Both the position numbers and the translations under genes were made by a program. DNA of 64,000 nt from a bacterium (GTDB lineage Bacteria; Zhuqueibacterota; QNDG01; JAGLOF01), in contig JAGLOF010000012.1 of assembly GCA_023139105.1 (NCBI GenBank), positions 24,797 through 88,796 on the forward strand. The letters are read 5' to 3'. The first letter of the stretch is position 1. Every line of letters begins with the position of its first letter. Shown here one piece after another: positions 1 to 64,000 of the stretch. The notes under the pieces were generated by a model. It was not told the DNA's origin. It saw only the letters and a list, made by a program, of their open reading frames with translations, and made no database searches.

Positions 1-926
1 CCCGTTACCCTGCAACGGGCAGCAGGCGATACTATTGAGCCCCATGTCTCTGTACCAATGGAAAATGCAATGAGTCCCGCAGATGTTGCAGAAGCAGATC
101 CCGCAGAACTGCCAGACGATCCCTGATCCTTATTCCATGGGTTGCGCGTTGTCCCGTCAAACCAAACATCACCCCATGCCAACGCACCCATGGACAGCTT
201 TGCTACTACTACAGCACCTGCCTCTTCCAGTTTATGTATTACTGCCGCATCTTCATCAATAATCTGCTCCCGGTAAGGAACAGCACCCCATGTTGTAGGA
301 TAACCTTTCATGGCTAGCAAATCTTTTACACCACAGGGAAGACCGTGAAGCAAACCTTTGTATGTACCTGAGGCGATTTCGGCATCTGCTTTGTGTGCTC
401 TATCCATTGCACGGCCTTCTGTGAGAGTGATGATACAGTGCAAAGAATCACCATATTTTTTTAACCTGTCTATATACATAGAACAAAGTTCAACACTGGA
501 GACCTGCCCGGTCCTTATTAATTTTGCCAGCTTGAGTATCGGCCAAAAGGCCACATCATCTAAATTCTCAGGACGTTTCACACCGGAAATCTCAGAAGGT
601 TGAAATAAAGCTTTACGGGAAGCTATTTTAAAACCCGGCGGTAAAGGATTAAAACACATTGCCGGTGCGACACTATTGGGGATATGCATATCCCTGATCT
701 GTATATAGGCCTCTTTATTCTCCTTAACACCTGGCTCCAGCATTCTTATATCATTAAAACTGAAGTCCATACCTGTGATGTTTTCTGCTGCAGAAAGTGA
801 GACAAACGAAAGCGTTCTTAAACCGATTGCAAAATATATATTGAAAGCGACACTTAAAAATAAAAATGCTGAAAAAAGAATAAATATGGTTACACGGGAA
901 CTATTGTGCTTCTCATCACTTTTCAT
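1..926 (-). CDS. Amidase-signature family hydrolase, membrane-anchored (C-terminal part outside window)
   Basis: About 309 N-terminal residues are visible; the protein runs off the left edge. Residues 13-36 form one hydrophobic segment, so the enzyme is probably held on the outer face of the inner membrane. The amidase signature begins near residue 191: GVKDLLAMKG gives the catalytic Lys (about K201), and the Ser/Gly-rich loop GSSGSSAGSASATSAG at 269-284 plus GTETWGSIVSPA supply the cis-Ser and the nucleophile Ser of the Ser-cisSer-Lys triad. The family hydrolyses C-N amide bonds; the substrate cannot be told. The start is supported by AGGA six bases upstream of ATG. It is divergent from hypB with no sign of a functional link. 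Confidence 0.88.
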   Translation of the reverse strand, partial: MKSDEKHNSSRVTIFILFSAFLFLSVAFNIYFAIGLRTLSFVSLSAAENITGMDFSFNDIRMLEPGVKENKEAYIQIRDMHIPNSVAPAMCFNPLPPGFKIASRKALFQPSEISGVKRPENLDDVAFWPILKLAKLIRTGQVSSVELCSMYIDRLKKYGDSLHCIITLTEGRAMDRAHKADAEIASGTYKGLLHGLPCGVKDLLAMKGYPTTWGAVPYREQIIDEDAAVIHKLEEAGAVVVAKLSMGALAWGDVWFDGTTRNPWNKDQGSSGSSAGSASATSAGLIAFSIGTETWGSIVSPAARCRVT

Positions 927-1082
927 GGCATATCCTGCTTATTGGTGAAAAATTAATGGTATTGCCTAAAAGTAAGATAAAACCACCGGAATGTCAATGG
1001 AGAAGCTGCTCGAACAAGTATTGCTTTTAAAGATAAATAGACTTATTTTAGATATACTAATAGCAAACAATACGGAGACAAC

Positions 1083-1757
1083 ATGAAGACTATTCTTACA
1101 GGAGACGGCCGTACTCTCAGTATTACCCCTCAAACCGGCTTCTTTAAACAGAATACTGCACTTGCCATGGAAAATAAAAAAATCTTTACTGATGCGGGAA
1201 TTATCGCAGTAGATATTCTTGGTTCAGTAGGTGCTGGCAAGACAACTTTAGCAGGAGCACTGGTCGCTTACCTCAAAGGACAAAAACGTCTGGCCGCTAT
1301 TGCAGGTGATCTGACAACTGAGATTGATGCACAAAGAATTAGAGCTCAAGGCGCAGAAGTACTTCAAATTAACACTGATAAAGGCTGCCATCTGGATGCA
1401 AACATGATAAAAAATGCCATGGACTGTCTGAATTTGTCAAATCTTGATATTGTACTCATTGAAAATGTTGGAAATCTCATATGCCCAAGCGGCTATCAAC
1501 TGGGGGCTCATCATCGCATGGTTGTTATTTCTGTAACCGAAGGTCCATACCAGGTTGTCAAACATCCCCATATCTTTCAAGATGTCTCTGTCGTAGTAAT
1601 TAATAAAATTGATCTGGCAGATGTAATGGAGGTTGATCCTCAAAAATTGATCGCCGATATACACACAATAAGACCAGGCATACCTGTTATACTCACTAAT
1701 GGCCGCACAGGTCAAGGTATAGCTGAACTTGCCACTGCACTGAAGCTGGATAAATAG
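1083..1757 (+). CDS. hypB: Hydrogenase/urease nickel incorporation GTPase HypB
   Basis: HypB is the GTPase that, with HypA, delivers nickel to [NiFe] hydrogenase precursors. The P-loop GSVGAGKTTL lies near residue 47, a metal-site segment GCHLDA near 101, the ENVGNLICP block near 124 and the guanine-specificity motif NKID near 177. The 224-residue length matches the core family; the N-terminal poly-His nickel store and the CXXCGC motif seen in some homologues are absent. GGAG lies about 8 bases before ATG. hypA follows one base after the stop, so the two are cotranscribed. No hydrogenase structural genes or other hyp genes are visible, so the client enzyme must be elsewhere. Confidence 0.95.
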   Translation: MKTILTGDGRTLSITPQTGFFKQNTALAMENKKIFTDAGIIAVDILGSVGAGKTTLAGALVAYLKGQKRLAAIAGDLTTEIDAQRIRAQGAEVLQINTDKGCHLDANMIKNAMDCLNLSNLDIVLIENVGNLICPSGYQLGAHHRMVVISVTEGPYQVVKHPHIFQDVSVVVINKIDLADVMEVDPQKLIADIHTIRPGIPVILTNGRTGQGIAELATALKLDK

Positions 1758-1758
1758 C

Positions 1759-2133
1759 ATGCATGAGACTGCCATTGCCCAATCAATTATAGATACTGTA
1801 ATGACACATGCAGATAAAGCAGGTGCCAAACATGTTGATAAAGTTGAAATAGAAATCGGTGAACTTACTTTTCTGGGTATAGATCAAATTCGTTTCTGGA
1901 TAGAGAATCAAATAGCCGGTACAGTTGCAGAAAAAGCCGAATGGATTTTTCATTCTGTACCCGGAGGTATTCGCTGTCCGGCATGCCAATATGAAGGGGA
2001 CATAAAAACAGCTGAGACCGAAGATCACTTCCGCCTTCCGGTCTTTGCCTGCCCTGAGTGCGGTCAGGCCAACATTGAAATCACTCAGGGCAGAGATGCA
2101 TGGATCAAGGCAATACATGTTGAAATTGATTAG
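1759..2133 (+). CDS. hypA: Hydrogenase nickel insertion metallochaperone HypA
   Basis: HypA is the small nickel/zinc chaperone that partners HypB. The N-terminal Met-His-Glu nickel site (MHETAIAQ) is intact, so the start codon is secure. A zinc knuckle is formed by two CXXC pairs, RCPAC near residue 74 and ACPEC near 97. Length (124 residues) is a little over the usual 113-118. It is translationally coupled to hypB. The gene ends convergently against the heme O synthase gene with only about 40 bases between them and no obvious terminator hairpin. Confidence 0.95.
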   Translation: MHETAIAQSIIDTVMTHADKAGAKHVDKVEIEIGELTFLGIDQIRFWIENQIAGTVAEKAEWIFHSVPGGIRCPACQYEGDIKTAETEDHFRLPVFACPECGQANIEITQGRDAWIKAIHVEID

Positions 2134-2175
2134 CTATTAATCAGCTTTCAACTTAAACTGCAAATTTTAAATCTA

Positions 2176-3045
2176 TTACCCCAAAGCCCCAACCATCATC
2201 ATTATCATTGCACCCAGCATGTATATTGACGCAAACTTGAAAAGTCCAAAGTTAACCTTTTCAGAAGGACGCGCCACACTCAATACTGCCAGGCCCAAAA
2301 GACCCAGGCTCAAGGCCATGAGCAAGCCTATTACTCCCTGGGCTAATCCCAAAGCTATACTCCCGATGAGTATGGCAGCTGCTGATCCCACACTGGAAAT
2401 AGCAATAATCAGACGTGTGCGGTGATCACCGTATGCAGAAGGGAAAGTAGGTACACCGGCCTTGGCATAGTCATCCCGGTAACGCATGCTGAATGTCATG
2501 ATATGAGTCGGTATCCAGAGTAGAATGGCCATAGTCAGCAATAAGCCAATACCATCAATATATCCCAGACCCAGAACACGTCCGGCTAAAATAGGCATGC
2601 CGCCTGAAATACCGCCCCAAATAATTGACCATGCCGTACGCCTCTTCAGCCACATGGTATAGATCACAACATCAATAAAGAGACCGGCAAAAATAATTAT
2701 ACCATATAAGGGAGAAAGTATAAACGCCCATAAAATGCCTGCAAAGGACAATACTAATGCAAGAATTATTGCTTCACCACTCTTTAATTCACCCGAAGCC
2801 AGCGGCCTGAAGGCAGTTCGCCGCATCCTGGCATCTATATCCCGATCCCAGATCATATTCAGTACTGTACTTCCGGCAACAGACAAGTACATGCTCCCCA
2901 AAAGACCAATCAATATAGCAGGTGTCATGACCGGGCAACGGGCACTGGAGAAACCAGCAAAACCGGTTACCAGAAGAAGCCCGGTCTGTAAAGACTTTGT
3001 CAGAGGCAGGTAGAGCTTAAGTTTTTTTATGATCTTCTCATGCAT
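2176..3045 (-). CDS. ctaB: Protoheme IX farnesyltransferase (heme O synthase)
   Basis: Member of the UbiA prenyltransferase superfamily that adds a farnesyl group to heme B to give heme O. The first Asp-rich motif is NMIWDRDIDARMRRTAFRP (near residues 63-81) and the second is YRDDYAKAGVPTFP (near 189-202); eight to nine hydrophobic helices surround them and the 289-residue length is normal. It is the last gene of the minus-strand cluster led by a YgbA homologue, starting about 20 bases after the SUMF1-type gene. Heme O is normally needed by heme-copper oxidases; none of the canonical type is in the window, which suggests the product serves the histidine-rich membrane protein upstream, or an oxidase elsewhere. 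Confidence 0.93.
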   Translation of the reverse strand: MHEKIIKKLKLYLPLTKSLQTGLLLVTGFAGFSSARCPVMTPAILIGLLGSMYLSVAGSTVLNMIWDRDIDARMRRTAFRPLASGELKSGEAIILALVLSFAGILWAFILSPLYGIIIFAGLFIDVVIYTMWLKRRTAWSIIWGGISGGMPILAGRVLGLGYIDGIGLLLTMAILLWIPTHIMTFSMRYRDDYAKAGVPTFPSAYGDHRTRLIIAISSVGSAAAILIGSIALGLAQGVIGLLMALSLGLLGLAVLSVARPSEKVNFGLFKFASIYMLGAMIMMMVGALG

Positions 3046-3067
3046 AATTCAATCCTGACTCCATCCT

Positions 3068-4000
3068 TTAATGATGATGTCCAACATGTTCCCCATGGGA
3101 CATATCACCACGAACACAGCGGAAACCAATATTAATGCCATAATGATCGGGTCCGGCATTGTTATCAGACCATATACGTAGATTGTACTCATAATTAGCC
3201 TGACAACCACCTCTCATATAACGAAGATGAGTCTGATGTTTATCATCACCCATCCACTGCCATACATTTCCGGCCATATCATAAAGGCCGTAAGGACTTT
3301 TTTGGTCAAGAGTTTCATAACCGTCATATGTACGGCCATTATAAAAACCGACAGGCGTGGTAATGGCATAATGCCCAAACAATCTATCAAATAAAGTATG
3401 ACTTGAAATATAGTTTGCCTGATTACGATGTATTTCATTACCCCATGGATAGTTGCGATTATCATCACCACGAGCAGCCTTTTCCCACTCATTTTCAGTT
3501 GGTAGACGCCAACCATAATATTGGGCATATGCATTGGCAGCAAACCATGTCACCATGACCACCGGATGATTTTCAAAACCACCTACTACAGAGAATTTTT
3601 TACCATCATAATATATTCTGCTGCCATCTTCACCGAGATTCATCACACGTTGAGCCCCGGGTCCAAATTCAAATTCATGACGACCATTCTCAAAAGGCTC
3701 TCCGTTGTAATGTACTAACAGAGTATCTGAATCAAGTTTGATTGATGAATCGGCCAACGCCTCATTGAGAAAGCGGACAAACTGAGCATTAGTCACATCT
3801 GTAATCATGATTTCATAGTCATAATGAATCAATGTTTCATGGGCATGCTGTCCTTTTAAGAAACTACCAGCCGGTATCATTGCCCAGGCCTCGGAATCTA
3901 CACCGGTATCTATAAATTCCACGGATTTGGATGCATCATATTCTGCGCTACAGCCAATTAGACCAATGATCAAAACGATTAATAGAATTAACTTCTTCAT
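3068..4000 (-). CDS. SUMF1/formylglycine-generating-enzyme-fold lipoprotein
   Basis: The N-terminus is a lipoprotein signal ending in LIGC (Cys17), so the protein is probably lipid-anchored in the periplasm or outer membrane. The rest is a SUMF1 (FGE-sulfatase) domain with VMVTWFAANAYAQYYGWRLP, TENEWEKAARG and the C-terminal GFRCVRG signature. The Cys pair used by true formylglycine-generating enzymes is missing: only one Cys sits in the MRGGCQANYEYN segment, so sulfatase activation is unlikely. SUMF1-type proteins such as NirV occur beside nitrogen-oxide reductase genes, which fits the neighbours here. The start overlaps the preceding stop by ATGA, with AGGAGGTGACC ahead of it. Confidence 0.85.
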   Translation of the reverse strand: MKKLILLIVLIIGLIGCSAEYDASKSVEFIDTGVDSEAWAMIPAGSFLKGQHAHETLIHYDYEIMITDVTNAQFVRFLNEALADSSIKLDSDTLLVHYNGEPFENGRHEFEFGPGAQRVMNLGEDGSRIYYDGKKFSVVGGFENHPVVMVTWFAANAYAQYYGWRLPTENEWEKAARGDDNRNYPWGNEIHRNQANYISSHTLFDRLFGHYAITTPVGFYNGRTYDGYETLDQKSPYGLYDMAGNVWQWMGDDKHQTHLRYMRGGCQANYEYNLRIWSDNNAGPDHYGINIGFRCVRGDMSHGEHVGHHH

Positions 4001-5505
4001 GAGGTCACCTCCTCTCCTGTAAATTTGGAGGTTCGGCGTACATCAAGCTCAGGTTGCTTTAAATCGGAGGACCAATTACCTTCTCCCTTAAAAAGATCAA
4101 ACAGCCGCCAGAGAAGAAGCAGGGCAAGGATTATAAGTACAGCTGCAAGGCCGATATCAGCCCCAAGCATAGTCCAACTGACAACCTGTTGCTGGTGGAT
4201 TTCAGAAAGGAACAGCCGTTTCATGGCAAATATTGTCATGGAGACAAAAGCAATATCAGAACCTATTATCAAAGTCCAGCCAAACCATTTACGTACCTTG
4301 CCTTTCAAACCACATATATCTGCAAAATACATAAGAATAATGGTTGCAATAATGGCCGAAAGAATATGCCAGTGCCCTGTAAGGGAAATACGCTCTTCAC
4401 GAGCGGGCCAGACACGGAAAATCTCATCCAGCTTAATGGCCATAAATATGCCAACACCCGATACGGTGAAATTCATGAAGACCATCTGCCACAGCGGACC
4501 AAACTTCAGAGGATCATGAAACAAAGCTGCAAGACGTTTACCTAAACCAGCCTTTTCGAGTCCCTGTTCAGCAAGTCTGTCATGTATCAATTTCCTCCAG
4601 CCAAAAATAACAAGGAAAAGAGCGGCCAACATCACCAGCACAGATCCACAATAGATTATTGTATGAGCAATGGGTTCAAAAGGTACAACTGCCCATACTC
4701 CCAGTGTAATAACAATAGTTCCGACAATCATCAATCGCATGGCAATTTTATGGAATATACCTTTGAAATCAAGCCACCGACCGATTATTAAAGTAATTGC
4801 TATAGCAATCAACGTCAGCATTATATGTAAATGACCGATAATGGCCAATTGAATAGGCGTCTTGTGAGGTACACGGATTATATCTTCCGCCAGGAAGGTC
4901 TCATGACCATTACCCCAGTAAGAACCACTTACAGCACCAAAAGCCGCAGAACCAAGTGTAGCAAGTGCCATCACAAAAAAAGCGACACGTTCAATATCAG
5001 TGCCCTTTTTACTATGCGCATATTCATTATCACTGATCCTGTATTCTTTGCTCCAGGGCCATAATGCTACTGTTAATTGTATACCTGCAAAAAATATTAA
5101 TGATAAACCGAAAAGATACAGCCCATGAAAAACGAAATCATGCCCGAAATAACCAAACCAGAGCCCAAAGACCATGGTAATCAAATACCCGAAAGTAATT
5201 AATGCATTGATATTGGCTTGTTGATGTTTTTTCATTTTAACAATTGAAGTGATCAGATACACTTCAATGGCCAGTACAGCCATAGCTATTGTATGATAGA
5301 GCAGAATTATACGACCTTCACGCTCAAGGGGATTCAGCTCCATACCCGTAAGCTTAACAGTAATATCTCGTACACCCCATTCAACCATTGGGCCGGAAAG
5401 CGTACCCCAGACAGCCGCAACCAGTGATATCATGGCAATGGCCATGAGTACCAGACCTTTTGTGGACTGAAAGAGATACTGATAGCGTTTCAAAAACCAA
5501 TTCAT
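3997..5505 (-). CDS. 12-helix membrane protein with intramembrane His motifs, possible heme protein in NO response
   Basis: About 12 hydrophobic helices fill this 502-residue protein. Several His sit inside helices: LLYHT (about H71), GYFGHDFVFH (H122, H127), GHLHIM (H225, H227), IAHT (H281) and GHWHI (H378, H380). The first resembles the low-spin heme ligand of helix II and the last the HxH of helix X in heme-copper oxidases/NorB, but the HPEVY and HH copper/FeB motifs of that family are not visible, so it is at best a very divergent relative. Context (NsrR-like regulator, YgbA, heme O synthase) points to nitric-oxide defence or respiration; that role is inference. I chose ATG 5505, behind GGAGAGAGG, over an upstream TTG at 5532. 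Confidence 0.65.
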   Translation of the reverse strand: MNWFLKRYQYLFQSTKGLVLMAIAMISLVAAVWGTLSGPMVEWGVRDITVKLTGMELNPLEREGRIILLYHTIAMAVLAIEVYLITSIVKMKKHQQANINALITFGYLITMVFGLWFGYFGHDFVFHGLYLFGLSLIFFAGIQLTVALWPWSKEYRISDNEYAHSKKGTDIERVAFFVMALATLGSAAFGAVSGSYWGNGHETFLAEDIIRVPHKTPIQLAIIGHLHIMLTLIAIAITLIIGRWLDFKGIFHKIAMRLMIVGTIVITLGVWAVVPFEPIAHTIIYCGSVLVMLAALFLVIFGWRKLIHDRLAEQGLEKAGLGKRLAALFHDPLKFGPLWQMVFMNFTVSGVGIFMAIKLDEIFRVWPAREERISLTGHWHILSAIIATIILMYFADICGLKGKVRKWFGWTLIIGSDIAFVSMTIFAMKRLFLSEIHQQQVVSWTMLGADIGLAAVLIILALLLLWRLFDLFKGEGNWSSDLKQPELDVRRTSKFTGEEVTS

Positions 5506-5567
5506 TGGATGCCTCTCTCCACAGATTTTCAACCATAGGGGCTATCTCAAAAATCATTATTCCGTCT

Positions 5568-5655
5568 TTGCGAGCGTTATTTGCGAAGCAATCCCCTTAA
5601 TTTTGAGTATCAGGAGATTGCTTCATCGTTCCGCTCCCCGTAAAGAAGGTATTTA
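5568..5655. repeat. REP-like dispersed inverted repeat
   Basis: The arms GCGAAGCAATCCCC and GGAGATTGCTTC are complementary around a short spacer, flanked by fragments of the widespread TTGCGAG / CTCGCAA motif. It is the intergenic hairpin type found dispersed in many bacterial genomes. A related, shorter copy (AGGAGATTGCCG and CCTCGCAATGAC) lies near 46675-46715. It separates the 12-helix protein gene from the upstream membrane gene and may attenuate or stabilise the transcript. Confidence 0.6.
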
Positions 5656-5683
5656 ACTGTTGATACAGCCCCCCATACTTTTT

Positions 5684-6319
5684 TTATTTCCTGGAACTGC
5701 TGACAATTTTTTTAACAAAGCCAAAGGCATAAGACAGTGCCATCAGGAAGAGCAACGGTGCCAGAATCATCATTACAAAATCGCCTGAGAAGAACAGAAG
5801 CTGAGAACCTGATTTCAGAAAAGCCAGAGCAATTCCACCCAGACCAATCAGTATTCCACCTAATGAGACAAAGAGATACTCCTTAATCACTTTGCCGGCT
5901 TTTACAGCCAACCAGGGAATGAGCACAATAGTCAAACCTGCTATAGAGTGAAAGAATGCCAATGCAACAACAGCTATGGCACCGGCATTTGTGAAACGGG
6001 TAATAGCAATAGCCAGGAGTCCAATAACAGCAAAAATTAGATAGTGGCGTCCATATTCCGGATAGAATTCATGTACCAATCCAGTAGCAATACCCATGGG
6101 CAGAAAAGTTGTTACAACAATTACCCATGGACTGGGCAAGATGCCCCAACCAAGGAAAATCAACAGTAAACCGGAGACCAGTAGAACGGCAAAAGAAATC
6201 ATGTAAAACAGATTGTGTACAGGATTAGCATTACGTTTTGAATCTTGAAAAAACCTAAACAGAAGATAGATGGCTGTCAAGCCGGTTGCAAGCAAAACCA
6301 ATTGATCGAACCACGACAT
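5684..6319 (-). CDS. Seven-helix integral membrane protein of the NO-response cluster
   Basis: I do not recognise a family. The 211 residues hold about seven hydrophobic helices (near 5-22, 37-58, 64-82, 92-108, 113-138, 148-170 and 180-203). His residues near helix ends (PVHNLF H35, LVHEFYPEYGRH H83 and H92, FFHSIAGL H124) could ligate heme or metal, but this is speculative. The start is preceded by GAGGAGGGAAAT. It lies between the ygbA homologue and the 12-helix protein in the same orientation, so it is likely a subunit or partner of that protein. Confidence 0.7.
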   Translation of the reverse strand: MSWFDQLVLLATGLTAIYLLFRFFQDSKRNANPVHNLFYMISFAVLLVSGLLLIFLGWGILPSPWVIVVTTFLPMGIATGLVHEFYPEYGRHYLIFAVIGLLAIAITRFTNAGAIAVVALAFFHSIAGLTIVLIPWLAVKAGKVIKEYLFVSLGGILIGLGGIALAFLKSGSQLLFFSGDFVMMILAPLLFLMALSYAFGFVKKIVSSSRK

Positions 6320-6372
6320 ATTTCCCTCCTCGGGTTAAATTGGATGAAGTTGAAGATGCTGTGGGGCATCCC

Positions 6373-6720
6373 TTATCTTGTTTTTTGAGTTAATAGTGAT
6401 GTTGATATGCTATATCGAAATTTATCAATCAAGTGCCGAATGGCCATGAACGGATGATACATGAGCATTCTGGGGCCGGCATAGCGCATCACTTTTTTTA
6501 TTTGCTCTCTTCTACCTACACTGTAGCAATGTATGGTACATTGAGAACATACTGGTTTTTCATTAGCAAAAGTACAATGTTCAAGCTGCCGGGCTGCATA
6601 GTCCATAAGCTTTTGACATTCCGGGCAAAGACCAGTATGCATATCATGATGATGGCGACAGTATAGTGCCACCATGGCAGCCATGGTCTTACTCTCAATT
6701 TCTATGCGTGCCCTGCTCAT
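6373..6720 (-). CDS. ygbA: YgbA-family nitrosative-stress protein
   Basis: The protein matches the YgbA (nitrous-oxide-stimulated promoter) family by memory of the E. coli sequence: MVALYCRHHH, a Cys array C..C....C..C (LCPEC, HCTFANEKPVC, QCTIHC) and the C-terminal block KKVMRYAGPRMLMYHP. Members are small cytosolic Cys-rich proteins induced by nitric oxide under NsrR; the Cys array suggests metal or Fe-S binding. Length after start correction is 115 residues, as in the family. I chose ATG 6720 with GGGGAA upstream; an in-frame GTG lies at 6735. A palindromic operator sits 22 bases upstream, and the gene leads the membrane-protein operon. Confidence 0.9.
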   Translation of the reverse strand: MSRARIEIESKTMAAMVALYCRHHHDMHTGLCPECQKLMDYAARQLEHCTFANEKPVCSQCTIHCYSVGRREQIKKVMRYAGPRMLMYHPFMAIRHLIDKFRYSISTSLLTQKTR

Positions 6721-6741
6721 CCTGATGTTCCCCACTATAAC

Positions 6742-6767
6742 GATTTCAGACTCTTTTGTCTTAAATG
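6742..6767. promoter_or_regulatory. Probable NsrR-like operator upstream of ygbA
   Basis: Left arm GATTTCAGAC, spacer TCTTTT, right arm GTCTTAAATG. The right arm and spacer are identical to the perfect palindrome upstream of the regulator gene and the left arm has two mismatches. Position directly ahead of the ygbA start fits repression by the neighbouring Rrf2 protein. Confidence 0.75.
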
Positions 6768-6802
6768 CGATAAAAATTACATAGCACTAAGTAATTTTAA
6801 AT

Positions 6803-7210
6803 TTATTTATAAAAACTAATTAAATCAAGGATACTGCGGCTCTCCAGCATCTGCGACATATTTTTGCAGATCTTGCCCCAGTCTTCATGCAAAGCACATT
6901 GAGATTCATCACTGCATTTAGGCAGCCCCAAAGCACAACGCTGAGCAAACCCCAGTCCATCTACAGCAGCAACTATATCCAGCAAGGTAGTCTCTGCGGC
7001 AGAACGTACCAACGCCACTCCACCATTAGGGCCTTTGTATGAATTTAGTATACCGGCCTTGGTCAATGTCTGAAGAATTTTTCCCAAAAAATGGTAGGAG
7101 ATTCCTGTTTCATCGGCAATTTTCCTGACAGGCAGATAATCTCCATCACTCTTACGTGCAATAGTCAAAACGGCTTGTATGGCATATTCACAGGATTTGG
7201 ATAATAGCAT
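6803..7210 (-). CDS. Rrf2-family transcriptional regulator, NsrR-like
   Basis: A 135-residue Rrf2 protein: N-terminal winged helix-turn-helix with ISYHFLGKILQTLTKAGIL as recognition region and the wing SYKGPNGGVAL. Three Cys (C92, C99, C105) match the position and near-spacing of the Fe-S ligands of NsrR and IscR, so it probably binds a cluster that senses NO or redox state. A perfect 26-bp palindrome lies 20 bases upstream of the start, and a near copy upstream of the adjacent YgbA-family gene, supporting NsrR-type repression and autoregulation. The name NsrR is likely but not proven because IscR and related paralogues share the fold. Confidence 0.88.
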   Translation of the reverse strand: MLLSKSCEYAIQAVLTIARKSDGDYLPVRKIADETGISYHFLGKILQTLTKAGILNSYKGPNGGVALVRSAAETTLLDIVAAVDGLGFAQRCALGLPKCSDESQCALHEDWGKICKNMSQMLESRSILDLISFYK

Positions 7211-7230
7211 AAAAGAAACAACCTATTCAG

Positions 7231-7256
7231 CATTTAAGACTCTTTTGTCTTAAATG
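7231..7256. promoter_or_regulatory. Perfect palindromic operator upstream of NsrR-like gene
   Basis: Arms CATTTAAGAC and GTCTTAAATG are exact reverse complements around the 6-base spacer TCTTTT. It lies just upstream of the Rrf2 start and is repeated, with two mismatches, ahead of ygbA. It is probably the autoregulatory binding site of the Rrf2 protein. Confidence 0.8.
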
Positions 7257-7316
7257 TAGGGCAATGTATCAATTTTGTCAAGTAAAGAATTAATAAAAAT
7301 AGAAAAACTTTAAGTT

Positions 7317-7754
7317 TTAGAAAAAAACACGGTGCTTCCAAAAAAGAACACTACTTCCAAATAGTGATATGGACAGGCTTAGATTCAATACCGCATCCAG
7401 CAGCATAGGCAGATAATGCCCCTCAGTTAATTTGGAGATGAGCATGCCGATAATGATCATACAGAAAAGAAAAATAATAAATCCCGGACGTAAAAATTGC
7501 CAGATTTCAGGCTTTTCCAAGGCAGCAATACGAATTAAATTTTTATGGCAGGCTTTTCTAAAGACAGTAGATGCTTGAATTAGTCCAATTATGATGGCAA
7601 CAGCAAAGACCCAATAAGGCGGGTCAACACTTGGATTTAATATGGTGGCATCAAAAAACTTACTCAATCCTTTAGTAAATAATTTTATTACTCCAAAATA
7701 CCAAGTGAATGCCGCAAGAAAATATAATGAACGGTGTGTTACATGCATTTTCAT
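7317..7754 (-). CDS. Small four-helix membrane protein of unknown function
   Basis: A 145-residue protein with hydrophobic stretches near 9-26, 46-62, 88-107 and 113-135; I recognise no family. Basic and aromatic residues flank the helices (KACHKNLIRIAALEKPEIW between helices 2 and 3), as for an ordinary inner-membrane protein. It lies between the NsrR-like gene and the terminator of the methylmalonyl-CoA operon in the same orientation, so it may have its own promoter just downstream of that terminator. Its link with the NO genes is only positional. Confidence 0.6.
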   Translation of the reverse strand: MKMHVTHRSLYFLAAFTWYFGVIKLFTKGLSKFFDATILNPSVDPPYWVFAVAIIIGLIQASTVFRKACHKNLIRIAALEKPEIWQFLRPGFIIFLFCMIIIGMLISKLTEGHYLPMLLDAVLNLSLSISLFGSSVLFWKHRVFF

Positions 7755-7781
7755 TGCAGATCTCCAAATAGTGATATACCT

Positions 7782-7816
7782 GAAAAGAAAAGGGACGGCT
7801 ATATGACCGTCCCTTT
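7782..7816 (-). terminator. Rho-independent terminator of the methylmalonyl-CoA operon
   Basis: Ten-base stem AAAGGGACGG / CCGTCCCTTT with an eight-base loop; on the minus strand the stem runs into a T-rich tail (TTTTCTTTTC). It lies about 30 bases past the stop of the decarboxylase beta subunit gene. Confidence 0.85.
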
Positions 7817-7843
7817 AAAGTACTATATTAAATAGTTCAAATA

Positions 7844-9013
7844 CTACTGAAAAATTCCAATAAACACACCTGCTGCAATTGCAGAGCCGATAACGCCGGC
7901 CACATTGGGAGCCATAGCATGCATCAGCAGATGGTTGGTCTTGTCATACTGCAATGCAAAATGATGCACCACGCGGGCAGAATCAGGCACTGCAGAAACA
8001 CCGGCTGCACCGATGAGCGGATTTATCTTCTCTTTCAAAAAGAGATTCATAAATTTGGCAAAGATCAGCCCGCCAAATGTAGCCACTGCAAATGAGATTA
8101 ATCCCAGACCAAAAATGCCAATGGCCTTGGGAGTGAGAAAACCGACATTAACACCATCAACTATACGTATGGCCTGTGTTGAAGCACCTACGGCAAAACT
8201 AAGCAGCACAGTACAGATATCCAAAAGTGATGTACTCACTGACTTGGCCAGACGACCTGTTACTCCACTCTCTTTCATTAGATTACCAAGCATAAGCATA
8301 CCAACAAGCGATAGCGAGCCGGGAGCGATTAATGCGGCAACAATAGTTACAATAATCGGAAAGATAATTTTTTCCTGCTGGCTGACTATACGGGGCGGTT
8401 TCATTTTGATACGCCTCTCAGCCGGTGATGTCAAGAGCTTCATAATAGGCGGCTGTATTACAGGCACCAGTGCCATATAACTGTAGGCAGCAATGGCAAT
8501 GGGACCTAATAGATGCGGTGCCAGCTGTGATGACAGAAAAATTGACGTAGGACCGTCAGCACCACCGATTATGCCTATAGCTGCGGCTTCCAGATCTGTA
8601 AAGCCCAGTGCCAAAGCCCCAAGAAAGGTAGCGAATATACCAATCTGTGCGGCTGCTCCCAGCAATACTGATTTTGGGCTGGAGATCAGCGAAGAAAAGT
8701 CCGTCAGCGCACCGATACCCATAAAAATGAGTGGTGGAAAAATACCTGAAGTCACGCCCCAGTAGATCATGGAAAAGACCGAATTCTGACCAAAACCATT
8801 AGCAGTGGTGTCATAGACGCCAATTGGCAAAGTAGCCAGAGAAGGAATATTTCCGGCAATAACACCAAAACCGATGGGTAAAAGCAGCAAAGGTTCATAA
8901 TGTTTAACAATAGCAAGGTATATGGCCACGCAGCCGATGGCGATCATAATGAGATTGCCTCCGGAGATATTGGCAAAACCGGTGGTCTCAATGATTTTTG
9001 CAAGTACGTCCAT
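7844..9013 (-). CDS. mmdB: Sodium-pumping decarboxylase beta subunit (OadB/MmdB family)
   Basis: Integral membrane subunit that decarboxylates carboxybiotin and exports Na+. About nine to eleven helices are visible, with family blocks GVTSGIFPPLIFMGIGALTDF, GIIGGADGPTSIFLSSQLAP (the conserved GGADGPT region with the functional Asp) and the C-terminal GAAGVSAVPDSARVV and HAMAPNVAGVIGSA. Length (389) is normal. It is the last gene of an eight-gene run; the neighbours (mutase, epimerase, carboxyltransferase) make methylmalonyl-CoA the most likely substrate rather than oxaloacetate or glutaconyl-CoA. The stop of the biotin-carrier gene lies one base before its ATG. Confidence 0.93.
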   Translation of the reverse strand: MDVLAKIIETTGFANISGGNLIMIAIGCVAIYLAIVKHYEPLLLLPIGFGVIAGNIPSLATLPIGVYDTTANGFGQNSVFSMIYWGVTSGIFPPLIFMGIGALTDFSSLISSPKSVLLGAAAQIGIFATFLGALALGFTDLEAAAIGIIGGADGPTSIFLSSQLAPHLLGPIAIAAYSYMALVPVIQPPIMKLLTSPAERRIKMKPPRIVSQQEKIIFPIIVTIVAALIAPGSLSLVGMLMLGNLMKESGVTGRLAKSVSTSLLDICTVLLSFAVGASTQAIRIVDGVNVGFLTPKAIGIFGLGLISFAVATFGGLIFAKFMNLFLKEKINPLIGAAGVSAVPDSARVVHHFALQYDKTNHLLMHAMAPNVAGVIGSAIAAGVFIGIFQ

Positions 9014-9014
9014 G

Positions 9015-9488
9015 CTAGTTCCCCACAGGCTTCAGCAGGAAGAGCACATCACCCTGGTTCACAGAGGCACCTTCCTGATGTTTGATGTCAACGATAATAC
9101 CACCGGTTGTGGCATGTACTTCGTTCTCCATCTTCATAGACTCCAGCAGACAAACAGTCTGTCCCTGACATACCTCTTCACCTTCTTTTACCAGTACTTT
9201 AAGCACCTGACCGGGCAACGGTGAATAAATATGACTGGCATCGCCGGCCTCTTTGGGTTTGTGTATAACTTTGGGAGCAGCAGCTTTTGGAGCATGAATC
9301 ACGGCCGGGCGATGTACTGATTCCGGCGTTGGTTTCACATCTGGTATCTTGGGTGCTCCCAGATCAGACAAACCGACTACATACTCCTTACCGTCCACAG
9401 AAACTGTGGCCTCATTGGCAGAGAACTGGTGTACTGAGACTTTATATTCTCTACCATTTATATCTAATGTAATAATTTTATCTTTCAT
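9015..9488 (-). CDS. mmdC: Biotin carboxyl carrier subunit of methylmalonyl-CoA decarboxylase
   Basis: A 157-residue protein with a basic N-terminal stretch, a Pro/Ala-rich flexible linker (about 60-85) and a C-terminal biotinyl-lipoyl domain. The biotin attachment motif reads LLESMKMENEV, with Ser in place of the usual Ala before MKM; the Lys is retained. It shuttles CO2 from the alpha subunit to the beta subunit. I start it at ATG 9488, which has GAGGTAAT just upstream; the frame stays open to 9578 but that part overlaps the gamma-subunit gene. Confidence 0.93.
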   Translation of the reverse strand: MKDKIITLDINGREYKVSVHQFSANEATVSVDGKEYVVGLSDLGAPKIPDVKPTPESVHRPAVIHAPKAAAPKVIHKPKEAGDASHIYSPLPGQVLKVLVKEGEEVCQGQTVCLLESMKMENEVHATTGGIIVDIKHQEGASVNQGDVLFLLKPVGN

Positions 9489-9492
9489 CGGA

Positions 9493-9849
9493 TTACCTCG
9501 ACACGTGTATACGTTGTCCGAATTTATATCCCGTTTTCCATCCGGAGCGCTGCTCCGTATCGGCAAACGTGACTTCACTGGTTAGCTCTTCATGATAGAG
9601 CTTATGATAAACTGCCAGAGCAACGGCAATGACTGCCTGGTGCTCTTCAGGTATCGGTTTACCCCTGGGTTTCAGCTTTCTGGCTGGAGCCGTAGTAACT
9701 GGCGTTTCTGTTGACAAAGCCGCACTTCTTGCAAACAACTTATTAAAAAGCTGTATCACCAGTGCTATCATCACCAGTCCTGTGAACACAACCAAAATTC
9801 CGCTGCCGGCAATTGTCAAACCGTTATATTGAGTAATTGAATCAATCAT
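9493..9849 (-). CDS. Sodium pump decarboxylase gamma subunit (OadG family)
   Basis: Short membrane subunit (118 residues) with one N-terminal helix (GLTIAGSGILVVFTGLVMIA, near 10-33), a Pro-rich linker and a C-terminal region with EEHQAVIAVALAVYHKLYHE, typical of OadG/MmdD proteins that hold the alpha and beta subunits together. It sits between the carboxyltransferase and the biotin carrier genes, the usual place. The C-terminal WKTGYKFGQRIHV is a short tail present in longer family members. Confidence 0.88.
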   Translation of the reverse strand: MIDSITQYNGLTIAGSGILVVFTGLVMIALVIQLFNKLFARSAALSTETPVTTAPARKLKPRGKPIPEEHQAVIAVALAVYHKLYHEELTSEVTFADTEQRSGWKTGYKFGQRIHVSR

Positions 9850-9860
9850 GGTCTGCTCCT

Positions 9861-11396
9861 TTAAAGAGGAATATTACCGTGCTTCTTAGGTGGATTGACA
9901 TCGCGCTTGTTCTGCAACATCTCCAAAGCCTTGATCAGCTTGTAACGCGTGATCTTAGGTTCAATCACCTCATCAATATGACCTTTGGCTGCAGCAACAT
10001 AGGGATTGGCGTGCTCAGCACGATACTCGGCAACCTTCTCCTCCAGTGCAGCAGCAGGATCATCAGCCTTGGCGATTTCTTTGCCATGAATCAACTCCGC
10101 CGCGCCCTTGGGGCCCATTACTGCAATCTCGGCTGTCGGCCAGGCATAGACAATATCGCCACGCAGAGCCTTGGGATTCATTACACAAAATGCACCACCG
10201 TATGCTTTACGCGTAATAATGGAAATACGTGGAACAGTAGCCTCGGCGTATGCATAAAGCATTTTTGCACCGTGACGAATTACACCCTGGTACTCTTGAA
10301 CCGTGCCCGGCATGAAACCGGGTACATCTTCCAGTGTGATAATCGGAATATTAAAACAATCACATGTACGTATGAAACGAGCTGTCTTCACAGCAGAATC
10401 CGAATCAAGAACACCCGCCATTACCTTAGGCTGGTTGGCAACGATACCTACGGCCCTGCCGTTTAACCTTGCATAACCAATTATGATAGACTTGGCAAAG
10501 TGCTCCTGAACTTCCATGAACACCCCATTATCAAAAACAGTTTTAATAATATCATGCATATCATAGGGCTGATTCGGATTATCAGGAATAATATAATTAA
10601 GTGACTCTTCAACTCTGTCAGCAGGGTCATCATTTTGCTCTATTGCAGGTTCTTCAGTATTATTCTGTGGCAGGTATTTGACAAGTTCTCGAATTCCCGC
10701 AAAAAGATTGTGTTCATCATCATATGTGAAGTGAGTCACACCGGACTTAGTGGCATGTACATCGGCTCCACCCAGTTCATTGGCTGTAACATCCTCATGG
10801 TTAACTGATTTCACAATCTTCGGACCGGTTAAAAACATAAAAGCTGTGTTCCGTACCATGAAGATAAAGTCAGTTAAAGCAGGAGAATATACAGCACCAC
10901 CGGCTGCAGGCCCTACTATTGCACTGATCTGGGGCACTACACCGGAGTTCAATACATTGCGGAGGAAGATGGAAGTGTAACCAACTAAAGAATCGACTCC
11001 CTCCTGCACTCTGGCACCACCAGAATCATTTATACCGATGATGGGCGCACCAACCTTAGCTGCCATTTCCTGTACCTTGACGATTTTCTCGGCCACGGTT
11101 TTGGACAAAGAACCACCCATGACTGTAAAGTCATAGGAAAAAACAAAGATTAGACGACCGTGAATGGTGCCGTAACCGGTGACTACGCCATCACCATAAA
11201 GCTTTTTAGCTGAATTGGGTGAGAGACGGAACTGATCAATCTCTTCAAAACTCTTTTCATCCAATAAAATCAGAATACGTTCACGGGCGGTCAGCTTACC
11301 CTTAGCATGTTGTTTTTCAATAGACTTGATGCCACCGCCCAGTTTGGCCTGTTCCTGACGGTCTTTCAATTCTAAAATCTGACGTTCATTACTCAT
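9861..11396 (-). CDS. mmdA: Methylmalonyl-CoA decarboxylase/carboxyltransferase alpha subunit
   Basis: Acyl-CoA carboxyltransferase of about 511 residues with two crotonase-like halves. Visible blocks are KQHAKGKLTARERI near the start, VVTGYGTIHGRLIFVFSYDFTVMGGSL, GVDSLVGYTSIFLRNV, AIVGPAAGGAVYSPAL (an acyl-CoA oxyanion-hole motif) and, in the second half, LEDVPGFMPGTVQEYQGVIRHGAK and RKAYGGAFCVM. It transfers the carboxyl group of methylmalonyl-CoA to biotin, giving propionyl-CoA. I use ATG 11396 (MSNERQ); the open frame upstream to 11498 lies inside the epimerase gene. The start overlaps the end of that gene by eight bases, so translation is coupled. Confidence 0.94.
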   Translation of the reverse strand: MSNERQILELKDRQEQAKLGGGIKSIEKQHAKGKLTARERILILLDEKSFEEIDQFRLSPNSAKKLYGDGVVTGYGTIHGRLIFVFSYDFTVMGGSLSKTVAEKIVKVQEMAAKVGAPIIGINDSGGARVQEGVDSLVGYTSIFLRNVLNSGVVPQISAIVGPAAGGAVYSPALTDFIFMVRNTAFMFLTGPKIVKSVNHEDVTANELGGADVHATKSGVTHFTYDDEHNLFAGIRELVKYLPQNNTEEPAIEQNDDPADRVEESLNYIIPDNPNQPYDMHDIIKTVFDNGVFMEVQEHFAKSIIIGYARLNGRAVGIVANQPKVMAGVLDSDSAVKTARFIRTCDCFNIPIITLEDVPGFMPGTVQEYQGVIRHGAKMLYAYAEATVPRISIITRKAYGGAFCVMNPKALRGDIVYAWPTAEIAVMGPKGAAELIHGKEIAKADDPAAALEEKVAEYRAEHANPYVAAAKGHIDEVIEPKITRYKLIKALEMLQNKRDVNPPKKHGNIPL

Positions 11397-11802
11397 GTGC
11401 GCCTCCGGACTGGCATAGCTCAGTAAGAACTCTGCCTGAAGATTTAGGATGAATGAAGGCGATTTGACATCCGTGAGCACCATTACGCGGCGTCTCATCT
11501 ATCATACGCATCTCTTTTTCCTTTAGACCTTCAATTTCTGAGACCACATTATCAGTCTCATAAGCAATATGATGCATTCCCTCGCCTTTTTTCTCAATAT
11601 GCCTGGCGATAGGGCTCTCCGGATCGGTAGGCTCCAGGAGTTCAATCTTTGCATCTCCTGCCTGAAACATGGCAACCTTGACTTTTTGTTCGGCAACTTC
11701 CTCAATGCCCAGAAACTCCAAACCCAGCACATCCCTGTAAAAAGGGATCTGTGCATCCAGAGACTGAACCGCGATGCCGATATGATTGATATGCTTAATC
11801 AT
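11389..11802 (-). CDS. mce: Methylmalonyl-CoA epimerase
   Basis: A 137-residue vicinal-oxygen-chelate (glyoxalase fold) protein. It begins MIKHINHIGIAV with the first metal His, and shows the conserved VLGLEFLGIEEV, KIELLEPTDPESPI, KKGEGMHHIAYE with the second His, and the terminal GRVLTELCQ Glu region. It interconverts the (R) and (S) forms of methylmalonyl-CoA, linking mutase to decarboxylase. The start overlaps meaB by four bases and its end overlaps mmdA. Confidence 0.95.
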   Translation of the reverse strand: MIKHINHIGIAVQSLDAQIPFYRDVLGLEFLGIEEVAEQKVKVAMFQAGDAKIELLEPTDPESPIARHIEKKGEGMHHIAYETDNVVSEIEGLKEKEMRMIDETPRNGAHGCQIAFIHPKSSGRVLTELCQSGGAHE

Positions 11803-12755
11803 CGACTTTCCAACTCCTTAAAAAGGGGATCCAGCATTTGATGCATCAGCACATAAGGGCTATGTTTACGAGCAAATAGATCGTCGACCCATGCGTCGAT
11901 CTGTCCCTCAAAGTCCAAATGTTGATACACCGTCTCCTCAACTTTAGTTGCGGCAATGCGCCGGATCTCCGACACAATGCGCGCCCGCCGTTTGTCTGAC
12001 AGGCATCCACTGGCTTCCATGGACAACAGATAATTGTCCAGTACCTTCATCATTTCATCTATGCCCTCATTCCTGAGTGCCGAGACCAGACAGATCGGGT
12101 TGCGATCTGAAGGATTCTCCACATATTTCATATCGAGGACATAACCGATCTCTGAGGCTACTTTATCTGCCCCGTCACGATCGGCCTTGTTGACCACAAA
12201 GATGTCACCAATTTCCATGACACCTGCTTTCAGTGCTTGGATCTCATCGCCCAGACCGGGCACCATGACGAGCAGGACAACATCGGCCAGCTCCATTACT
12301 TCAATCTCGGTCTGGCCTACGCCAATGGTCTCTAAAATGATGGTATCGAAGCCCGCAGCATCAAGGACTTTAATGGCGTCGCCTGTGGCGCCCGCCACGC
12401 CGCCCAGATGTCCGCGCGAGGCCATGGATCGAATGAACACGCCATCATCTGTGGCGTGTTGCTGCATACGGAGACGGTCGCCCAGAATGGCACCGCCGGA
12501 AAAGGGTGAAGACGGATCTACAGCGATCACGCCCACACGCCGTCCACGGCGCCGTTCACGGGTAATAAGCTGGTCGGTCAGCGTCGATTTACCGGCCCCG
12601 GGAGGGCCGGTTATGCCCCACACTACAGCATGTCCGCAGTGCGGAAAAAGTTCATCAATGAGCGCTTCCTTACCGTCTCTATCATTTTCGATCCAGGTTA
12701 GAGCCCGCGCTATATACCGGGTTTCACCTGCCAGGACTTTGGGTGCGAGGTTCAC
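11799..12755 (-). CDS. meaB: MeaB-type G-protein chaperone of methylmalonyl-CoA mutase
   Basis: A 318-residue SIMIBI-class GTPase (LAO/ArgK family) that protects and reloads the B12-dependent mutase. The P-loop GPPGAGKST lies near residue 51, the DPSSPFSGGAILGDRLRMQ block near 80, ETIGVGQTEIEV (switch region) near 142 and NKAD near 188. The C-terminal dimerisation arm is present. It lies directly between the mutase small subunit and epimerase genes, where this chaperone is often found. Confidence 0.95.
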   Translation of the reverse strand: MNLAPKVLAGETRYIARALTWIENDRDGKEALIDELFPHCGHAVVWGITGPPGAGKSTLTDQLITRERRRGRRVGVIAVDPSSPFSGGAILGDRLRMQQHATDDGVFIRSMASRGHLGGVAGATGDAIKVLDAAGFDTIILETIGVGQTEIEVMELADVVLLVMVPGLGDEIQALKAGVMEIGDIFVVNKADRDGADKVASEIGYVLDMKYVENPSDRNPICLVSALRNEGIDEMMKVLDNYLLSMEASGCLSDKRRARIVSEIRRIAATKVEETVYQHLDFEGQIDAWVDDLFARKHSPYVLMHQMLDPLFKELESR

Positions 12756-12757
12756 GT

Positions 12758-13165
12758 TTACTTGGCCTCTACCCGTTCCCGGTTTTTTTCAATAAAATCA
12801 ACAACATCTTTAATGGGTGTACCCGGCGTAAAGACAGCTTCCACTCCAGCCTTGTTCAGACCGGGAATGTCGTCTTCAGGGATAACACCGCCACCAAAGA
12901 TAATAATATCATCTGCACCTTCAGCTTTCAGTACTTTCACCACTTCAGGGAAAAGCTCATTGTGAGCACCTGAGAGCAGTGAGAGGCCGACAAAATCGAC
13001 ATCTTCCTGAACCGCTGTCTTGGCAATGGCTTCCGGGGACTGACGGATACCGGTGTAAATCACCTCATATCCGGCATCCTTCAAAGCACGGGCCACATAC
13101 TTGGCACCGCGGTCATGGCCGTCCAGGCCCGGTTTGCCCACTAAAACTCGAATGGTCTTCGCCAT
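12758..13165 (-). CDS. mcmB: Methylmalonyl-CoA mutase small subunit, cobalamin-binding domain
   Basis: A stand-alone B12-binding domain of 135 residues. The DxHxxG motif reads [13 protein letters not shown] near residue 10, with the His that replaces dimethylbenzimidazole; GLSLLSGAH and [14 protein letters not shown] complete the nucleotide-tail pocket. In archaea and many bacteria the mutase is split this way into catalytic and B12-binding chains. Of two in-frame ATGs, 13165 is preferred because AGAGGAA lies eight bases upstream; 13171 would abut the ribosome site. It is the second gene of the run. Confidence 0.93.
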
Positions 13166-13179
13166 TTTCATTTCCTCTT

Positions 13180-13345
13180 ATTTAATTCTCCACAGAATAA
13201 CACGGAAGGACACAGAATAAACAAATTCAAAATACTTAACATGGCTTTGATTATTCGATTTTTCGTGTGGTTCCATGTACCTCCGTGGATATTTTTTCTT
13301 TGATTTCTTAAAAAACTCTCCGATTTCATCCGTGGAGAATTCTAT
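13180..13345. repeat. Intergenic CCACGGA/TCCGTGG inverted-repeat element
   Basis: The spacer between the two mutase genes contains TTCTCCACAGAATAACACGG at one side and CTCCGTGGATA and TCCGTGGAGAATTC at the other, which pair as an imperfect long hairpin. A better-kept copy lies at 43627-43723 and degenerate relatives near 46890-46980 and 60425-60470. It interrupts what is otherwise a tightly packed operon. Confidence 0.55.
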
Positions 13346-15019
13346 TTAAAGTATAATCGACTCTTTGTACTCGCCAAACTCATCACGCAGCACATTACAG
13401 ATCTCACCCAGTGTTGCGTAAGTACGGGCTGCATCAACGATCAGGGGCATGAGGTTGACTTCAACATCCTTTGCGCCCTCTTTCAGTACGGCCAATGTAC
13501 GATCCACATCGGCCTGATTGCGGCTGGCTTTAACTTCAGCCAATTTTTTCATCTGCACTTCACGCAATGCGGGATCCACTTTCAAGAGACCAGTAGGCGC
13601 GCCTTCATCGATGGTGAATTTATTTACGCCAACCACAACCTGCTCACCGGACTCAATCTCTTTCTGTGCACGGTAAGCTGCATCCTGGATCTCTTTCTGT
13701 ACATAACCTTTTTCGATAGCCTGTACCATACCGCCCTGATCTTCAATTTTATCCAGATACTTCCAGGCTTCTTCTTCTATGGTGTCTGTCAAACCTTCTA
13801 CATAATAGGAACCTGCAAGAGGATCAACGGTGTTGGCCACACCCGACTCATGGGCCACAATCTGCTGTGTCCGCAGGGCGATGCGTACAGATTCTTCCGT
13901 GGGCAAGGCCAAGGCCTCGTCGCGGGAATTTGTATGCAGAGACTGGGTACCACCCATGACAGCGGCCAGTGTTTGAATGGCCACGCGGACGATGTTGTTG
14001 TCCGACTGCTGAGCTGTCAGAGTAGATCCACCGGTCTGCGTATGGAAGCGCAGCATCTGTGACTTCTCAGATTTGGCATTAAACTGCTCTTTCATCACAG
14101 TGGCCCAGATGCGGCGGGCAGCGCGGTACTTGGCCACCTCTTCAAACAAATCATTATGGGCATTAAAGAAGAAAGAAAGGCGACCGGCAAAAGTATCAAC
14201 ATCCAGGCCAGCCTTCAACGCAGCACGGACGTACTCAATGCCATCGGCCAGTGTAAAGGCCACTTCCTGTGCGGCTGTGGAACCAGCTTCACGGATGTGA
14301 TACCCTGAAATGGAGATGGTATTCCACTTGGGCACATCGGTGGCACAGTAATCAAAAATATTGGTGATCAGACGAATGGATGGGGTTGGTGGGAAAATAT
14401 ACGTCCCACGGGCAATATACTCTTTCAGAATATCATTCTGAATAGTACCGCGCAACTGTTCTTTGGAGACACCTTGTTTCTCCCCAACGGCAATGTAGAA
14501 AGCCAGGAGCACAGCGGCCGGGGCGTTAATGGTCATCGATGTAGACACCTTGTCCAGGGGAATACCATCGAAGAGCAGCTCCATATCTTTCAGTGTGTCA
14601 ATAGCCACACCAACCTTACCCACTTCGCCAACGGAATGGGAATCATCAGAATCGTAACCAATTTGTGTTGGCAGATCAAATGCCACCGACAAACCGGTCT
14701 GACCCTGGTTTAACAGATATTTATACCGTTCATTGGATTCTTCAGCAGTACCAAAACCGGCATACTGACGCATGGTCCAAAAACGGCCACGATACATAGT
14801 GGGTTGTACACCTCTTGTGAAAGGGAACTCACCGGGAAAACCCAGTTTACTTAAATACGCTTCCTCGCTTAAATCACCAGGAAGTGCGACCCGCTCGGCG
14901 GGGTTCCAGGAACCGGTTGTAAAGTTTTCCTTTCTCTCAGGAAAACGGTCCGTCACCTTTTTAAGCGTAGTCTCTTGCCACGCTTTTTGGGCGTCCTGAA
15001 TCTTTTTTTGCTCAGCCAT
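13346..15019 (-). CDS. mcmA: Methylmalonyl-CoA mutase large (catalytic) subunit
   Basis: A 557-residue TIM-barrel catalytic chain that rearranges succinyl-CoA and methylmalonyl-CoA using adenosylcobalamin bound by the separate small subunit. Signature blocks are [20 protein letters not shown] near residue 62, [18 protein letters not shown] near 109, [20 protein letters not shown] near 242 and [15 protein letters not shown] near 325, all as expected for the large subunit (the C-terminal B12 domain is absent). It is the first gene of the operon, so the promoter should lie in the roughly 380-base gap upstream. Confidence 0.96.
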
Positions 15020-15397
15020 TTTGCTCTATTGCTCCTTGCAATTAAAATTAAATGCACCTAGCTTCGAAACAGCCCCTAATTTAATACAAATTAAGCTCAA
15101 TCAAAGCTTTTTTTACCTCAATATGCAGATTTTCAGAAGCGATTCAGAAATAACTAAAAAAAAGTGAGAGCCGTCAGCGAATTTCCGGAGATTAAATATA
15201 CAAAAAAATACCGGAGAATTATAAAAATAAAACAGTTTGCACCTCAGAGTGGAGCCTACCCACCAATACAACTTGGTGTTGTATTGGTGTTTTGAAGGAG
15301 TACGATTTTAGAATTTAACAATCATATCAATATAATCCCATTATTATTCCTGCTATAATCCACTGTTACACCAAATATGTCAATCAAAACGTGTACT
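15020..15397. other. Intergenic region upstream of mutase operon
   Basis: No credible gene is present. The stretch is A+T-rich, should hold the minus-strand promoter of the methylmalonyl-CoA operon near 15040-15150, and contains one perfect 12-base inverted repeat (listed separately). I could not fix -35 and -10 boxes with confidence. Confidence 0.5.
15261..15293 (+). repeat. Perfect 12-bp hairpin with short T tail
   Basis: Stem CACCAATACAAC / GTTGTATTGGTG with loop TTGGT, followed on the plus strand by TTTT. It resembles a terminator on the plus strand, but no plus-strand gene lies upstream; on the minus strand no T run follows. It could also be a regulator site or RNA hairpin in the leader region. 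Confidence 0.5.
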
Positions 15398-16993
15398 TTA
15401 CATCAGTCCCCCAATAAGCCTGGCAAGAATAATCACCCCCACCATGGCCACAGGATAAACAGTGGCATATGCAACTGATGGGGCACTGCACTTGGTTAAT
15501 CCCTGAGCCGCGCCCAAGCCGGGCGTACTGGTCATGGCACCGGTCAAAACTCCCAGCAGTGTTAACGGATTCATCTTGAAGATAAAACGTCCTATCAACA
15601 TACCTGTAACCATGGGTATTAAAGTAATGATCGCCGCCAAACCCAATATTGAGATCCCATGCACTGTAAGGACATCTCCCAGATCAGAACCGGCCTGTGT
15701 TCCAACCACAGCCAAAAAACAAGCCAAACCAAGATCTCTTAATATTTGACTAGCCTGCGGCGATAATGACCAGACCACAGGCCCTGTACGGACAAGTCGT
15801 GAGAGCAGAACAGCCGAAATCAGAATGCCGCCAGTAAGCCCAAACCTGAATGAAGGCAGACCGGGAATTGGAATAGAGACATTACCTAATACCAAGCCTA
15901 GTCCCAGGCCCAGGAAAACCGGGAGCAGATCTGTCTCTCCCAATTGATTCAAGGCATTGCCCAGTGTTTTAACAATCCAGTCAAATTGATCAGTATGACA
16001 GACAATACGAAGCCTGTCACCAAGCCGTAGACGATCCGCAGGTCCGGGTTGGAAATCAACACCACTGCGGCGAATACGCGTTACTGTTATCCGGTTTTCC
16101 GGCAACAGATCCAATTCCGCCAGAGAGCGGTTGACGTTTTTTCTATTGGAGACCAATATCCACTTAGCACAATAAGAATGAGAGAAAGTTATTTTCCTGT
16201 TTGTTTCAGGACCAACCAGCAACCTGACTTTATCCAATGCCTCAGTTGAACCTACAGCTTTAATAAGATCGCCCAGTTCAAATACAGTATTCGGTGCGGG
16301 TGCAATAGATTTTTCATCCTTCCTGACTCTGGAAATAGTAGCACCGGTCATTTCTGTAAAATTGATTTCTGTCAAAGATCTACCAACCCAAGCTGGATTC
16401 TGCACGATAAAATTACGATGATCCAACGCAGGATAATGTTCGCTGCTTTCATTCTTAAAAGCAATGGCAGCCTTATTTAAATCCAATTTTAAAAACTTTG
16501 GAACCAGCCTGACAAACAGAATCACCATCAAAACGCCAACCGGATAGGCCGCACCGTAACCAATAGACGCCAATGGCGATCCAGTGGCTTCAATGGCCGC
16601 GGCCAACCCGGGTGTACTGGTTAATGCTCCAGTGAAAAGCCCGGCAGCCAAAGACCAATCAAGCTCTGCAAAATGGGCTATAAGCCATGTTACGCCTACG
16701 CCGCTGAGTAGTACTGGTAATGTAATAATCAGCATCTTACGTCCATACTGCCGGAAAGCTGCAACAAGTCCCGGTCCAGACTGCATGCCAATGGCAAAGA
16801 TAAATAGAGCCTGACCCCATAGCAAAAACACATCCGGTGTTTTAAGCCCTGAATATCCTGCCGCTAATCCGGCAAAGAGAATCCCTGCAGAATCAAGAGA
16901 TACTCCACCAAGCTTTATCCTGCCAATAAGAAATCCAATTGCAATTACAAAAATAAGCCCAAATAACGGATGATTTAATATCATTTCAAACAT
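15398..16993 (-). CDS. AspT/YidE-type antiporter-like permease with two TrkA-C domains
   Basis: A 531-residue transporter with two membrane halves, each carrying the AspT-family motif (GALTSTPGLAAAIEATGSP in the first, GAMTSTPGLGAAQGLTK in the second), separated by about 190 cytosolic residues that form two TrkA-C (RCK_C) domains (NPAWVGRSLTEINF...GDLIKAVGS and RSLAELDLLPENRITVTRIR...RLRLGDRLRIVC). The family includes aspartate:alanine exchangers and uncharacterised YidE/YbjL; the substrate here is unknown, perhaps a dicarboxylate given the neighbours. ATG 16993 is chosen because AAGGGA lies seven bases upstream; the frame is open to 17044. Confidence 0.88.
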   Translation of the reverse strand: MFEMILNHPLFGLIFVIAIGFLIGRIKLGGVSLDSAGILFAGLAAGYSGLKTPDVFLLWGQALFIFAIGMQSGPGLVAAFRQYGRKMLIITLPVLLSGVGVTWLIAHFAELDWSLAAGLFTGALTSTPGLAAAIEATGSPLASIGYGAAYPVGVLMVILFVRLVPKFLKLDLNKAAIAFKNESSEHYPALDHRNFIVQNPAWVGRSLTEINFTEMTGATISRVRKDEKSIAPAPNTVFELGDLIKAVGSTEALDKVRLLVGPETNRKITFSHSYCAKWILVSNRKNVNRSLAELDLLPENRITVTRIRRSGVDFQPGPADRLRLGDRLRIVCHTDQFDWIVKTLGNALNQLGETDLLPVFLGLGLGLVLGNVSIPIPGLPSFRFGLTGGILISAVLLSRLVRTGPVVWSLSPQASQILRDLGLACFLAVVGTQAGSDLGDVLTVHGISILGLAAIITLIPMVTGMLIGRFIFKMNPLTLLGVLTGAMTSTPGLGAAQGLTKCSAPSVAYATVYPVAMVGVIILARLIGGLM

Positions 16994-17096
16994 AGCAATT
17001 CCCTTGAGATCATTTTGATACTTTTTTAAATATAAATAAAACATATCATAATTGAAATAAAATTAGAATCAATTTTGCTTTTTTTAAAACTTTTTC

Positions 17097-17140
17097 TTGA
17101 CTTAATGAGTCGGAAATAGTAAATTAATACCAAAATGGTA
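17097..17140 (+). promoter_or_regulatory. Probable promoter and operator of the IscR-like gene
   Basis: TTGACT at 17097 and TAAATT at 17120 are 17 bases apart, giving a plausible sigma-70 promoter. The -35 box overlaps the inverted repeat GACTTAATGAGTC, and the dyad TACCAAAATGGTA lies between the -10 box and the start codon. One of these dyads may bind the Rrf2 protein encoded just downstream; which one is not resolved. Confidence 0.5.
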
Positions 17141-17150
17141 GGATTTTAAT

Positions 17151-17567
17151 ATGAAATTAACAACCAAGGGAAGATACGCTGCACGGGCAATGCTGGAACT
17201 GACGAAAAACACTACGGGCAATCCGCTACAGCTAAAAGAGATTGCACAGCGGCAGGACATATCAGTTAAATACCTGGAACGTATCATGACCAAAATGGCT
17301 TCTGCCGGATTAGTTTCAAGTCTGCGCGGCCTGCATGGTGGATTCACTCTGGCAAAGACGCCGGAGGAGATTAAGCTCCTGGATATACTAACAGCTGCTG
17401 ATGAGTCTATCATCCCAGTAGACTGTGTTGTAAAAGAAGGCCGTTGTGGCAATGAAACAACCTGTGTCATGAATCGTGTATGGTCCGGATTATACATAAA
17501 TATAAAAAATTATCTCACCTCTATTTCTTTAAAAGATCTCATGACAATGGAACTTGAAAACTTATAA
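17151..17567 (+). CDS. Rrf2-family transcriptional regulator, IscR-like
   Basis: A 138-residue Rrf2 protein beginning MKLTTKGRYAARAMLEL, with the recognition helix ISVKYLERIMTKMASAGLV and wing SLRGLHGGFTLAK. C92, C99 and C105 probably hold an Fe-S cluster (IscR has Cys at nearly these positions). It is a paralogue of the NsrR-like protein at 6803-7210 with the same Cys spacing. It is followed after 22 bases by an FMN-binding-domain gene in the same direction, which it may control, and is divergent from the AspT-type transporter. Confidence 0.9.
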   Translation: MKLTTKGRYAARAMLELTKNTTGNPLQLKEIAQRQDISVKYLERIMTKMASAGLVSSLRGLHGGFTLAKTPEEIKLLDILTAADESIIPVDCVVKEGRCGNETTCVMNRVWSGLYINIKNYLTSISLKDLMTMELENL

Positions 17568-17589
17568 TTTCAAATAGAAAGAACACATC

Positions 17590-18090
17590 ATGAAAAATAA
17601 AGTGATTATTTTACTGGTAATGCTACAAATACCAGCATTGCTGATGGGCCAAAACTTTACATTTAAACCTCAAACTTCAGTAGGCGGATACGGTGAGCTG
17701 CACTATGACCAGCAATTCTCAGGAATGATTGTTTCGTACTGGACTGTCAGCCGTAATGATACAATAGTCGGCTTTGCCGCTATGGATATTTTTCAACTCC
17801 GCAATCAGCAGCCCCGTGTTTTGGTACTATTCACCCCCCAAACATCTGTGAACTCGATAAGGATTTTTGGTTTCCACGGCATATATGGTCGTGGAGCAAC
17901 AACACAAACATGGCTTAAACACTTTAAAGGGAAAACAGCTAATAGCGATTTTTCCTATGCAGACGGTGTTCCTGCCATATCCGGTGCCACAGAAACTGCT
18001 CACGGTATCAGGAAGGCAGTAAAGCGACTTACAATGCTCACTAAATGGATGATGAATTCATCACACACTCAAATTGCCGGCCGCCAGTAA
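17590..18090 (+). CDS. Secreted FMN-binding-domain protein
   Basis: The N-terminus is a Sec signal peptide (cut near LLMG-Q). The C-terminal part carries FADGVPAISGATETAHGI-type sequence (here YADGVPAISGATETAHGI), matching the D..SGAT motif in which ApbE attaches FMN to Thr in RnfG/NqrC and related extracytoplasmic flavoproteins. This suggests a covalently flavinylated periplasmic electron carrier. Oddly, the segment just after the signal, VGGYGELHYDQQFSG, resembles the first strand of Bacteroidota-type porins, although the following residues are not long enough for a barrel. It is cotranscribed with the IscR-like gene and followed by a terminator. No ApbE gene is in the window. Confidence 0.7.
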   Translation: MKNKVIILLVMLQIPALLMGQNFTFKPQTSVGGYGELHYDQQFSGMIVSYWTVSRNDTIVGFAAMDIFQLRNQQPRVLVLFTPQTSVNSIRIFGFHGIYGRGATTQTWLKHFKGKTANSDFSYADGVPAISGATETAHGIRKAVKRLTMLTKWMMNSSHTQIAGRQ

Positions 18091-18119
18091 TAACTTTAAC
18101 CGGTATCTCTAAACATCAA

Positions 18120-18147
18120 GGGCCATCTGTGGGGGATGGCCCTTTTT
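18120..18147 (+). terminator. Rho-independent terminator after FMN-binding protein gene
   Basis: Stem GGGCCATC / GATGGCCC with a seven-base G-rich loop, followed by TTTTT. It lies 30 bases past the stop codon. Confidence 0.88.
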
Positions 18148-18352
18148 ATTCAACTTATTTTATCTGTAACGTCTAAGTTCACCTGCATTTGGGGGCGGAT
18201 CGAAAAAATGTCAGGTGCAACAATTTGTGATACATTCTTTCTATATTTTTTTTCTGTTTCTATCAACGGTTTGGCTATGCCCAGTAAGGGTTTTCAAAGC
18301 ATTTCCGTTTCAATTTATTACTAATTTTCTTTACTTGCATTTACTTTCAATT

Positions 18353-18398
18353 TGCCACTAACCCCCTTATTGGGTATAGCATTTGTTAGGCACTGGCA
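18353..18398. repeat. attC-like cassette boundary, left end of A+T-rich block
   Basis: TGCCACTAAC and GTTAGGCACTGGCA form an imperfect inverted repeat about 20 bases apart; GTTAGGC fits the GTTRRRY core of integron attC sites and is also found at the two sites to the right. It lies just past the end of the Gp37/Gp68-type gene, where a cassette end is expected. Confidence 0.45.
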
Positions 18399-18423
18399 TT
18401 TCTATTATCAATTAATTGTCAGA

Positions 18424-19182
18424 TTATACAACAGCAAATTGCTGTTCAATAACTTCGGGGTATTGCTGCCAGATTTTTCCGTCAATTTCTTTTCCATTTA
18501 ACTTTTTATTCCGTTTAACTTTATCTGCTCCCCAAGTTCCCCATTGTTTAAAAAAGAATGCAACATCTTTATTTTCACACTGCTTTTTTATATTTACAAC
18601 CCACTCTTTCTCCATTGGTCTTGCCCTGTTGCCACTTTCTCCACCAACAATTACCCAATCAATATTTTCTAAATTCATTTTCCCTAAACCTTCAAGTAAT
18701 GGCTCAACCGAAAGAAATAATACGCTTGCTTGCAGATGTCTTAATTTATCAATTCTCGGCAAACCTTCTTTTCGATTGTCAACCGTAACGCCCAACCAAA
18801 TATTTTTAGGTATTTCTCGTTGCGACAAATATTGAAACATCCTGTCTGCTCGTTTAGTAAGGATTTGATAGGTATGATGTGGTGTTTCTTCAATGACCAT
18901 AAATATTTTGTTTAAATAATCCTCTGACATATCTTTATGAAAGATGTCGCTCATTGAATTAACAAAATACACTGTTGGTTTTTTTCTTTTAAATGGGTCA
19001 TTTAGTCTGCTTGGAACGGTATTGAATTTAAAACCGTTTTCGTAGCCTTCCACACCCATTGCTTGTAAACGAATTGCCATTGTTTCGGCATAGCAATTTT
19101 TACAACCTGAACTAATTTTAGTGCAACCTGCTGAAGGGTTCCACGTTTGTTCTGTCCATTCTATTTTATGTTTACTTGCCAT
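18424..19182 (-). CDS. Phage Gp37/Gp68-family (DUF5131) three-Cys protein
   Basis: A 252-residue member of the Gp37/Gp68 family. It begins with KIEWTEQTWNPSAGC and then SSGCKNCYAETMA, giving Cys at 20, 27 and 30 (CX6CX2C), an arrangement that resembles radical-SAM cluster ligands. Other family blocks are FVNSMSDIFHKD, YQILTKRADRM, NIWLGVTVDN and DWVIVGGESGNRARPM, and a late FFKQWGTWG. The biochemical role is unknown. The gene overlaps the end of tcmP by 11 bases, so the two are a translationally linked pair. Base composition is visibly more A+T-rich than the genes on either side. Confidence 0.9.
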   Translation of the reverse strand: MASKHKIEWTEQTWNPSAGCTKISSGCKNCYAETMAIRLQAMGVEGYENGFKFNTVPSRLNDPFKRKKPTVYFVNSMSDIFHKDMSEDYLNKIFMVIEETPHHTYQILTKRADRMFQYLSQREIPKNIWLGVTVDNRKEGLPRIDKLRHLQASVLFLSVEPLLEGLGKMNLENIDWVIVGGESGNRARPMEKEWVVNIKKQCENKDVAFFFKQWGTWGADKVKRNKKLNGKEIDGKIWQQYPEVIEQQFAVV

Positions 19183-20302
19183 TGTTTATCCTTTTAATAT
19201 GATAAAACTCTTTTATCTTATGAATACTGGTTGCTTGCTTGTTAAATTTACCGATTATTTCTATTGCTTTTCTATTGATTAAATTTTGAACAACTTCGGT
19301 AAATAGTTTAGGTTCGCAACCGTTTATTAAAGCGTATTTCAAACCTGTTTTATTATCTGTTATTTCTCCCGACAAAATTAATTCTTTTATTTCTTTTGAA
19401 ACCGTGTCTTTTTTAACATTTTCATCTAATTGAGAAAACAAAGAGTTAACTGCCCAATTATTATCAATATTGTAATTGGCTTCTCCTGATAATTTATCGT
19501 GATTCCAACATACTTTCAAAAACTTTTCCATACCGAGTGTATGATTTGAACCGAAAATTAAACCGTAATAATTCGCCCCTTTTTTAATGGAAAAATGATG
19601 TAAATAGTATTCTTTGTTGTTTGGAATAAGACTTCTGAAAAAATCTGCAACTGTTCTGTGTATTTCGTTGGGCTTTTTGTTTTCAAAAGCAATTTTCGAA
19701 GTATCAATATATTGTTTGGTATATGGGTGGTCTTTAAAACGATTGATAAATGATGATGAAATAAAGAAAATAAAATCAGTCTTAGGGAATGATATTAATT
19801 GTTTAAAAACATCTTCGTTGATTTGGCTAAAACCATATTGGTCAAGTAATACAAACTTGGCAATGTTTTTATTTTCAAAAACTCTTTTTAAATCAGGATT
19901 GTTAAATAATTCTTGAAAACTATAATTTAATATATGATAATCATAGACACAATTTGAACAATGGTTGTCTTTTTTGCATTGTTCTATAAAGACATCTGTA
20001 TTTTGTAGCAACTCATTACTTTTACGAATTAGCCCTTCATTAAAAAAGAATTTTATGGGCTTTTTTGCATTAGCACAATATTTACGATTTTCACCTTTGG
20101 CTTTATCTAATAAAATAAGCGGACTACCAAGATTATTTTCAATATCCGTTCCACTTCCTGCAAAGAAATCAAAAATAGAAACTTGCGTAGTATATTTATC
20201 ATAAATAAACACAGGTAACCATTCTTCAAAACTTTCCCCAAAAATTTCGAGTTTTAACTTTGAAGCTTCATCAAATGATTTTTTATTAATATTTTTTGCC
20301 AT
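19172..20302 (-). CDS. tcmP: Three-Cys-motif partner protein TcmP
   Basis: A 376-residue TcmP protein. Near residue 42 VSIFDFFAGSGTD resembles motif I of class-I SAM-dependent methyltransferases, and the defining Cys trio follows at C109, C115 and C118 (QCKKDNHCSNC). TcmP genes are found beside Gp37/Gp68-type genes, as here. The C-terminal third (from about 300) looks like a winged-helix region. Function is not established; the sporadic, phage- and island-linked occurrence hints at a mobile or defence role, but that is inference. The gene is A+T-rich and lies between attC-like repeats. Confidence 0.85.
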   Translation of the reverse strand: MAKNINKKSFDEASKLKLEIFGESFEEWLPVFIYDKYTTQVSIFDFFAGSGTDIENNLGSPLILLDKAKGENRKYCANAKKPIKFFFNEGLIRKSNELLQNTDVFIEQCKKDNHCSNCVYDYHILNYSFQELFNNPDLKRVFENKNIAKFVLLDQYGFSQINEDVFKQLISFPKTDFIFFISSSFINRFKDHPYTKQYIDTSKIAFENKKPNEIHRTVADFFRSLIPNNKEYYLHHFSIKKGANYYGLIFGSNHTLGMEKFLKVCWNHDKLSGEANYNIDNNWAVNSLFSQLDENVKKDTVSKEIKELILSGEITDNKTGLKYALINGCEPKLFTEVVQNLINRKAIEIIGKFNKQATSIHKIKEFYHIKRINNGK

Positions 20303-20336
20303 AATTTTTTGTTCTCTGTTTTTTGTCTTTGCTTGT

Positions 20337-20466
20337 GCCTAACGTTGAGTATATGCAAAGTAGGCGATTGCGGGCTTCAAACTTATCAAACTGCTACGAT
20401 TATGAAGCGGGCTACAACCCTTAAATTTACTACTATCACGCCTATTTTGTATATATATTATTAGGC
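20337..20466 (-). repeat. attC-like 130-bp imperfect palindrome between cassettes
   Basis: The ends are GCCTAACGTT and ATTAGGC; inside them TATATGCAAAGTAGGCG pairs with CGCCTATTTTGTATATA and the loop carries the GCGGGCT motif. On the minus strand it starts GCCTAAT and ends GTTAGGC, fitting the RYYYAAC and GTTRRRY cores of integron attC sites. Such hairpins occur between gene cassettes of Bacteroidota-like genomes. It sits directly upstream of tcmP and downstream of the broken gene. Confidence 0.6.
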
Positions 20467-20473
20467 AAAGTAA

Positions 20474-21000
20474 TTACTTCTTTTCAAATTTTATTGCACT
20501 CCTTATTGAAAATCCATTATCATGAATTTCTAACATATCTAATAGATTTGTTTTCACTACATCATTATCTTTATTATAATCAAGCCACTCATTAAATCCA
20601 GAAATAATATCTTTACAGAAATTTTTTACAGACAATTGTAATGGTTCTTTACCATCAAACCTTGAATCACCAATAGACATATTACTAAATCTGTTGCAAT
20701 GAGGACCATCAGAAATAAAAATAAATCGGTCAAGTGTTTCTTTAATTCTCTGATTCTCTATTATTTCAGATCCTTCATGCAAAAAAAACATCTTAAAGCA
20801 TAGCAATCTTCACCAGTTAAATAACCATTATAATATTTTTTCATATATTTTTTGAACCAGTCACAGTATCTTCTGGAAGAACTATTATTGTTGTTCTCAA
20901 TTTTTCCACAAATATCTAGTAATATGAGAGATTGAACTAACGCAGAATACCAATTCTCATTTTCCAATGATTTTTCAATAGATTTAATAATATTTTTCAT
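20474..21000 (-). pseudogene. Frameshifted small protein gene of unknown family (T8 homopolymer)
   Basis: Two overlapping frames, 20761-21000 (79 residues) and 20474-20806 (110 residues), read as one protein of about 175 residues if one base is added to a run of eight T (minus strand) near 20781-20788. The join would give GEDCYALRC-FF-LHEGSEIIENQ, which looks like a continuous conserved segment. I do not know the family function. The upstream frame starts MKNIIKSIEKSLENENWYSA. The break may be real decay, slip-strand phase variation or a sequencing error in the homopolymer. The gene is a separate cassette, flanked by attC-like repeats. Confidence 0.65.
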
Positions 21001-21019
21001 AAAATGTAATTATTATTTT

Positions 21020-21090
21020 GCCTAACGTTTGTGTAAATCCTATTGTGTTTATTCCCCTGAATTGGCGGGCTAAGCACAATTGTTTATATT
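21020..21090 (-). repeat. Partial attC-like site, right end of cassette block
   Basis: GCCTAACGTTTGTG at the left, a GGCGGGCTAAGCACAAT centre and a weakly matching right arm. It shares GCCTAACGTT and GCGGGCT with the complete repeat at 20337-20466, but the right-hand core is degraded. Confidence 0.45.
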
Positions 21091-21338
21091 TTTCTTTTAT
21101 CATTATATCATTTTTTCTTATACTTGCCTTAATAGCGGATTTCTTTAAAATATTTCCTACACCCATGGCAAGTCAACAGAAAATTCACCCCGAAATAAAT
21201 ACATTAATAATGTAGTATAACGGATTGCTCCAGATAAGTCAAGTGCTATCTCAACGCTTCCTCCGATACCTTCGGAAGCTAGGTCTTTTCTATTATAATC
21301 CTACAAATAAAAGAGTGTTCTTACCCAAAAGGACAGGG

Positions 21339-21507
21339 CTAGCAGCCTGTCGGACTTACGTCAATATTGTCCTATTTTTGATCTTTTTTCCCTATTCTGC
21401 GTTGCTTAATCGTTACATAAAGCCCTTTATGCGCCTCAATCGCGCCTTGAATAGGAAAAAAATCTCTAAAAACATGCCTAATAGCTTTAAGTCCGACAGA
21501 CTGCTAG
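21339..21507. mobile_element. MITE-like palindromic element with 20-bp terminal inverted repeats
   Basis: CTAGCAGCCTGTCGGACTTA at the left end and TAAGTCCGACAGACTGCTAG at the right end are inverted repeats with one mismatch. Inside them CCTATTTTTGATCTTTTTT and AATAGGAAAAAAATC make a second inverted pair, so the whole 169 bases can fold into one hairpin. No transposase is encoded; the 103-codon open frame running through it is an accident. I recall near-identical termini as dispersed intergenic repeats in FCB-type genomes. Confidence 0.7.
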
Positions 21508-21639
21508 GTGTTACATTTAATTTTGCACAACCTTAATCGATTGTAATCTCCTTACTCCTCTTTTTCACCATTATCTTTATTGTACTAAAAAGGAGATGTA
21601 TCATTTATTCTGACACAGCCAGGGCCAGCTTCGCTCATT

Positions 21640-22746
21640 CTAGTGAAGCGTATATGAAAACCCATCTATCTTTTTAAAGATCCAGTTTTCCCAGTCATCA
21701 TTGTATGTATATTTATATTTACCATCCTTATCTTGCGTCCAACTCGACCCATCCAAAGTTGCGTAGAATTCAACCGTCACTGTTTTTCCATTGATTGTAA
21801 CAAGCTGATAGCCCATGGCATTATCGATATAGGATTCCGCAACAACGTCCGGATTAGAATATTTTCCATCCCATTTTGGACTAAAGTCTCCAAGAAAAGG
21901 TGCGCCAGACGGCGTGATGACTTGCTGCATCCAGGATAGGATGGTTTTCCCGTCCTCTGCATATACCGGGATTTTCCCACGAGCATAAAAATGGTCGTGT
22001 CCACAGAAATAGACGCCACTTCGGTCGGCAATAGAACGCATCAAAACGTCGCGCCGTTTGGGGAACTCGGCAAGACAGTCTTGGTGTTTTGCGGCAAAGG
22101 CAGGTGTATGTCCATACAGAAAGACGTGGGTAATCTCCTTGTTTTCGGCGAGTACCTTATCGATCCATTCCTGGTCAACATAGATATTGTTTTTACACTT
22201 ATTACTAGCCGCCATGTACTGATCGGCCGAAATAAACAATGCATTGCCATGGACAAAGCTATAGGAATAACCCAACTCACACTTGGGCCCGTTTTGGGGC
22301 AGAAAATTACCCACATTATCGATCCATGCCTTTTCGGCTACCTCTTTAGGATCGACCTGGTGATAGGCTTCATGATTTCCCCGCACCGCATAGAGTGGAA
22401 CTCCCGGGCCATGCTGCAAGGTGACGCCTCCGCTAGCGGCTGCCTTCAGCAAGGTTGAATATTGGACATCATTTGACGGTACATTAGGATACCAGCTCAC
22501 GTTGCCACAAATAAAATCACCCGGTGCAATAACAAACTTCGATCCGTTGCGCACCAGTTCCCTGCTAATAGCCTCCACTGCAGCCGTATTCACACCTTCT
22601 TGTCCACTATTTTCAGCATAGCTGCGCGTATCGCAAATCACGGCAAACGAGAACGAGTTAGACATTTTACGAGGTGAGTCACAGCCGGCCAGCAGGACAA
22701 ACAACAGTGTAATCACAAACATTTTTTTGTGTAAATTACGCTTCAT
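21640..22746 (-). CDS. Secreted calcineurin-like metallophosphoesterase lipoprotein
   Basis: The signal ends in LLAGC (Cys22), so the protein is lipid-anchored. The metallophosphoesterase motifs are all present in order: VICDTR near 37, APGDF near 74, RGNHE near 122, YGHTP near 210 and FCGHDHF near 250, giving a two-metal site. The family hydrolyses phosphomonoesters or diesters; the substrate is unknown. GGAGG lies before the start. It precedes no obvious partner; the phosphatidylserine-decarboxylase-like gene upstream in the same orientation is separated by about 70 bases and may share its transcript. Confidence 0.88.
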   Translation of the reverse strand: MKRNLHKKMFVITLLFVLLAGCDSPRKMSNSFSFAVICDTRSYAENSGQEGVNTAAVEAISRELVRNGSKFVIAPGDFICGNVSWYPNVPSNDVQYSTLLKAAASGGVTLQHGPGVPLYAVRGNHEAYHQVDPKEVAEKAWIDNVGNFLPQNGPKCELGYSYSFVHGNALFISADQYMAASNKCKNNIYVDQEWIDKVLAENKEITHVFLYGHTPAFAAKHQDCLAEFPKRRDVLMRSIADRSGVYFCGHDHFYARGKIPVYAEDGKTILSWMQQVITPSGAPFLGDFSPKWDGKYSNPDVVAESYIDNAMGYQLVTINGKTVTVEFYATLDGSSWTQDKDGKYKYTYNDDWENWIFKKIDGFSYTLH

Positions 22747-22814
22747 CTGGAAACCTCCAAATTTCTGACTAAATGAGATGACTATATTATTCGTCTACCC
22801 GGCCCTTCGATTAC

Positions 22815-23996
22815 TTAACCTCTATTGGGTTCAGCCAGCTTTCCTATCCGCTGCCCCTGAAGAACCTTAATGCCTTGAAATGCGCCTTGTTCGAACAAAA
22901 GAATATTCAATGAACCGCCGTATTTGAAATATCCCAATCTCTTCCCCTTGTATACCCATTCCGGTTTTTCAGGACTTACATTCATGAAATATTTCAGCGT
23001 ATTCACTGAATTCATTTCGAATCCAATTTTGCTGATTGTATTCAATCCGACAACAACCATCGCAACATGCCCGAAGTTCTTGGTTTCGAAGATAAAAAAG
23101 CCACGATGAAACTGCTCGAAAATACTAAAATCCCCATCGCTGGAACCGACATTGCCATTATGAAACCACTCCGGTGCATCCTTTACTCCATTGTAGATTC
23201 CCGGGACGATTTCATGATGTATCAACTTTCCGGTAACCGGTGCATGATAGTTGTGATAATCCGATGGCAACAAAACACAAGAGATTGCTGTGCCGCCAAG
23301 AAATCTTTTCCACGAGGGATGCTCATTCAGCAACTCTTTTACTCCCAATTTTTGGTGGCCTTTTGTCTTGATTTTAGAATCTTCGACCAGGGCGGAATCG
23401 ATCATATTAAGCTCGGAATCAGCCGAAGCGACAACAATCGCATCATCGGCCACATCTGCAACAGGCCGTGCGCCTGGCCTTAGTTGACGCGTAAAGAATT
23501 CATTGAACGTTTGATACCCTTCGGGCGGCATAATATAATCTTTGATATGCGTTGCAGGATCTTTCACCCATTCTTCAATGGCTTTTGACACTACCGGACC
23601 GGGCGTGTCCATAAATTTACCCCGGGCTACAATGAATTTAACCGTCCAATCAAAAATCACTTTTTCTCCATCAATTTCAAATGTATTGAGGAAATCAAAT
23701 GCTTTGTCATTTTTATAATAAAGCTGCGTGAAAGGCTCTATAAATCCAAGTCCGGCTTCTGTAGGAGTTGCCAAAAAATCATACCAATTATTAAAATAAT
23801 AATAAAAATCATCACTACTCCTACTCCTCCAGATATTCACAGTAGCTTCAAGGGGCGGATCTTCCGGGAAGTCTTTTACATTCTTTATGGCCTCATTGTA
23901 TGCTTTTAGAACTTTATCGTTCTCAAAAAGAACTTTAAGTTCCTTGACAATTGGATGCAACGGACCTCGTTTAAATAGATCAAAGTTAGTGCTCAT
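22815..23996 (-). CDS. Phosphatidylserine decarboxylase-family pyruvoyl proenzyme
   Basis: A 393-residue protein of the PSD family. FNEFFTRQLRPGARPV, SADSELN, CVLLPSDYHNYHAPVTG (catalytic His region) and NFGHVAMVVVGLNTIS are present. The self-cleavage site is LGYFKYGGSLNILL, where GGS replaces the LGST of classical enzymes; cleavage before Ser would give the pyruvoyl alpha chain of about 30 residues. No membrane helix is seen. The long N-terminal domain and GGS site are closer to the PSD-like aromatic amino acid decarboxylases (PsiD type) than to housekeeping PSD, so the substrate may be phosphatidylserine or an aromatic amino acid. AAGGAG precedes the ATG. Confidence 0.8.
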   Translation of the reverse strand: MSTNFDLFKRGPLHPIVKELKVLFENDKVLKAYNEAIKNVKDFPEDPPLEATVNIWRSRSSDDFYYYFNNWYDFLATPTEAGLGFIEPFTQLYYKNDKAFDFLNTFEIDGEKVIFDWTVKFIVARGKFMDTPGPVVSKAIEEWVKDPATHIKDYIMPPEGYQTFNEFFTRQLRPGARPVADVADDAIVVASADSELNMIDSALVEDSKIKTKGHQKLGVKELLNEHPSWKRFLGGTAISCVLLPSDYHNYHAPVTGKLIHHEIVPGIYNGVKDAPEWFHNGNVGSSDGDFSIFEQFHRGFFIFETKNFGHVAMVVVGLNTISKIGFEMNSVNTLKYFMNVSPEKPEWVYKGKRLGYFKYGGSLNILLFEQGAFQGIKVLQGQRIGKLAEPNRG

Positions 23997-24065
23997 TTTT
24001 GCTCCTTAAGATTTAGTGGATGGTCACACATCGCCTCTATTTTGCTATTGCTTACATAATGTCCG

Positions 24066-24311
24066 TTACGAACGCGAAAGCATGGGATACTGTTCTCTTG
24101 CATAGCCTACTATATTCCATTTGCTGAACGCGTCCCCGGAAGCATGAGATAGAACGCTCAAATTAACTGTTTTCCCCTTATCGTAGATGCGAATCATATG
24201 ATGATAGCCATCGCCGCGTTGGGCCATGTCGCAGATGTTGATCCACTGGCGTTATTAGCTTGAGAGACCTTCAGGCACGGCCTTAAACACCACCTGCCCG
24301 GCGGACAACAT
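24066..24311 (-). pseudogene. Remnant of an unidentified gene with two in-frame stops
   Basis: Reading the minus strand gives MLSAGQVVFKAVPEGLSS, two stops (TAATAA), then in the same frame RQWINICDMAQRGDGYHHMI and onwards to AREQYPMLSRS and a stop. Both halves look like real protein sequence, so this seems to be a decayed gene or a gene fragment. I do not recognise the family. The rest of the roughly 590-base gap (23997-24589) shows nothing else. Confidence 0.4.
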
Positions 24312-24589
24312 GTTCAATTAATATTTTAGACAATAGGGAATGCATGCACACATACATCCTCAGAGTTAATTGCAGAATTGAACCGTAAAAAGTCTGAGAA
24401 AACTGCGCACAGAACGGCGTGTTGAGATGACAGATTAATTAGTAAATAAATTTACAGATTATGCATTTTAATAAAAATTCACAATAAAGTCAAGAGCATA
24501 ATTTGAACATGCCCCAAGTGTTGGTGCAACAGTATCAAAAAAAATCCGTCTGTAGAAAACAATCCTTTATGATGAACATATAGGCTTAA

Positions 24590-27187
24590 TCATTCATAAT
24601 AAAGACTCTTTACCGGATTGGCCACAGAGGCTTTGATGGACTGAACACTTATAGTCAACAGAGCTATTACCAGAGCTGCAATACCGATAACCGGAAAGAT
24701 CCACCATTCGACACCATGTTGATAGGGATAATTCTGTAACCAGCGGCCCATAGCAAACCAGGCTAAAGGCCAGGCAATACCATTACTTACCACCACCCAC
24801 ATAGTGAACTTTCTGGAGAGCAACCCCCAGATCTGTAGCACTGAAGCGCCCAATGTTTTACGAATACCAATCTCTTTGCGCCGGCGTTCTGCCATAAAAG
24901 AGATAAGACTGAAGAGGCCCAGACAGGAGATAAACAGAGCCAACCCTGTAAATACATTGAAGAGTGAGGTCAGATGACGTTCCATTCCATAGGCTTGTCG
25001 AATTTCATCATCAACAAACTGATGATTGAACGGCTGACCGGGATAGAATCGATTCCAGGTTGCTTTAAGATCTGCAAGGCCCTCTTTAAGGCTGCCATCA
25101 ATAAAACGCACTGACAATCCCGCCCAATTATCCCAGGGAGTAGAAGGCTCCATATACAACACTTCTGCACCCATTTCTTCCTTGAATCCGGATTGATGCA
25201 TGTTTTGATAGACGCCAATGATGGTGCCCGCTTTTCGATTCAGTGAGAATGGCATGCCCACGGGTTCTTCCAGATCCCACAACTTCACAGCCGCTTCATT
25301 AATAACATAGGCATTCTGATAATCACTGGCCATGCCCTCATCAAAGAAACGCCCTTCCAGAATATTCATACCCTGAGTCGACAAATAATCTCCATCAACA
25401 AAATAGTATTTCACATGGTTGCCCAGATATTCAACAGTATTAGCATCCTGTGTCATGCCCTCCCATTCCACCGTCCCACCACGTCCTGTGGGGCCCCGGC
25501 CAGAGACTTCAGCAATGTGCGGCGATTGTATCAGCTCCTGTTTCAGTGCCATCAATGCATCCATCCGCCGCCCCACTGACTCAGGAAGTATAACAAATGT
25601 CTGGTTGCTCGCATTGAAACCCAGGTCTGAATTCATCATATACTGTAGCTGGCGATGAATAACCGTTGTTGAGATCATCAGCCCTATAGAGAGTGTGAAC
25701 TGCAGCACCACTAAAAAGCCGGCCATACCAAAGCGACGATGACCGGTCTTCCCCGATACCACCCCCTTCTCACCCTTTAAAGTCTTAACAGGTGAAAGGG
25801 CTGAAAGCATAATAGCAGGATATAGACCTGCAAGCAGCGCCGTGCCTGCTAAAAGAGCCAGAAACAGTCCGGAAACATTAAGATTCAACAAATTAATAGT
25901 AAGTGCCTTTCCGGAAAGAGTATTGAAAAACGGCAAAGCTAAAAAAGATAGCAGCAGCGCACTAAAACCAGCCAGTGCAACTATTACCACCGATTCTCCG
26001 AAGAACTGCCTTACAATCTCTGCCCGACTGGAGCCCACTACTTTTCTCAAGCCTATTTCTTTGGCCCGGCGGCCTGCCATTGCCGTTGAAAGATTGATAA
26101 AATTAATTGAGGCCAGAGCCAGAACAAACAACGCGACGACAGTAAAAATGATCACATACTGAATAGGCCCTCCACCATCAAGGTGCCAGAGATGCATACG
26201 CGCAAGCGGCTGCAGAAACACCTTAAGATTGCCCTTTGATGACTCACGATACGTGTTGAGAAAATCACCAATTTTCTCATCAATAGAGACTGCATCCACA
26301 CCATCGGCAACCTTGACATAGAGATGAAAGGCGAACCAGTTCCAAATGAAACGGTCATACTTCACCAGTTCAACATTGGAGAGATGGGGCCGCAGAAAAT
26401 CAAACTGAATATCCGAATTTCCGGGAATGTCGGCTAAAACTCCGGTAACCGTTAAAAGATCACCCTTAATCTCTAAGAGCCTGCCAATGGGTGCTTCTAT
26501 GCCAAAACATGCTTTGGCCAGAGACTCTGAGACTACAACGGATTGAGGTTCATCCAGAGCTGTTCTCGCATCGCCTTCAAGAAATGGAAATGAAAAAACA
26601 TCAAAAACTTCCGGATCAGCCGATGCTCCATCCCAACTGCCCATGAACTGTCCATCATGCTGAACATCTACCTTACCGCGGAAAAGGAATCGAATGGCCT
26701 CTTCAATTTCAGGTATCTCATCCAAAAGTACATCAGCCAGTGGCGCCGGAGCCTGTGATGACGTAGATGCACGGTCTGTTCGACGGTTAACCACTCTGTA
26801 TATGGTATCACCATTCTCATGAAACCGGTTATAACTCATTTCATCCTGTACCCACAGAAGTATCAGCAGAGCACAAGCAAGCCCTACTGTCAGTCCAATG
26901 ATATTTATCAGCGAGTACACTCGATTCCTTCGAAGGTTTCTCAATGCCACTTTTAAATAATTTTTCAGCATAATCATTCTCCATTTCAAACGATCTATCA
27001 TCAGAGCCGGAAGAGACTCCAGAACTCGGGCCCAATACCACCTTGCTGCACTAACACCCTGTTCAGTTTGTGAAATCAACACAAACGACTCCTCCAGATC
27101 CAGAAGGAATTCTTCATAGTCCTCATCCGATGTGGTCAACTTGATAAGTAGTCTGGCAATTAGTGGTGATTTATAATAATTCTTCAT
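24590..27187 (-). CDS. FtsX/MacB-type ABC transporter permease with PadR-linked prefix domain
   Basis: About 865 residues. Residues 1-75 (PLIARLLIKLTTSDEDYEEFLLDLEE...) are the permease prefix domain often encoded next to a PadR regulator. Two FtsX repeats follow: the first begins with LKVALRNLRRNRVYSLINIIGL and has a periplasmic MacB-PCD domain, then RAKEIGLRKVVGSSRAEIVRQFF; the second has RRKEIGIRKTLGASVLQIWGLL. Eight helices are visible. Such permeases export peptides or lipids or act in envelope stress; no ATPase gene is adjacent. The start is ATG 27187; a TTG at 27202 overlapping the PadR stop is possible. Confidence 0.87.
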   Translation of the reverse strand: MKNYYKSPLIARLLIKLTTSDEDYEEFLLDLEESFVLISQTEQGVSAARWYWARVLESLPALMIDRLKWRMIMLKNYLKVALRNLRRNRVYSLINIIGLTVGLACALLILLWVQDEMSYNRFHENGDTIYRVVNRRTDRASTSSQAPAPLADVLLDEIPEIEEAIRFLFRGKVDVQHDGQFMGSWDGASADPEVFDVFSFPFLEGDARTALDEPQSVVVSESLAKACFGIEAPIGRLLEIKGDLLTVTGVLADIPGNSDIQFDFLRPHLSNVELVKYDRFIWNWFAFHLYVKVADGVDAVSIDEKIGDFLNTYRESSKGNLKVFLQPLARMHLWHLDGGGPIQYVIIFTVVALFVLALASINFINLSTAMAGRRAKEIGLRKVVGSSRAEIVRQFFGESVVIVALAGFSALLLSFLALPFFNTLSGKALTINLLNLNVSGLFLALLAGTALLAGLYPAIMLSALSPVKTLKGEKGVVSGKTGHRRFGMAGFLVVLQFTLSIGLMISTTVIHRQLQYMMNSDLGFNASNQTFVILPESVGRRMDALMALKQELIQSPHIAEVSGRGPTGRGGTVEWEGMTQDANTVEYLGNHVKYYFVDGDYLSTQGMNILEGRFFDEGMASDYQNAYVINEAAVKLWDLEEPVGMPFSLNRKAGTIIGVYQNMHQSGFKEEMGAEVLYMEPSTPWDNWAGLSVRFIDGSLKEGLADLKATWNRFYPGQPFNHQFVDDEIRQAYGMERHLTSLFNVFTGLALFISCLGLFSLISFMAERRRKEIGIRKTLGASVLQIWGLLSRKFTMWVVVSNGIAWPLAWFAMGRWLQNYPYQHGVEWWIFPVIGIAALVIALLTISVQSIKASVANPVKSLYYE

Positions 27188-27198
27188 AACATCTGCTT

Positions 27199-27519
27199 TC
27201 AATCCATTGAAATAGGCTGCATATCACCCCAAAGGGATGCATGCACATTAAAAATCTCTTCCAGGGCCTTCATGCCTTCAGGAGTTATTCGATAAAAATA
27301 CTTCTTCCGCCCGCCACGTTCTGCCACAGGATCTCCGGAAATCTTATCTACGAATCCTTTGTCCCGCATTTTTTTCAGCGTCTTGTAAATAACGCCAAAA
27401 GCCCAGTACCGAGAAATATCCTGATGGATCTGCTCACGGATTGTAACACCGTAGGCGTTCTCTTTCAGTTTGTAAACAGCCAGCAAGACAATCTCTTCAG
27501 CGCGTGTTAATAGAATCAT
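27199..27519 (-). CDS. PadR-family transcriptional regulator
   Basis: A 106-residue winged-helix protein of the PadR family: EEIVLLAVYKLKENAYGVTIREQI, the recognition part FGVIYKTLKKMRDKGFVDK and the wing GRKKYFYRITPEGMKALEEI. It is the short type that lacks the long C-terminal dimerisation helix. It lies upstream of, and nearly overlaps, the prefix-domain permease gene, the usual pairing, and is likely to repress that operon. Confidence 0.92.
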   Translation of the reverse strand: MILLTRAEEIVLLAVYKLKENAYGVTIREQIHQDISRYWAFGVIYKTLKKMRDKGFVDKISGDPVAERGGRKKYFYRITPEGMKALEEIFNVHASLWGDMQPISMD

Positions 27520-27650
27520 GACAATATCTCCAGTTTGTGTGCCTTTTGCACTTTAATACGGAAACTACAGTATCTGAGTTACATGATTTGTATACTTTTT
27601 GCACAAATACTAAAAAACGACAACAATTCGCGACTTTATGTAAATAATAC

Positions 27651-27677
27651 TTGACATTGTGTCGCGTTTTATATATT
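27651..27677 (+). promoter_or_regulatory. Probable promoter of the HTH gene with CGCGAC dyad
   Basis: TTGACA at 27651 and TATATT at 27672 (15-base spacer, or TATTTT at 17) lie about 45 bases before the HTH start. An inverted pair CGCGAC (27630) and GTCGCG (27661) brackets the -35 box and could be an operator. Confidence 0.5.
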
Positions 27678-27719
27678 TTCATACCGTCACTAAAATAATA
27701 GCAAATAAGAGGCCCGACT

Positions 27720-27941
27720 ATGGAACTACAAAATAACCTGCGACGATATCGCTTTGATGCCGGAGAGATGACGCAGCAAGCCCTGGCCGATGCATTGGGG
27801 GTTTCACGCCAAACAGTACATGCCATTGAAAAAGGCAAGTTCAATCCTTCTGTAAAATTGGCCTTGCAGATGGCACACTACTTTAATAGCAGCGTAGAAA
27901 ACATTTTTCAACTTAAAATTGAGAAGGAAAAATTATCATGA
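27720..27941 (+). CDS. Small XRE-family HTH regulator
   Basis: A 73-residue Cro/CI-type helix-turn-helix protein: GEMTQQALADALGVSRQTVHAIEKGKFNPSVKLALQMA is the full HTH, followed by YFNSSVENIFQ, typical of the compact YozG-like regulators. It overlaps the downstream membrane-protein gene by four bases (ATGA), a common pairing of a mini-HTH with a membrane partner. It is divergent from the PadR gene. Confidence 0.9.
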   Translation: MELQNNLRRYRFDAGEMTQQALADALGVSRQTVHAIEKGKFNPSVKLALQMAHYFNSSVENIFQLKIEKEKLS

Positions 27942-28264
27942 AAATCAAAGGGAATAAGATTTTATTTTTTGGGATGGAGCTGATCAGTGGCCTGGCCACA
28001 TTTGCAACAACAATGTTATGGGGTGACATTGGATTGCTGGGCACGATCATATTTTTTATAGGTATGTTCATCACCCATGACATACCTGATGAAAGAGAAA
28101 CAGGACTACTCTACAAGGCCACGGCTCTGGAAGTCTCAGTCATGGGTGCTGTAATGGCTGTCATATATATTTTATTCAAGGAGTACAACTGGTTTCACGG
28201 TTTTGTCAGCTTTGGCATGATTACACGGGGTTTGATTGGGTGGATTACATTTGCGAGAGAGTAG
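27938..28264 (+). CDS. Three- to four-helix membrane protein paired with mini-HTH
   Basis: A 108-residue membrane protein with helices near 8-24, 30-46, 66-82 and 88-103; the loop between helices 2 and 3 is HDIPDERETGLLYKATALE. Proteins with a DERE(T/V) loop are often encoded right behind YozG-like HTH genes, but their function is unknown. Translation is coupled to the HTH gene by ATGA. Confidence 0.75.
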   Translation: MKIKGNKILFFGMELISGLATFATTMLWGDIGLLGTIIFFIGMFITHDIPDERETGLLYKATALEVSVMGAVMAVIYILFKEYNWFHGFVSFGMITRGLIGWITFARE

Positions 28265-28334
28265 AGTAGTTGACACCGGGTGTTACGCCCAACACCCAGT
28301 GTCATGATTTATAGTGACAGCTTAAATCCAATTG

Positions 28335-29348
28335 TCAGTTATTCCACTTTAAAACTTTTGTAATCAGCATTTTCTGATAAAACTCAGGCTCTTCCAAATT
28401 GAGGACATGACCGGACTCCTCAAACCAGACAATCTCTTTGTAGGGCGCTTTTAAACCTTCATAAAATCGTTCCACCAATTTCCAGGGAGTTTGATAATCG
28501 AATCGTCCTGTAAAAAAATATACCGGCACTTTAAGCTCGGTGATCTCCTTTAAGAAATCAACATCTTGCAATTGAGGCCACATTATGTTCTGAGTCTTGA
28601 TCATAGCATTCAGGATACTGTTTTTTTCATCCGATGTATAATGAGGAGAACGGCTCCAATACATCCCCAGAGTCATATAGTTTATTTTCCTAAAGGAGCC
28701 TCCGAATTTTGCCAGCAACATTCTCTGCGTACTTAGACTGGGATAATCCGTGTATGGAGGTGGTCCGATTTTTTCCAGCTGGCCGACTGCTTGTACATCC
28801 TCCATTTCTCTTGCCTTCTCAACGGTATATCGGTAGGATAACATCTCCCCTTCTTTCATATTGATCACCTGACCCATTCCTATATAGGCATGCAGTAGTT
28901 CAGGAAAACGATAGGCCGTCTTTAAACCGAGGACAGTGCCCCATGAATGTCCTATGAGAAATATTTTATCTTTTCTATAACGAGTGCGCAGCAACTCAAT
29001 CAACTCGTGTGTATCTGACATAAACTGTTCGATGTTCATACTTTCAGGAGGAATATCCGGATTGAATGACTTGCCTGCACCCCGCTGGTCCCAGTTGACA
29101 ACGAGGAAATGTTTCTCCAAATCATTTGACTCAACGTGAGTAAAGGGCATTTGGGGGAATCCCGGCCCGCCGTGAAGGAAAAGCAGAATGGGATTGGATG
29201 CTTTTTCTCCACGGACGAGAATCCACTGTTTTACGCCACCAAGAGTGATCTCTTCAAGAGAATTTATCGACTCCTGTGCCCCTGCGGGTAAAGTTAAAAG
29301 CACAAACAGGCAGGTCATAAATATCGGAGCATTACATTTCTTTTTCAT
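28335..29348 (-). CDS. Secreted alpha/beta hydrolase, proline-iminopeptidase-like
   Basis: A Sec signal peptide (to about PAGAQ) is followed by an alpha/beta-hydrolase fold. The oxyanion motif is LFLHGGPGFPQMPF, then VVNWDQRGAGKSF, the nucleophile elbow IGHSWGT, a late acid in TGRFDYQTPW and the catalytic His in EESGHVLNLEEPEFYQ. HGGPG with WDQRGAGKS is typical of prolyl iminopeptidases (S33), so a peptidase or esterase acting in the periplasm is likely. Length (337) is normal. Confidence 0.88.
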   Translation of the reverse strand: MKKKCNAPIFMTCLFVLLTLPAGAQESINSLEEITLGGVKQWILVRGEKASNPILLFLHGGPGFPQMPFTHVESNDLEKHFLVVNWDQRGAGKSFNPDIPPESMNIEQFMSDTHELIELLRTRYRKDKIFLIGHSWGTVLGLKTAYRFPELLHAYIGMGQVINMKEGEMLSYRYTVEKAREMEDVQAVGQLEKIGPPPYTDYPSLSTQRMLLAKFGGSFRKINYMTLGMYWSRSPHYTSDEKNSILNAMIKTQNIMWPQLQDVDFLKEITELKVPVYFFTGRFDYQTPWKLVERFYEGLKAPYKEIVWFEESGHVLNLEEPEFYQKMLITKVLKWNN

Positions 29349-29375
29349 AATCGGTTACCTTTTTTTGATTATTTT

Positions 29376-29624
29376 CTATCCACTCTTTGATAGTGAAACC
29401 CGTGGATCAGAAGTCCATTGTTTGAATGAGGAGATTATTTGCTGAGGGGAGTGCATCTCCTTCATCGATTCAAGTTTTATTAGCTGCTTTCTGTCGATAG
29501 CTCCGTTACCCAATTGCAGACGGACCCACTGCGCCATTTCAATCACACTGGAATTAATTGATCCAGCAGGCCCCATCGAATCGACGCTTCGCCGGGGAAC
29601 TAACTGAATTTTACGCAAATGCAT
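29376..29624 (-). pseudogene. Fragment of a beta-lactamase-family serine hydrolase gene
   Basis: The frame reads DSMGPAGSINSSVIEMAQWV, then RLQLGNGAIDRKQLI and KEMHSPQ, which is the middle region of class-C beta-lactamase-like (Pab87-type) serine hydrolases. The N-terminal domain with SxxK and YxN and the C-terminal third are both missing, and no continuation is found on either side. It is therefore a leftover of a larger gene; part of the preceding spacer may be the deletion scar. Confidence 0.6.
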
Positions 29625-29970
29625 AAAGAATGATCTAAAGAAGGGATGAGCGGGTCATGTATGGGATAAACGGGACAGGCGCAGTTTTATAAACTATCAC
29701 AAATTCAACTTTGGAAATAAAGCCGATAACCACAATAATGTTGCCGAGGATCGATCTGTCATAGGAGGTCTGAGGCTATGCTAAAGCATTTTAAAAATAG
29801 GGAATTAATCAAACGGTCTACTCATTCTTCTCAGATTCCTGTAATATCTTGCAATTTTGTGGAAGCTATATTATTTTGTCGACTAGCTTGCAAAACAAAA
29901 GAATAAGATGACATATTTCATTGCCGGGCCCAATCAACATATCCAGGCTTAAAAGTCACGGAACAGTATT
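29625..29970. other. Intergenic region before LytTR gene
   Basis: No recognisable gene. A short frame (29778-29906, 42 codons, MLKHFKNREL...) has GAGG six bases and AGGAGG thirteen bases ahead of its ATG, so a small peptide cannot be excluded, but nothing else supports it. The remainder is A+T-rich and shows no repeats or terminators. Confidence 0.35.
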
Positions 29971-30885
29971 GTGAATCAATTACTCAATAAATTAAATCAA
30001 CCTTATCCGCTGGAAAAAGAATTCAAACCTGTTTTTCAAAAAAGTCTGGGATTCGGTTTATTTGTCTTTCTTTTCAGCTGGCAGTTTAAACCCGTAGAAT
30101 TAAGCGAAATTCCTTCTCCTGATATTCAATTGATATTTGCCGGTTTTGGAATAATTACTTTTATTACAATAACTTTAACCAGGTATGTAATTCCTATCCT
30201 CTTCCCCAGGTTGTTTAATGAAAAAATCTGGAAAGTTAGAAATGAAATTATTGTTGTCCTTCTCACAATCAGCACCATAGGATTGTTCAATTTAATTTTT
30301 GGGTATTGGGGAGGGTATCTGAATTTTAGTTTTGGTGACATTATTCGTTCCCTGGCAGGCGCACTTTCAGTTGGTATTATCCCGGTTACCGTAACTGTAA
30401 TTCTAAATCAAAATCGCTTATTAAAAAAATATCTTAAATCAGCTGAAAGTTTGAATTCACTAATAAGGTCAGAAGACAAATTGCACGATGGGTCTCAAAA
30501 CCCGCTAATTTTGCTGCAATCTGAAACAGGAAAAGAGCATTTAAAAATCAGGAAGAATGATCTCCTTTTTATAAAATCTATTGATAATTATGTTGAAGTT
30601 TGGTGGGAAGAGGGCGATAAATATCATAAAGACATCCTCAGGAGTTCACTAAAAAAAATAGAAAAGATGTTACCTGAATTACCTGAATTATTTAGCTGCC
30701 ACCGCGGCTATTTGATCAATACGGATAAGATAAAAAAAATCAACGGTAACTCCCGGGGGTATTTGTTAAGATTAAGTGATATTGATGAGGGGATACCTGT
30801 GGCACGCCGATCTTCCAGACAATTGCGGGAGCTGATTGATCTTCAAACCACTGGCTCTGCCAGTGGTTCTCCGATCGAAAACTGA
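29971..30885 (+). CDS. Membrane-bound LytTR-family transcriptional regulator
   Basis: The N-terminal half holds four hydrophobic helices (near 25-40, 48-66, 87-107 and 116-143), and the C-terminal half (about 180-290) is a LytTR DNA-binding domain: LLFIKSIDNYVEVWWE, then ILRSSLKKIEKMLPELPELF, SCHRGYLINTDKI and VARRSSRQLREL. This fusion is common in Bacteroidota-like bacteria and suggests direct membrane sensing without a phosphotransfer step. The start is GTG. The last residues (TTGSASGSPIEN) come from a perfect hairpin in the DNA, so the original C-terminus may have been altered. Confidence 0.87.
   Translation: MNQLLNKLNQPYPLEKEFKPVFQKSLGFGLFVFLFSWQFKPVELSEIPSPDIQLIFAGFGIITFITITLTRYVIPILFPRLFNEKIWKVRNEIIVVLLTISTIGLFNLIFGYWGGYLNFSFGDIIRSLAGALSVGIIPVTVTVILNQNRLLKKYLKSAESLNSLIRSEDKLHDGSQNPLILLQSETGKEHLKIRKNDLLFIKSIDNYVEVWWEEGDKYHKDILRSSLKKIEKMLPELPELFSCHRGYLINTDKIKKINGNSRGYLLRLSDIDEGIPVARRSSRQLRELIDLQTTGSASGSPIEN
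30846..30868. repeat. Perfect 10-bp inverted repeat at the 3' end of the LytTR gene
   Basis: AACCACTGGC, spacer TCT, GCCAGTGGTT. It lies inside the last codons of the LytTR gene and has no T run, so it is not a terminator; it looks like a REP-type insertion or junction. Confidence 0.5.
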
Positions 30886-31195
30886 ACGGCACGAAGTCGT
30901 CGTCTTCTTCCAGCACATTAACTTGCTCAACATCTTTTTGCAGTTTGCCACACGAAAAAAATTGACAAATCCTCGCAACACAGAATTAAGGGTCTTTATA
31001 ACTATCGTCAGGTTGCGACCTCATGTCTTGCGAGTTATCTTCTTTACCTTCTGCTTGAATGTCTTTAGTTACAGGGCAACCAAAAAGGCCACCCTTGAAG
31101 GTGGCCTTTTTAATATATTCGATAATTTGCTTATAAGGCTATTCGCCCTGCCAGAACGTGATTCAAATCAGGGACGATGTGATGATGGCAGCCTG
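30886..31195. other. Convergent intergenic region between LytTR and rhlE
   Basis: No credible gene. Apart from the bidirectional terminator in its right half the stretch shows no clear signal; open frames crossing it are antisense to rhlE or chance. Confidence 0.5.
31082..31111. terminator. Bidirectional rho-independent terminator
   Basis: Stem AAAAAGGCCACC / GGTGGCCTTTTT with a six-base loop; a U-run results in both directions. It serves the convergent LytTR (plus) and rhlE (minus) genes. Confidence 0.88.
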
Positions 31196-32491
31196 TCAGC
31201 CCGCGCGCCGTCTCCGGCCCACTTTGCTGCTGTTACGCCTGGACGCAGCGGACGTACTGCTGCGAAACGCAGCCGGTGCACTGTTGCGGCCGTGAGACAC
31301 GGTTCGTACCGGCCGGGAGCCGCGGTTCTTGGTCACCGGTTCAGGCATTATGCTCGGATCCGGTTCATATCCGGGAATGATGACTTTCTTGATATCACTC
31401 TTCAACATTTTTTCAATATCCGCCAGCAACTTATTCTCATCAATGCAGACCAGCGACACGGCATGGCCGTCCTGACCGGCACGGCCGGTACGGCCGATAC
31501 GATGCACATAATCTTCCGGCACATTGGGCAGCTCAAAATTGACCACGTGGGGCAGTTGATTGATGTCCAGTCCGCGGGCGGCAATATCTGTAGCCACCAG
31601 CACGCGCACCTCGCCATTCTTGAACTCCGCCAGTGCACGCGTGCGTGCCCCCTGCGACTTATTCCCGTGAATGGCGGTCGCCACCAGCCCGTCACGCCCT
31701 AACTGCTTGCAGAGACGGTTAGCACCGTGCTTGGTGCGGGTGAAGACCAGCACCTGACGCCAGTTGCCAGTACGGATCAAATGCGACAGCAGCGCGCGCT
31801 TACGGGTGCGGTCCACCTTGTGAACAACCTGCGTCACCTGTTCGGCGGCTGTGTTGCGGCGTGCCACCTGGATCTCCGTCGGCGACTTCAACAGACCATC
31901 GGACAGCCTTGTAATCTCCTTGGAGATTGTGGCTGAAAACAGCAGGTTCTGCCGTTTGGACGGCAAAGCCCTCAGTATCTTACGAATGTCGTGAATAAAG
32001 CCCATATCGAGCATGCGATCAGCCTCGTCGAGGACCAGCGTCTCGACTCTATCGAGGTTGATGGTGCCACGCTGCATGTGATCAAGCAGGCGACCGGGAG
32101 TGGCCACAACAATATCCACACCCTTCTTTAAAATGGAAATCTGTGGATTGATACTCACACCGCCAAAAATGACTGTGGACTTGAATGGTAGAAAACGACC
32201 GTAGCTGCGTATGCTTTCATCAACCTGGGCCGCAAGTTCACGTGTGGGCACAAGGATTAAGGCGCGGACCACCGGGCGTCTGCCTGTGGCTCCGGCCATC
32301 TGCATACGATGCAGAAGCGGCAATGTAAAACCAGCTGTCTTGCCGGTACCTGTCTGTGCGCCGCCAAGGACATCGCGGCCTTCAAGAACAAGCGGAATCG
32401 CCTGTTGCTGTATCGGTGTGGCCTCTGTGTAACCTTTCTCTTCAATGGCGCGCAACAATTCGGCCGATAGGCCGAGCTGTGAAAATAACAT
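31196..32491 (-). CDS. rhlE: DEAD-box RNA helicase, RhlE type
   Basis: A 431-residue ATP-dependent RNA helicase with all motifs: F and Q motif ([23 protein letters not shown]), motif I AQTGTGKT, Ia PTRELAAQV, Ib TPGRLLD, II DEAD, III SAT, V ARGLDI and [12 protein letters not shown]. The start MLFSQLGL and the short basic tail (about 60 residues, rich in Arg and Ser) match RhlE. It acts in RNA remodelling, ribosome assembly or cold adaptation. G+C of this gene is higher than that of its neighbours (visibly GC-rich third positions). ATG 32491 is used; a TTG precedes it. Confidence 0.93.
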
Positions 32492-32740
32492 CAATATAAA
32501 AACTCCGTGTTGTAAAAATTATACATTGCAATTTGCCTGTTTGACAAAAAAATAAAGGCCATCGCCTACTCATATAGCTCACCACAAACTATAAAAAGAG
32601 TTTACCGATGACCTTACGGCGACAAGATACGGCATTTTCCCGTCAAAAACACAGACAATTTTACTTTATTGGTGGTATTTATGGGGTTTGCTTTCAATTT
32701 TGGGTGGTATTGTCGCAATATACGTACTCCCTGCGCTGTC

Positions 32741-33262
32741 TTAATCACTCTTCCAAAAAAAATCATCACTCAGATAGTAAGTATTACAATGTCCGATTAA
32801 AGCCCCGCCGGGAAAACCTAATACAGCACCCCCTACAAATCCAAATAACAGACTACATTTTATAGATGCCCTAAAACGTTCATATGTAGTTGCCGGCTCT
32901 GTATAACCTTCAAACCTTATGCCACTTATTGCATAGCCCAAATATGCCCCTGTTGCAAGGCCCAAAATACCAAAGAATCGTCCACCCTCCCTGGCCCCGC
33001 GTACACGATCATCCTGACGTACATGATAAATTTGACTTCCGGGAACAATTACTTCCAGACTGTCATCAGCAAGTTGATATTGCAGAGCTCCATATTGCAG
33101 TATAGCCTTGTGTACGGATATTGTATCTCCATTTTTAAAGCGGATGGAGATTGGCCCCCGTCTTGCATCCAATACAATAGCATCTTCATTTATTTTTAAT
33201 AAATGAGTGGAGGAGCAACAAATTTCCAGTAAACAGAATACAAGGAACGCTATTCTTTTCAT
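32741..33262 (-). CDS. Hypothetical lipoprotein with glycine-zipper segments
   Basis: The N-terminus MKRIAFLVFCLLEICCSS is a short hydrophobic signal with Cys at the cut site, so a lipoprotein is likely. A beta-rich middle (ISIRFKNGDTISVHKAILQYGALQYQL...) is followed by two Gly-rich hydrophobic stretches (FFGILGLATGAYLGYAISG and LLFGFVGGAVLGFPGGALIG) like glycine zippers that insert in membranes. I do not recognise the family. It stands alone between rhlE and ykgJ. Confidence 0.65.
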   Translation of the reverse strand: MKRIAFLVFCLLEICCSSTHLLKINEDAIVLDARRGPISIRFKNGDTISVHKAILQYGALQYQLADDSLEVIVPGSQIYHVRQDDRVRGAREGGRFFGILGLATGAYLGYAISGIRFEGYTEPATTYERFRASIKCSLLFGFVGGAVLGFPGGALIGHCNTYYLSDDFFWKSD

Positions 33263-33357
33263 AGTGCCTCCGGATAAAACCAGTATTCCATCATTCCTGA
33301 ATATATATAATTATTGTTCAAACCAAAAGACTTAAAAACACAGCTCCACATGGAAGC

Positions 33358-33615
33358 TCATCCGGTACTTGTCAGCCATTCCAGTTGTGTCAAATAAGAC
33401 ATTGCCATTTCAGCAGAACTACCACACATCTCTATTGATGGTCGCAGACTATTGCAAACCCGGGGACGGTCAGGATGATCAAAAATAATGCATGCATTAT
33501 TATCATTGAGATTTATACATCGTTCTCCAGCAGCCTTACCTCCTGGCATGCCCGGAATGGAAGAAGATATAGATGGAGCAATACAGCAAGCTCCACAATC
33601 AGGTCTGCATAACAC
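33358..33615 (-). CDS. YkgJ-family cysteine cluster protein
   Basis: A small protein (85 residues) of the YkgJ/zinc-or-iron-chelating family: CRPDCGACCIAPSISS, then GERCINLNDNNACIIF, RPRVCNSLRPSIEMCG and AMSYLTQLEWLT, giving the CxxxCxxCC plus three later Cys. Function unknown; it probably binds Fe-S or Zn. I use GTG 33615, with AGGAGTAGGAAG ahead, because the alternative TTG at 33645 lies inside the terminator of the upstream gene. Confidence 0.88.
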   Translation of the reverse strand: MLCRPDCGACCIAPSISSSIPGMPGGKAAGERCINLNDNNACIIFDHPDRPRVCNSLRPSIEMCGSSAEMAMSYLTQLEWLTSTG

Positions 33616-33629
33616 CTTCCTACTCCTAC

Positions 33630-33655
33630 AAAAAACGCGGAGCAAATGCCCCGCG
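33630..33655 (-). terminator. Rho-independent terminator of response-regulator gene
   Basis: On the minus strand CGCGGGGC, loop ATTT, GCTCCGCG (one mismatch) and then TTTTTT. It lies about 45 bases past the response-regulator stop and immediately ahead of the YkgJ ribosome site. Confidence 0.85.
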
Positions 33656-33697
33656 CAGGTGGTTCAACACCTATTCATATGATAATATTTTAATATA

Positions 33698-34144
33698 TTA
33701 TTCCATGAACTCCTGATATTCAGTCATATCAAGCTTTTTCTCTTGAACATATTTGACAAGCAGGCCCTTCACTGCTTTGAGCAATTCATCACCATCCCAG
33801 GGTTTTTCCATATACAGATCAATTTTTGCATCATTAATTGCCCTGATTGTGTCCTGCTGATCTGCCAGGCCTGTTAATAATATTCTCTTTGTTGCCTTCA
33901 AATCATCTTTATTAAGCATTCGTCCCATAAAATCAACACCGTTTTCACCCGGCATTACATGATCACAGACAATTAGAAACAAAGGCTCACCGGCATCACC
34001 TAACTCCTTAATAATCTCTTCCGCCTCATCGGCTGATTCAGCTTCATTCAATACTGCTACAGATTCAAAGAAAGATAAGTCCTTCTTCAATGCGGCTAAA
34101 ACTTCACGCTGATCATCAACACAAAGTATATTCAGCTTGGGCAT
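33698..34144 (-). CDS. Single-domain response regulator
   Basis: A 148-residue receiver-domain protein. The acidic pair is CVDDQ (D10-D11), the phospho-acceptor Asp is in IVCDHVMPGENG, the conserved Thr is in ILLTGLAD and the Lys in MEKPWDG. A short C-terminal helix (LLVKYVQEKKLDMTEYQEF) replaces any output domain, so it works by protein contact, as in phosphorelays or with HDOD/GGDEF proteins. No kinase is next to it. Confidence 0.9.
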   Translation of the reverse strand: MPKLNILCVDDQREVLAALKKDLSFFESVAVLNEAESADEAEEIIKELGDAGEPLFLIVCDHVMPGENGVDFMGRMLNKDDLKATKRILLTGLADQQDTIRAINDAKIDLYMEKPWDGDELLKAVKGLLVKYVQEKKLDMTEYQEFME

Positions 34145-34530
34145 GCGTCCTCCAATTCTTCAATTAATTAACAAGATAAAATAACACTCTTTCACTCAAA
34201 AGTCAATTTAAAAACATCAAAGAAATATTTGACATTCGTACATTAACATTGTATCTTATAACAGTTTAAAAAGTCTTTTGCAACTATCGAACCTCATCTG
34301 AATATACTCTCTTAATACTCTGATACGGGCAACTGACAGCCACATATATATTTTAAATTACACATATATGTAATTTAAAAACGAACAGATGCAATTTTTA
34401 ATCTAACTTTGGCTCCATCAGAAGCCAGGACAAGCAATATATTCCCGGCGTTGAAGGATTACCCGAAATCCAACAACGCCTCAATTAAATAACACAATGC
34501 ATTGTACATTCTTTAATGGGGAGAAATTCA
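34145..34530. other. Divergent intergenic region with a long palindrome
   Basis: No gene is seen. It must hold the promoters for the response regulator (minus) and the ornithine-cyclodeaminase-like gene (plus). The only clear structure is the 30-base palindrome listed next. Confidence 0.5.
34351..34380. promoter_or_regulatory. Perfect 12-bp-arm palindrome, possible operator
   Basis: TTTTAAATTACA, centre CATATA, TGTAATTTAAAA. The arms are exact reverse complements. It lies between divergent genes and has no T run, so it is more like a protein-binding site than a terminator. Confidence 0.5.
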
Positions 34531-35481
34531 ATGGCTAAAACCTACACACGCGGTTCAATTGAAACCGCGCTAAAAAAAATCGATGTAATCAGTGCCATGG
34601 AAGAAGCCTTTATTGCCAGCTCTTCAGGCCAGATGGTGATCACTCCTATGGGTAAGCTTGATTTTAAAATACCGTCCGGCAATGTTCAAATAACCTGTGG
34701 ACATCTTAAAAAAGCTCCATATTATATTGTCAAAATCAATTCTGAATTCCAAAATAATGCTAAAATAGACAAACCGATTTTCAATGGTAACATCACACTA
34801 TACAACAAGGATACCGGCGAAATTGTTGCCTCATTTATGGATAATGGCTATTTGAGTGCAACAAGAACCGCAGCAGCCGGTGCCCTGGCTGCAAAATACT
34901 TCGCCCCTAAAATAGTTAAAAAAATCGGCATATTTGGTACAGGCATGCAGGCCCGCATGCAGTTAGAATATTTAATGCAAGTTACCGAATGCCGTGAAGT
35001 TCTTGCATTTGGTCGGACGAGTGCAAATTTACAGAAATATGCGGCAGATATGTCCGCTAAAGGTTTTCAGGTTGAAACAACAGATAATGAGAAAAAAGTT
35101 GCTGAACAGTGTAATCTTATTATAACAGCAACAGCTTCACAAATGCCTGTTTTGACTGCCGACATGATACAACCAGGCACGCATATTACTGCAATTGGCG
35201 CTACTACTCCACAAAAAATCGAACTGGCACCATTAGTACTTAAAAATGCAGATATTGTTGTTGTTGACAGCCTTGAAAACAGTAAAAAACGTGGTGAAAT
35301 TTACCATGCTGTCCAAACAGGACTACTAAAACAAAATACTGTTCAGGAATTGGGTAAAATTATTGGAAATGCCAAAAAATGCCGCCAGTCCGACGAACAG
35401 GTCACTATTGTTGACCTTACAGGACTACTGGTTCAAGATCTGATTATGGCTAAAACCATTCATGAATCGAATCAAAACTAG
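34531..35481 (+). CDS. Ornithine cyclodeaminase / mu-crystallin family oxidoreductase
   Basis: A 316-residue NAD(P)-dependent enzyme of the OCD/mu-crystallin family. FDNGYLSATRTAAAGALAA (here MDNGYLSATRTAAAG) is the conserved substrate region, IGIFGTGMQARMQLEYL the Rossmann nucleotide site, and ITAIGATTPQKIELAP and VTIVDLTGLLVQDL the C-terminal blocks. Members include ornithine cyclodeaminase, alanine dehydrogenase and imine reductases; the exact substrate is open. ATG 34531 has GGGGAGAA six bases ahead; a terminator follows. Confidence 0.9.
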   Translation: MAKTYTRGSIETALKKIDVISAMEEAFIASSSGQMVITPMGKLDFKIPSGNVQITCGHLKKAPYYIVKINSEFQNNAKIDKPIFNGNITLYNKDTGEIVASFMDNGYLSATRTAAAGALAAKYFAPKIVKKIGIFGTGMQARMQLEYLMQVTECREVLAFGRTSANLQKYAADMSAKGFQVETTDNEKKVAEQCNLIITATASQMPVLTADMIQPGTHITAIGATTPQKIELAPLVLKNADIVVVDSLENSKKRGEIYHAVQTGLLKQNTVQELGKIIGNAKKCRQSDEQVTIVDLTGLLVQDLIMAKTIHESNQN

Positions 35482-35495
35482 ATAAAAACATTTGT

Positions 35496-35523
35496 AAAGG
35501 CCGGGCAGTTGCCCGGCCTTTTT
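35496..35523 (+). terminator. Rho-independent terminator
   Basis: AAAGGCCGGGC, loop AGTT, GCCCGGCCTTTTT. It follows the ornithine-cyclodeaminase-like gene by 15 bases. Confidence 0.92.
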
Positions 35524-35567
35524 ATTTTTCCAGCTATTCAACAACGTAATTTAACAGGACATACTAT

Positions 35568-36692
35568 ATGAGAAAATTTATTTACCGGATATTGAGTATA
35601 CTACTTGTTGTCCAGGCATGTCTTGCTCAAACTCCACGCTTTTTAGATAATTATTCTCACGATGGAACAACAATTCTACTGGGTATATGTCATCCTACAC
35701 AGTCTGCATTAAATTCAATAATTGCCCTTAAGAATGAAGGTTTTCTTCCCGCAGAAGGATTGCAGATTGTAGGATTGTACCATAAAGATGAGAGTGCTGA
35801 CTATGCCGGGGCACAGCTCTGGGCTGAATCAGAAGGTTTGGCTTGGATAGCATATCATGAACTTCAGGGGGCTTTACCATTAGAAGATCTTTGGAAAAAT
35901 AATGCCTGTACCATTGAGTTCAGCATGATTTTCAATAAACTGCATGGATTAATTTTATTTGGTGGTGCAGACATTCCACCGGCTATCTATGGTGATAAAA
36001 CACAACTCTTAACCGGCATCTATACACCGGTAAGACATTTGTTTGAGGCAAGTTTCATTTTCAACCTTCTGGGCGGCTCACAAAATACAGATCACAAGCC
36101 CCTATTGGAAAAAAGGCCGGATTTCCCTGTTTTAGGCATCTGCCTTGGAGAGCAGACAATAAATGTAGGGACCGGTGGAACATTGACGCAGGATATCTGG
36201 TTCCAGAAATACAAAAAAACCAGCTATGAAGATGTAATTGCCTTGGGCCCGGAACGTTGGCATAGAAATCCCTGGTCCAAACTGCACCCGCGACAGGGAT
36301 TGACAGGCTATACTATGCACCATATCAAGTTGAATGCCAATGGTAAATTTGTTAAAGTAATGGGTTTCTCCAAAAAGGATCAGCCCTTGATTATTAGCTC
36401 ACACCACCAAATGGTCAACAGATTAGGTAGGGGGATTCGTATTATTGCTACCTCTTTGGATGGCAAAGTACCCGAGGCCATCGATCATGTCAAATTCAAA
36501 AATGTGCTTGGAGTGCAATTCCATCCGGAACTTTCTAAGCTCTATGATCCGGACTTTAAGACTAGGACAGTACCCGGTGAAGCAATGTATTCTATGAGAT
36601 CCAAACTTGAAAATAATCCCCCAAGCTATCAATTCCATAGATCAATCTGGTCATGGTTTGTTAAAAATATGGAAACACAACGCTCACAATAG
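35568..36692 (+). CDS. Secreted class-I glutamine-amidotransferase-like hydrolase (C26 type)
   Basis: A signal peptide (to about LAQ) is followed by a class-I glutamine amidotransferase fold. The nucleophile elbow is FPVLGICLGEQTINV (Cys near 193), the early motif is GLILFGGADIPPAIYG and the catalytic His-x-Glu is in GVQFHPEL. This layout fits gamma-glutamyl-GABA hydrolase/gamma-glutamyl hydrolase (peptidase C26). A secreted version probably works on gamma-glutamyl compounds or peptides outside the cytoplasm. SSHHQMVNRLG is also typical of the family. Confidence 0.82.
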   Translation: MRKFIYRILSILLVVQACLAQTPRFLDNYSHDGTTILLGICHPTQSALNSIIALKNEGFLPAEGLQIVGLYHKDESADYAGAQLWAESEGLAWIAYHELQGALPLEDLWKNNACTIEFSMIFNKLHGLILFGGADIPPAIYGDKTQLLTGIYTPVRHLFEASFIFNLLGGSQNTDHKPLLEKRPDFPVLGICLGEQTINVGTGGTLTQDIWFQKYKKTSYEDVIALGPERWHRNPWSKLHPRQGLTGYTMHHIKLNANGKFVKVMGFSKKDQPLIISSHHQMVNRLGRGIRIIATSLDGKVPEAIDHVKFKNVLGVQFHPELSKLYDPDFKTRTVPGEAMYSMRSKLENNPPSYQFHRSIWSWFVKNMETQRSQ

Positions 36693-36722
36693 CATCTGCT
36701 GAAAATATTTTTTATTTTGAAC

Positions 36723-36765
36723 AAATCCTCCGGATGTTGTATATTAACTTTTTCGGAGGATTTTT
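36723..36765 (+). terminator. Probable rho-independent terminator
   Basis: AAATCCTCCG and CGGAGGATTTTT are complementary around a 21-base loop and are followed by a T run. It follows the amidotransferase-like gene by about 30 bases. Confidence 0.75.
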
Positions 36766-36948
36766 CCATGCTGCCTTATAAATCACAATATCCCATAATA
36801 AATATTGGTGATGATAAAAATATCGCCACGACAGAGGCGTGTATCACAGCTTTTAATTACACTTCTCACCAACTTGCATTGCTTCCTTACAAAATTGAAA
36901 TCATATGTTCAATGCCCCTTTCTTTATCCCTAAATTCCAGGAGAGTAC

Positions 36949-38406
36949 ATGAAAAAGAAAACATTTAATTTCCATCGACGACAATTTTTAAAAGCTACTG
37001 GTGCTGCCTCGGCCGTTCTGGGCGGGACAGGCATAGGCCTGTTCGGTATAAGATCGGGCAAAGACCCAATGACTTATTCCGGCACTGAATCACTCCAGGG
37101 CATGACTCAAAACTTTAACCGAAGTAAATATGAAGTTGATACCCCGACATATAAAAAAGTGGGCGAAACAAGCCGCATCGATGCCAGAACAGAGGTCATC
37201 TTTGCAAGAATGCCTCGCTTTGGACAACAGTGGGACGATGAAAAAGGTCTGGACAGTCTTGATCCCATATTAAAAAAATACTACCAGGATCATCCTGAAG
37301 ATCTTGAACTGGATCTACATCTCCGTAAAGAGATCTTTCCAAAGATGCGTCAGGACAAAAAAAAATACGGTGATGAATTTATTCTGGCAGAGGCATGGTC
37401 AAACGCCATGGGAGCAGTATGGCCAAGAGGTTATAATAAGCCACCGGAAGAAACGGATTTTCCGCATCCCAAGTATGGCCGCAAGCAGCCATTGGAACTG
37501 GAAAGCCCTGAAATGACAGCAAAACTCATCAAAAAGATGGGACATGAATTTGGATCTACACTGGTGGGTATCTGTAAATTAAATCCTGAGTGGGTCTACA
37601 AACATCCAATGCGTGGCAGAGGTTTTGATACTGAAGCCCCCCTTGATGTTCCCAGCCACTGGGAATATGCAATAGTAGTTGGAACACCCATGGAGTGGGA
37701 TGCCTTTTACGCAAATCCCAACTACGGAACCTCTCACGATTCCTATGCAAAGAGCAGGATTGTAGCGTACAGAATGGCGGCATTTATCAAGGAGCTTGGT
37801 TATGCCGCCCGTGCACACACACCCGGAACAGATTATGACCTTGTAGTTCCCCCTATATTAATTGATGCTGGAATCGGTGAACAAGGTCGGCATTCCGTGG
37901 TGATTACACCGGAGCTAGGATCAAATTTCCGTCCGGCAATAATCACAACAAACATACCCATGGCTGTAGATAAACCAATTGATTTTGGCGTACAGGATTT
38001 CTGTAAAACCTGCAAAATTTGCGCTGAACAATGCCCCTCCGGAGCTATCACAATGGGTGATAAGGAAAATATCAAAGGATACAAACGGTATGCCTTAAAT
38101 GTCTCCAAATGCCACAATTTCTGGTATTCCAATTTAGGAAATATCGGCTGTAGATTATGTGTCGCAGTCTGCCCTTACAGCAGAAAATCCAACTGGCTTC
38201 ACAAAACAGCTCTCCAGGTTACTGCAAATGATCCAACCGGCATTACGCACTCTACATTAACCGAAATGCAGAAGCGTTTTTATCCGGCACCCGATGTTAA
38301 AGACTACTATATCCCTTCACTTGGCGGCAAAAATGCCTCCTACCGTAAACCGCCATGGTGGTTGCGTACAAGAGATTTTATCAAGTTGAAAAAGGAGCAG
38401 TCATGA
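36949..38406 (+). CDS. rdhA: Reductive dehalogenase catalytic subunit (RdhA family)
   Basis: A 485-residue RdhA-type protein. The twin-arginine export signal is HRRQFLKATGAASAVLGG (RRxFLK). The C-terminal ferredoxin domain has C352-C355-C358-C362 followed by P (CKTCKICAEQCP) and C388-X12-C401-X2-C404-X3-C408, the spacing known for RdhA second clusters. The B12-binding middle has no DxHxxG, as is normal in RdhA. It carries out corrinoid-dependent reductive removal of halogen from organohalides in the periplasm. The small anchor gene follows with ATGA overlap. The substrate cannot be inferred. Confidence 0.93.
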   Translation: MKKKTFNFHRRQFLKATGAASAVLGGTGIGLFGIRSGKDPMTYSGTESLQGMTQNFNRSKYEVDTPTYKKVGETSRIDARTEVIFARMPRFGQQWDDEKGLDSLDPILKKYYQDHPEDLELDLHLRKEIFPKMRQDKKKYGDEFILAEAWSNAMGAVWPRGYNKPPEETDFPHPKYGRKQPLELESPEMTAKLIKKMGHEFGSTLVGICKLNPEWVYKHPMRGRGFDTEAPLDVPSHWEYAIVVGTPMEWDAFYANPNYGTSHDSYAKSRIVAYRMAAFIKELGYAARAHTPGTDYDLVVPPILIDAGIGEQGRHSVVITPELGSNFRPAIITTNIPMAVDKPIDFGVQDFCKTCKICAEQCPSGAITMGDKENIKGYKRYALNVSKCHNFWYSNLGNIGCRLCVAVCPYSRKSNWLHKTALQVTANDPTGITHSTLTEMQKRFYPAPDVKDYYIPSLGGKNASYRKPPWWLRTRDFIKLKKEQS

Positions 38407-38714
38407 GTTTTTTTAATAGTGGAACTTTCTGGTTTATCGAAGGCATTCTATGCTGTCTGGCTGCGACAGGATTCAAATACTGGATGGAAGACAGAGGCGT
38501 CAAACTCACATGGTGGAAGTGGGGCCTTGTAACACTCTGGATAGCATTTACAGGCTTTGTCCTTGCCTTTATAGGAGTAAGTATTGGTGAAAACGAAATG
38601 CAGGCTGCGCAGATGGCCGCTCTTATTTTTGGATTAATTGCTGTGATTGCTGCTGTAATCGTATGGAGATTGCTACATTTAAAAGATAAAAATACTGCTA
38701 ATAGTAAAACTTAA
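38403..38714 (+). CDS. rdhB: Membrane anchor of reductive dehalogenase (RdhB-like)
   Basis: A 103-residue protein with three hydrophobic helices (near 7-22, 35-55 and 65-85), no catalytic motif, encoded directly after rdhA with an ATGA overlap. Its position and topology match RdhB, which anchors the catalytic subunit to the outside of the membrane. The WWKWGLVTLWIAFTGFVLAF helix resembles the second helix of PceB-type anchors. The frame is open upstream to 38355, but coupling to the rdhA stop supports ATG 38403. Confidence 0.82.
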   Translation: MSFFNSGTFWFIEGILCCLAATGFKYWMEDRGVKLTWWKWGLVTLWIAFTGFVLAFIGVSIGENEMQAAQMAALIFGLIAVIAAVIVWRLLHLKDKNTANSKT

Positions 38715-38752
38715 AACTAACAGACAATGCGTTTCTACATATCGAGGTAGAC

Positions 38753-40321
38753 TTGGATAATATTATTATTGCTCATGATATGGGCACCAGCGGTGATAAA
38801 GCCATTGCTTTAACTGTCAAAGGTCAGATCCTGGCCGAAGTAAAACGGCATTACCCCATACACCATCCCCAACCCACGTGGGCAGAACAGAATCCTGATG
38901 ATTGGTGGGAAGCAATCTGTGCAAACACAAAAGATCTTTTAGATAAAGCCGGAATACAACCTCAACAGGTTGCCGGTATCACATTCAGTTCTATGACACA
39001 ATGTATTGTAGCAGTGGACACTGAAGGCAAACCACTACGTCCAGCCATCTCCTGGCTGGACGGTCGCAGTGCTGATATAATACGGGAAAAATTGTGGACG
39101 CCACCTCGCCTGTTAGGATATAATATACCTCGTGCCATAAAGTTTATTGCAATTACCGGGGGAGCACCCGGACACACGGGAAAAGACCAGATTGGCAAAC
39201 TGCTCTGGCTGCGGGAAAATGAGCCTGATGTATTCAGTAAAACCTGGAAATTCCTGGATGCAAAAGATTATATCACCTACAAGCTGACTGGTAAAACTGT
39301 TACATCCACAGATCTGGCCCACATATGGTGGATGATGGATACCAGAAAGAAACGACACACCTGGCATCCGGGACTTTGCGAGCTGGCTGGCATTCGCCCT
39401 GACCAACTTTCTGAAATTCGACCATCCAACAGCATTGCAGGCAAGTTGACACCCAAAGCAGCTGAAGCCACTGGACTCCTGCCGGGTACGCCTGTGTTGA
39501 ATGGATCAGGAGATCTGGCCGCAGCAGCTTTGGGCTCAGGAGCACACAATGATGGAGATATCCATATCTGCGTAGGTACATCCGGCTGGGCCGCAGCTCA
39601 TGTTACAAAACGAAAAATAGATCTCCCTCATTACACCGGATGCATTGGAAGTGCATGGCCGGATAAATACTATCTGGCCATGGCACACCAGGAGACTTGC
39701 GGCATATGCCTGGAATGGCTCAAGGATCATGTGCTCTACCATAAAGGCCTTCTATTAGAGGAATTCCATGCATCGGAAATTTATGAAATTTTTGATGATC
39801 TGGCTGAAACAGTAGAACCTGGTGCCAAGGGGCTTGTCTTTACACCCTGGATGTATGGCGAGCGCTGCCCTCTTGATGATGAACATGTACGCGCCGGCCT
39901 CCACAACCTCTCCCTGCATCACTCCCGTGAACACATTGTCCGTGCCGTCTTTGAGGGTATTGCCCTGAATATGCGCTGGGCTCTGGAGACTCTGGAAAAT
40001 TTATATGATAAACGCCGCTCAATAAACATCATCGGCGGAGGCGGCAGAAGCGATATATGGTGTCAAATCTTTGCAGATATCACCGGCCACACAATCCGCC
40101 GTGTAAATTCTCCACAGCAGGCCAATGCAAGGGGTATAGCCCTTTTAGCCAGCCTTACCCTGGGGTATCTGGACTCTTTTGAAGATATTGCCAAACATAT
40201 TGAGATTGATAAAGTATTTACACCCAATGCTGAACATCATCACTTTTATAATGAACGCTTCAAAGCATTCAAGGATCTATATAAACGGAATAAAGGCTGG
40301 TTTAAAAAACAGAATAGATAA
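38753..40321 (+). CDS. FGGY-family carbohydrate kinase, xylulokinase-like
   Basis: A 522-residue two-domain sugar kinase. The start region IIAHDMGTSGDKAIALTVKG is the FGGY phosphate-1 motif (DxGTS), PTWAEQNPDDWWEAI is the usual block near 40, SWLDGRSADII carries the W-D-R triad, and the C-terminal half has LNGSGDLAAAALGSGAH, GTSGWAAAHV and NIIGGGGRSDIWCQIFADI (adenosine site). Overall it looks like xylulokinase/gluconokinase relatives. The start is TTG 38753 with GAGGTAG ahead. It follows rdhB by about 40 bases, perhaps from the same transcript, but no metabolic link is apparent. Confidence 0.85.
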   Translation: MDNIIIAHDMGTSGDKAIALTVKGQILAEVKRHYPIHHPQPTWAEQNPDDWWEAICANTKDLLDKAGIQPQQVAGITFSSMTQCIVAVDTEGKPLRPAISWLDGRSADIIREKLWTPPRLLGYNIPRAIKFIAITGGAPGHTGKDQIGKLLWLRENEPDVFSKTWKFLDAKDYITYKLTGKTVTSTDLAHIWWMMDTRKKRHTWHPGLCELAGIRPDQLSEIRPSNSIAGKLTPKAAEATGLLPGTPVLNGSGDLAAAALGSGAHNDGDIHICVGTSGWAAAHVTKRKIDLPHYTGCIGSAWPDKYYLAMAHQETCGICLEWLKDHVLYHKGLLLEEFHASEIYEIFDDLAETVEPGAKGLVFTPWMYGERCPLDDEHVRAGLHNLSLHHSREHIVRAVFEGIALNMRWALETLENLYDKRRSINIIGGGGRSDIWCQIFADITGHTIRRVNSPQQANARGIALLASLTLGYLDSFEDIAKHIEIDKVFTPNAEHHHFYNERFKAFKDLYKRNKGWFKKQNR

Positions 40322-40413
40322 AAAGGCAGGGGCAGGACTCCTGATCTCGATATATTTTCTTTTTAAAAAGTTCAATTGCATGTAATTCTCTAATTTAAAT
40401 TACAATTACTTTT

Positions 40414-40449
40414 TTGTTTGTCTTGTTCGTTTTGTTCGTCTTGTTCGTT
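40414..40449. repeat. Four tandem copies of a 9-bp unit
   Basis: Consensus TTGTTCGTY, repeated four times (first copy TTGTTTGTC, then TTGTTCGTT, TTGTTCGTC, TTGTTCGTT). It lies between the convergent FGGY kinase and the histidine kinase genes. It shows no coding sense. Confidence 0.6.
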
Positions 40450-40483
40450 GCTGATCCTTTAATTTTCCCCTACCCAAAAAAAA

Positions 40484-42415
40484 CTAACAGGGAATCGTAA
40501 AAAAGAATGATGTACCTTTTCCAAATTCGCTTGTGACCCATATTTTACCATTGTGGCGTTCAATAAACTCACTACATAAAATCAAACCCAGTCCGGTTCC
40601 TTCTTCATTATTGGTACCCGTCATAGTAAAATCTTGACCAACTTTGAAAAGTTTATCTATATTATCCCGGCTTATTCCAAGGCCTGTATCTTTTACAGAT
40701 ACTTCAACACCTTTTGAATTACTTGTGGCAGTAATGATTACAGTAGTCCCGGCATTTGAAAACTTAAAGGCATTAGATAAAAGATTTCTCAATATTGTAC
40801 TCATCATATTATGATCGGCGTTGATCTTTAAACCAGGCTGCAACTGCATCTGCAGGTTAATATTTTTCTCAATAAATGCATGAGATATCAGATCTGTCAC
40901 TTCTTCAATCAAATAATTTAATTCAAAAATTTCAGGGATAAATTCCATTTTACCTGTTTGTGAGCGTGACCACTCCAGCAGATTAACCAATAGATTGTAG
41001 CTGTGTCTCGATGAATTCAAAATAGTTCTACAGTACTCTTCAATATCAGCATACTCTCTCTGTTCAATTTTCTTCAATAGTATTTCAGAGAAATAAAGGA
41101 TAGAGTTAAAGGGGCTTCTGAGATCATGAGCAATAATTGAAAAAAACTTATCTTTGGTTCGGTTTGATTCATTTAATTCTTTAGAATAATGTTCCAGCTC
41201 ATCCTTTTGAGACTGGATGAGTGCATTCTTATTTGCCAACTCAATATTTGTTCTTCTTTTGATATGATTCTGTTTATAAAGGATAATGGCAAAGGCCGAT
41301 ATGATAAGTAATCCTGAAACCAAAAATACAAGTATCCACTTTGTCCTTCTGACCTGCCTATCCTGCATTTGCAACAGTTCTTTTTTTTCCTCATCATACT
41401 TATACTGAAGGGAGAGGCCGTTTAATTTAAGTAAAGTCGCCTGCTGCGCAAGGCTGTCGCCGTAAATTTTATAAAGCCGGTGATATTGTAGAGCTTCTCT
41501 ATCATCCTTTTTTTCTGAAAATAATACACTCAATCCATTTGCAGCATCTCTCTTCCTGTCCCAAAATATGCTGCCGCTGCCAATCAGCATTGTAGAAAGA
41601 AAATAATCTTTGGCATATTCCAAACTGTCAACAGCGCAAAAGTATTGCCCAATCAACAATACAGTTGTGGCCAGCTCAGATTTATCAGTAGCCAATTTTG
41701 CATAATCAAGACTCTGAAATAGATACTTTCTTGTATTAGGAAAATCCAGTTGATTGTGATATATTCTTGCTATGTTTCTAAGCGAGACGGTAATGCGGGG
41801 CGCACCCTTAATTTGAGTACGCAGGTTTAAGGCAGTAAAATTACACACCAGGGCACTGTCAATTTTATTCAGCCCTTCCAGACTTTTGGACAGTTGATAA
41901 TTGCAGTATGCCATGCCTGCCTTGTCGTTCAACTGTGTAACGATCTCTAAGGCACGTTTTATATAACTGGCAGCTTCTTCATATTTACCCTGAAGATGGT
42001 AAATATTCCCAATATTGTTTAAGGAATAGCCTGTTTGGCGGAGTATTTCATAATTTTCAGAGCATTTCAATGCATCGAGGAAATGGTCGAGGGCAGGCGT
42101 ATAATTACCTGCATTTCTCTGGACAACTCCAAGAAAGTTATATAATTCAGCAATGTGATCATGATACCCAAAACTCCTGGCCAGCTTCAAGGCATGCAGA
42201 CCGTAACTGTAAGCATTCTCTAAATCATAGTCACGATTCTCCCAACATGCCTCTTTAAGAAATATAATCCTGGCACTGTCCGACAGAGCCAAAAATTCAT
42301 CTGAACTTTCAAGATCAGCAAGACGGGATCTGCCAATATTTCCGGTAATTTGTGCAGATATGTTTGAACAGACAAAAAGAATCAACACATTTATTATTAT
42401 CCTGCAGATTCTCAT
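40484..42415 (-). CDS. Tetratricopeptide-repeat sensor histidine kinase
   Basis: A signal peptide is followed by about 320 periplasmic residues with at least five TPR-like repeats (YSLNNIGNIYHLQGKYEEAAS is the clearest), one transmembrane helix near 360-380, a coiled-coil and a HisKA-HATPase unit: FFSIIAHDLRSPFNSILYF with phospho-His near 430, N-box LRNLLSNAFKFSNAG, G1 VKDTGLGIS and G2 GTGLGLILCSEF. No receiver domain or response-regulator gene adjoins it. This form (TPR-TM-HK) is common in Bacteroidota-type bacteria. ATG 42415 (GGAG six bases ahead) is preferred to 42427. Confidence 0.9.
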   Translation of the reverse strand: MRICRIIINVLILFVCSNISAQITGNIGRSRLADLESSDEFLALSDSARIIFLKEACWENRDYDLENAYSYGLHALKLARSFGYHDHIAELYNFLGVVQRNAGNYTPALDHFLDALKCSENYEILRQTGYSLNNIGNIYHLQGKYEEAASYIKRALEIVTQLNDKAGMAYCNYQLSKSLEGLNKIDSALVCNFTALNLRTQIKGAPRITVSLRNIARIYHNQLDFPNTRKYLFQSLDYAKLATDKSELATTVLLIGQYFCAVDSLEYAKDYFLSTMLIGSGSIFWDRKRDAANGLSVLFSEKKDDREALQYHRLYKIYGDSLAQQATLLKLNGLSLQYKYDEEKKELLQMQDRQVRRTKWILVFLVSGLLIISAFAIILYKQNHIKRRTNIELANKNALIQSQKDELEHYSKELNESNRTKDKFFSIIAHDLRSPFNSILYFSEILLKKIEQREYADIEEYCRTILNSSRHSYNLLVNLLEWSRSQTGKMEFIPEIFELNYLIEEVTDLISHAFIEKNINLQMQLQPGLKINADHNMMSTILRNLLSNAFKFSNAGTTVIITATSNSKGVEVSVKDTGLGISRDNIDKLFKVGQDFTMTGTNNEEGTGLGLILCSEFIERHNGKIWVTSEFGKGTSFFFTIPC

Positions 42416-42471
42416 TACACACTCCATCCTACTAGATACATCAATCCAACAACAAATACCAACACAATAGA

Positions 42472-43578
42472 CTATCGAAGAAATTTCTCAAACGCCAACA
42501 GCGCTTCAGGCATGCTCGTCCGACCGAAACCCACCCGAAAATATGACGCAAAATCCGCGCCGTATAATGAACCCGGCAATAACATCACACCCGCTTCATC
42601 CACCAGTTTCCGACAAAATCCGTCTGCCGCTCCTCGTAGATATTTTGGGAAAGCGATAGGCCCGGCCTGTGGCCGCCGCCACTGGAATAGATCCTCATTG
42701 CGGCAGAAAAAATCATCCAGCAATTCCAGATTGTTGTGGATAATTTTACGATTGATATCGGCCAAAGTATCGGCATGCTTGAGCGCCACAGTAGCCAGAA
42801 ACTCACTGGGCGCACTGTTACAAATAGACGTGTAATCCTTCATGGCCGTTAAGGCCGAGTAGACACTGCGATTCTTCGTAACAATCCAGCCAATACGAAG
42901 CCCAGCCAGTCCGTAGGTCTTGGACATTACGCCCAGAGCCAGGCCACTCTCATCTACTTCACATAACGATGGGAGTTTCAGTTCCGACGACGACTCCAGA
43001 CTGCGGTAAACTTCATCAGAGAAGAGGAGAAAACCATGCTGTTGCGACAAGGCCACCAGTTCTGCAAAGTCCGATTTCGACATTAACGCACCGGTGGGAT
43101 TGTGGGGATTATTGATAACAACCAGCTTGGTCTCCGGACGGAGCAACTGTTTCAAATTACCCAGGTCGAAGGACCAACCCCTTTCCTGATCACCGCTCCA
43201 GGCCGTTACCTCAGCACCGGCAGAACGGGCCACCTCTGCCAGGGACTGATAGCAGGGGGATTGGACGATGATGTGATCCCCTGGACTGATAAGTACATGC
43301 ATGGCGTTAAAAATGGCCTCCTCAGCGCCGGCATGCACCAAAACATCTTCCGGTGATACATCCGAATAGAGATTTGCGATGGCCTCCCGCAACGCAGGAT
43401 GCCCTGGTGCTTCAGTATAACCCAGCCATGTATTACCAAAAGCCTCAGACGCACCCGGCTCCATTGCCAGCAACGCATTGATGCTCATGGACTGACAATC
43501 CGAAGACGAGAGCAAATGGCGAACTTTGAACTCATATTGATCAAAATACCGCTCAAGCCTGAAAGGGGGGATCTTCAT
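42472..43578 (-). CDS. PLP-dependent class I/II aminotransferase
   Basis: A fold-type-I aminotransferase of 368 residues. VHAGAEEAIFNAMHVLISPGD is the cofactor phosphate region, VINNPHNPTGAL the Asn-Pro-x-x-Pro motif, LLFSDEVYRSL the Asp that binds the pyridine N, and SKTYGLAGLRIGWI holds the Schiff-base Lys. It resembles the alanine/aspartate or histidinol-phosphate branch; the substrate is not clear. ATG 43578 (GAGG ahead) is used; the frame is open to 43635. A hairpin element lies just upstream. Confidence 0.88.
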   Translation of the reverse strand: MKIPPFRLERYFDQYEFKVRHLLSSSDCQSMSINALLAMEPGASEAFGNTWLGYTEAPGHPALREAIANLYSDVSPEDVLVHAGAEEAIFNAMHVLISPGDHIIVQSPCYQSLAEVARSAGAEVTAWSGDQERGWSFDLGNLKQLLRPETKLVVINNPHNPTGALMSKSDFAELVALSQQHGFLLFSDEVYRSLESSSELKLPSLCEVDESGLALGVMSKTYGLAGLRIGWIVTKNRSVYSALTAMKDYTSICNSAPSEFLATVALKHADTLADINRKIIHNNLELLDDFFCRNEDLFQWRRPQAGPIAFPKYLRGAADGFCRKLVDEAGVMLLPGSLYGADFASYFRVGFGRTSMPEALLAFEKFLR

Positions 43579-43626
43579 GCAATCCTCATAAAGTATCTTC
43601 GTGGAAAGCTTTTCTCTTTCCCTTAT

Positions 43627-43723
43627 TTTCTCCACGGAATGTCACGGAGATTCACAGAGCAAAAAAATAAAACAATAATACTAATTTCCGTGTTGTTCCG
43701 TGTTACTCCGTGGAGAGTACTTA
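43627..43723. repeat. Intergenic CTCCACGGA / TCCGTGGAG hairpin element
   Basis: TTTCTCCACGGAATGTCACG and CGTGTTACTCCGTGGAGAG pair as a long imperfect inverted repeat around an A+T-rich loop (AAAAAAATAAAACAATAA). It is the best copy of a family with relatives at 13180-13345 and, more degenerate, near 46890-46980 and 60425-60470. Confidence 0.65.
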
Positions 43724-46369
43724 TTTTACAATCTTAAACGTCACCGACTCTTCCACACCGCCAGCCTTCACGATGACCTTGTACTCTCCGGCTTTGGCAC
43801 GTTTGGGCCGCTCGCCTTCAACAATGTCGCCAATGGCCAAGTCCCACTCCACCACCTGATAGCCTTTACCCTCTGTTTCGAACGACTTCAGCACCTCTCC
43901 ATCCGCATCAGTGATAGTGACATCAGCTTTGCCGGCATCTTTCATGAAAAATGTAATGCGGGCCGGCTGCTGGCGCATCCAGCGGCGTTTGGGAATTTGA
44001 ACATCATCGACCGAATAAACATGAACTGCCTTATCCAACACTTCAGCCGTCAGAGCCTGCACTGGTCTGGCATCAAGAGCCCACATGCCGCGGCCGTGTG
44101 TGGCAGCCACCAGAATGTCTTCACGGGGATGCACGACAAGATCGTGCACAAACGTAGTGGGTAGTGCGCCGTTCAGTGCTTCCCAATGCTTGCCACCGTT
44201 GAGTGAAACATAAACGCCCAAGTCAGTTCCTACATATAGAATATCCGCATTTTTAGGATCCTGACGGAGAACATTTACCGGGCCCAGCGTAATGTTGTTT
44301 ACTATAGATGTCCAGGTTTTACCAAAATTTGTCGACTTCCAAATATATGGTGCAAAATCATCATTACGTTTGCCGTTCTGGGTCAGATACACTGTACCTT
44401 CTTCTGTCCGCGAGGCCTCCATGCAAGAAATCCAGCGATGTTTGGCCAAACCCTTGGTGATCTCCTTCCACTTAACGCCGCCGTTGCGTGTCACCCATGC
44501 ACGGCCGTCGTCAGTACCTGCATAAATCAATCCGAACTTTAAGGGAGATTCAGAAAGCGCAAACAGTGTCTGATATGAAATATCACCCAATTTTTCAGGA
44601 TCATTATACGTCAGATCAGCACTGATCTTCTCCCATGTATCTCCCCTGTCAAAGGAGCGAAAAACATGCTGCATGCCGTGATATATAATACGTGGATTAT
44701 GCGGCGAAATAATAAAAGGTGCCACCCATTGGCCACGTAGTTTCGGCGATCCTTCGGGCATCTTGGGCAGGATTGAGAGACGGTCGCCTGTACCCATATC
44801 TGAACGGGTTATAGATCCGTAGAAACCTTCAGAGTAGATAATATCAGAATCCGTGGGGTCGATTGCATGACGACTGCCCTCTCCACCCGGTACATTTTCA
44901 AACTCAACCGCTGGAATGTTGTGACGCCCGCCAGATAGATCTACAGGCCCGGCATAACTGAAATGATCCTGAATGGATCCGTATATCTTGAAAGGCGTAT
45001 CCATATCAACGGCTACATTATAAAACTGAACCGCCGGAAGATTGTGTGTGAAGTGGCGCCAGTTCTCGCCGCCGTCATAAGAGATCACCACACCGCCGTC
45101 ATTGCCATTGACCATATAATCAGTATTCTCGGGATCAATCCACAAAGCATGGTGATCCATATGCATGTCACCTTTACGGACGAATGTTTTTCCACCATCT
45201 TCCGAAACATTGAAAAACAGGCCCATAACAAAAATTTTATCCGGATTGACAGGATCTACTCGCATCTGACCAAAGACCCAGCCATATGTTCCGCCAAGCC
45301 CCTCCATGTAGCGGTTCTCTTCCGAGGTACGACGCCAGGTTGCACCACTGTCATCTGAACGATAGACCGTAGCCCCCTTTATCACTCCGCCTGCCGGACG
45401 GCCATATGCGTCTGTAGCACCCTCTTCCGCTTCACGGGCAATTTCATAATTGTCAACGAAAGCATAGACTACATTTGGCACTGCTGCACAGAGATCAATA
45501 CCGATACGTCCGCAATGATTGGGTGCAGGCAAACCATTATTGATCTGAGTCCAGGTGCGGCCGCCATCAATGGTTTTATGAATGCCGCTGCCTGTATAAT
45601 GCGCCTTGGTCCGCGGGTCATTCCAGCGTTCACGGATTCGCTGCCACGTAGAAGCATAGAGAATATCAGGATTCGATGGATCCATAACAAGGTCCTGACC
45701 GCCGGTGCGTTCATTAACATAAAGCACTTTAGACCAGGTCTTGCCACCATCAAGAGTTTTGTAAATACCGCGCTCGGGATTATCTGTCCACTCATGACCG
45801 GAAGCGGCAACATAGATTATATCTGAATTTGTGGGATGAATAATGATACGTGAAATAGTATGTGTGGCACCCAGGCCCATGTACTGCCAGGTCTTGCCGG
45901 CGTCAGTGGAGCGATAGATGCCGCATCCCGCCATTGAGCTGCGGAAGATATTATTCTCGCCTGTGCCGGCCCAGATAACATTACTATCAGAAGGATCAAT
46001 CTCAATATCACCGATTGACTGCGTTGGAGATTCGTCAAAAATGGACTCCCAAGTAGTACCTTCATTCACAGTCTTCCAAATGCCGCCCGAGGCAGTGGCC
46101 ACATAAATAGTATAATTACTTCCTTTGGGCGCAACAACAGCCACATCTGTAACACGTCCGGATATATTTGTGGGCCCTACAAACTGCCAATCTAAATTAG
46201 CAAAAGGGGATGCTTGCTTCAAGGCCAGGTGAGATTTATACGCGACTAAACGATCAGCCGGCTGGGTAATAGATTGAGCCGCCAGTAATACCGGCAGCAA
46301 CAGAAGCAGCATAACAACGCCGCGTTTCAGGAACACAGAAAAAACGTGTTTCAGGGATGCAGAACGCAT
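43721..46369 (-). CDS. Secreted BNR-repeat (VPS10/sortilin-like) protein
   Basis: A signal peptide (to LLAAQS) is followed by about 700 residues of beta-propeller repeats. At least seven BNR/Asp-box motifs (S-x-D-x-G-x-T-W) are seen, for example YRSTDAGKTW, YKTLDGGKTW, HKTIDGGRTW, YRSDDSGATW and FRSFDRGDTW. The C-terminal 100 residues (ITFFMKDAGKADVTITDADG, then GEYKVIVKAGG) look like a FlgD-type Ig domain. Such proteins are outer-surface or secreted, often called exo-alpha-sialidase-like or photosystem-stability-like, and their substrate is unknown. AAGGAGG lies before the ATG. Confidence 0.88.
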   Translation of the reverse strand: MRSASLKHVFSVFLKRGVVMLLLLLPVLLAAQSITQPADRLVAYKSHLALKQASPFANLDWQFVGPTNISGRVTDVAVVAPKGSNYTIYVATASGGIWKTVNEGTTWESIFDESPTQSIGDIEIDPSDSNVIWAGTGENNIFRSSMAGCGIYRSTDAGKTWQYMGLGATHTISRIIIHPTNSDIIYVAASGHEWTDNPERGIYKTLDGGKTWSKVLYVNERTGGQDLVMDPSNPDILYASTWQRIRERWNDPRTKAHYTGSGIHKTIDGGRTWTQINNGLPAPNHCGRIGIDLCAAVPNVVYAFVDNYEIAREAEEGATDAYGRPAGGVIKGATVYRSDDSGATWRRTSEENRYMEGLGGTYGWVFGQMRVDPVNPDKIFVMGLFFNVSEDGGKTFVRKGDMHMDHHALWIDPENTDYMVNGNDGGVVISYDGGENWRHFTHNLPAVQFYNVAVDMDTPFKIYGSIQDHFSYAGPVDLSGGRHNIPAVEFENVPGGEGSRHAIDPTDSDIIYSEGFYGSITRSDMGTGDRLSILPKMPEGSPKLRGQWVAPFIISPHNPRIIYHGMQHVFRSFDRGDTWEKISADLTYNDPEKLGDISYQTLFALSESPLKFGLIYAGTDDGRAWVTRNGGVKWKEITKGLAKHRWISCMEASRTEEGTVYLTQNGKRNDDFAPYIWKSTNFGKTWTSIVNNITLGPVNVLRQDPKNADILYVGTDLGVYVSLNGGKHWEALNGALPTTFVHDLVVHPREDILVAATHGRGMWALDARPVQALTAEVLDKAVHVYSVDDVQIPKRRWMRQQPARITFFMKDAGKADVTITDADGEVLKSFETEGKGYQVVEWDLAIGDIVEGERPKRAKAGEYKVIVKAGGVEESVTFKIVK

Positions 46370-47239
46370 GGAACCTCCTTGGAGTATTTGTGAAGTAGAG
46401 ATATTAAAAAAAATTATTAATGCAAAGGAAGATACGAGGATTTGATGGCGTTGTCAACGGAAGATACAAAAAAAGGCGGTCAACCTGTGTTTATCCCGGA
46501 AGACCGCCTCTACACTTTAACAAACGATTACGATTGCGAGACCGAATGTCCTGTGCGCAATTGAATTATTGATCCATAAAATATCAGGAAGCACCAACGT
46601 TTTTTCACCTTGGAGACGCATCGCAGCAGTCTCATCAAACAACAGCGGGAACTGTAGGTCACACGAGAGATAGCGCAAGGAGATTGCCGCGGCACAGAAC
46701 GCCTCGCAATGACATATACGGGCTTAACGCTGTCGAGGCATTTGTGCAGGCAACAGCAGCAGTCTCATCAAGGTTCCACCAGCATTCATCAATATCTTTC
46801 GGGGCGGGCTGGGCGGCTCCGTGGTCTTCGTGATCTGGTGCGAGTGCTCTTTTTTAGTTTTTTTCCGTAGGCAATGCTCCTGCTCTTCAGGCCGGGCAGG
46901 GTAGCTTCGTGTATCTCCGTGTATTTCGTGGGCAATGCTCTTGTTCTTTTTTATTTTAAATTTTATATCCGTAGGTATCTGTGATAATCTGTGGCAAAAT
47001 TTTGAACTTGGAACATATTTGGGTGATATACCCGGACAAAGAACATCATTGCTCTTCCAACTTCATCCTTCTCACTTCTGCGTTTTGACCACATCGCCAG
47101 CGAACTAGACGCCGCTGGGGGCGTTAATGCCGTCATCAGTGCAGTAATTCCACTGAATGGAGTAGACAACAACAAAAAAAAAGTTGTGCGAATTTCAAAT
47201 ACAACTTGACATTTGCACAAAAAAATCCTAGTATTGAAC
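46370..47239. other. Gene-poor 870-bp region with mixed repeats
   Basis: No credible gene is present. It contains GGCGGTC/GACCGCC arms (46475-46508, a hairpin with a T run on the minus strand), two direct copies of GCAGCAGTCTCATCAA (46623 and 46756), a short REP-like AGGAGATTGCCG...CCTCGCAATGAC stretch near 46675-46715, and CCGTGTA/TCCGTAG words near 46860-46980 related to the hairpin family. It looks like an accumulation zone for dispersed repeats. A frame of 106 codons at 46963-47283 (minus) has no recognisable features. Confidence 0.5.
47206..47234 (+). promoter_or_regulatory. Sigma-70-like promoter of the ATPase gene, possibly leaderless
   Basis: TTGACA at 47206 and TAGTAT at 47229, 17 bases apart. 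The ATG is only six bases beyond the -10 box and no ribosome site precedes it, so the message may start at or next to the initiation codon. Confidence 0.55.
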
Positions 47240-48418
47240 ATGATTAAAAGAGAACTCACCTCAGAATTGTTTGACGCCGCCAAGGAGTACCCGGTGGTGA
47301 CTATTGTCGGGCCACGTCAATCGGGTAAAACAACCCTGGCCCAAATGACTTTTCACAATAAACGGTATGTCTCACTTGAGGATCCGGACAACCGGACCGC
47401 TGCTGAAATAGACCCCAGAGGGTTTTTAGGAGAGATGCCGAAAGGCGGCATCATTGATGAAATACAGCGGGTTCCCCGGCTCTTGTCCTATATTCAAGGC
47501 ATTGTGGATAGAGAAAATACGGCAGGACAATTTATACTTACCGGTAGTCATCAGCCTGAACTTCACCAGGCTATCAGTCAATCTTTGGCTGGTAGAACGG
47601 CCCTTCTAACCTTGCTGCCGTTTACAGTCAATGAAATCACATTTTACTCAAAACCATATTCCGCTTTTCAATATATTGTCCAGGGCATGTATCCCAGAGT
47701 ATATGAAAAACAACTCAAACCCAATCGCTTTTATGGCAACTATTTTCAGACCTATGTTGAGAGAGATGTACGATCAATCATTCAATTGAAAGATCTACGA
47801 CCGTTTCAACAGTTCATGAAATTGCTTGCCGGTAGAATTGGACAAATTGTCAATTATACGGCGATAAGCAATGATGTGGGCGTATCATCAACCACTATTA
47901 AAAACTGGGTGAGTGTGCTTAAGGCATCCTATATTCTCTACGAACTGCCGCCATATTTTTCCAACATACGGAAGCGGGTCATCAAATCACCTAAATTGTA
48001 CTTCACGGATACAGGTCTGGCCTGTTACCTTTGTGGTATTTCCAATTCCGAACTGCTCAAGAGAGACCCGCTGCGCGGCGGCTTGTATGAAAATTTTATC
48101 ATTATCGAGTTCCTCAAGGCCGCTTACAACCTGGGGATTCATCCTGATTTTTATTTCTACCGAGATTCCCACGGTAGAGAAGTAGACCTTATAATTAAGC
48201 ATAACGGTATAATCATTCCAGTTGAAATCAAATCAGCGGCCACCTTTCATTCCGATTTTCTCAAGGGAATAAACTTTTTCAAAAAGGCTTCAAACTTATC
48301 GGTAAACCGGGGCCTGATCATCTACAATGGAGAAAATCAATACAACATTGATAATAACCTGGTTATCAATCCCCTTTTAAAACACGACTTTTGGAATACA
48401 TTTTTCCAAAAGTTATAG
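47240..48418 (+). CDS. DUF4143-type AAA ATPase with nuclease-like C-terminus
   Basis: A 392-residue protein of the ATP-binding AAA/DUF4143 family. Walker A is GPRQSGKTTLAQ near residue 20, Walker B is GGIIDEIQRVPRLL, and sensor 1 is FILTGSHQPELHQAISQSLAGR. The C-terminal half begins FFQTYVERDVRSII and ends with REVDLIIKHNGIIIPVEIKS, the PD-(D/E)XK-like pattern. The family is very widespread, often mobile and of unknown role, sometimes linked to toxin-like behaviour. ATG 47240 is chosen because it is right after the promoter; a TTG lies upstream. Confidence 0.9.
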   Translation: MIKRELTSELFDAAKEYPVVTIVGPRQSGKTTLAQMTFHNKRYVSLEDPDNRTAAEIDPRGFLGEMPKGGIIDEIQRVPRLLSYIQGIVDRENTAGQFILTGSHQPELHQAISQSLAGRTALLTLLPFTVNEITFYSKPYSAFQYIVQGMYPRVYEKQLKPNRFYGNYFQTYVERDVRSIIQLKDLRPFQQFMKLLAGRIGQIVNYTAISNDVGVSSTTIKNWVSVLKASYILYELPPYFSNIRKRVIKSPKLYFTDTGLACYLCGISNSELLKRDPLRGGLYENFIIIEFLKAAYNLGIHPDFYFYRDSHGREVDLIIKHNGIIIPVEIKSAATFHSDFLKGINFFKKASNLSVNRGLIIYNGENQYNIDNNLVINPLLKHDFWNTFFQKL

Positions 48419-48423
48419 GAAAA

Positions 48424-48446
48424 GGGGCGACCACCAGTCGCCCCTT
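48424..48446 (+). terminator. Terminator-like hairpin after the DUF4143 gene
   Basis: GGGGCGAC, loop CACCA, GTCGCCCC, followed by TT only, so the U run is weak. It begins five bases past the stop codon. Confidence 0.7.
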
Positions 48447-48490
48447 CATTCACTTCATCCTTCTTACTTCTTACTTCTACTTTGAAATTA

Positions 48491-48562
48491 CTATATTTTA
48501 ATGGACACCGAGTTAAACACTTCTTAACTTAATGGTAACAGGAGGTGTCCACTAAAATATAG
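48491..48562. mobile_element. Short palindromic element with 19-bp inverted ends
   Basis: CTATATTTTAATGGACACC and GGTGTCCACTAAAATATAG are inverted repeats with one mismatch around 34 bases (including GAGTTAAACACTTCTTAACTT). The TGGACACC ends resemble IS3-family termini. No transposase is present, so it is a solo miniature element or the fused ends of an excised IS. Confidence 0.6.
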
Positions 48563-48590
48563 CAACTTCACCTTCTTGTAATTTTTCACA

Positions 48591-50069
48591 TTATAGTGAC
48601 TCTCCACAACTCTCTCTCCGGCATTCATCAAGCAGTTCAAAAACAGCCTGCTCATCTTCAAGATTAAACCTGTGAAGGACATCTTCCTCCATATGAACAT
48701 GTTTGTATTGTTCATTCTCAATGCCACACAGCATATTGCTGAGGTATGTTACATAAGTTTGATCTTTTAACTCTGCTTTTGCATTCAAAGGCGTATGGTG
48801 ATGCATTATAATTTCAACCAGGTAATCAGGAAAATTCCATTTACTTGCAATCATTGCCCCAATCTCCGAATGGCTTATTCCAATGGATATCTCTTCAATT
48901 AAAGATGAAACAGGCATATCTCTGTTGGCCAGTATTTCATCAATTTTATTGCTTATATCCTCACTGAGTGAGACTAGAACTATCTTCCCAAAATCATGAA
49001 GTAGACTTGCAAGACATGCCTGATCAGATATCCTTTCCAGATGATATTTTTTTACCAGATAACGAGTATAACATGCTGTCTTCTGACAATGATTCCATAT
49101 GGCCGAAAAATCATCATACCGCTCTGAGAGTATCTTCTTTGCTCCGGCAGCCAAAAGCAAAGCCTCAAGATTTGAAATACCTATTCTTACAACTGCATCA
49201 TTAACATTATCTATTTTATTTCCGGAACCAAAAAAAACAGAATTTGCCTGCTTTAATACATCTACCGTTAAAGATGGATCTCTTTTTATCTTTTCACTTA
49301 TCACTGCAATAGATTTGTCAGGTTTTTTACACAATTCAATCAAACTGACAATGTTTGCTGGAAGTGTTGGCAATAATTCAACTTCTTTAAGTATCTGATC
49401 TTTAATAATGCTGGTAACATGGCGGGGTCTTAAGTGGAACGGCACTTCAAACTCGGATCGAGTAATCCCGTTTTCTGAAGATATCTTGAATGCAGAAGGA
49501 TCAATACCGGAATTTCTTAAAAGAAAATAGACCATCTGTATACCCAGGCCTGCTCCTTCGCTCTCATCATAGGAAGAATTATAAGACTCAAGAAAATCAT
49601 GACAATGCTCAGCCGCTTTCAATCTTCCGTTTATTCTCTCCAGTTCCTCTTTTTGTGCCGGAGAGTTATTAATAATTGCAAAGTGAATGGCATCGTCTTT
49701 TTTTTGAATTACAAGTTCTATGTACAGATTACTTTTTTTCAATTCCGGATTATACTGGTCTGGCTCAATCAGGGCCTCCTTCTTAAATTGTTTAAGCCCC
49801 TCTTTATAATCATCGGGTGATGACAACTGCAATTGTTTTTTCTCAAAATATATACGTTTAAGATTTGCCTTATATGCATTGGTCATCAGTTCACGCACAA
49901 CCATTTCCAGGGAATCAACAAAATACTGCAAATCATGATGCATCAAAATTTTTAATAAAAGAATATCAATAAACTTGATATCTCTTTCATTAAGTTCATG
50001 ACAGGTACAATGAAGCTGTTCACCGGAAACATATTGGCTAATTAAATTCTTTAACTTGCTTGGATTCAT
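48591..50069 (-). CDS. HATPase-like and HDOD domain fusion protein
   Basis: A 492-residue cytosolic signalling protein. Residues 1-200 look like a histidine-kinase-type ATPase domain: an N-box-like MVVRELMTNAYKANLK (E60, N64), then AIINNSPAQKEE and a G-box-like EGAGLGIQMVYFLL. Residues 230-430 are an HDOD domain: LLPTLPANIVSLIELC, IKRDPSLTVDVLKQAN, VRIGISNLEALLL and a metal-free SLLHDFGKIVLVSL/ISHSEIGAMIASKWNFP. No HisKA helix or phospho-His is seen, so the ATPase part may be regulatory. HDOD proteins integrate signals in chemotaxis and c-di-GMP networks. Function is not known. Confidence 0.85.
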   Translation of the reverse strand: MNPSKLKNLISQYVSGEQLHCTCHELNERDIKFIDILLLKILMHHDLQYFVDSLEMVVRELMTNAYKANLKRIYFEKKQLQLSSPDDYKEGLKQFKKEALIEPDQYNPELKKSNLYIELVIQKKDDAIHFAIINNSPAQKEELERINGRLKAAEHCHDFLESYNSSYDESEGAGLGIQMVYFLLRNSGIDPSAFKISSENGITRSEFEVPFHLRPRHVTSIIKDQILKEVELLPTLPANIVSLIELCKKPDKSIAVISEKIKRDPSLTVDVLKQANSVFFGSGNKIDNVNDAVVRIGISNLEALLLAAGAKKILSERYDDFSAIWNHCQKTACYTRYLVKKYHLERISDQACLASLLHDFGKIVLVSLSEDISNKIDEILANRDMPVSSLIEEISIGISHSEIGAMIASKWNFPDYLVEIIMHHHTPLNAKAELKDQTYVTYLSNMLCGIENEQYKHVHMEEDVLHRFNLEDEQAVFELLDECRRESCGESL

Positions 50070-50217
50070 ATACAGCTCTATTTAGTAATCGCATCATACT
50101 AACTACTGGAACTATAGTATAATAATACGTACGCGCTTTTTCAATGGTTTCCTTAAAATCTTGTCAGGTTTTCAAAAAAATAAGGCAATACTTCATTTTG
50201 TTTGAAGATGTTAAAGA

Positions 50218-51120
50218 CTAAACAGCAATCAACCATGGTATCAGCTGCATACTTTTATCAAGGCCCAGCTTCTTCCGGATAGCAAACCGTGTAGACTCAA
50301 CAGTTCTAACACTCCTGCTTGTTAAATGGGCAATATCCTTTGTATTCATACTAAGCCGCAAAAGAGCACAAATTTTGATTTCAGTTGCTGTTAAATTACT
50401 GCTTCTTGCCAGAAGACGTTCATAAAAATCAGGATGTACTTCAATAAATCTTTTTTCAAAATCCTGCCAGTAATCTCTATCATGTGCCTCATTCTGAAGC
50501 TCTGCCAGCATTTTCTTAATTTCACTTTTCACACATTTATCCACATCCCTGAACCGGCTGTCAACATTCTTGATGGCTTCAGTGCAGACATCTGAAAATC
50601 GGGCCGAATGCATAGTCTCTGAAGTTAATTCTTTATTCCTCAACGACAATGTTTCTTCAACACATTCTTTTTCTTTCTCCACAGATACACATTTCATTTG
50701 AACACCCTGTCTCATTTTAAATAAATACACACCAATAAGCATTATCATCACCAGCAATGGAAGAGCCGTAAAAAAAATCAAGCGCGTTGTCAATTTTTGA
50801 CGCACTACTGCAGTTTGCAAATGATCTATCTGACGTCTTTTACTCTCCATCTCATATTCAAGCCTTGACACATACTTTATATTGTATGAAGAGCGACTGA
50901 CCCGACCGGCATATAGGCTATTTGCATCTCTCAAAAAGTCCGATTCCATATCATTCATGGCCAAATCATAATTCCTTTGATCAGACTCCGGCACATTGCC
51001 AATAAGTGCTTCATTGTCTATCTGACTGTCACTTTCAACCATTAAATTATGATCACTACTCTCAGCATATCCTAAAATTGCAATGATCACTAGGCATGTA
51101 CAAATAGTTTTTACCTTCAT
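50218..51120 (-). CDS. Membrane-anchored LuxR-type HTH regulator
   Basis: A signal-like N-terminus, about 75 periplasmic residues, a transmembrane helix (LIFFTALPLLVMIMLIGVYLF, near 113-133), a long coiled-coil linker, then a C-terminal LuxR/GerE HTH: LTATEIKICALLRLSMNTKDIAHLTSRS-type segment ending VRTVESTRFAIRKKLGL (about 240-285). This arrangement is used by one-piece regulators in Bacteroidota-like bacteria, usually with N-terminal TPRs that are missing here. Target genes are unknown. Confidence 0.82.
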   Translation of the reverse strand: MKVKTICTCLVIIAILGYAESSDHNLMVESDSQIDNEALIGNVPESDQRNYDLAMNDMESDFLRDANSLYAGRVSRSSYNIKYVSRLEYEMESKRRQIDHLQTAVVRQKLTTRLIFFTALPLLVMIMLIGVYLFKMRQGVQMKCVSVEKEKECVEETLSLRNKELTSETMHSARFSDVCTEAIKNVDSRFRDVDKCVKSEIKKMLAELQNEAHDRDYWQDFEKRFIEVHPDFYERLLARSSNLTATEIKICALLRLSMNTKDIAHLTSRSVRTVESTRFAIRKKLGLDKSMQLIPWLIAV

Positions 51121-51421
51121 GGAATACCTTTTATTATAGAATAATTATCCTGATATAGTTTGCCTGTGCCATGCTATTTATTCAAAGTTCATGCCATTTT
51201 CAGATATTGAATGTTTAAACAATTGTTTTTTAAAGGCTTGACATCTATGGGGAAGTTAACTTTGCAAAAGTAAAAAAAAGGTGGATTGGGGCATTTCACC
51301 AATAAATTTAATTAAAACAGGGGATCTGCCAATGATACGAAGACAAAAAGGAATGAAACGGAAAAATATTACCACTTAAACCAGCTCGAACCCAAAAAAA
51401 TCAATATTAATTTTTACTATT
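51121..51421. other. Intergenic region before LuxR-type gene
   Basis: About 300 A+T-rich bases with no gene, repeat or clear terminator. It should hold the minus-strand promoter of the LuxR-type gene. Confidence 0.4.
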
Positions 51422-52804
51422 TTAAGATAGTGTACCGCCTTTTTTCAAGCGATAGCGCAAAGTATCCAGGCTGAGTCCCAACAGACGGGCTGCACGAGAG
51501 ACATTACCTTCGGCCTTATTCATTGCAGAGTTGATCAGATATTGTTCAAGCTCAGGCAGAGAAATGCCTGATTGTGGTATTTGTATAGATTCTAACCATG
51601 AATCCGATATTGCAGCAGCACCGATCAGGATAAGATCAGGCGCATCAAGCATTGAATTCTCAGTAAATATAACAGCCCTTTCAATAACATTGCGCAGCTC
51701 TCTGACATTACCGGACCAACGATGTGCCTTTAGTTTTTTAATAGCAGAATCACTGAGTCCTGATACGGTTTTGTGAAAACTGTATGCAAAATGATTAATA
51801 AAATTTTCAGCAAGCAGAATAATATCATCATCAAGTTCTCTTAGCGGTGGCAGTTCCAAATTGATCACATTAAGCCTGAAAAACAGATCCTCACGGAACT
51901 CTTTATTCTGAACCGCTTTCATCAGGTCTTTATTTGTTGCGGCAATGATGCGAACATCAACCTGCCGTTCCTGCGTATCTCCCAAACGCCGGAAACGCTT
52001 GGACTCCAGGAAGGCGAGGAACTTGGACTGAAGCGAGAAAGGCAGCTCACCAATTTCATCGAGAAAAAGAGTACCGCCATCAGCCGTTTCAAGTAGCCCT
52101 TTTTTGCTGCTGAGAGCATGTGTGAACGCACCTTTTTCATAACCGAATATTTCAGATTCCAACAGAGTATCCGGAATACCTGCACAATTAATCTCTACAA
52201 AAGGTGCGCCCTGTTGCATTGAGGCATTATGAATAATACGGGCAGCAAGATTTTTACCTGTTCCACTTTCCCCCTGGAGCAGAACAGTAGAAGACCGGAC
52301 AGGTGCAATTTTTTTAACAAATTCATGAATACTCTGAATCTGAGCAGATCTGCCGATAAATCCGCTCTGTGCCTCAATTCCGCTACGTTGCAGTGTTGAT
52401 TGAAGCAGCATGATCTCATATTTTTTCTGCTGAATCTCATGTTCCAGGGCCACCTCTTGCGTCCCATCCGAGACAATACAGAGAAGCTTGGCATAGCCGT
52501 TCTGCGTATATGGAAGAATAGTAAGATGATAATAACAGGATTGACCGGAAGATTTAAACCGTGTCAATTTAGTTATGATAAAACGTCGTTTTTTCCGTGT
52601 TACAACTGACTTGACTACATCTTCCGAGCCAATCAATTCCGGAAAAACATCCCATAGCGGATTATTTTTTTTTACCTGAATTGCGATATATTGCTTTAAA
52701 TTTAAGCTGTACTCCTGCAAGATTAAATCCTGATCAAAAAGAGCAAAAGCAGTCTTCTTCTCCCGCAGAATTACTTCAAAATAGTCTTTCACAGCCAACT
52801 CCAT
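51422..52804 (-). CDS. Sigma-54-dependent activator with PAS-like and Fis domains (GAFTHA variant)
   Basis: A 460-residue enhancer-binding protein: a PAS-like N-terminus (about 1-120), a coiled-coil, an AAA+ domain and a C-terminal Fis-type HTH (NVSRAARLLGLSLDTLRYRLKK). Walker A is GESGTGKN (about 178-185) and Walker B LFLDEIGE (about 246-253). The sigma-54 contact loop reads GAFTHA (about 225-230) instead of GAFTGA, which in characterised proteins is important for sigma-54 contact, so activation may be changed. There is no receiver domain. Start ATG overlaps the GTPase stop (TAATG), making it the last gene of a four-gene operon. Confidence 0.9.
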   Translation of the reverse strand: MELAVKDYFEVILREKKTAFALFDQDLILQEYSLNLKQYIAIQVKKNNPLWDVFPELIGSEDVVKSVVTRKKRRFIITKLTRFKSSGQSCYYHLTILPYTQNGYAKLLCIVSDGTQEVALEHEIQQKKYEIMLLQSTLQRSGIEAQSGFIGRSAQIQSIHEFVKKIAPVRSSTVLLQGESGTGKNLAARIIHNASMQQGAPFVEINCAGIPDTLLESEIFGYEKGAFTHALSSKKGLLETADGGTLFLDEIGELPFSLQSKFLAFLESKRFRRLGDTQERQVDVRIIAATNKDLMKAVQNKEFREDLFFRLNVINLELPPLRELDDDIILLAENFINHFAYSFHKTVSGLSDSAIKKLKAHRWSGNVRELRNVIERAVIFTENSMLDAPDLILIGAAAISDSWLESIQIPQSGISLPELEQYLINSAMNKAEGNVSRAARLLGLSLDTLRYRLKKGGTLS

Positions 52805-53313
52805 TAAAACATGCTGCACAGTGTCCTGAATGTCATATCAACCTGATGATCTGTCTTAGCACTAGTATATACACAGCGAACATTCAACGCCTCAACATTA
52901 CGTGAAATAGTATCAAAATCGACAGCATCTTTCTCAAGCAGATCATATTTATTTGCTGCAGCCAGACATGGTGCGCCTTTGGAATTTTCATGAAAAAAAC
53001 ATCGCATGGGAGTAAGTGCCTCCAAAGTCTCCGGACGGGACACATCAAAAACAAGAATTGCACCATGTGCACCATGAAGGTATCGTTTTAAAACATTGTC
53101 ATACTTTTCAATATGAGCAAGATCCCATATAATTAAATTGAACTGTGCCTTCTCATCAAGAGCGATTAGCCTCTGGCTGAGCTGTACACCGATTGTTGAA
53201 TGATAATTCTCCTCAAAGGTCTGATGTACAAAACGGCGTACCAGGCTGGTCTTTCCAACACCGAATGAACCCAGGAGACAGATCTTTTTACTTAATGTAA
53301 CTACATCAGCCAC
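52804..53313 (-). CDS. Rab/Ras-like small GTPase (prokaryotic Rup-type)
   Basis: A 169-residue Ras-superfamily GTPase. G1 is GSFGVGKTSL (15-24), G2 is STIGV (T40), G4 NKYD (121-124) and G5 TSAK (150-153). The G3 motif DTAGQE is replaced by WDLAHIE (63-69), so the catalytic Gln is missing and intrinsic hydrolysis may be slow or partner-dependent. The protein ends CSMF, which resembles a CaaX box but may be chance. It starts with GTG 53313 after AGGAGG that lies in the end of the OmpA-family gene, and the sigma-54 activator follows. The operon suggests a GTPase/effector module. Confidence 0.85.
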   Translation of the reverse strand: MADVVTLSKKICLLGSFGVGKTSLVRRFVHQTFEENYHSTIGVQLSQRLIALDEKAQFNLIIWDLAHIEKYDNVLKRYLHGAHGAILVFDVSRPETLEALTPMRCFFHENSKGAPCLAAANKYDLLEKDAVDFDTISRNVEALNVRCVYTSAKTDHQVDMTFRTLCSMF

Positions 53314-53314
53314 A

Positions 53315-55057
53315 TTACCTCCTGTCCCGTATCTCTAATTCAACCCGCCGACCGGAAAGCTCTGCGTCTTTTGGCGAAAGACTTGAACCAAAATACTGCA
53401 CAGCCAGCTGGGCATGAGAAACACCTCTGTTGAATAAATACACTCTCACTACACCGGCTCTTTTTTCAGAGATCTGATTATTGACATTTTCAGAACCACT
53501 CTGATCAGAAAAACCTTTTATTATTACCCAGCTCTCTCTATGAGATATCAGCCATTCCGCCAGAGAATCAAGCTCCTGCATTTGCCTATGATTTAAATCA
53601 TATGAGCCGGATGCAAACAAAATCGGGTCTTCTTCAACATCATCAATTAAAGCCTTACTATCAATCGAATTTGACACATCAAGGTTGTTTTCAACAACTG
53701 CGATACCGGAGACCAACCCTGCCAGATATCCGACATGACGCTTCAATTCCCGGCTGGACACATGGCCTTCCAATATTACAGTTGTACCATCCAGATGCAG
53801 CCGACATATGAGCCGGCCATCTATTGTATACGGTTGAAATCGATGTTCAATTTCACTGATTACTGACTGTTTGAGTGTAAATATGATAACCCGATTATCA
53901 ACATAATCCACAGCTTCATGAGTAGAGATGAGACTGTCAAGACGTTGCTCCGTCTTTATATCCTCAACAGATCCGGAAAGTAGGATTCGACTATTTTCAA
54001 TATTACATATAACATGGGCAAAACCACCATCTGCTTGTAGACAATTCCTGAGCCCTGTCATATGCCGGGAAGTCCGCAAATATGGATAAAGATTGCTAAC
54101 GCCCCATATAGCCAATACGAGAACTATAAAGCTGGCTACCAGGATTAATCCGTATGGCCTTTTACTCTGACCCTTCTGCATCTCCTCATCTTGACTATCA
54201 CGAAACAGCTTGATCAATTCTGAAAGCAGCTGCTTTGCACTGCCAAAACAAGACTGGTCACCTTGAAAATCCCGCAGTTCCGAGCCGCATTGATGTTGAA
54301 TCCTGTCTAAAAGCCGGGTGACCATTCCATTAAACCTGGCAGGTGTGACTCCTTTTACTACAATGGCTGTATAAAAAGAATTTGCTGCCTCAATTATAAT
54401 ACGCTGATCACCATATTGAATTTCATTAATATCCTGCGACTCGTTCTGACTGAAAGCTTCATCTGCAAATGATTGAATGGCCGTCAACATACCGCTTACA
54501 AGATCTTTATTCATGCCTGCTGCATCTGAAGTGGATGAAACATGTGTCATCAACAGACCGCTCTCGCGGTGAATAAGAAATATCTCCTGAATTGAAAATG
54601 GCAGGGCTTCTTTGAGTATAAGGTCTTGTGGGCTGACACCTGAAATTTTTGCTGTTATCTGATTCCTTACCCGGCTCCTGCGCATGGCATTCTCAATTTT
54701 ATTATTGATTGTATCAGCCAGATGTTTAATTGCTTCGGCCACAGCTTTGCGCACGGTCTTACCAATAATAGGGTAGAGTGCATCTACTATTTCTTCTTTA
54801 GCCTCTCCTATCTGATGCTTGATTGCAGGCCCGATAACCGGAGAGAGCGTCTTTGCCACATCATCTTTAGACCGGTTGATATTAAGATCAATCACATCAT
54901 TGAGCACAGGACTGAATGTTGATATCAACCACTCTTTCTCAGAAAGCTGCTTTCTAAGTGTATTTAGTTCTACTTCTGTCTCGGTAATGCGTGTCCTGTC
55001 ATCTTTAAGAAGAAGTCGACGCAGGTGTTCCAGTTCTCTATCTTGCACAGTACTCAT
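53315..55057 (-). CDS. Roadblock-like, BON and OmpA domain membrane protein
   Basis: About 580 residues in order: an N-terminal helical region (1-140) with the repeated ALYPIIGKTVRKAVAEAIKH-type segment; a region (150-240, EALPFSIQEIFLIHRESGLL...RIIIEAANSFYTAIVVKG) that looks like a roadblock/LC7 GTPase-regulator domain; one transmembrane helix (303-325); two BON-like repeats (near 335-395 and 400-470, ILLSGSVEDIK and VILEGHVSSRELKRHV); and an OmpA peptidoglycan-binding domain (480-580, VIIKGFSDQSGSENVNNQIS). It would link a cytosolic GTPase to the cell wall. Similar proteins occur with small GTPases in cyanobacteria and others. ATG 55057 overlaps the upstream stop. Confidence 0.85.
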   Translation of the reverse strand: MSTVQDRELEHLRRLLLKDDRTRITETEVELNTLRKQLSEKEWLISTFSPVLNDVIDLNINRSKDDVAKTLSPVIGPAIKHQIGEAKEEIVDALYPIIGKTVRKAVAEAIKHLADTINNKIENAMRRSRVRNQITAKISGVSPQDLILKEALPFSIQEIFLIHRESGLLMTHVSSTSDAAGMNKDLVSGMLTAIQSFADEAFSQNESQDINEIQYGDQRIIIEAANSFYTAIVVKGVTPARFNGMVTRLLDRIQHQCGSELRDFQGDQSCFGSAKQLLSELIKLFRDSQDEEMQKGQSKRPYGLILVASFIVLVLAIWGVSNLYPYLRTSRHMTGLRNCLQADGGFAHVICNIENSRILLSGSVEDIKTEQRLDSLISTHEAVDYVDNRVIIFTLKQSVISEIEHRFQPYTIDGRLICRLHLDGTTVILEGHVSSRELKRHVGYLAGLVSGIAVVENNLDVSNSIDSKALIDDVEEDPILFASGSYDLNHRQMQELDSLAEWLISHRESWVIIKGFSDQSGSENVNNQISEKRAGVVRVYLFNRGVSHAQLAVQYFGSSLSPKDAELSGRRVELEIRDRR

Positions 55058-55395
55058 CTCTTCTCCCACCTGCCAACATAGTAGCTCTTCTTCTTGACTC
55101 TATTTGATTCGGACTTAATACGCCTGTGTATATGGGCCAGCGAGGCATCAGTTTTTTTAATATAATCTTCATGGGCGCAGTTGATGTCAAGCAGACGTTG
55201 ATCAAAATTATCTTGCCGCTGCTCCACAGCATTCAAACGCTTCTCCAACGTTTTACTGAGCTTTTTCATATTTTGAATTGTTTTATCTACAACAGCCAGG
55301 GCTTCACTTAAAATAATTTCCCTGATAGCGGCAAGAGTACCCACAGTTTTCTCCTGTACAGAACTATCTTCAAATGACTGAGATTTTTCAGACAT
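55054..55395 (-). CDS. Small coiled-coil protein, first gene of the GTPase operon
   Basis: A 113-residue, strongly charged protein with heptad-like helices (TIQNMKKLSKTLEKRLNAVE then QRQDNFDQRLLDI) and a basic tail (RRIKSESNRVKKKSYYVGRW). No membrane segment or motif is known to me. It is translationally coupled by ATGA to the OmpA-family gene, and ATG 55395 has GAGG seven bases ahead. It is probably a structural or regulatory partner of that protein. Confidence 0.75.
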   Translation of the reverse strand: MSEKSQSFEDSSVQEKTVGTLAAIREIILSEALAVVDKTIQNMKKLSKTLEKRLNAVEQRQDNFDQRLLDINCAHEDYIKKTDASLAHIHRRIKSESNRVKKKSYYVGRWEKR

Positions 55396-55659
55396 TAATA
55401 TCCTCATAATGTATAAATTGAATTATCGTTAAATTAGCAATTATATAACCTAATATCAAGTACAAAGCAATTTCTTCTATACTAACAGAAGAGTAAACGA
55501 TGGAGCTGTATCAAAAAGCCCCTTTTCACAACATGTCGGCTCCCGAATGCTTCTATCAGGAAGTTACAGATCAATCAATAAAGGGTAAGAAGGTGCTTGG
55601 ACGTATTCAATTTATACCGTTACTTAAATCTGGCTCCTTACTGCCCGGAGGAATTTCAT

Positions 55660-56547
55660 ATGAAAAGATTTCACATTACTATTTTTTTGCTATTGTTTAG
55701 CTTAGTAGTAATTTTTACATATTGCACACAAAACCCTTTGTTTAATGATGCTAGCATACCCGTTGAAAAAACATGGATTAAAGGTAAAGTAATACAATCT
55801 AACGGAAGCCCGGCAAATGGCGCACTGGCTTGGCTTGAAGGATTCAACATTGGAACATATGTTGATGAAAAAGGTGATTTTGCACTACAAATACCTGTAA
55901 CAGGATACAGCAATGGCTCTGTAAATGGTAATTTTACTTTATATTTATTTTATGGTAATTTCAAAGTCGAAATGGTAGAAATAAGTATTGTAAATGGAGA
56001 AGTGAGAGACGGCCAGAGCGATATGGGCACTAAAGGCTACTTAAAACATACAATCACCTTAAAGCAGTTAATCAAACTACATTCCAGTGTCTCTTTTTAC
56101 TATAGGTGGCATGCAGTTCATCCTGATTCCTGCTTAAAATTCAATGTTGAAATGGAAGTTCTTGAGACACCTGTAACAATCTTAACAAAAAAGGGACGAA
56201 TTACCAGCGGTTTTCTTCTTCCTGAAGCAATAGACGGGCAGGACAATATTATACTTGATATCCCAAATGAACCATTCATGCGAACATCAATTTGGAAAAA
56301 CCCATATTCCGCAGGAACCACCTTGAACTGGAGTTATGATACAATAAAAAGTGGTACCTATCAATATGTCCCGTGGATTCTTGCATATCAACCGGACCTT
56401 CCTGATGAATTATTTGAATTTTTAGATGTAGATTTCGACAATGTCGACTATGGATATTTGAATATTCCAATGGTAAGAACAGGGGGACGTTTTTTGCTGA
56501 ATAAAGCAGATACTACTGTTATTAATCTGCCTGATTTAAATAAATGA
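55660..56547 (+). CDS. Hypothetical lipoprotein with carboxypeptidase-regulatory-like domain
   Basis: A 295-residue protein with a lipoprotein signal ending FTYC (near residue 21). Residues 40-70 (IKGKVIQSNGSPANGALAWL, then TYVDEKGDFAL) match the carboxypeptidase-regulatory-like (CarboxypepD_reg) fold, a small beta sandwich. The rest is beta-rich and not recognised. ATG 55660 has GGAGG seven bases ahead; the frame is open to 55597 and beyond. It stands alone, divergent from the GTPase operon. Confidence 0.75.
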   Translation: MKRFHITIFLLLFSLVVIFTYCTQNPLFNDASIPVEKTWIKGKVIQSNGSPANGALAWLEGFNIGTYVDEKGDFALQIPVTGYSNGSVNGNFTLYLFYGNFKVEMVEISIVNGEVRDGQSDMGTKGYLKHTITLKQLIKLHSSVSFYYRWHAVHPDSCLKFNVEMEVLETPVTILTKKGRITSGFLLPEAIDGQDNIILDIPNEPFMRTSIWKNPYSAGTTLNWSYDTIKSGTYQYVPWILAYQPDLPDELFEFLDVDFDNVDYGYLNIPMVRTGGRFLLNKADTTVINLPDLNK

Positions 56548-56662
56548 CGGTTCAAGTGAAACAATAAATCGATACAAGCTAATTGTTTTTAAGACCAGGA
56601 TAAAAATGTGTAGGGGCGTACCCAAGGGTATAAACAACCAACCGGTCGCCCTAAGCTGATGA

Positions 56663-59600
56663 TCACGCCCCCTTCCTCAATCGCCACTCTTCACGCATGG
56701 TGTACAGAACAGGCACCACAAACACCGTCATAATCTCAAACACCATGCCCCCAAAAGATGGAATTGCCATGGGCACCATCACGTCTGCACCCCGACCCGT
56801 AGAGGTCAATATGGGAATCAATGCGAGGATGGTGGTTGCCGTGGTCATCATAGCCGGACGGATGCGCCGGGATCCGGCAAAGATTGCGGCCTCGCGGATC
56901 TCAGCAACGGTTTCAGGCTTCACCTCATCAAAGCGCTGTTTCAAGTAGGTCGAAATCAGAACCCCGTCATCTGTGGCAATACCGAATAACGCAAGAAAGC
57001 CGACCCACACAGCCACAGACAGATTGATAGGATGCATCTGGAAAAGCTGCCGCATGGATTCACCGGCAAAGCTGAAATTCATGAACCACGCCTGACCCCA
57101 GAGCCAGATCATGACAAATCCACCTGCCCAAGCCACAAAGATACCGGAGAAGACGATAAGCGTCGTCGAGGCACGTTTAAACTGAAAATAAAGAATCATG
57201 AAAATGGCAAAGAGGGCCAGCGGCAGAATCACCCTCATACGTTTGGTAGCACGGATCTGATTCTCATAGCTGCCTGCAAAGGCATAGCTGACTCCGGCGG
57301 GAATGATCAATTCACCTGAATCAATCTTACTTTTAAGATATGCCTGGGCCTGTTCCACCACATCCACCTCTGCCCAGCCGTCCCGCTTGTCAAAAAGGAC
57401 ATAACCGAGCAAGAAGGTATCCTCACTCTTTATCATCTGTGGGCCGCGCACATAACGTATACGTGAAAGCTGCCTCAGCGGAATCTGCACGCCCCCCATA
57501 CCTGGCACCAATATAGTTTCCAATGATTCAATATCTCCGCGCAGCTCCCGCAAATAGCGTACACGCACTGGGTAACGCTCCCTACCTTCCAACGTAGAAG
57601 TCAACGTCTTCCCCCCAATGGCCGTTTCAATAATATCTTGAACCCTGCGAATAGGCATACCGTAACGGGCAATAGCCAGCCGGTCGATCTCTATCTCCAG
57701 ATATGGCTTGCCTACAATGCGGTCCGCAAATACGGCCTCAGACTTTACCGCCGGTATTTCCTTTAACAACTTCTCCAACTGTAGACCTACACGCTCAATG
57801 GTCTCCAGATCAGGGCCTTTGACTTTAATGCCCATAGGTGCGCGCATACCAGACTGCAACATCACCAACCTGGTGGAGATAGGCTGTAGTTTCGGCGCAG
57901 AAGTTGTCCCTGGAAGTTTGGCCGCCTTCACTAGTTCATCCCAGATGTCATCGGGCACACGGATATGATCACGCCAGTTGCGGAATGAAGTACCCCTTTT
58001 ATCGGGAATCAGTTCTCCCTGATGGTCCCGAACAAAATTACCATCACCATCTACCTTGAACTTCAGCCGTTTTCCATTTTTATCAATACGATATTCCGGT
58101 TTGTAATTGACAATGGTCTCAATCATGGAAATAGGAGCAGGATCCAACGGTGTCTCTGCTCGTCCCAGTTTGCCGACAACGGTTTCAACTTCAGGAACAG
58201 AATAAAGAGCCATATCCAACTTACGCAGCACGTCATAAGACTCTTCCATGCCGGCATGCGGCATAGTGGTGGGCATGTATAGATAGCTTCCCTCATCCAG
58301 CGGCGGCATGAACTCCTTGCCCAAACCCGGGAATGTATGCACCATGGCCTGATAGGGGCGGGTTTTTTCGATGAATGACGGCATGAACCCGAAAATCCGG
58401 CCAAAGCCGAACCACACCATGGCTCCCATTACCACTAAAATGAAAGGTCCGGCCAGGGCTTTAACCTTATTGTTCAAAGCCCAGCGCAGTAACCGGGTAT
58501 AATATCGGGTGAAGAGCATAAGACCGCCCATGACCACCCCGATAATCAATGCGGCAAATAAAAAGTTTAAAAATCCGGAACGACCAATGCCTAGCGGTGC
58601 CCATACTCCAGACAGAATTGCCACAACCGTAGCAATAATTATCCAGTTGAGCCATACCGGCAGATAAGCCTGAGATCGTTGCGGCAGATGCCTGCGTACA
58701 AAATGAAATAGACCAAACAACAGCACTACCAATCCCAGAGACCAAGAGAAACGAAACATGATGACAAGACCAAGCACTGCAAGCAGGCTATTCCAGATAT
58801 GTCCGGTTATATGTGAACGTTTCTTCTTTCCAAACAGTATATTCGCCAACGACGGCAGAATTGTCAGAGCCAGAACCACAGAGGAGATAAGTGCCAATGT
58901 CTTGGTATAGGCAAGTGGTTTGAAGAGTTTGCCCTCGGCTGCCGTCATTGTGAAAACCGGTAGAAAGCTGACCACGGTAGTTGATACTGCTGTCAAAACG
59001 GCACTGCCTACTTCGGAAGTCGCTTTGAAGATAACCTGTCTCAGGTCTGCATCTGGCGGTGCTTCATCTAAATGCCTCATTATATTTTCAGAGACGACAA
59101 TGCCCATATCCACAATGGTTCCAATAGCGATGGCAATCCCTGAGAGGGCCACAACATTGGCATCCACGCCAAAGAGTTTCATACCGACAAAGACCAACAA
59201 TACTGTCATTGGCAGCAGCGTGGAAATAAGCAATGACGAGGAGAGATGCATAATCATTATGAGGACAACTATGACTGTGATGAGGATTTCATCACGCAAG
59301 GCATTATTCAATGTACCCAGGGTCTCATAGATCAGTCCGGTGCGATCATAGAATGGGATAATAGTGACCTGAGAGAACGTGCCGTCGCCCAGCACCTTTG
59401 AAGGCAGTCCCGGTGCAATTTCATCAATTTTACGCTTTACTTCCTGAATGGCGGCTAGAGGATTCTCACCATAACGGACAACCACCACGCCGCCCACAGC
59501 TTCTGCGCCCTCCTTGTCCAGGGCACCCCGGCGAATTGCCGGGCCCAGGGCCACATGGGCCACGTCTTTCACCAAGAGGGGGACGTTGTTGCGCACTGAG

Positions 59601-60469
59601 ACCACGGTATTTTCCAGATCTGCTACAGACTTGATAAAACCGATACCCCGCACCACATATTCTACTTTGTTAACTTCAATGGTGCGCGCACCCACATCAA
59701 TATTGGAACCTCGTACCGCCTGAATCACATCACTCAACGGCACTCCGTGCTGACGCAGTGTCGCCGGATCCACATCAATCTGATACTCTTTGACAAATCC
59801 GCCCACAGAGGCCACCTCTGCCACACCATCGGCTGATTGCAAACCGGACCGCACATACCAATCCTGAATGGATCTCAGCTCCTGCAAGTCCCATCCACCC
59901 GTAGGATTACCGTCTCTGTCACGACCCTCCAGGGTGTACCAGAAAACCTGACCCAAAGCCGTAGCATCAGGCCCTAGCGATGGACTAACACCATCAGGCA
60001 ATGTACCCGGCGGCAGGGCGTTGAGTTTCTCCAAAATACGGCTGCGTGACCAATAAAACTCAGCCTCCTCTTTAAAGATAACATAGATGGTAGAAAAGCC
60101 GAACATAGAGTACGAACGCACCGTCTTTACTTCAGGCACGCCCATCAACGCCACAGTTAGTGGATATGTCACTTGATCTTCCATGTCCTGAGGCGACCGC
60201 CCCATCCAGCGTGTAAAGACAATCTGCTGATTCTCGCCAATATCAGGAATGGCATCCACCGGCACAGGATCACGCTCAATGCCCGGAATATGCCAATCAA
60301 AAGGCGCCACCATCACACCCCACATCATTACTGCCGACAGTCCCAAAAAAACCACCAGCTTATTCTCCAGGCATGCCTTGATCAATTTGTCTAATAAATT
60401 CATTTTTTGTTTTGTCATGATATGTTTTATCCGTGTAAATCCGTTTAATCCGCTTTTTCCGTGTTCCAT
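56663..60469 (-). CDS. cusA: CusA/CzcA-family heavy-metal RND efflux pump
   Basis: A large RND inner-membrane pump, 1,268 residues, longer than CusA (about 1,047) because of an extra hydrophobic insert (about 560-680) typical of Bacteroidota-like members. The three Met of the CusA copper/silver pathway have counterparts: M732 (YLYMPTT), M782 (SMIETI, exactly 50 residues later as in CusA) and M870 (VMLQSGM). GIAIAIGTIVDMGIVVSENI is the proton-relay helix. It exports Cu(I)/Ag(I) with CusB and CusC. The start is uncertain: ATG 60469 lies in a CCGTG-type repeat; 60418 and 60403 are alternatives. Confidence 0.93.
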   Translation of the reverse strand: MEHGKSGLNGFTRIKHIMTKQKMNLLDKLIKACLENKLVVFLGLSAVMMWGVMVAPFDWHIPGIERDPVPVDAIPDIGENQQIVFTRWMGRSPQDMEDQVTYPLTVALMGVPEVKTVRSYSMFGFSTIYVIFKEEAEFYWSRSRILEKLNALPPGTLPDGVSPSLGPDATALGQVFWYTLEGRDRDGNPTGGWDLQELRSIQDWYVRSGLQSADGVAEVASVGGFVKEYQIDVDPATLRQHGVPLSDVIQAVRGSNIDVGARTIEVNKVEYVVRGIGFIKSVADLENTVVSVRNNVPLLVKDVAHVALGPAIRRGALDKEGAEAVGGVVVVRYGENPLAAIQEVKRKIDEIAPGLPSKVLGDGTFSQVTIIPFYDRTGLIYETLGTLNNALRDEILITVIVVLIMIMHLSSSLLISTLLPMTVLLVFVGMKLFGVDANVVALSGIAIAIGTIVDMGIVVSENIMRHLDEAPPDADLRQVIFKATSEVGSAVLTAVSTTVVSFLPVFTMTAAEGKLFKPLAYTKTLALISSVVLALTILPSLANILFGKKKRSHITGHIWNSLLAVLGLVIMFRFSWSLGLVVLLFGLFHFVRRHLPQRSQAYLPVWLNWIIIATVVAILSGVWAPLGIGRSGFLNFLFAALIIGVVMGGLMLFTRYYTRLLRWALNNKVKALAGPFILVVMGAMVWFGFGRIFGFMPSFIEKTRPYQAMVHTFPGLGKEFMPPLDEGSYLYMPTTMPHAGMEESYDVLRKLDMALYSVPEVETVVGKLGRAETPLDPAPISMIETIVNYKPEYRIDKNGKRLKFKVDGDGNFVRDHQGELIPDKRGTSFRNWRDHIRVPDDIWDELVKAAKLPGTTSAPKLQPISTRLVMLQSGMRAPMGIKVKGPDLETIERVGLQLEKLLKEIPAVKSEAVFADRIVGKPYLEIEIDRLAIARYGMPIRRVQDIIETAIGGKTLTSTLEGRERYPVRVRYLRELRGDIESLETILVPGMGGVQIPLRQLSRIRYVRGPQMIKSEDTFLLGYVLFDKRDGWAEVDVVEQAQAYLKSKIDSGELIIPAGVSYAFAGSYENQIRATKRMRVILPLALFAIFMILYFQFKRASTTLIVFSGIFVAWAGGFVMIWLWGQAWFMNFSFAGESMRQLFQMHPINLSVAVWVGFLALFGIATDDGVLISTYLKQRFDEVKPETVAEIREAAIFAGSRRIRPAMMTTATTILALIPILTSTGRGADVMVPMAIPSFGGMVFEIMTVFVVPVLYTMREEWRLRKGA

Positions 60470-60474
60470 TGCTC

Positions 60475-62811
60475 TTAATCTCTAGGCTCAAACACCTCAC
60501 GCACCTCACCACAACGCGGCATCTCCGCGCCCCAGTAGGAGTTGTGCGTTTCTTCATGATTCTGTAGCCAGCAAGCCCCGGTATCATCAAAGGCCATGGA
60601 GCAGTAGATCTGATAATAATCGACATCATCGCTATGGCCAAATGTCTTCACCAATTTGAGCACAGCCAGACTTATGGCCTTAAATGCTATCCGGGCTTCG
60701 CTGATATCACTGTAGTGCTCTGCATGCTCTGTTTCACTTAGCATGGCCTTTGCCAAAGAAGACCACTGTTTAATTGCTGTCTCATCAAGGTCTTTCACTT
60801 TTACCTTACCGACCACTTTATTCAATTTTTTCAATGCCTTCTGTCCAGCTTTAAAATTATCATCAGCCAAATTTTTCTGTGCATCAAAATAAGACTTATA
60901 GACCGATTTCAACTCTTTAACAAATTTCGCCGGTACATCGTCAATTATCTGGATGGGCAGCACCTCATCAAAACCAAAAATAACCTTAACCTCACCACAA
61001 CGTAACATCTGATCGCCAAAATATGGGTTATCCACAGTATTATGATTCTGTAACCATGGCGCACCTTTGTCATTAAATGCCATAGTACAGAACACCTCAA
61101 AGTGCGGCGTATCACCCACATGCCCAAAGGCATGTTCCATTTTGAGTATAGCGTAGCTGATAGCTTCAAAGGCTTTGCGTGCCTCTTCAATATCAGACCA
61201 GTGAAGTACATGTTCCACCGCCTCATGGATCTTATCATCAATGGCATGCCACACCGGCATCGCATCTGTAGCAACCAGATTCATTGGTATAGCTTTCATT
61301 CGTTGATCCAGATCAGCAATGGCTTTCTTGGCAATCTCAAAATCATCATCAGCCAATGCTGACTGGGCCGTAAAATAGTCCGCATACACAGGGGCTAAAA
61401 CAGAGAGAAAATCAACGGTCACTTCCATACGGTCCAATGCATAAGGTTCTAATGTCTCTGCTGATGTTTCGGCGGACACAGATCCAGCACCATCTCCATG
61501 ATGTGCATGGGCACCGCCGGAACCGCCGCCTTCCGGGTTCATCATGCTGAACTTACCTGCAATCTGCATGGCCGAGTCGATCTTAAAATTGCCATGCACC
61601 ACAACTTTTTCCCCTGAGTCTAATCCAGAAATGACGGCATAGACATCGCCATAGCGTTGACCAACAACAATCTCCCGCATCTCAAAAACCGGCGTATCCG
61701 TATCCGGTTTGCGTATATAAACGATGGCACGTTTTCCAGTTTTCATCACCGCCGTCACAGGAACCTGAAGCACAGACGTGTCCGATCCTACAGCAACCTC
61801 GGCGCGTACGAACAACCCCGGCTTCAACCTGCCATCTGCATTCTCCACATTCAATCGGGCCCGTACCGTGCGCGTCTTCTCATTGAGAATGGGATCGACA
61901 AACACAACTTTGCCTTCAAACATTTCGCCGGGAAACGCCTCTACAGTAAACCGGGCAAATTGCCCCACGTGCAGACGACCCAGCTCAGTTTCATATACAT
62001 CCAACGTGACCCACACCCGGGACAGATCAGCAATGGTGTAAATGGGCGCGCCCTCTTTAACATACATGCCCTCCACTGCATTTTTATGGATGACCACACC
62101 ACTCAGCGGCGATAAAATAATGATGCGGTCAGTGGCCTTGCCCCTCTTTTCAATTTTTTCTACCTGCGTTTGAGTCATTCCCAACTGCCGCAGCTTCTCC
62201 CGCGATGCTTCCGTAATCATCTGCGCCGACCGCTTCTGAAATTCAGACTGCGCGCCCTCCAGTGATTTGATCGCCTGCAGAAGCTCTTCCTGGGCCGCGT
62301 AAATCGCCGGACTGTACACTTCCACCAGGGGATCACCCATTTTGACGACGGTGCCGGTAAAATCCACGTATAACTTCTCCAGTCGACCGCCGGTCCAGGC
62401 GGCTATCTTGCCTGTGCGCGTCTCATCCAAAGCCACCTTGCCGGAGAGCCGGACCAGACCCTCAGCAGGGCCAAATACGACTGGCGCCGTGACGATCTCC
62501 GCCAGAGCCATGGCCGCCTCAGACATCTTCAGTTCAACGGCACTCTCCCCGCCTCCATCAGACTCCAGCGGGATCAGATCCATGAAGCAGATGGGGCACT
62601 GGCCGGGTTCCGGCAACTGGATGTTCGGATGCATGGAGCAGGTCCAGGTGGTCGGTCCGCTGTCGGTAGCCACCTGGTCGTGGCCGTTAGCGGCAGTGTT
62701 AGTGGGGCCGCCGCCGCGCAGCGCCCAGCCGAGGAAAAATATCGCCAACATCGTCACCACAAACGCGACGCGCCGGCTGGTCAGACTATCGGTAATCTTC
62801 GGTCGCATCAT
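60475..62811 (-). CDS. cusB: CusB-type periplasmic adaptor with metal-binding and two DUF3347 domains
   Basis: A 778-residue adaptor protein. After a signal/anchor helix, residues 55-82 are a heavy-metal-binding domain (WTCSMHP and GQCPICFMDL), and 100-400 form the MFP core (GKVALDETRTGKIAAWTGGR, ARLNVENADGRLKPGLFVRA). Two tandem DUF3347 repeats follow (each AFGHVGD/FGHSDD, CTMAFNDKGAPWLQNH and CSMAFDDTGACWLQNH), normally one per protein. It connects the pump to the outer-membrane channel and may sense or hand over copper. The start overlaps the cusC stop by ATGA, with GAGGAGC ahead; the stop is five bases before cusA. Confidence 0.92.
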   Translation of the reverse strand: MMRPKITDSLTSRRVAFVVTMLAIFFLGWALRGGGPTNTAANGHDQVATDSGPTTWTCSMHPNIQLPEPGQCPICFMDLIPLESDGGGESAVELKMSEAAMALAEIVTAPVVFGPAEGLVRLSGKVALDETRTGKIAAWTGGRLEKLYVDFTGTVVKMGDPLVEVYSPAIYAAQEELLQAIKSLEGAQSEFQKRSAQMITEASREKLRQLGMTQTQVEKIEKRGKATDRIIILSPLSGVVIHKNAVEGMYVKEGAPIYTIADLSRVWVTLDVYETELGRLHVGQFARFTVEAFPGEMFEGKVVFVDPILNEKTRTVRARLNVENADGRLKPGLFVRAEVAVGSDTSVLQVPVTAVMKTGKRAIVYIRKPDTDTPVFEMREIVVGQRYGDVYAVISGLDSGEKVVVHGNFKIDSAMQIAGKFSMMNPEGGGSGGAHAHHGDGAGSVSAETSAETLEPYALDRMEVTVDFLSVLAPVYADYFTAQSALADDDFEIAKKAIADLDQRMKAIPMNLVATDAMPVWHAIDDKIHEAVEHVLHWSDIEEARKAFEAISYAILKMEHAFGHVGDTPHFEVFCTMAFNDKGAPWLQNHNTVDNPYFGDQMLRCGEVKVIFGFDEVLPIQIIDDVPAKFVKELKSVYKSYFDAQKNLADDNFKAGQKALKKLNKVVGKVKVKDLDETAIKQWSSLAKAMLSETEHAEHYSDISEARIAFKAISLAVLKLVKTFGHSDDVDYYQIYCSMAFDDTGACWLQNHEETHNSYWGAEMPRCGEVREVFEPRD

Positions 62812-64000
62812 CGTGCTCCTCGTTCGTCAGACGTGGCCGCGAGCATCGGCGCCGGCCCGGCGATCAGTTGTTCGATGCGCGCCAGACTGATCAGGCGATC
62901 GGCGCGCGCGCGCGCTTCGGTCAGTTCGAAAGCGAGCAGGGTCTGCTGGGCTTCAACGATGTCGAGGAAGTCAGCCTCGCCGGTCTCGTAAGCAGCGGTT
63001 ACGGCGTCGAGTGCTTGCTGACCCTTGAGCAGCAAGCTGCCACCGTAGAGATTCACCGTGCGCACGGCCTCGCGGTGTTCGAAGCGGACCCGTTCGAGCC
63101 TCGCTTGCAGGCCGACGGTAACGTCGCGGCGCGCCGCCTCGAGCGTCCGCTGTCGACCCGCCGCCTCGCGTTCGGCCGCGGCGTACTTGCCCCACCAGAG
63201 CGGCACATTGATGGCCAGACGGGCGATCACAGGGTCCTTACCGCTGTCGGGTGTCGCAGGTATGGCCGACTCGCCGGTCATGATGTAGTCGATGCCGAGG
63301 GTCACGTCGGGATACTTCTGCCGACCCGCGAGGGAGGCCGCGTAGACCGTGCTCTGCTCTTCGTGAGTCAGTGCGACGAGTTGTGGCTGCCGCTGGAGCA
63401 GCGCAGCGACCAGAGAGTCTTCGGCCACCGCGTGTGCGGCCGCGGGCAGGGTCGCGGGCCAGGTGATCGGCGCCGTCACCGGCTGTCCCAGCGCAGCGTT
63501 CAGTTCGGCGGCCGCCGGCCGGCGCGCATCGGTCAGCTCTGCCAGCCGATCGGTCAGTTGCGAATACTCGACCTGGGCCTTGAGCATATCGGCGAACCGG
63601 CCCGCACCGGCTGCGTATCGCGCCCGCGCGACGACTTCCCACTGACCGACCAGCGCCAGGTGGCGATCGGTGATGCGCACCGCCTCACTCAGATACGCCA
63701 GGTCGTAGTAGGCGCGGCGGACGCGAAAGAGTACGTCGAGTACGACGCCGGCCAGACGAGCCTCGGCCGCCGCCGCCTGTTCGTCGGCGATATCGCCGCG
63801 TAGCGACTGCTTACCGAACCACGGCAAGGTCTGGCTGAGCGAAAAGATCCGTTGCTGGGGCCCGGTTCGCGTCTGGACCGGTACGAGCATTTCGCCCCAG
63901 CTGAAGCGGGGATCGGGCAGTGCGCTGGCCTGCGCACCGACCTCGCCGTCGGCCTGCCAGCTGGCCAGCGCGGCGGCGACCGCCGGGCTGTGGGCCAGAG
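62808..64000 (-). CDS. TolC/CusC-family outer-membrane channel (N-terminus outside window)
   Basis: About 397 C-terminal residues of a TolC-type efflux channel; the frame is open through the right edge, with SPAVAAALASWQADGEVGAQ and ALPDPRFSWGEMLVP visible at the edge. SLSQTLPWFGKQSLRGDIAD and the C-terminal VTAAYETGEADFLDIVEAQQ repeat are family features. The gene is distinctly more G+C-rich (visibly over 60%) than its downstream partners, with changed codon choice. It is translationally coupled to cusB, so it belongs to the same copper/silver efflux operon. Confidence 0.9.
   Translation of the reverse strand, partial: LAHSPAVAAALASWQADGEVGAQASALPDPRFSWGEMLVPVQTRTGPQQRIFSLSQTLPWFGKQSLRGDIADEQAAAAEARLAGVVLDVLFRVRRAYYDLAYLSEAVRITDRHLALVGQWEVVARARYAAGAGRFADMLKAQVEYSQLTDRLAELTDARRPAAAELNAALGQPVTAPITWPATLPAAAHAVAEDSLVAALLQRQPQLVALTHEEQSTVYAASLAGRQKYPDVTLGIDYIMTGESAIPATPDSGKDPVIARLAINVPLWWGKYAAAEREAAGRQRTLEAARRDVTVGLQARLERVRFEHREAVRTVNLYGGSLLLKGQQALDAVTAAYETGEADFLDIVEAQQTLLAFELTEARARADRLISLARIEQLIAGPAPMLAATSDERGAR

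Follow-up and report, generated by a model that had tools for sequence, protein, structure and literature searches.

The closest described counterpart of the operon considered here is the Group 1 Rup system (Wuichet and Sogaard-Andersen, PMC4316618). In the main-text sections of that 2014 paper, it comprises a coiled-coil protein, a protein in which an unknown domain is followed by a transmembrane segment and an OmpA domain, a Rab-like GTPase without the G3 glutamine, and an output protein with an invariant glutamine in its N-terminal part. According to the same sections, kinases or c-di-GMP enzymes (DGC/PDE) are the typical outputs, the partner domain was left unidentified, no Rup member had been experimentally characterized by 2014, and the Rup family is the proposed source of the eukaryotic Ras superfamily. 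We found the same four-gene frame in a 64,000-nucleotide stretch of bacterial DNA (the whole stretch that was analyzed, below “the window”), where the output is a sigma-54 AAA+ activator. The original prediction held that the combination with a sigma-54 activator seems undescribed. The four-gene frame itself was published in 2014; in the main-text sections of PMC4316618 and the main texts of the open PMC literature, no sigma-54 activator was found as a Rup output.

Operon organization and conservation

The four ORFs lie on the minus strand, and their ends overlap or touch, as seen in the ORF list and the window sequence. They encode, in order of transcription, a predicted coiled-coil protein (55054..55407; 117 aa from the longest start, with an inner ATG at 55395), a protein with predicted longin and transmembrane parts followed by BON-like and OmpA parts (53315..55069; 584 aa from the longest start; below, the longin protein), a Rup-type (Rab-like) small GTPase (52804..53313; 169 aa), and a sigma-54 activator (51422..52819; 465 aa from the longest start, with an inner ATG at 52804). 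The activator consists of a predicted PAS domain that we call RED (for Rup-associated effector domain, a label coined in this analysis), an AAA+ domain, and a Fis-type helix-turn-helix. If the inner ATG starts of the original prediction are used, the junctions read ATGA, a one-base gap, and TAATG. Searches of the four ORFs with Pfam and NCBIfam returned Ras (9.9e-31), Sigma54_activat (2.2e-66) together with HTH_8, OmpA (2.1e-16), and, under the cut-off, BON (3.1e-05). In these two collections, no family scored above the cut-off for the coiled coil or for the first ∼300 residues of the longin protein.

That the four genes belong together, as originally claimed, is borne out by the recurrence of the gene order across 82 genomes of the window's phylum. 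The same genes were thus found when sought elsewhere, the order is not unique to the window's genome, and on sequence evidence the operon is a real, conserved unit. The 82 genomes were scanned independently with three profiles, which matched in 31 (GTPase), 32 (RED head domain), and 30 (N-domain of the longin protein) of them. RED is present in all 31 genomes with the GTPase (Fisher 9e-22), and the N-domain in 28 of them (Fisher 3e-16), a phylum-wide association that argues against a chance gene order. The exceptions are three GTPase genomes without the N-domain (G052, G066, and G043, where the GTPase is at a contig start) and two N-domain genomes without the GTPase (G053, G072); in three more (G028, G036, G048), the GTPase–activator pair and the N-domain gene are on different contigs. 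An uninterrupted same-strand RED–sigma-54 ORF follows 29 of the 31 GTPase genes of the phylum, 28 of them at once and that of G081 after 1.6 kb, and this ORF is broken in G051 and G075. The one other genome of the window's family lacks the GTPase, RED, and the N-domain altogether. The view that the activator is the likely output gains from this linkage of RED-bearing activators to the GTPase within the phylum.

Relatives of the longin protein occur in 22 of 59 genomes (the window's own included) and in at least 574 stretches of GTDB genomes, 80 of which were kept; they come from Calditrichota, KSB1, Chloroflexota, and cyanobacteria, and several of those from Chloroflexota have SH3-type tails. 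The collected loci hold 96 distinct GTPase genes, a set gathered mostly through the N-domain and hence biased (the scans of the 82 genomes are unbiased), and 93 of these genes have a same-strand RED within 4 kb, 73 of them within 150 bases; L063, L095, and L120 have none within 4 kb. The nearest RED in the 93 loci is joined to a sigma-54 activator (37), a kinase (24), a kinase with REC (13), a cyclase (10), GGDEF (2), or no recognized output (7), and it is in Chloroflexota and cyanobacteria that the same GTPase and RED are found with kinases, cyclases, or GGDEF enzymes. The N-domain gene may also be apart from the GTPase: elsewhere in the genome (L156–L158), on the other strand (L113, L122), or with no match anywhere in the genome (L166, L167). 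Broken frames were seen in two loci, for RED/activator in both L164 and L028 and also for the N-domain in L164.

A predicted longin domain on a protein with predicted membrane and wall anchors

The longin protein has a single hydrophobic helix at residues ∼305–328 (54086..54157, minus strand; hydropathy peak of 2.56 at residue 307), and therefore its N-domain is predicted to be cytoplasmic and its BON and OmpA parts periplasmic. The BON-like stretch (53672..53791, minus strand) is below threshold (PF04972, E 3.1e-05, 24.6 bits against a cut-off of 27). The OmpA domain (53369..53620, minus strand; PF00691, E 2.1e-16), predicted to bind peptidoglycan, has both the GFSDxxG and the RA motif, which presumably have a role in that binding. 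With this helix and this domain, the membrane- and wall-anchored partner of the original prediction is kept, as a prediction.

The N-domain had been called roadblock-like, and its predicted structure is better described as longin-like. The predicted longin domain spans residues 158–294 (54188..54598, minus strand), and the structure model has a pTM of 0.58. The topology of the N-domain model, b-b-a-b-b-b-a-a, is that of a longin (E119-127, E133-138, H148-167, E175-179, E182-188, E192-199, H206-226, H233-261), and the model matches solved longins structurally in Foldseek and VIA comparisons; by our own fold assignment, the best 50 VIA structure matches are longin-type. At the level of sequence profiles, the longin signal is nearly nil (PF19031 in two of 94 members, best E 0.049, among the 25 commonest of 63 families), and comparison of the N-domain with PDB sequences gave no relevant match. 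Two C-terminal helices come after the sheet in the model, whereas roadblock/LC7 domains (MglB) have an N-terminal helix and one C-terminal helix. For this reason, and given the longin-type VIA matches, we set the roadblock reading aside in favor of longin; roadblock structures are absent from the best 50 VIA matches but may rank lower. Our prediction for the “unknown domain” of this protein is accordingly the longin fold, which eukaryotic RabGEFs have, and not a roadblock.

The protein encoded ahead of it has a heptad score of 1.57, whereas random ORFs have a median of 1.03 and a 90th percentile of 1.3. The coiled coil begins with an IRxIIFG-type motif at its head (LAAIREIILS, 55306..55335, minus strand), and a similar one is seen at the N-terminus of the longin protein (LEHLRRLL, 55010..55033, minus strand). 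In 78 of 87 loci, an ORF immediately ahead of the longin gene has a motif of the form IDQIRDIIFG, versus 116 of 2000 control ORFs, a contrast that is somewhat inflated because the control counts single ORFs, the loci may offer several, and L092 was counted twice. In the longin proteins, the similar motif (LEELRRVLL) precedes the helical part in 79 of 86 cases versus 292 of 3000 control segments. Given this common motif, we infer that one and the same partner probably serves as docking site for both proteins.

The GTPase, RED, and the activator

The assignment to the Rup-type GTPases stands (PF00071, E 9.9e-31; Rab1A is the best PDB sequence match, at 8.3e-25). G1 (GSFGVGKTS), G4 (NKYD), and G5 (TSAK) are Ras-like, and the G3 motif (WDLAHIE, 53107..53127, minus strand) lacks the catalytic Gln, and its G3 Gly is replaced by His. 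The G3 Gln is present in only five of 96 related GTPases and missing from 91. The His replacement is confined to a subset of the sigma-54 group (16/36, versus 0/54 of the others).

RED takes up residues 9–151 of the activator (52367..52795, minus strand) and has the PAS fold in its predicted structure. Its glutamine 131 (52427..52429, minus strand) is invariant in 95/95 sequences past the E and length filter and is the sole invariant column among 96 aligned RED rows. We equate it with the invariant Gln of the Group 1 Rup output as presented in the main text of PMC4316618, an identity that is assumed. Used as a query in a sequence search, the RED region of the window retrieved nothing beyond itself, and at 1e-8 the RED profile matches nothing but the window's copy in its own genome. 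All 30 matches better than 1e-27 in the 82 genomes are beside a GTPase (that of G081 at 1.6 kb). Among six weaker rows, two are pieces of the broken G051 copy, which adjoin its GTPase, and the other four are on contigs without a GTPase match; two of these four (L170, L171) stand at the head of hybrid kinases (1078 and 999 aa). The idea that RED is a generic PAS was rejected, as the domain is narrower than that by both its unique match in its own genome and the GTPase adjacency of its strong matches.

The rest of the protein is that of a sigma-54 activator, with an AAA+ domain (51857..52357, minus strand; Pfam) in which Walker A (GESGTGK) and Walker B are seen in the sequence, a Fis-type helix-turn-helix, and RpoN encoded in the same genome. 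The sigma-54 contact loop (52115..52132, minus strand) reads GAFTHA for the canonical GAFTGA. Its fifth residue is N, H, or D, and never G, in all 38 distinct Rup-linked activator ORFs (GAFTNA in 28, GAFTHA in seven, GAYTNA in two, GAFTDA in one). Among 23 further activators of the window's genome in which the loop could be read, 18 keep the Gly and five lack it (30 of 35 matches were taken, six of which were unread). In NorR, activity was retained with D, N, Q, S, C, or M at this position and lost with all other residues, hence with His, and the N and D changes gave a constitutive, sigma-54-competent protein (PMC2941729). The Rup-linked activators may have a differently set sigma-54 loop; alternatively, those with His may be weak.

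Sequence evidence for possible contact between the components

A natural fusion (P0121; a single sequence, one of four matches among 256 candidates) joins a GTPase (residues 1–165) to RED (184–325) and the start of a HisKA domain, and L092 has tandem GTPase–RED pairs. Covariation, measured as mutual information over 90 GTPase–RED pairs, reached a top score of 0.365, above all 120 shuffles (maximum 0.358); these were done within phylum and output class, a stricter null than 20 shuffles by output class. The switch face of the GTPase takes part in 14 of the top 25 pairs (shuffles: mean 7.2, maximum 11). The top pair is S46–Y134, with Y134 three residues from Q131, and I68, at the site of the missing Gln, covaries with RED Q130. 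In the aligned sequences, residues of the GTPase switch face do covary with RED.

For the GTPase and the longin domain, the top pair (80–200) scored 0.446 against up to 0.356 in 60 shuffles. Arg80 and Asp200 occur in the sigma-54 group as 12 with both, none with R only, two with D only, and 15 with neither, and in non-cyanobacterial others as 30/1/1/2 in the same order; 18 cyanobacteria have neither. The window itself, with H80 and S200, has divergent copies. When placed on the tree, the R80–D200 pattern came down to few independent events (four supported pairs, sign test p 0.5), and the GTPase–N-domain pairs had no switch-face enrichment (7 of 25, shuffle mean 8.6). The G67–F28 covariation fell away once it was placed on the tree.

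Proposed mechanism and alternatives

The best-supported mechanism, as a proposal from sequence and models, is a relay from the envelope to transcription, and on balance we think it probable that this Group 1 Rup-type system works in that way. The longin protein, predicted to be anchored in membrane and wall, would set the nucleotide state of the Rab-like GTPase, as an exchange factor or docking platform by analogy with Mon1-Ccz1, Fuzzy-Inturned, and TRAPP for Rabs. In its GTP form, the GTPase would bind RED, docking through its switch face close to the invariant Gln131; this residue may in addition provide the glutamine missing from the GTPase. With the GTPase docked, the AAA+ ring would be released to work with sigma-54, and the activator would likely switch envelope-related genes; the signal may be envelope strain.

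The same glutamine can be read differently, with RED as a GTPase-activating partner whose Gln131 completes the active site, so that the output reads GTP hydrolysis and the longin protein is a GTP-dependent wall target. The lack of the G3 Gln in most of the GTPases beside an invariant glutamine in RED, the I68–Q130 covariation, and the 2014 paper, whose main text considered a glutamine in trans and pointed to that of the output protein (PMC4316618), all speak for this reading. We nonetheless consider it rather unlikely as a replacement for the relay: effectors can stimulate hydrolysis, which makes the two compatible, and the five Gln-bearing GTPases still sit in such loci. Quite improbable, in our judgment, is a GTPase that acts as a spatial organizer like MglA and marks a cell site together with the longin protein, the activator only reporting that state. 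MglA/MglB is a precedent (parts of PMC4316618 and PMC10933270), and coiled coils with a wall anchor fit a localized complex, but DNA-binding activators, kinases, and enzymes of second messengers serve as outputs here, not motility machinery.

Somewhat less probable still is that the conserved N-domain is an MglB-like roadblock GAP. The longin and roadblock folds are related, as treated in parts of PMC3521125 and PMC10933270. Ragulator roadblock chains are also among the Foldseek matches of the model. The pair of helices that follows the sheet points the other way, as do the longin-type best VIA matches. We give the least credence to the notion that these are co-transcribed neighbors without physical contact; the contact evidence is sequence-based, but conservation across three phyla, the fusion, the covariation, and the tandem pairs in L092 would be hard to fit with it.

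A bolder extension of the envelope-to-transcription relay is tentative and, for now, doubtful: bacteria would run a full cassette of longin exchange factor, Rab-like GTPase, and effector with interchangeable outputs, with its anchorage reaching from membrane to wall; it would be a relative of the RabGEF–Rab pairing of eukaryotic membrane traffic and in this phylum would relay mechanical or osmotic strain to sigma-54, with the shared IRxIIFG-type helix competing for the longin groove as an on/off latch. SNARE helices compete for the longin groove on Ykt6 or VAMP7.

Downstream genes, promoters, and neighborhood

Same-strand genes after the activator include an MscS-channel cluster in nine and a DUF3078/DUF481 cluster in eight of 37 sigma-54 loci. 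OmpA-type proteins follow in eight of 27 loci searched for them, and three of four LEA_2 genes found are downstream. The Pfam scan of followers covered one member of the MscS cluster, one of the DUF3078 cluster, and four OmpA-type followers. In the window, MscS, OmpA-type, or other recurrent followers are absent after the activator. The genes downstream of it (48591–51120, minus strand) instead encode an HDOD protein that weakly matches HATPase and a membrane protein whose match to a LuxR-type HTH is also weak, neither of which is among the recurrent neighbors in relatives. A published survey links sigma-54 with the bacterial exterior (PMC3162934).

Sigma-54 promoters were not in excess in the window (two sites, 5.5 expected) or, by first-order Markov resamplings, in relatives, either before downstream genes (one of 28 regions, 1.2 expected) or upstream of the operons (four of 30, 1.6 expected, shuffles up to five). 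A perfect -24/-12 site (TGGCAC-N5-TTGC) is present upstream of the coiled-coil gene of L031. An opposite-strand gene of 156–293 aa recurs upstream in six relatives.

Beside the window's operon is a heavy-metal type RND efflux operon (56663–63890, minus strand), with an ACR_tran pump, a HlyD-type adaptor with heavy-metal-binding and DUF3347 domains, and an outer membrane factor. Elsewhere in the window, a DUF5131 protein gene overlaps a gene for 376 aa without a Pfam match at 1e-5 (18424–20302, minus strand), and an AAA_14/DUF4143 ATPase is encoded at 47213–48418 (plus strand).

Comparison with known systems

The predicted longin, as a recurrent operon partner of a bacterial Rab-like GTPase, offers a specific partner, residues that may form the interface, and an effector domain to work on, and it bears on whether longin–Rab pairing predates eukaryotes. 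The sigma-54 variant has the further merit of a simple readout, a reporter gene. New here are RED as a predicted PAS domain, the longin prediction, the GTPase–RED covariation and fusion, the shared motif, and the MscS/envelope followers in some relatives.

Eukaryotic longin RabGEFs (Mon1-Ccz1 with Ypt7, Fuzzy-Inturned with Rab23, TRAPP with Ypt1) share with this system the longin fold, predicted in our case, and a Rab-like GTPase as partner. In contrast, the present system is bacterial, has one predicted longin per chain, carried on a transmembrane–OmpA protein, and would have exchange activity only as a putative function. The actinobacterial conservon (CvnABCD) and MglA-MglB likewise combine a small GTPase with a regulator of the longin/roadblock class, and the conservon also has a signaling enzyme in its operon; those systems pair an MglA-family GTPase with a roadblock partner, whereas here a PAS-type head domain is common to the outputs. 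NorR and other sigma-54 activators with sensory N-domains have the same order of N-terminal regulatory domain, AAA+, and HTH, but in the Rup-linked activators the N-domain is a predicted, GTPase-linked PAS and the fifth loop residue is N, H, or D throughout. Overall, the operon is a known predicted system, Group 1 Rup as laid out in the main text of PMC4316618, with a sigma-54 output not found in print in the literature covered here and with a longin as the new prediction for its partner domain.
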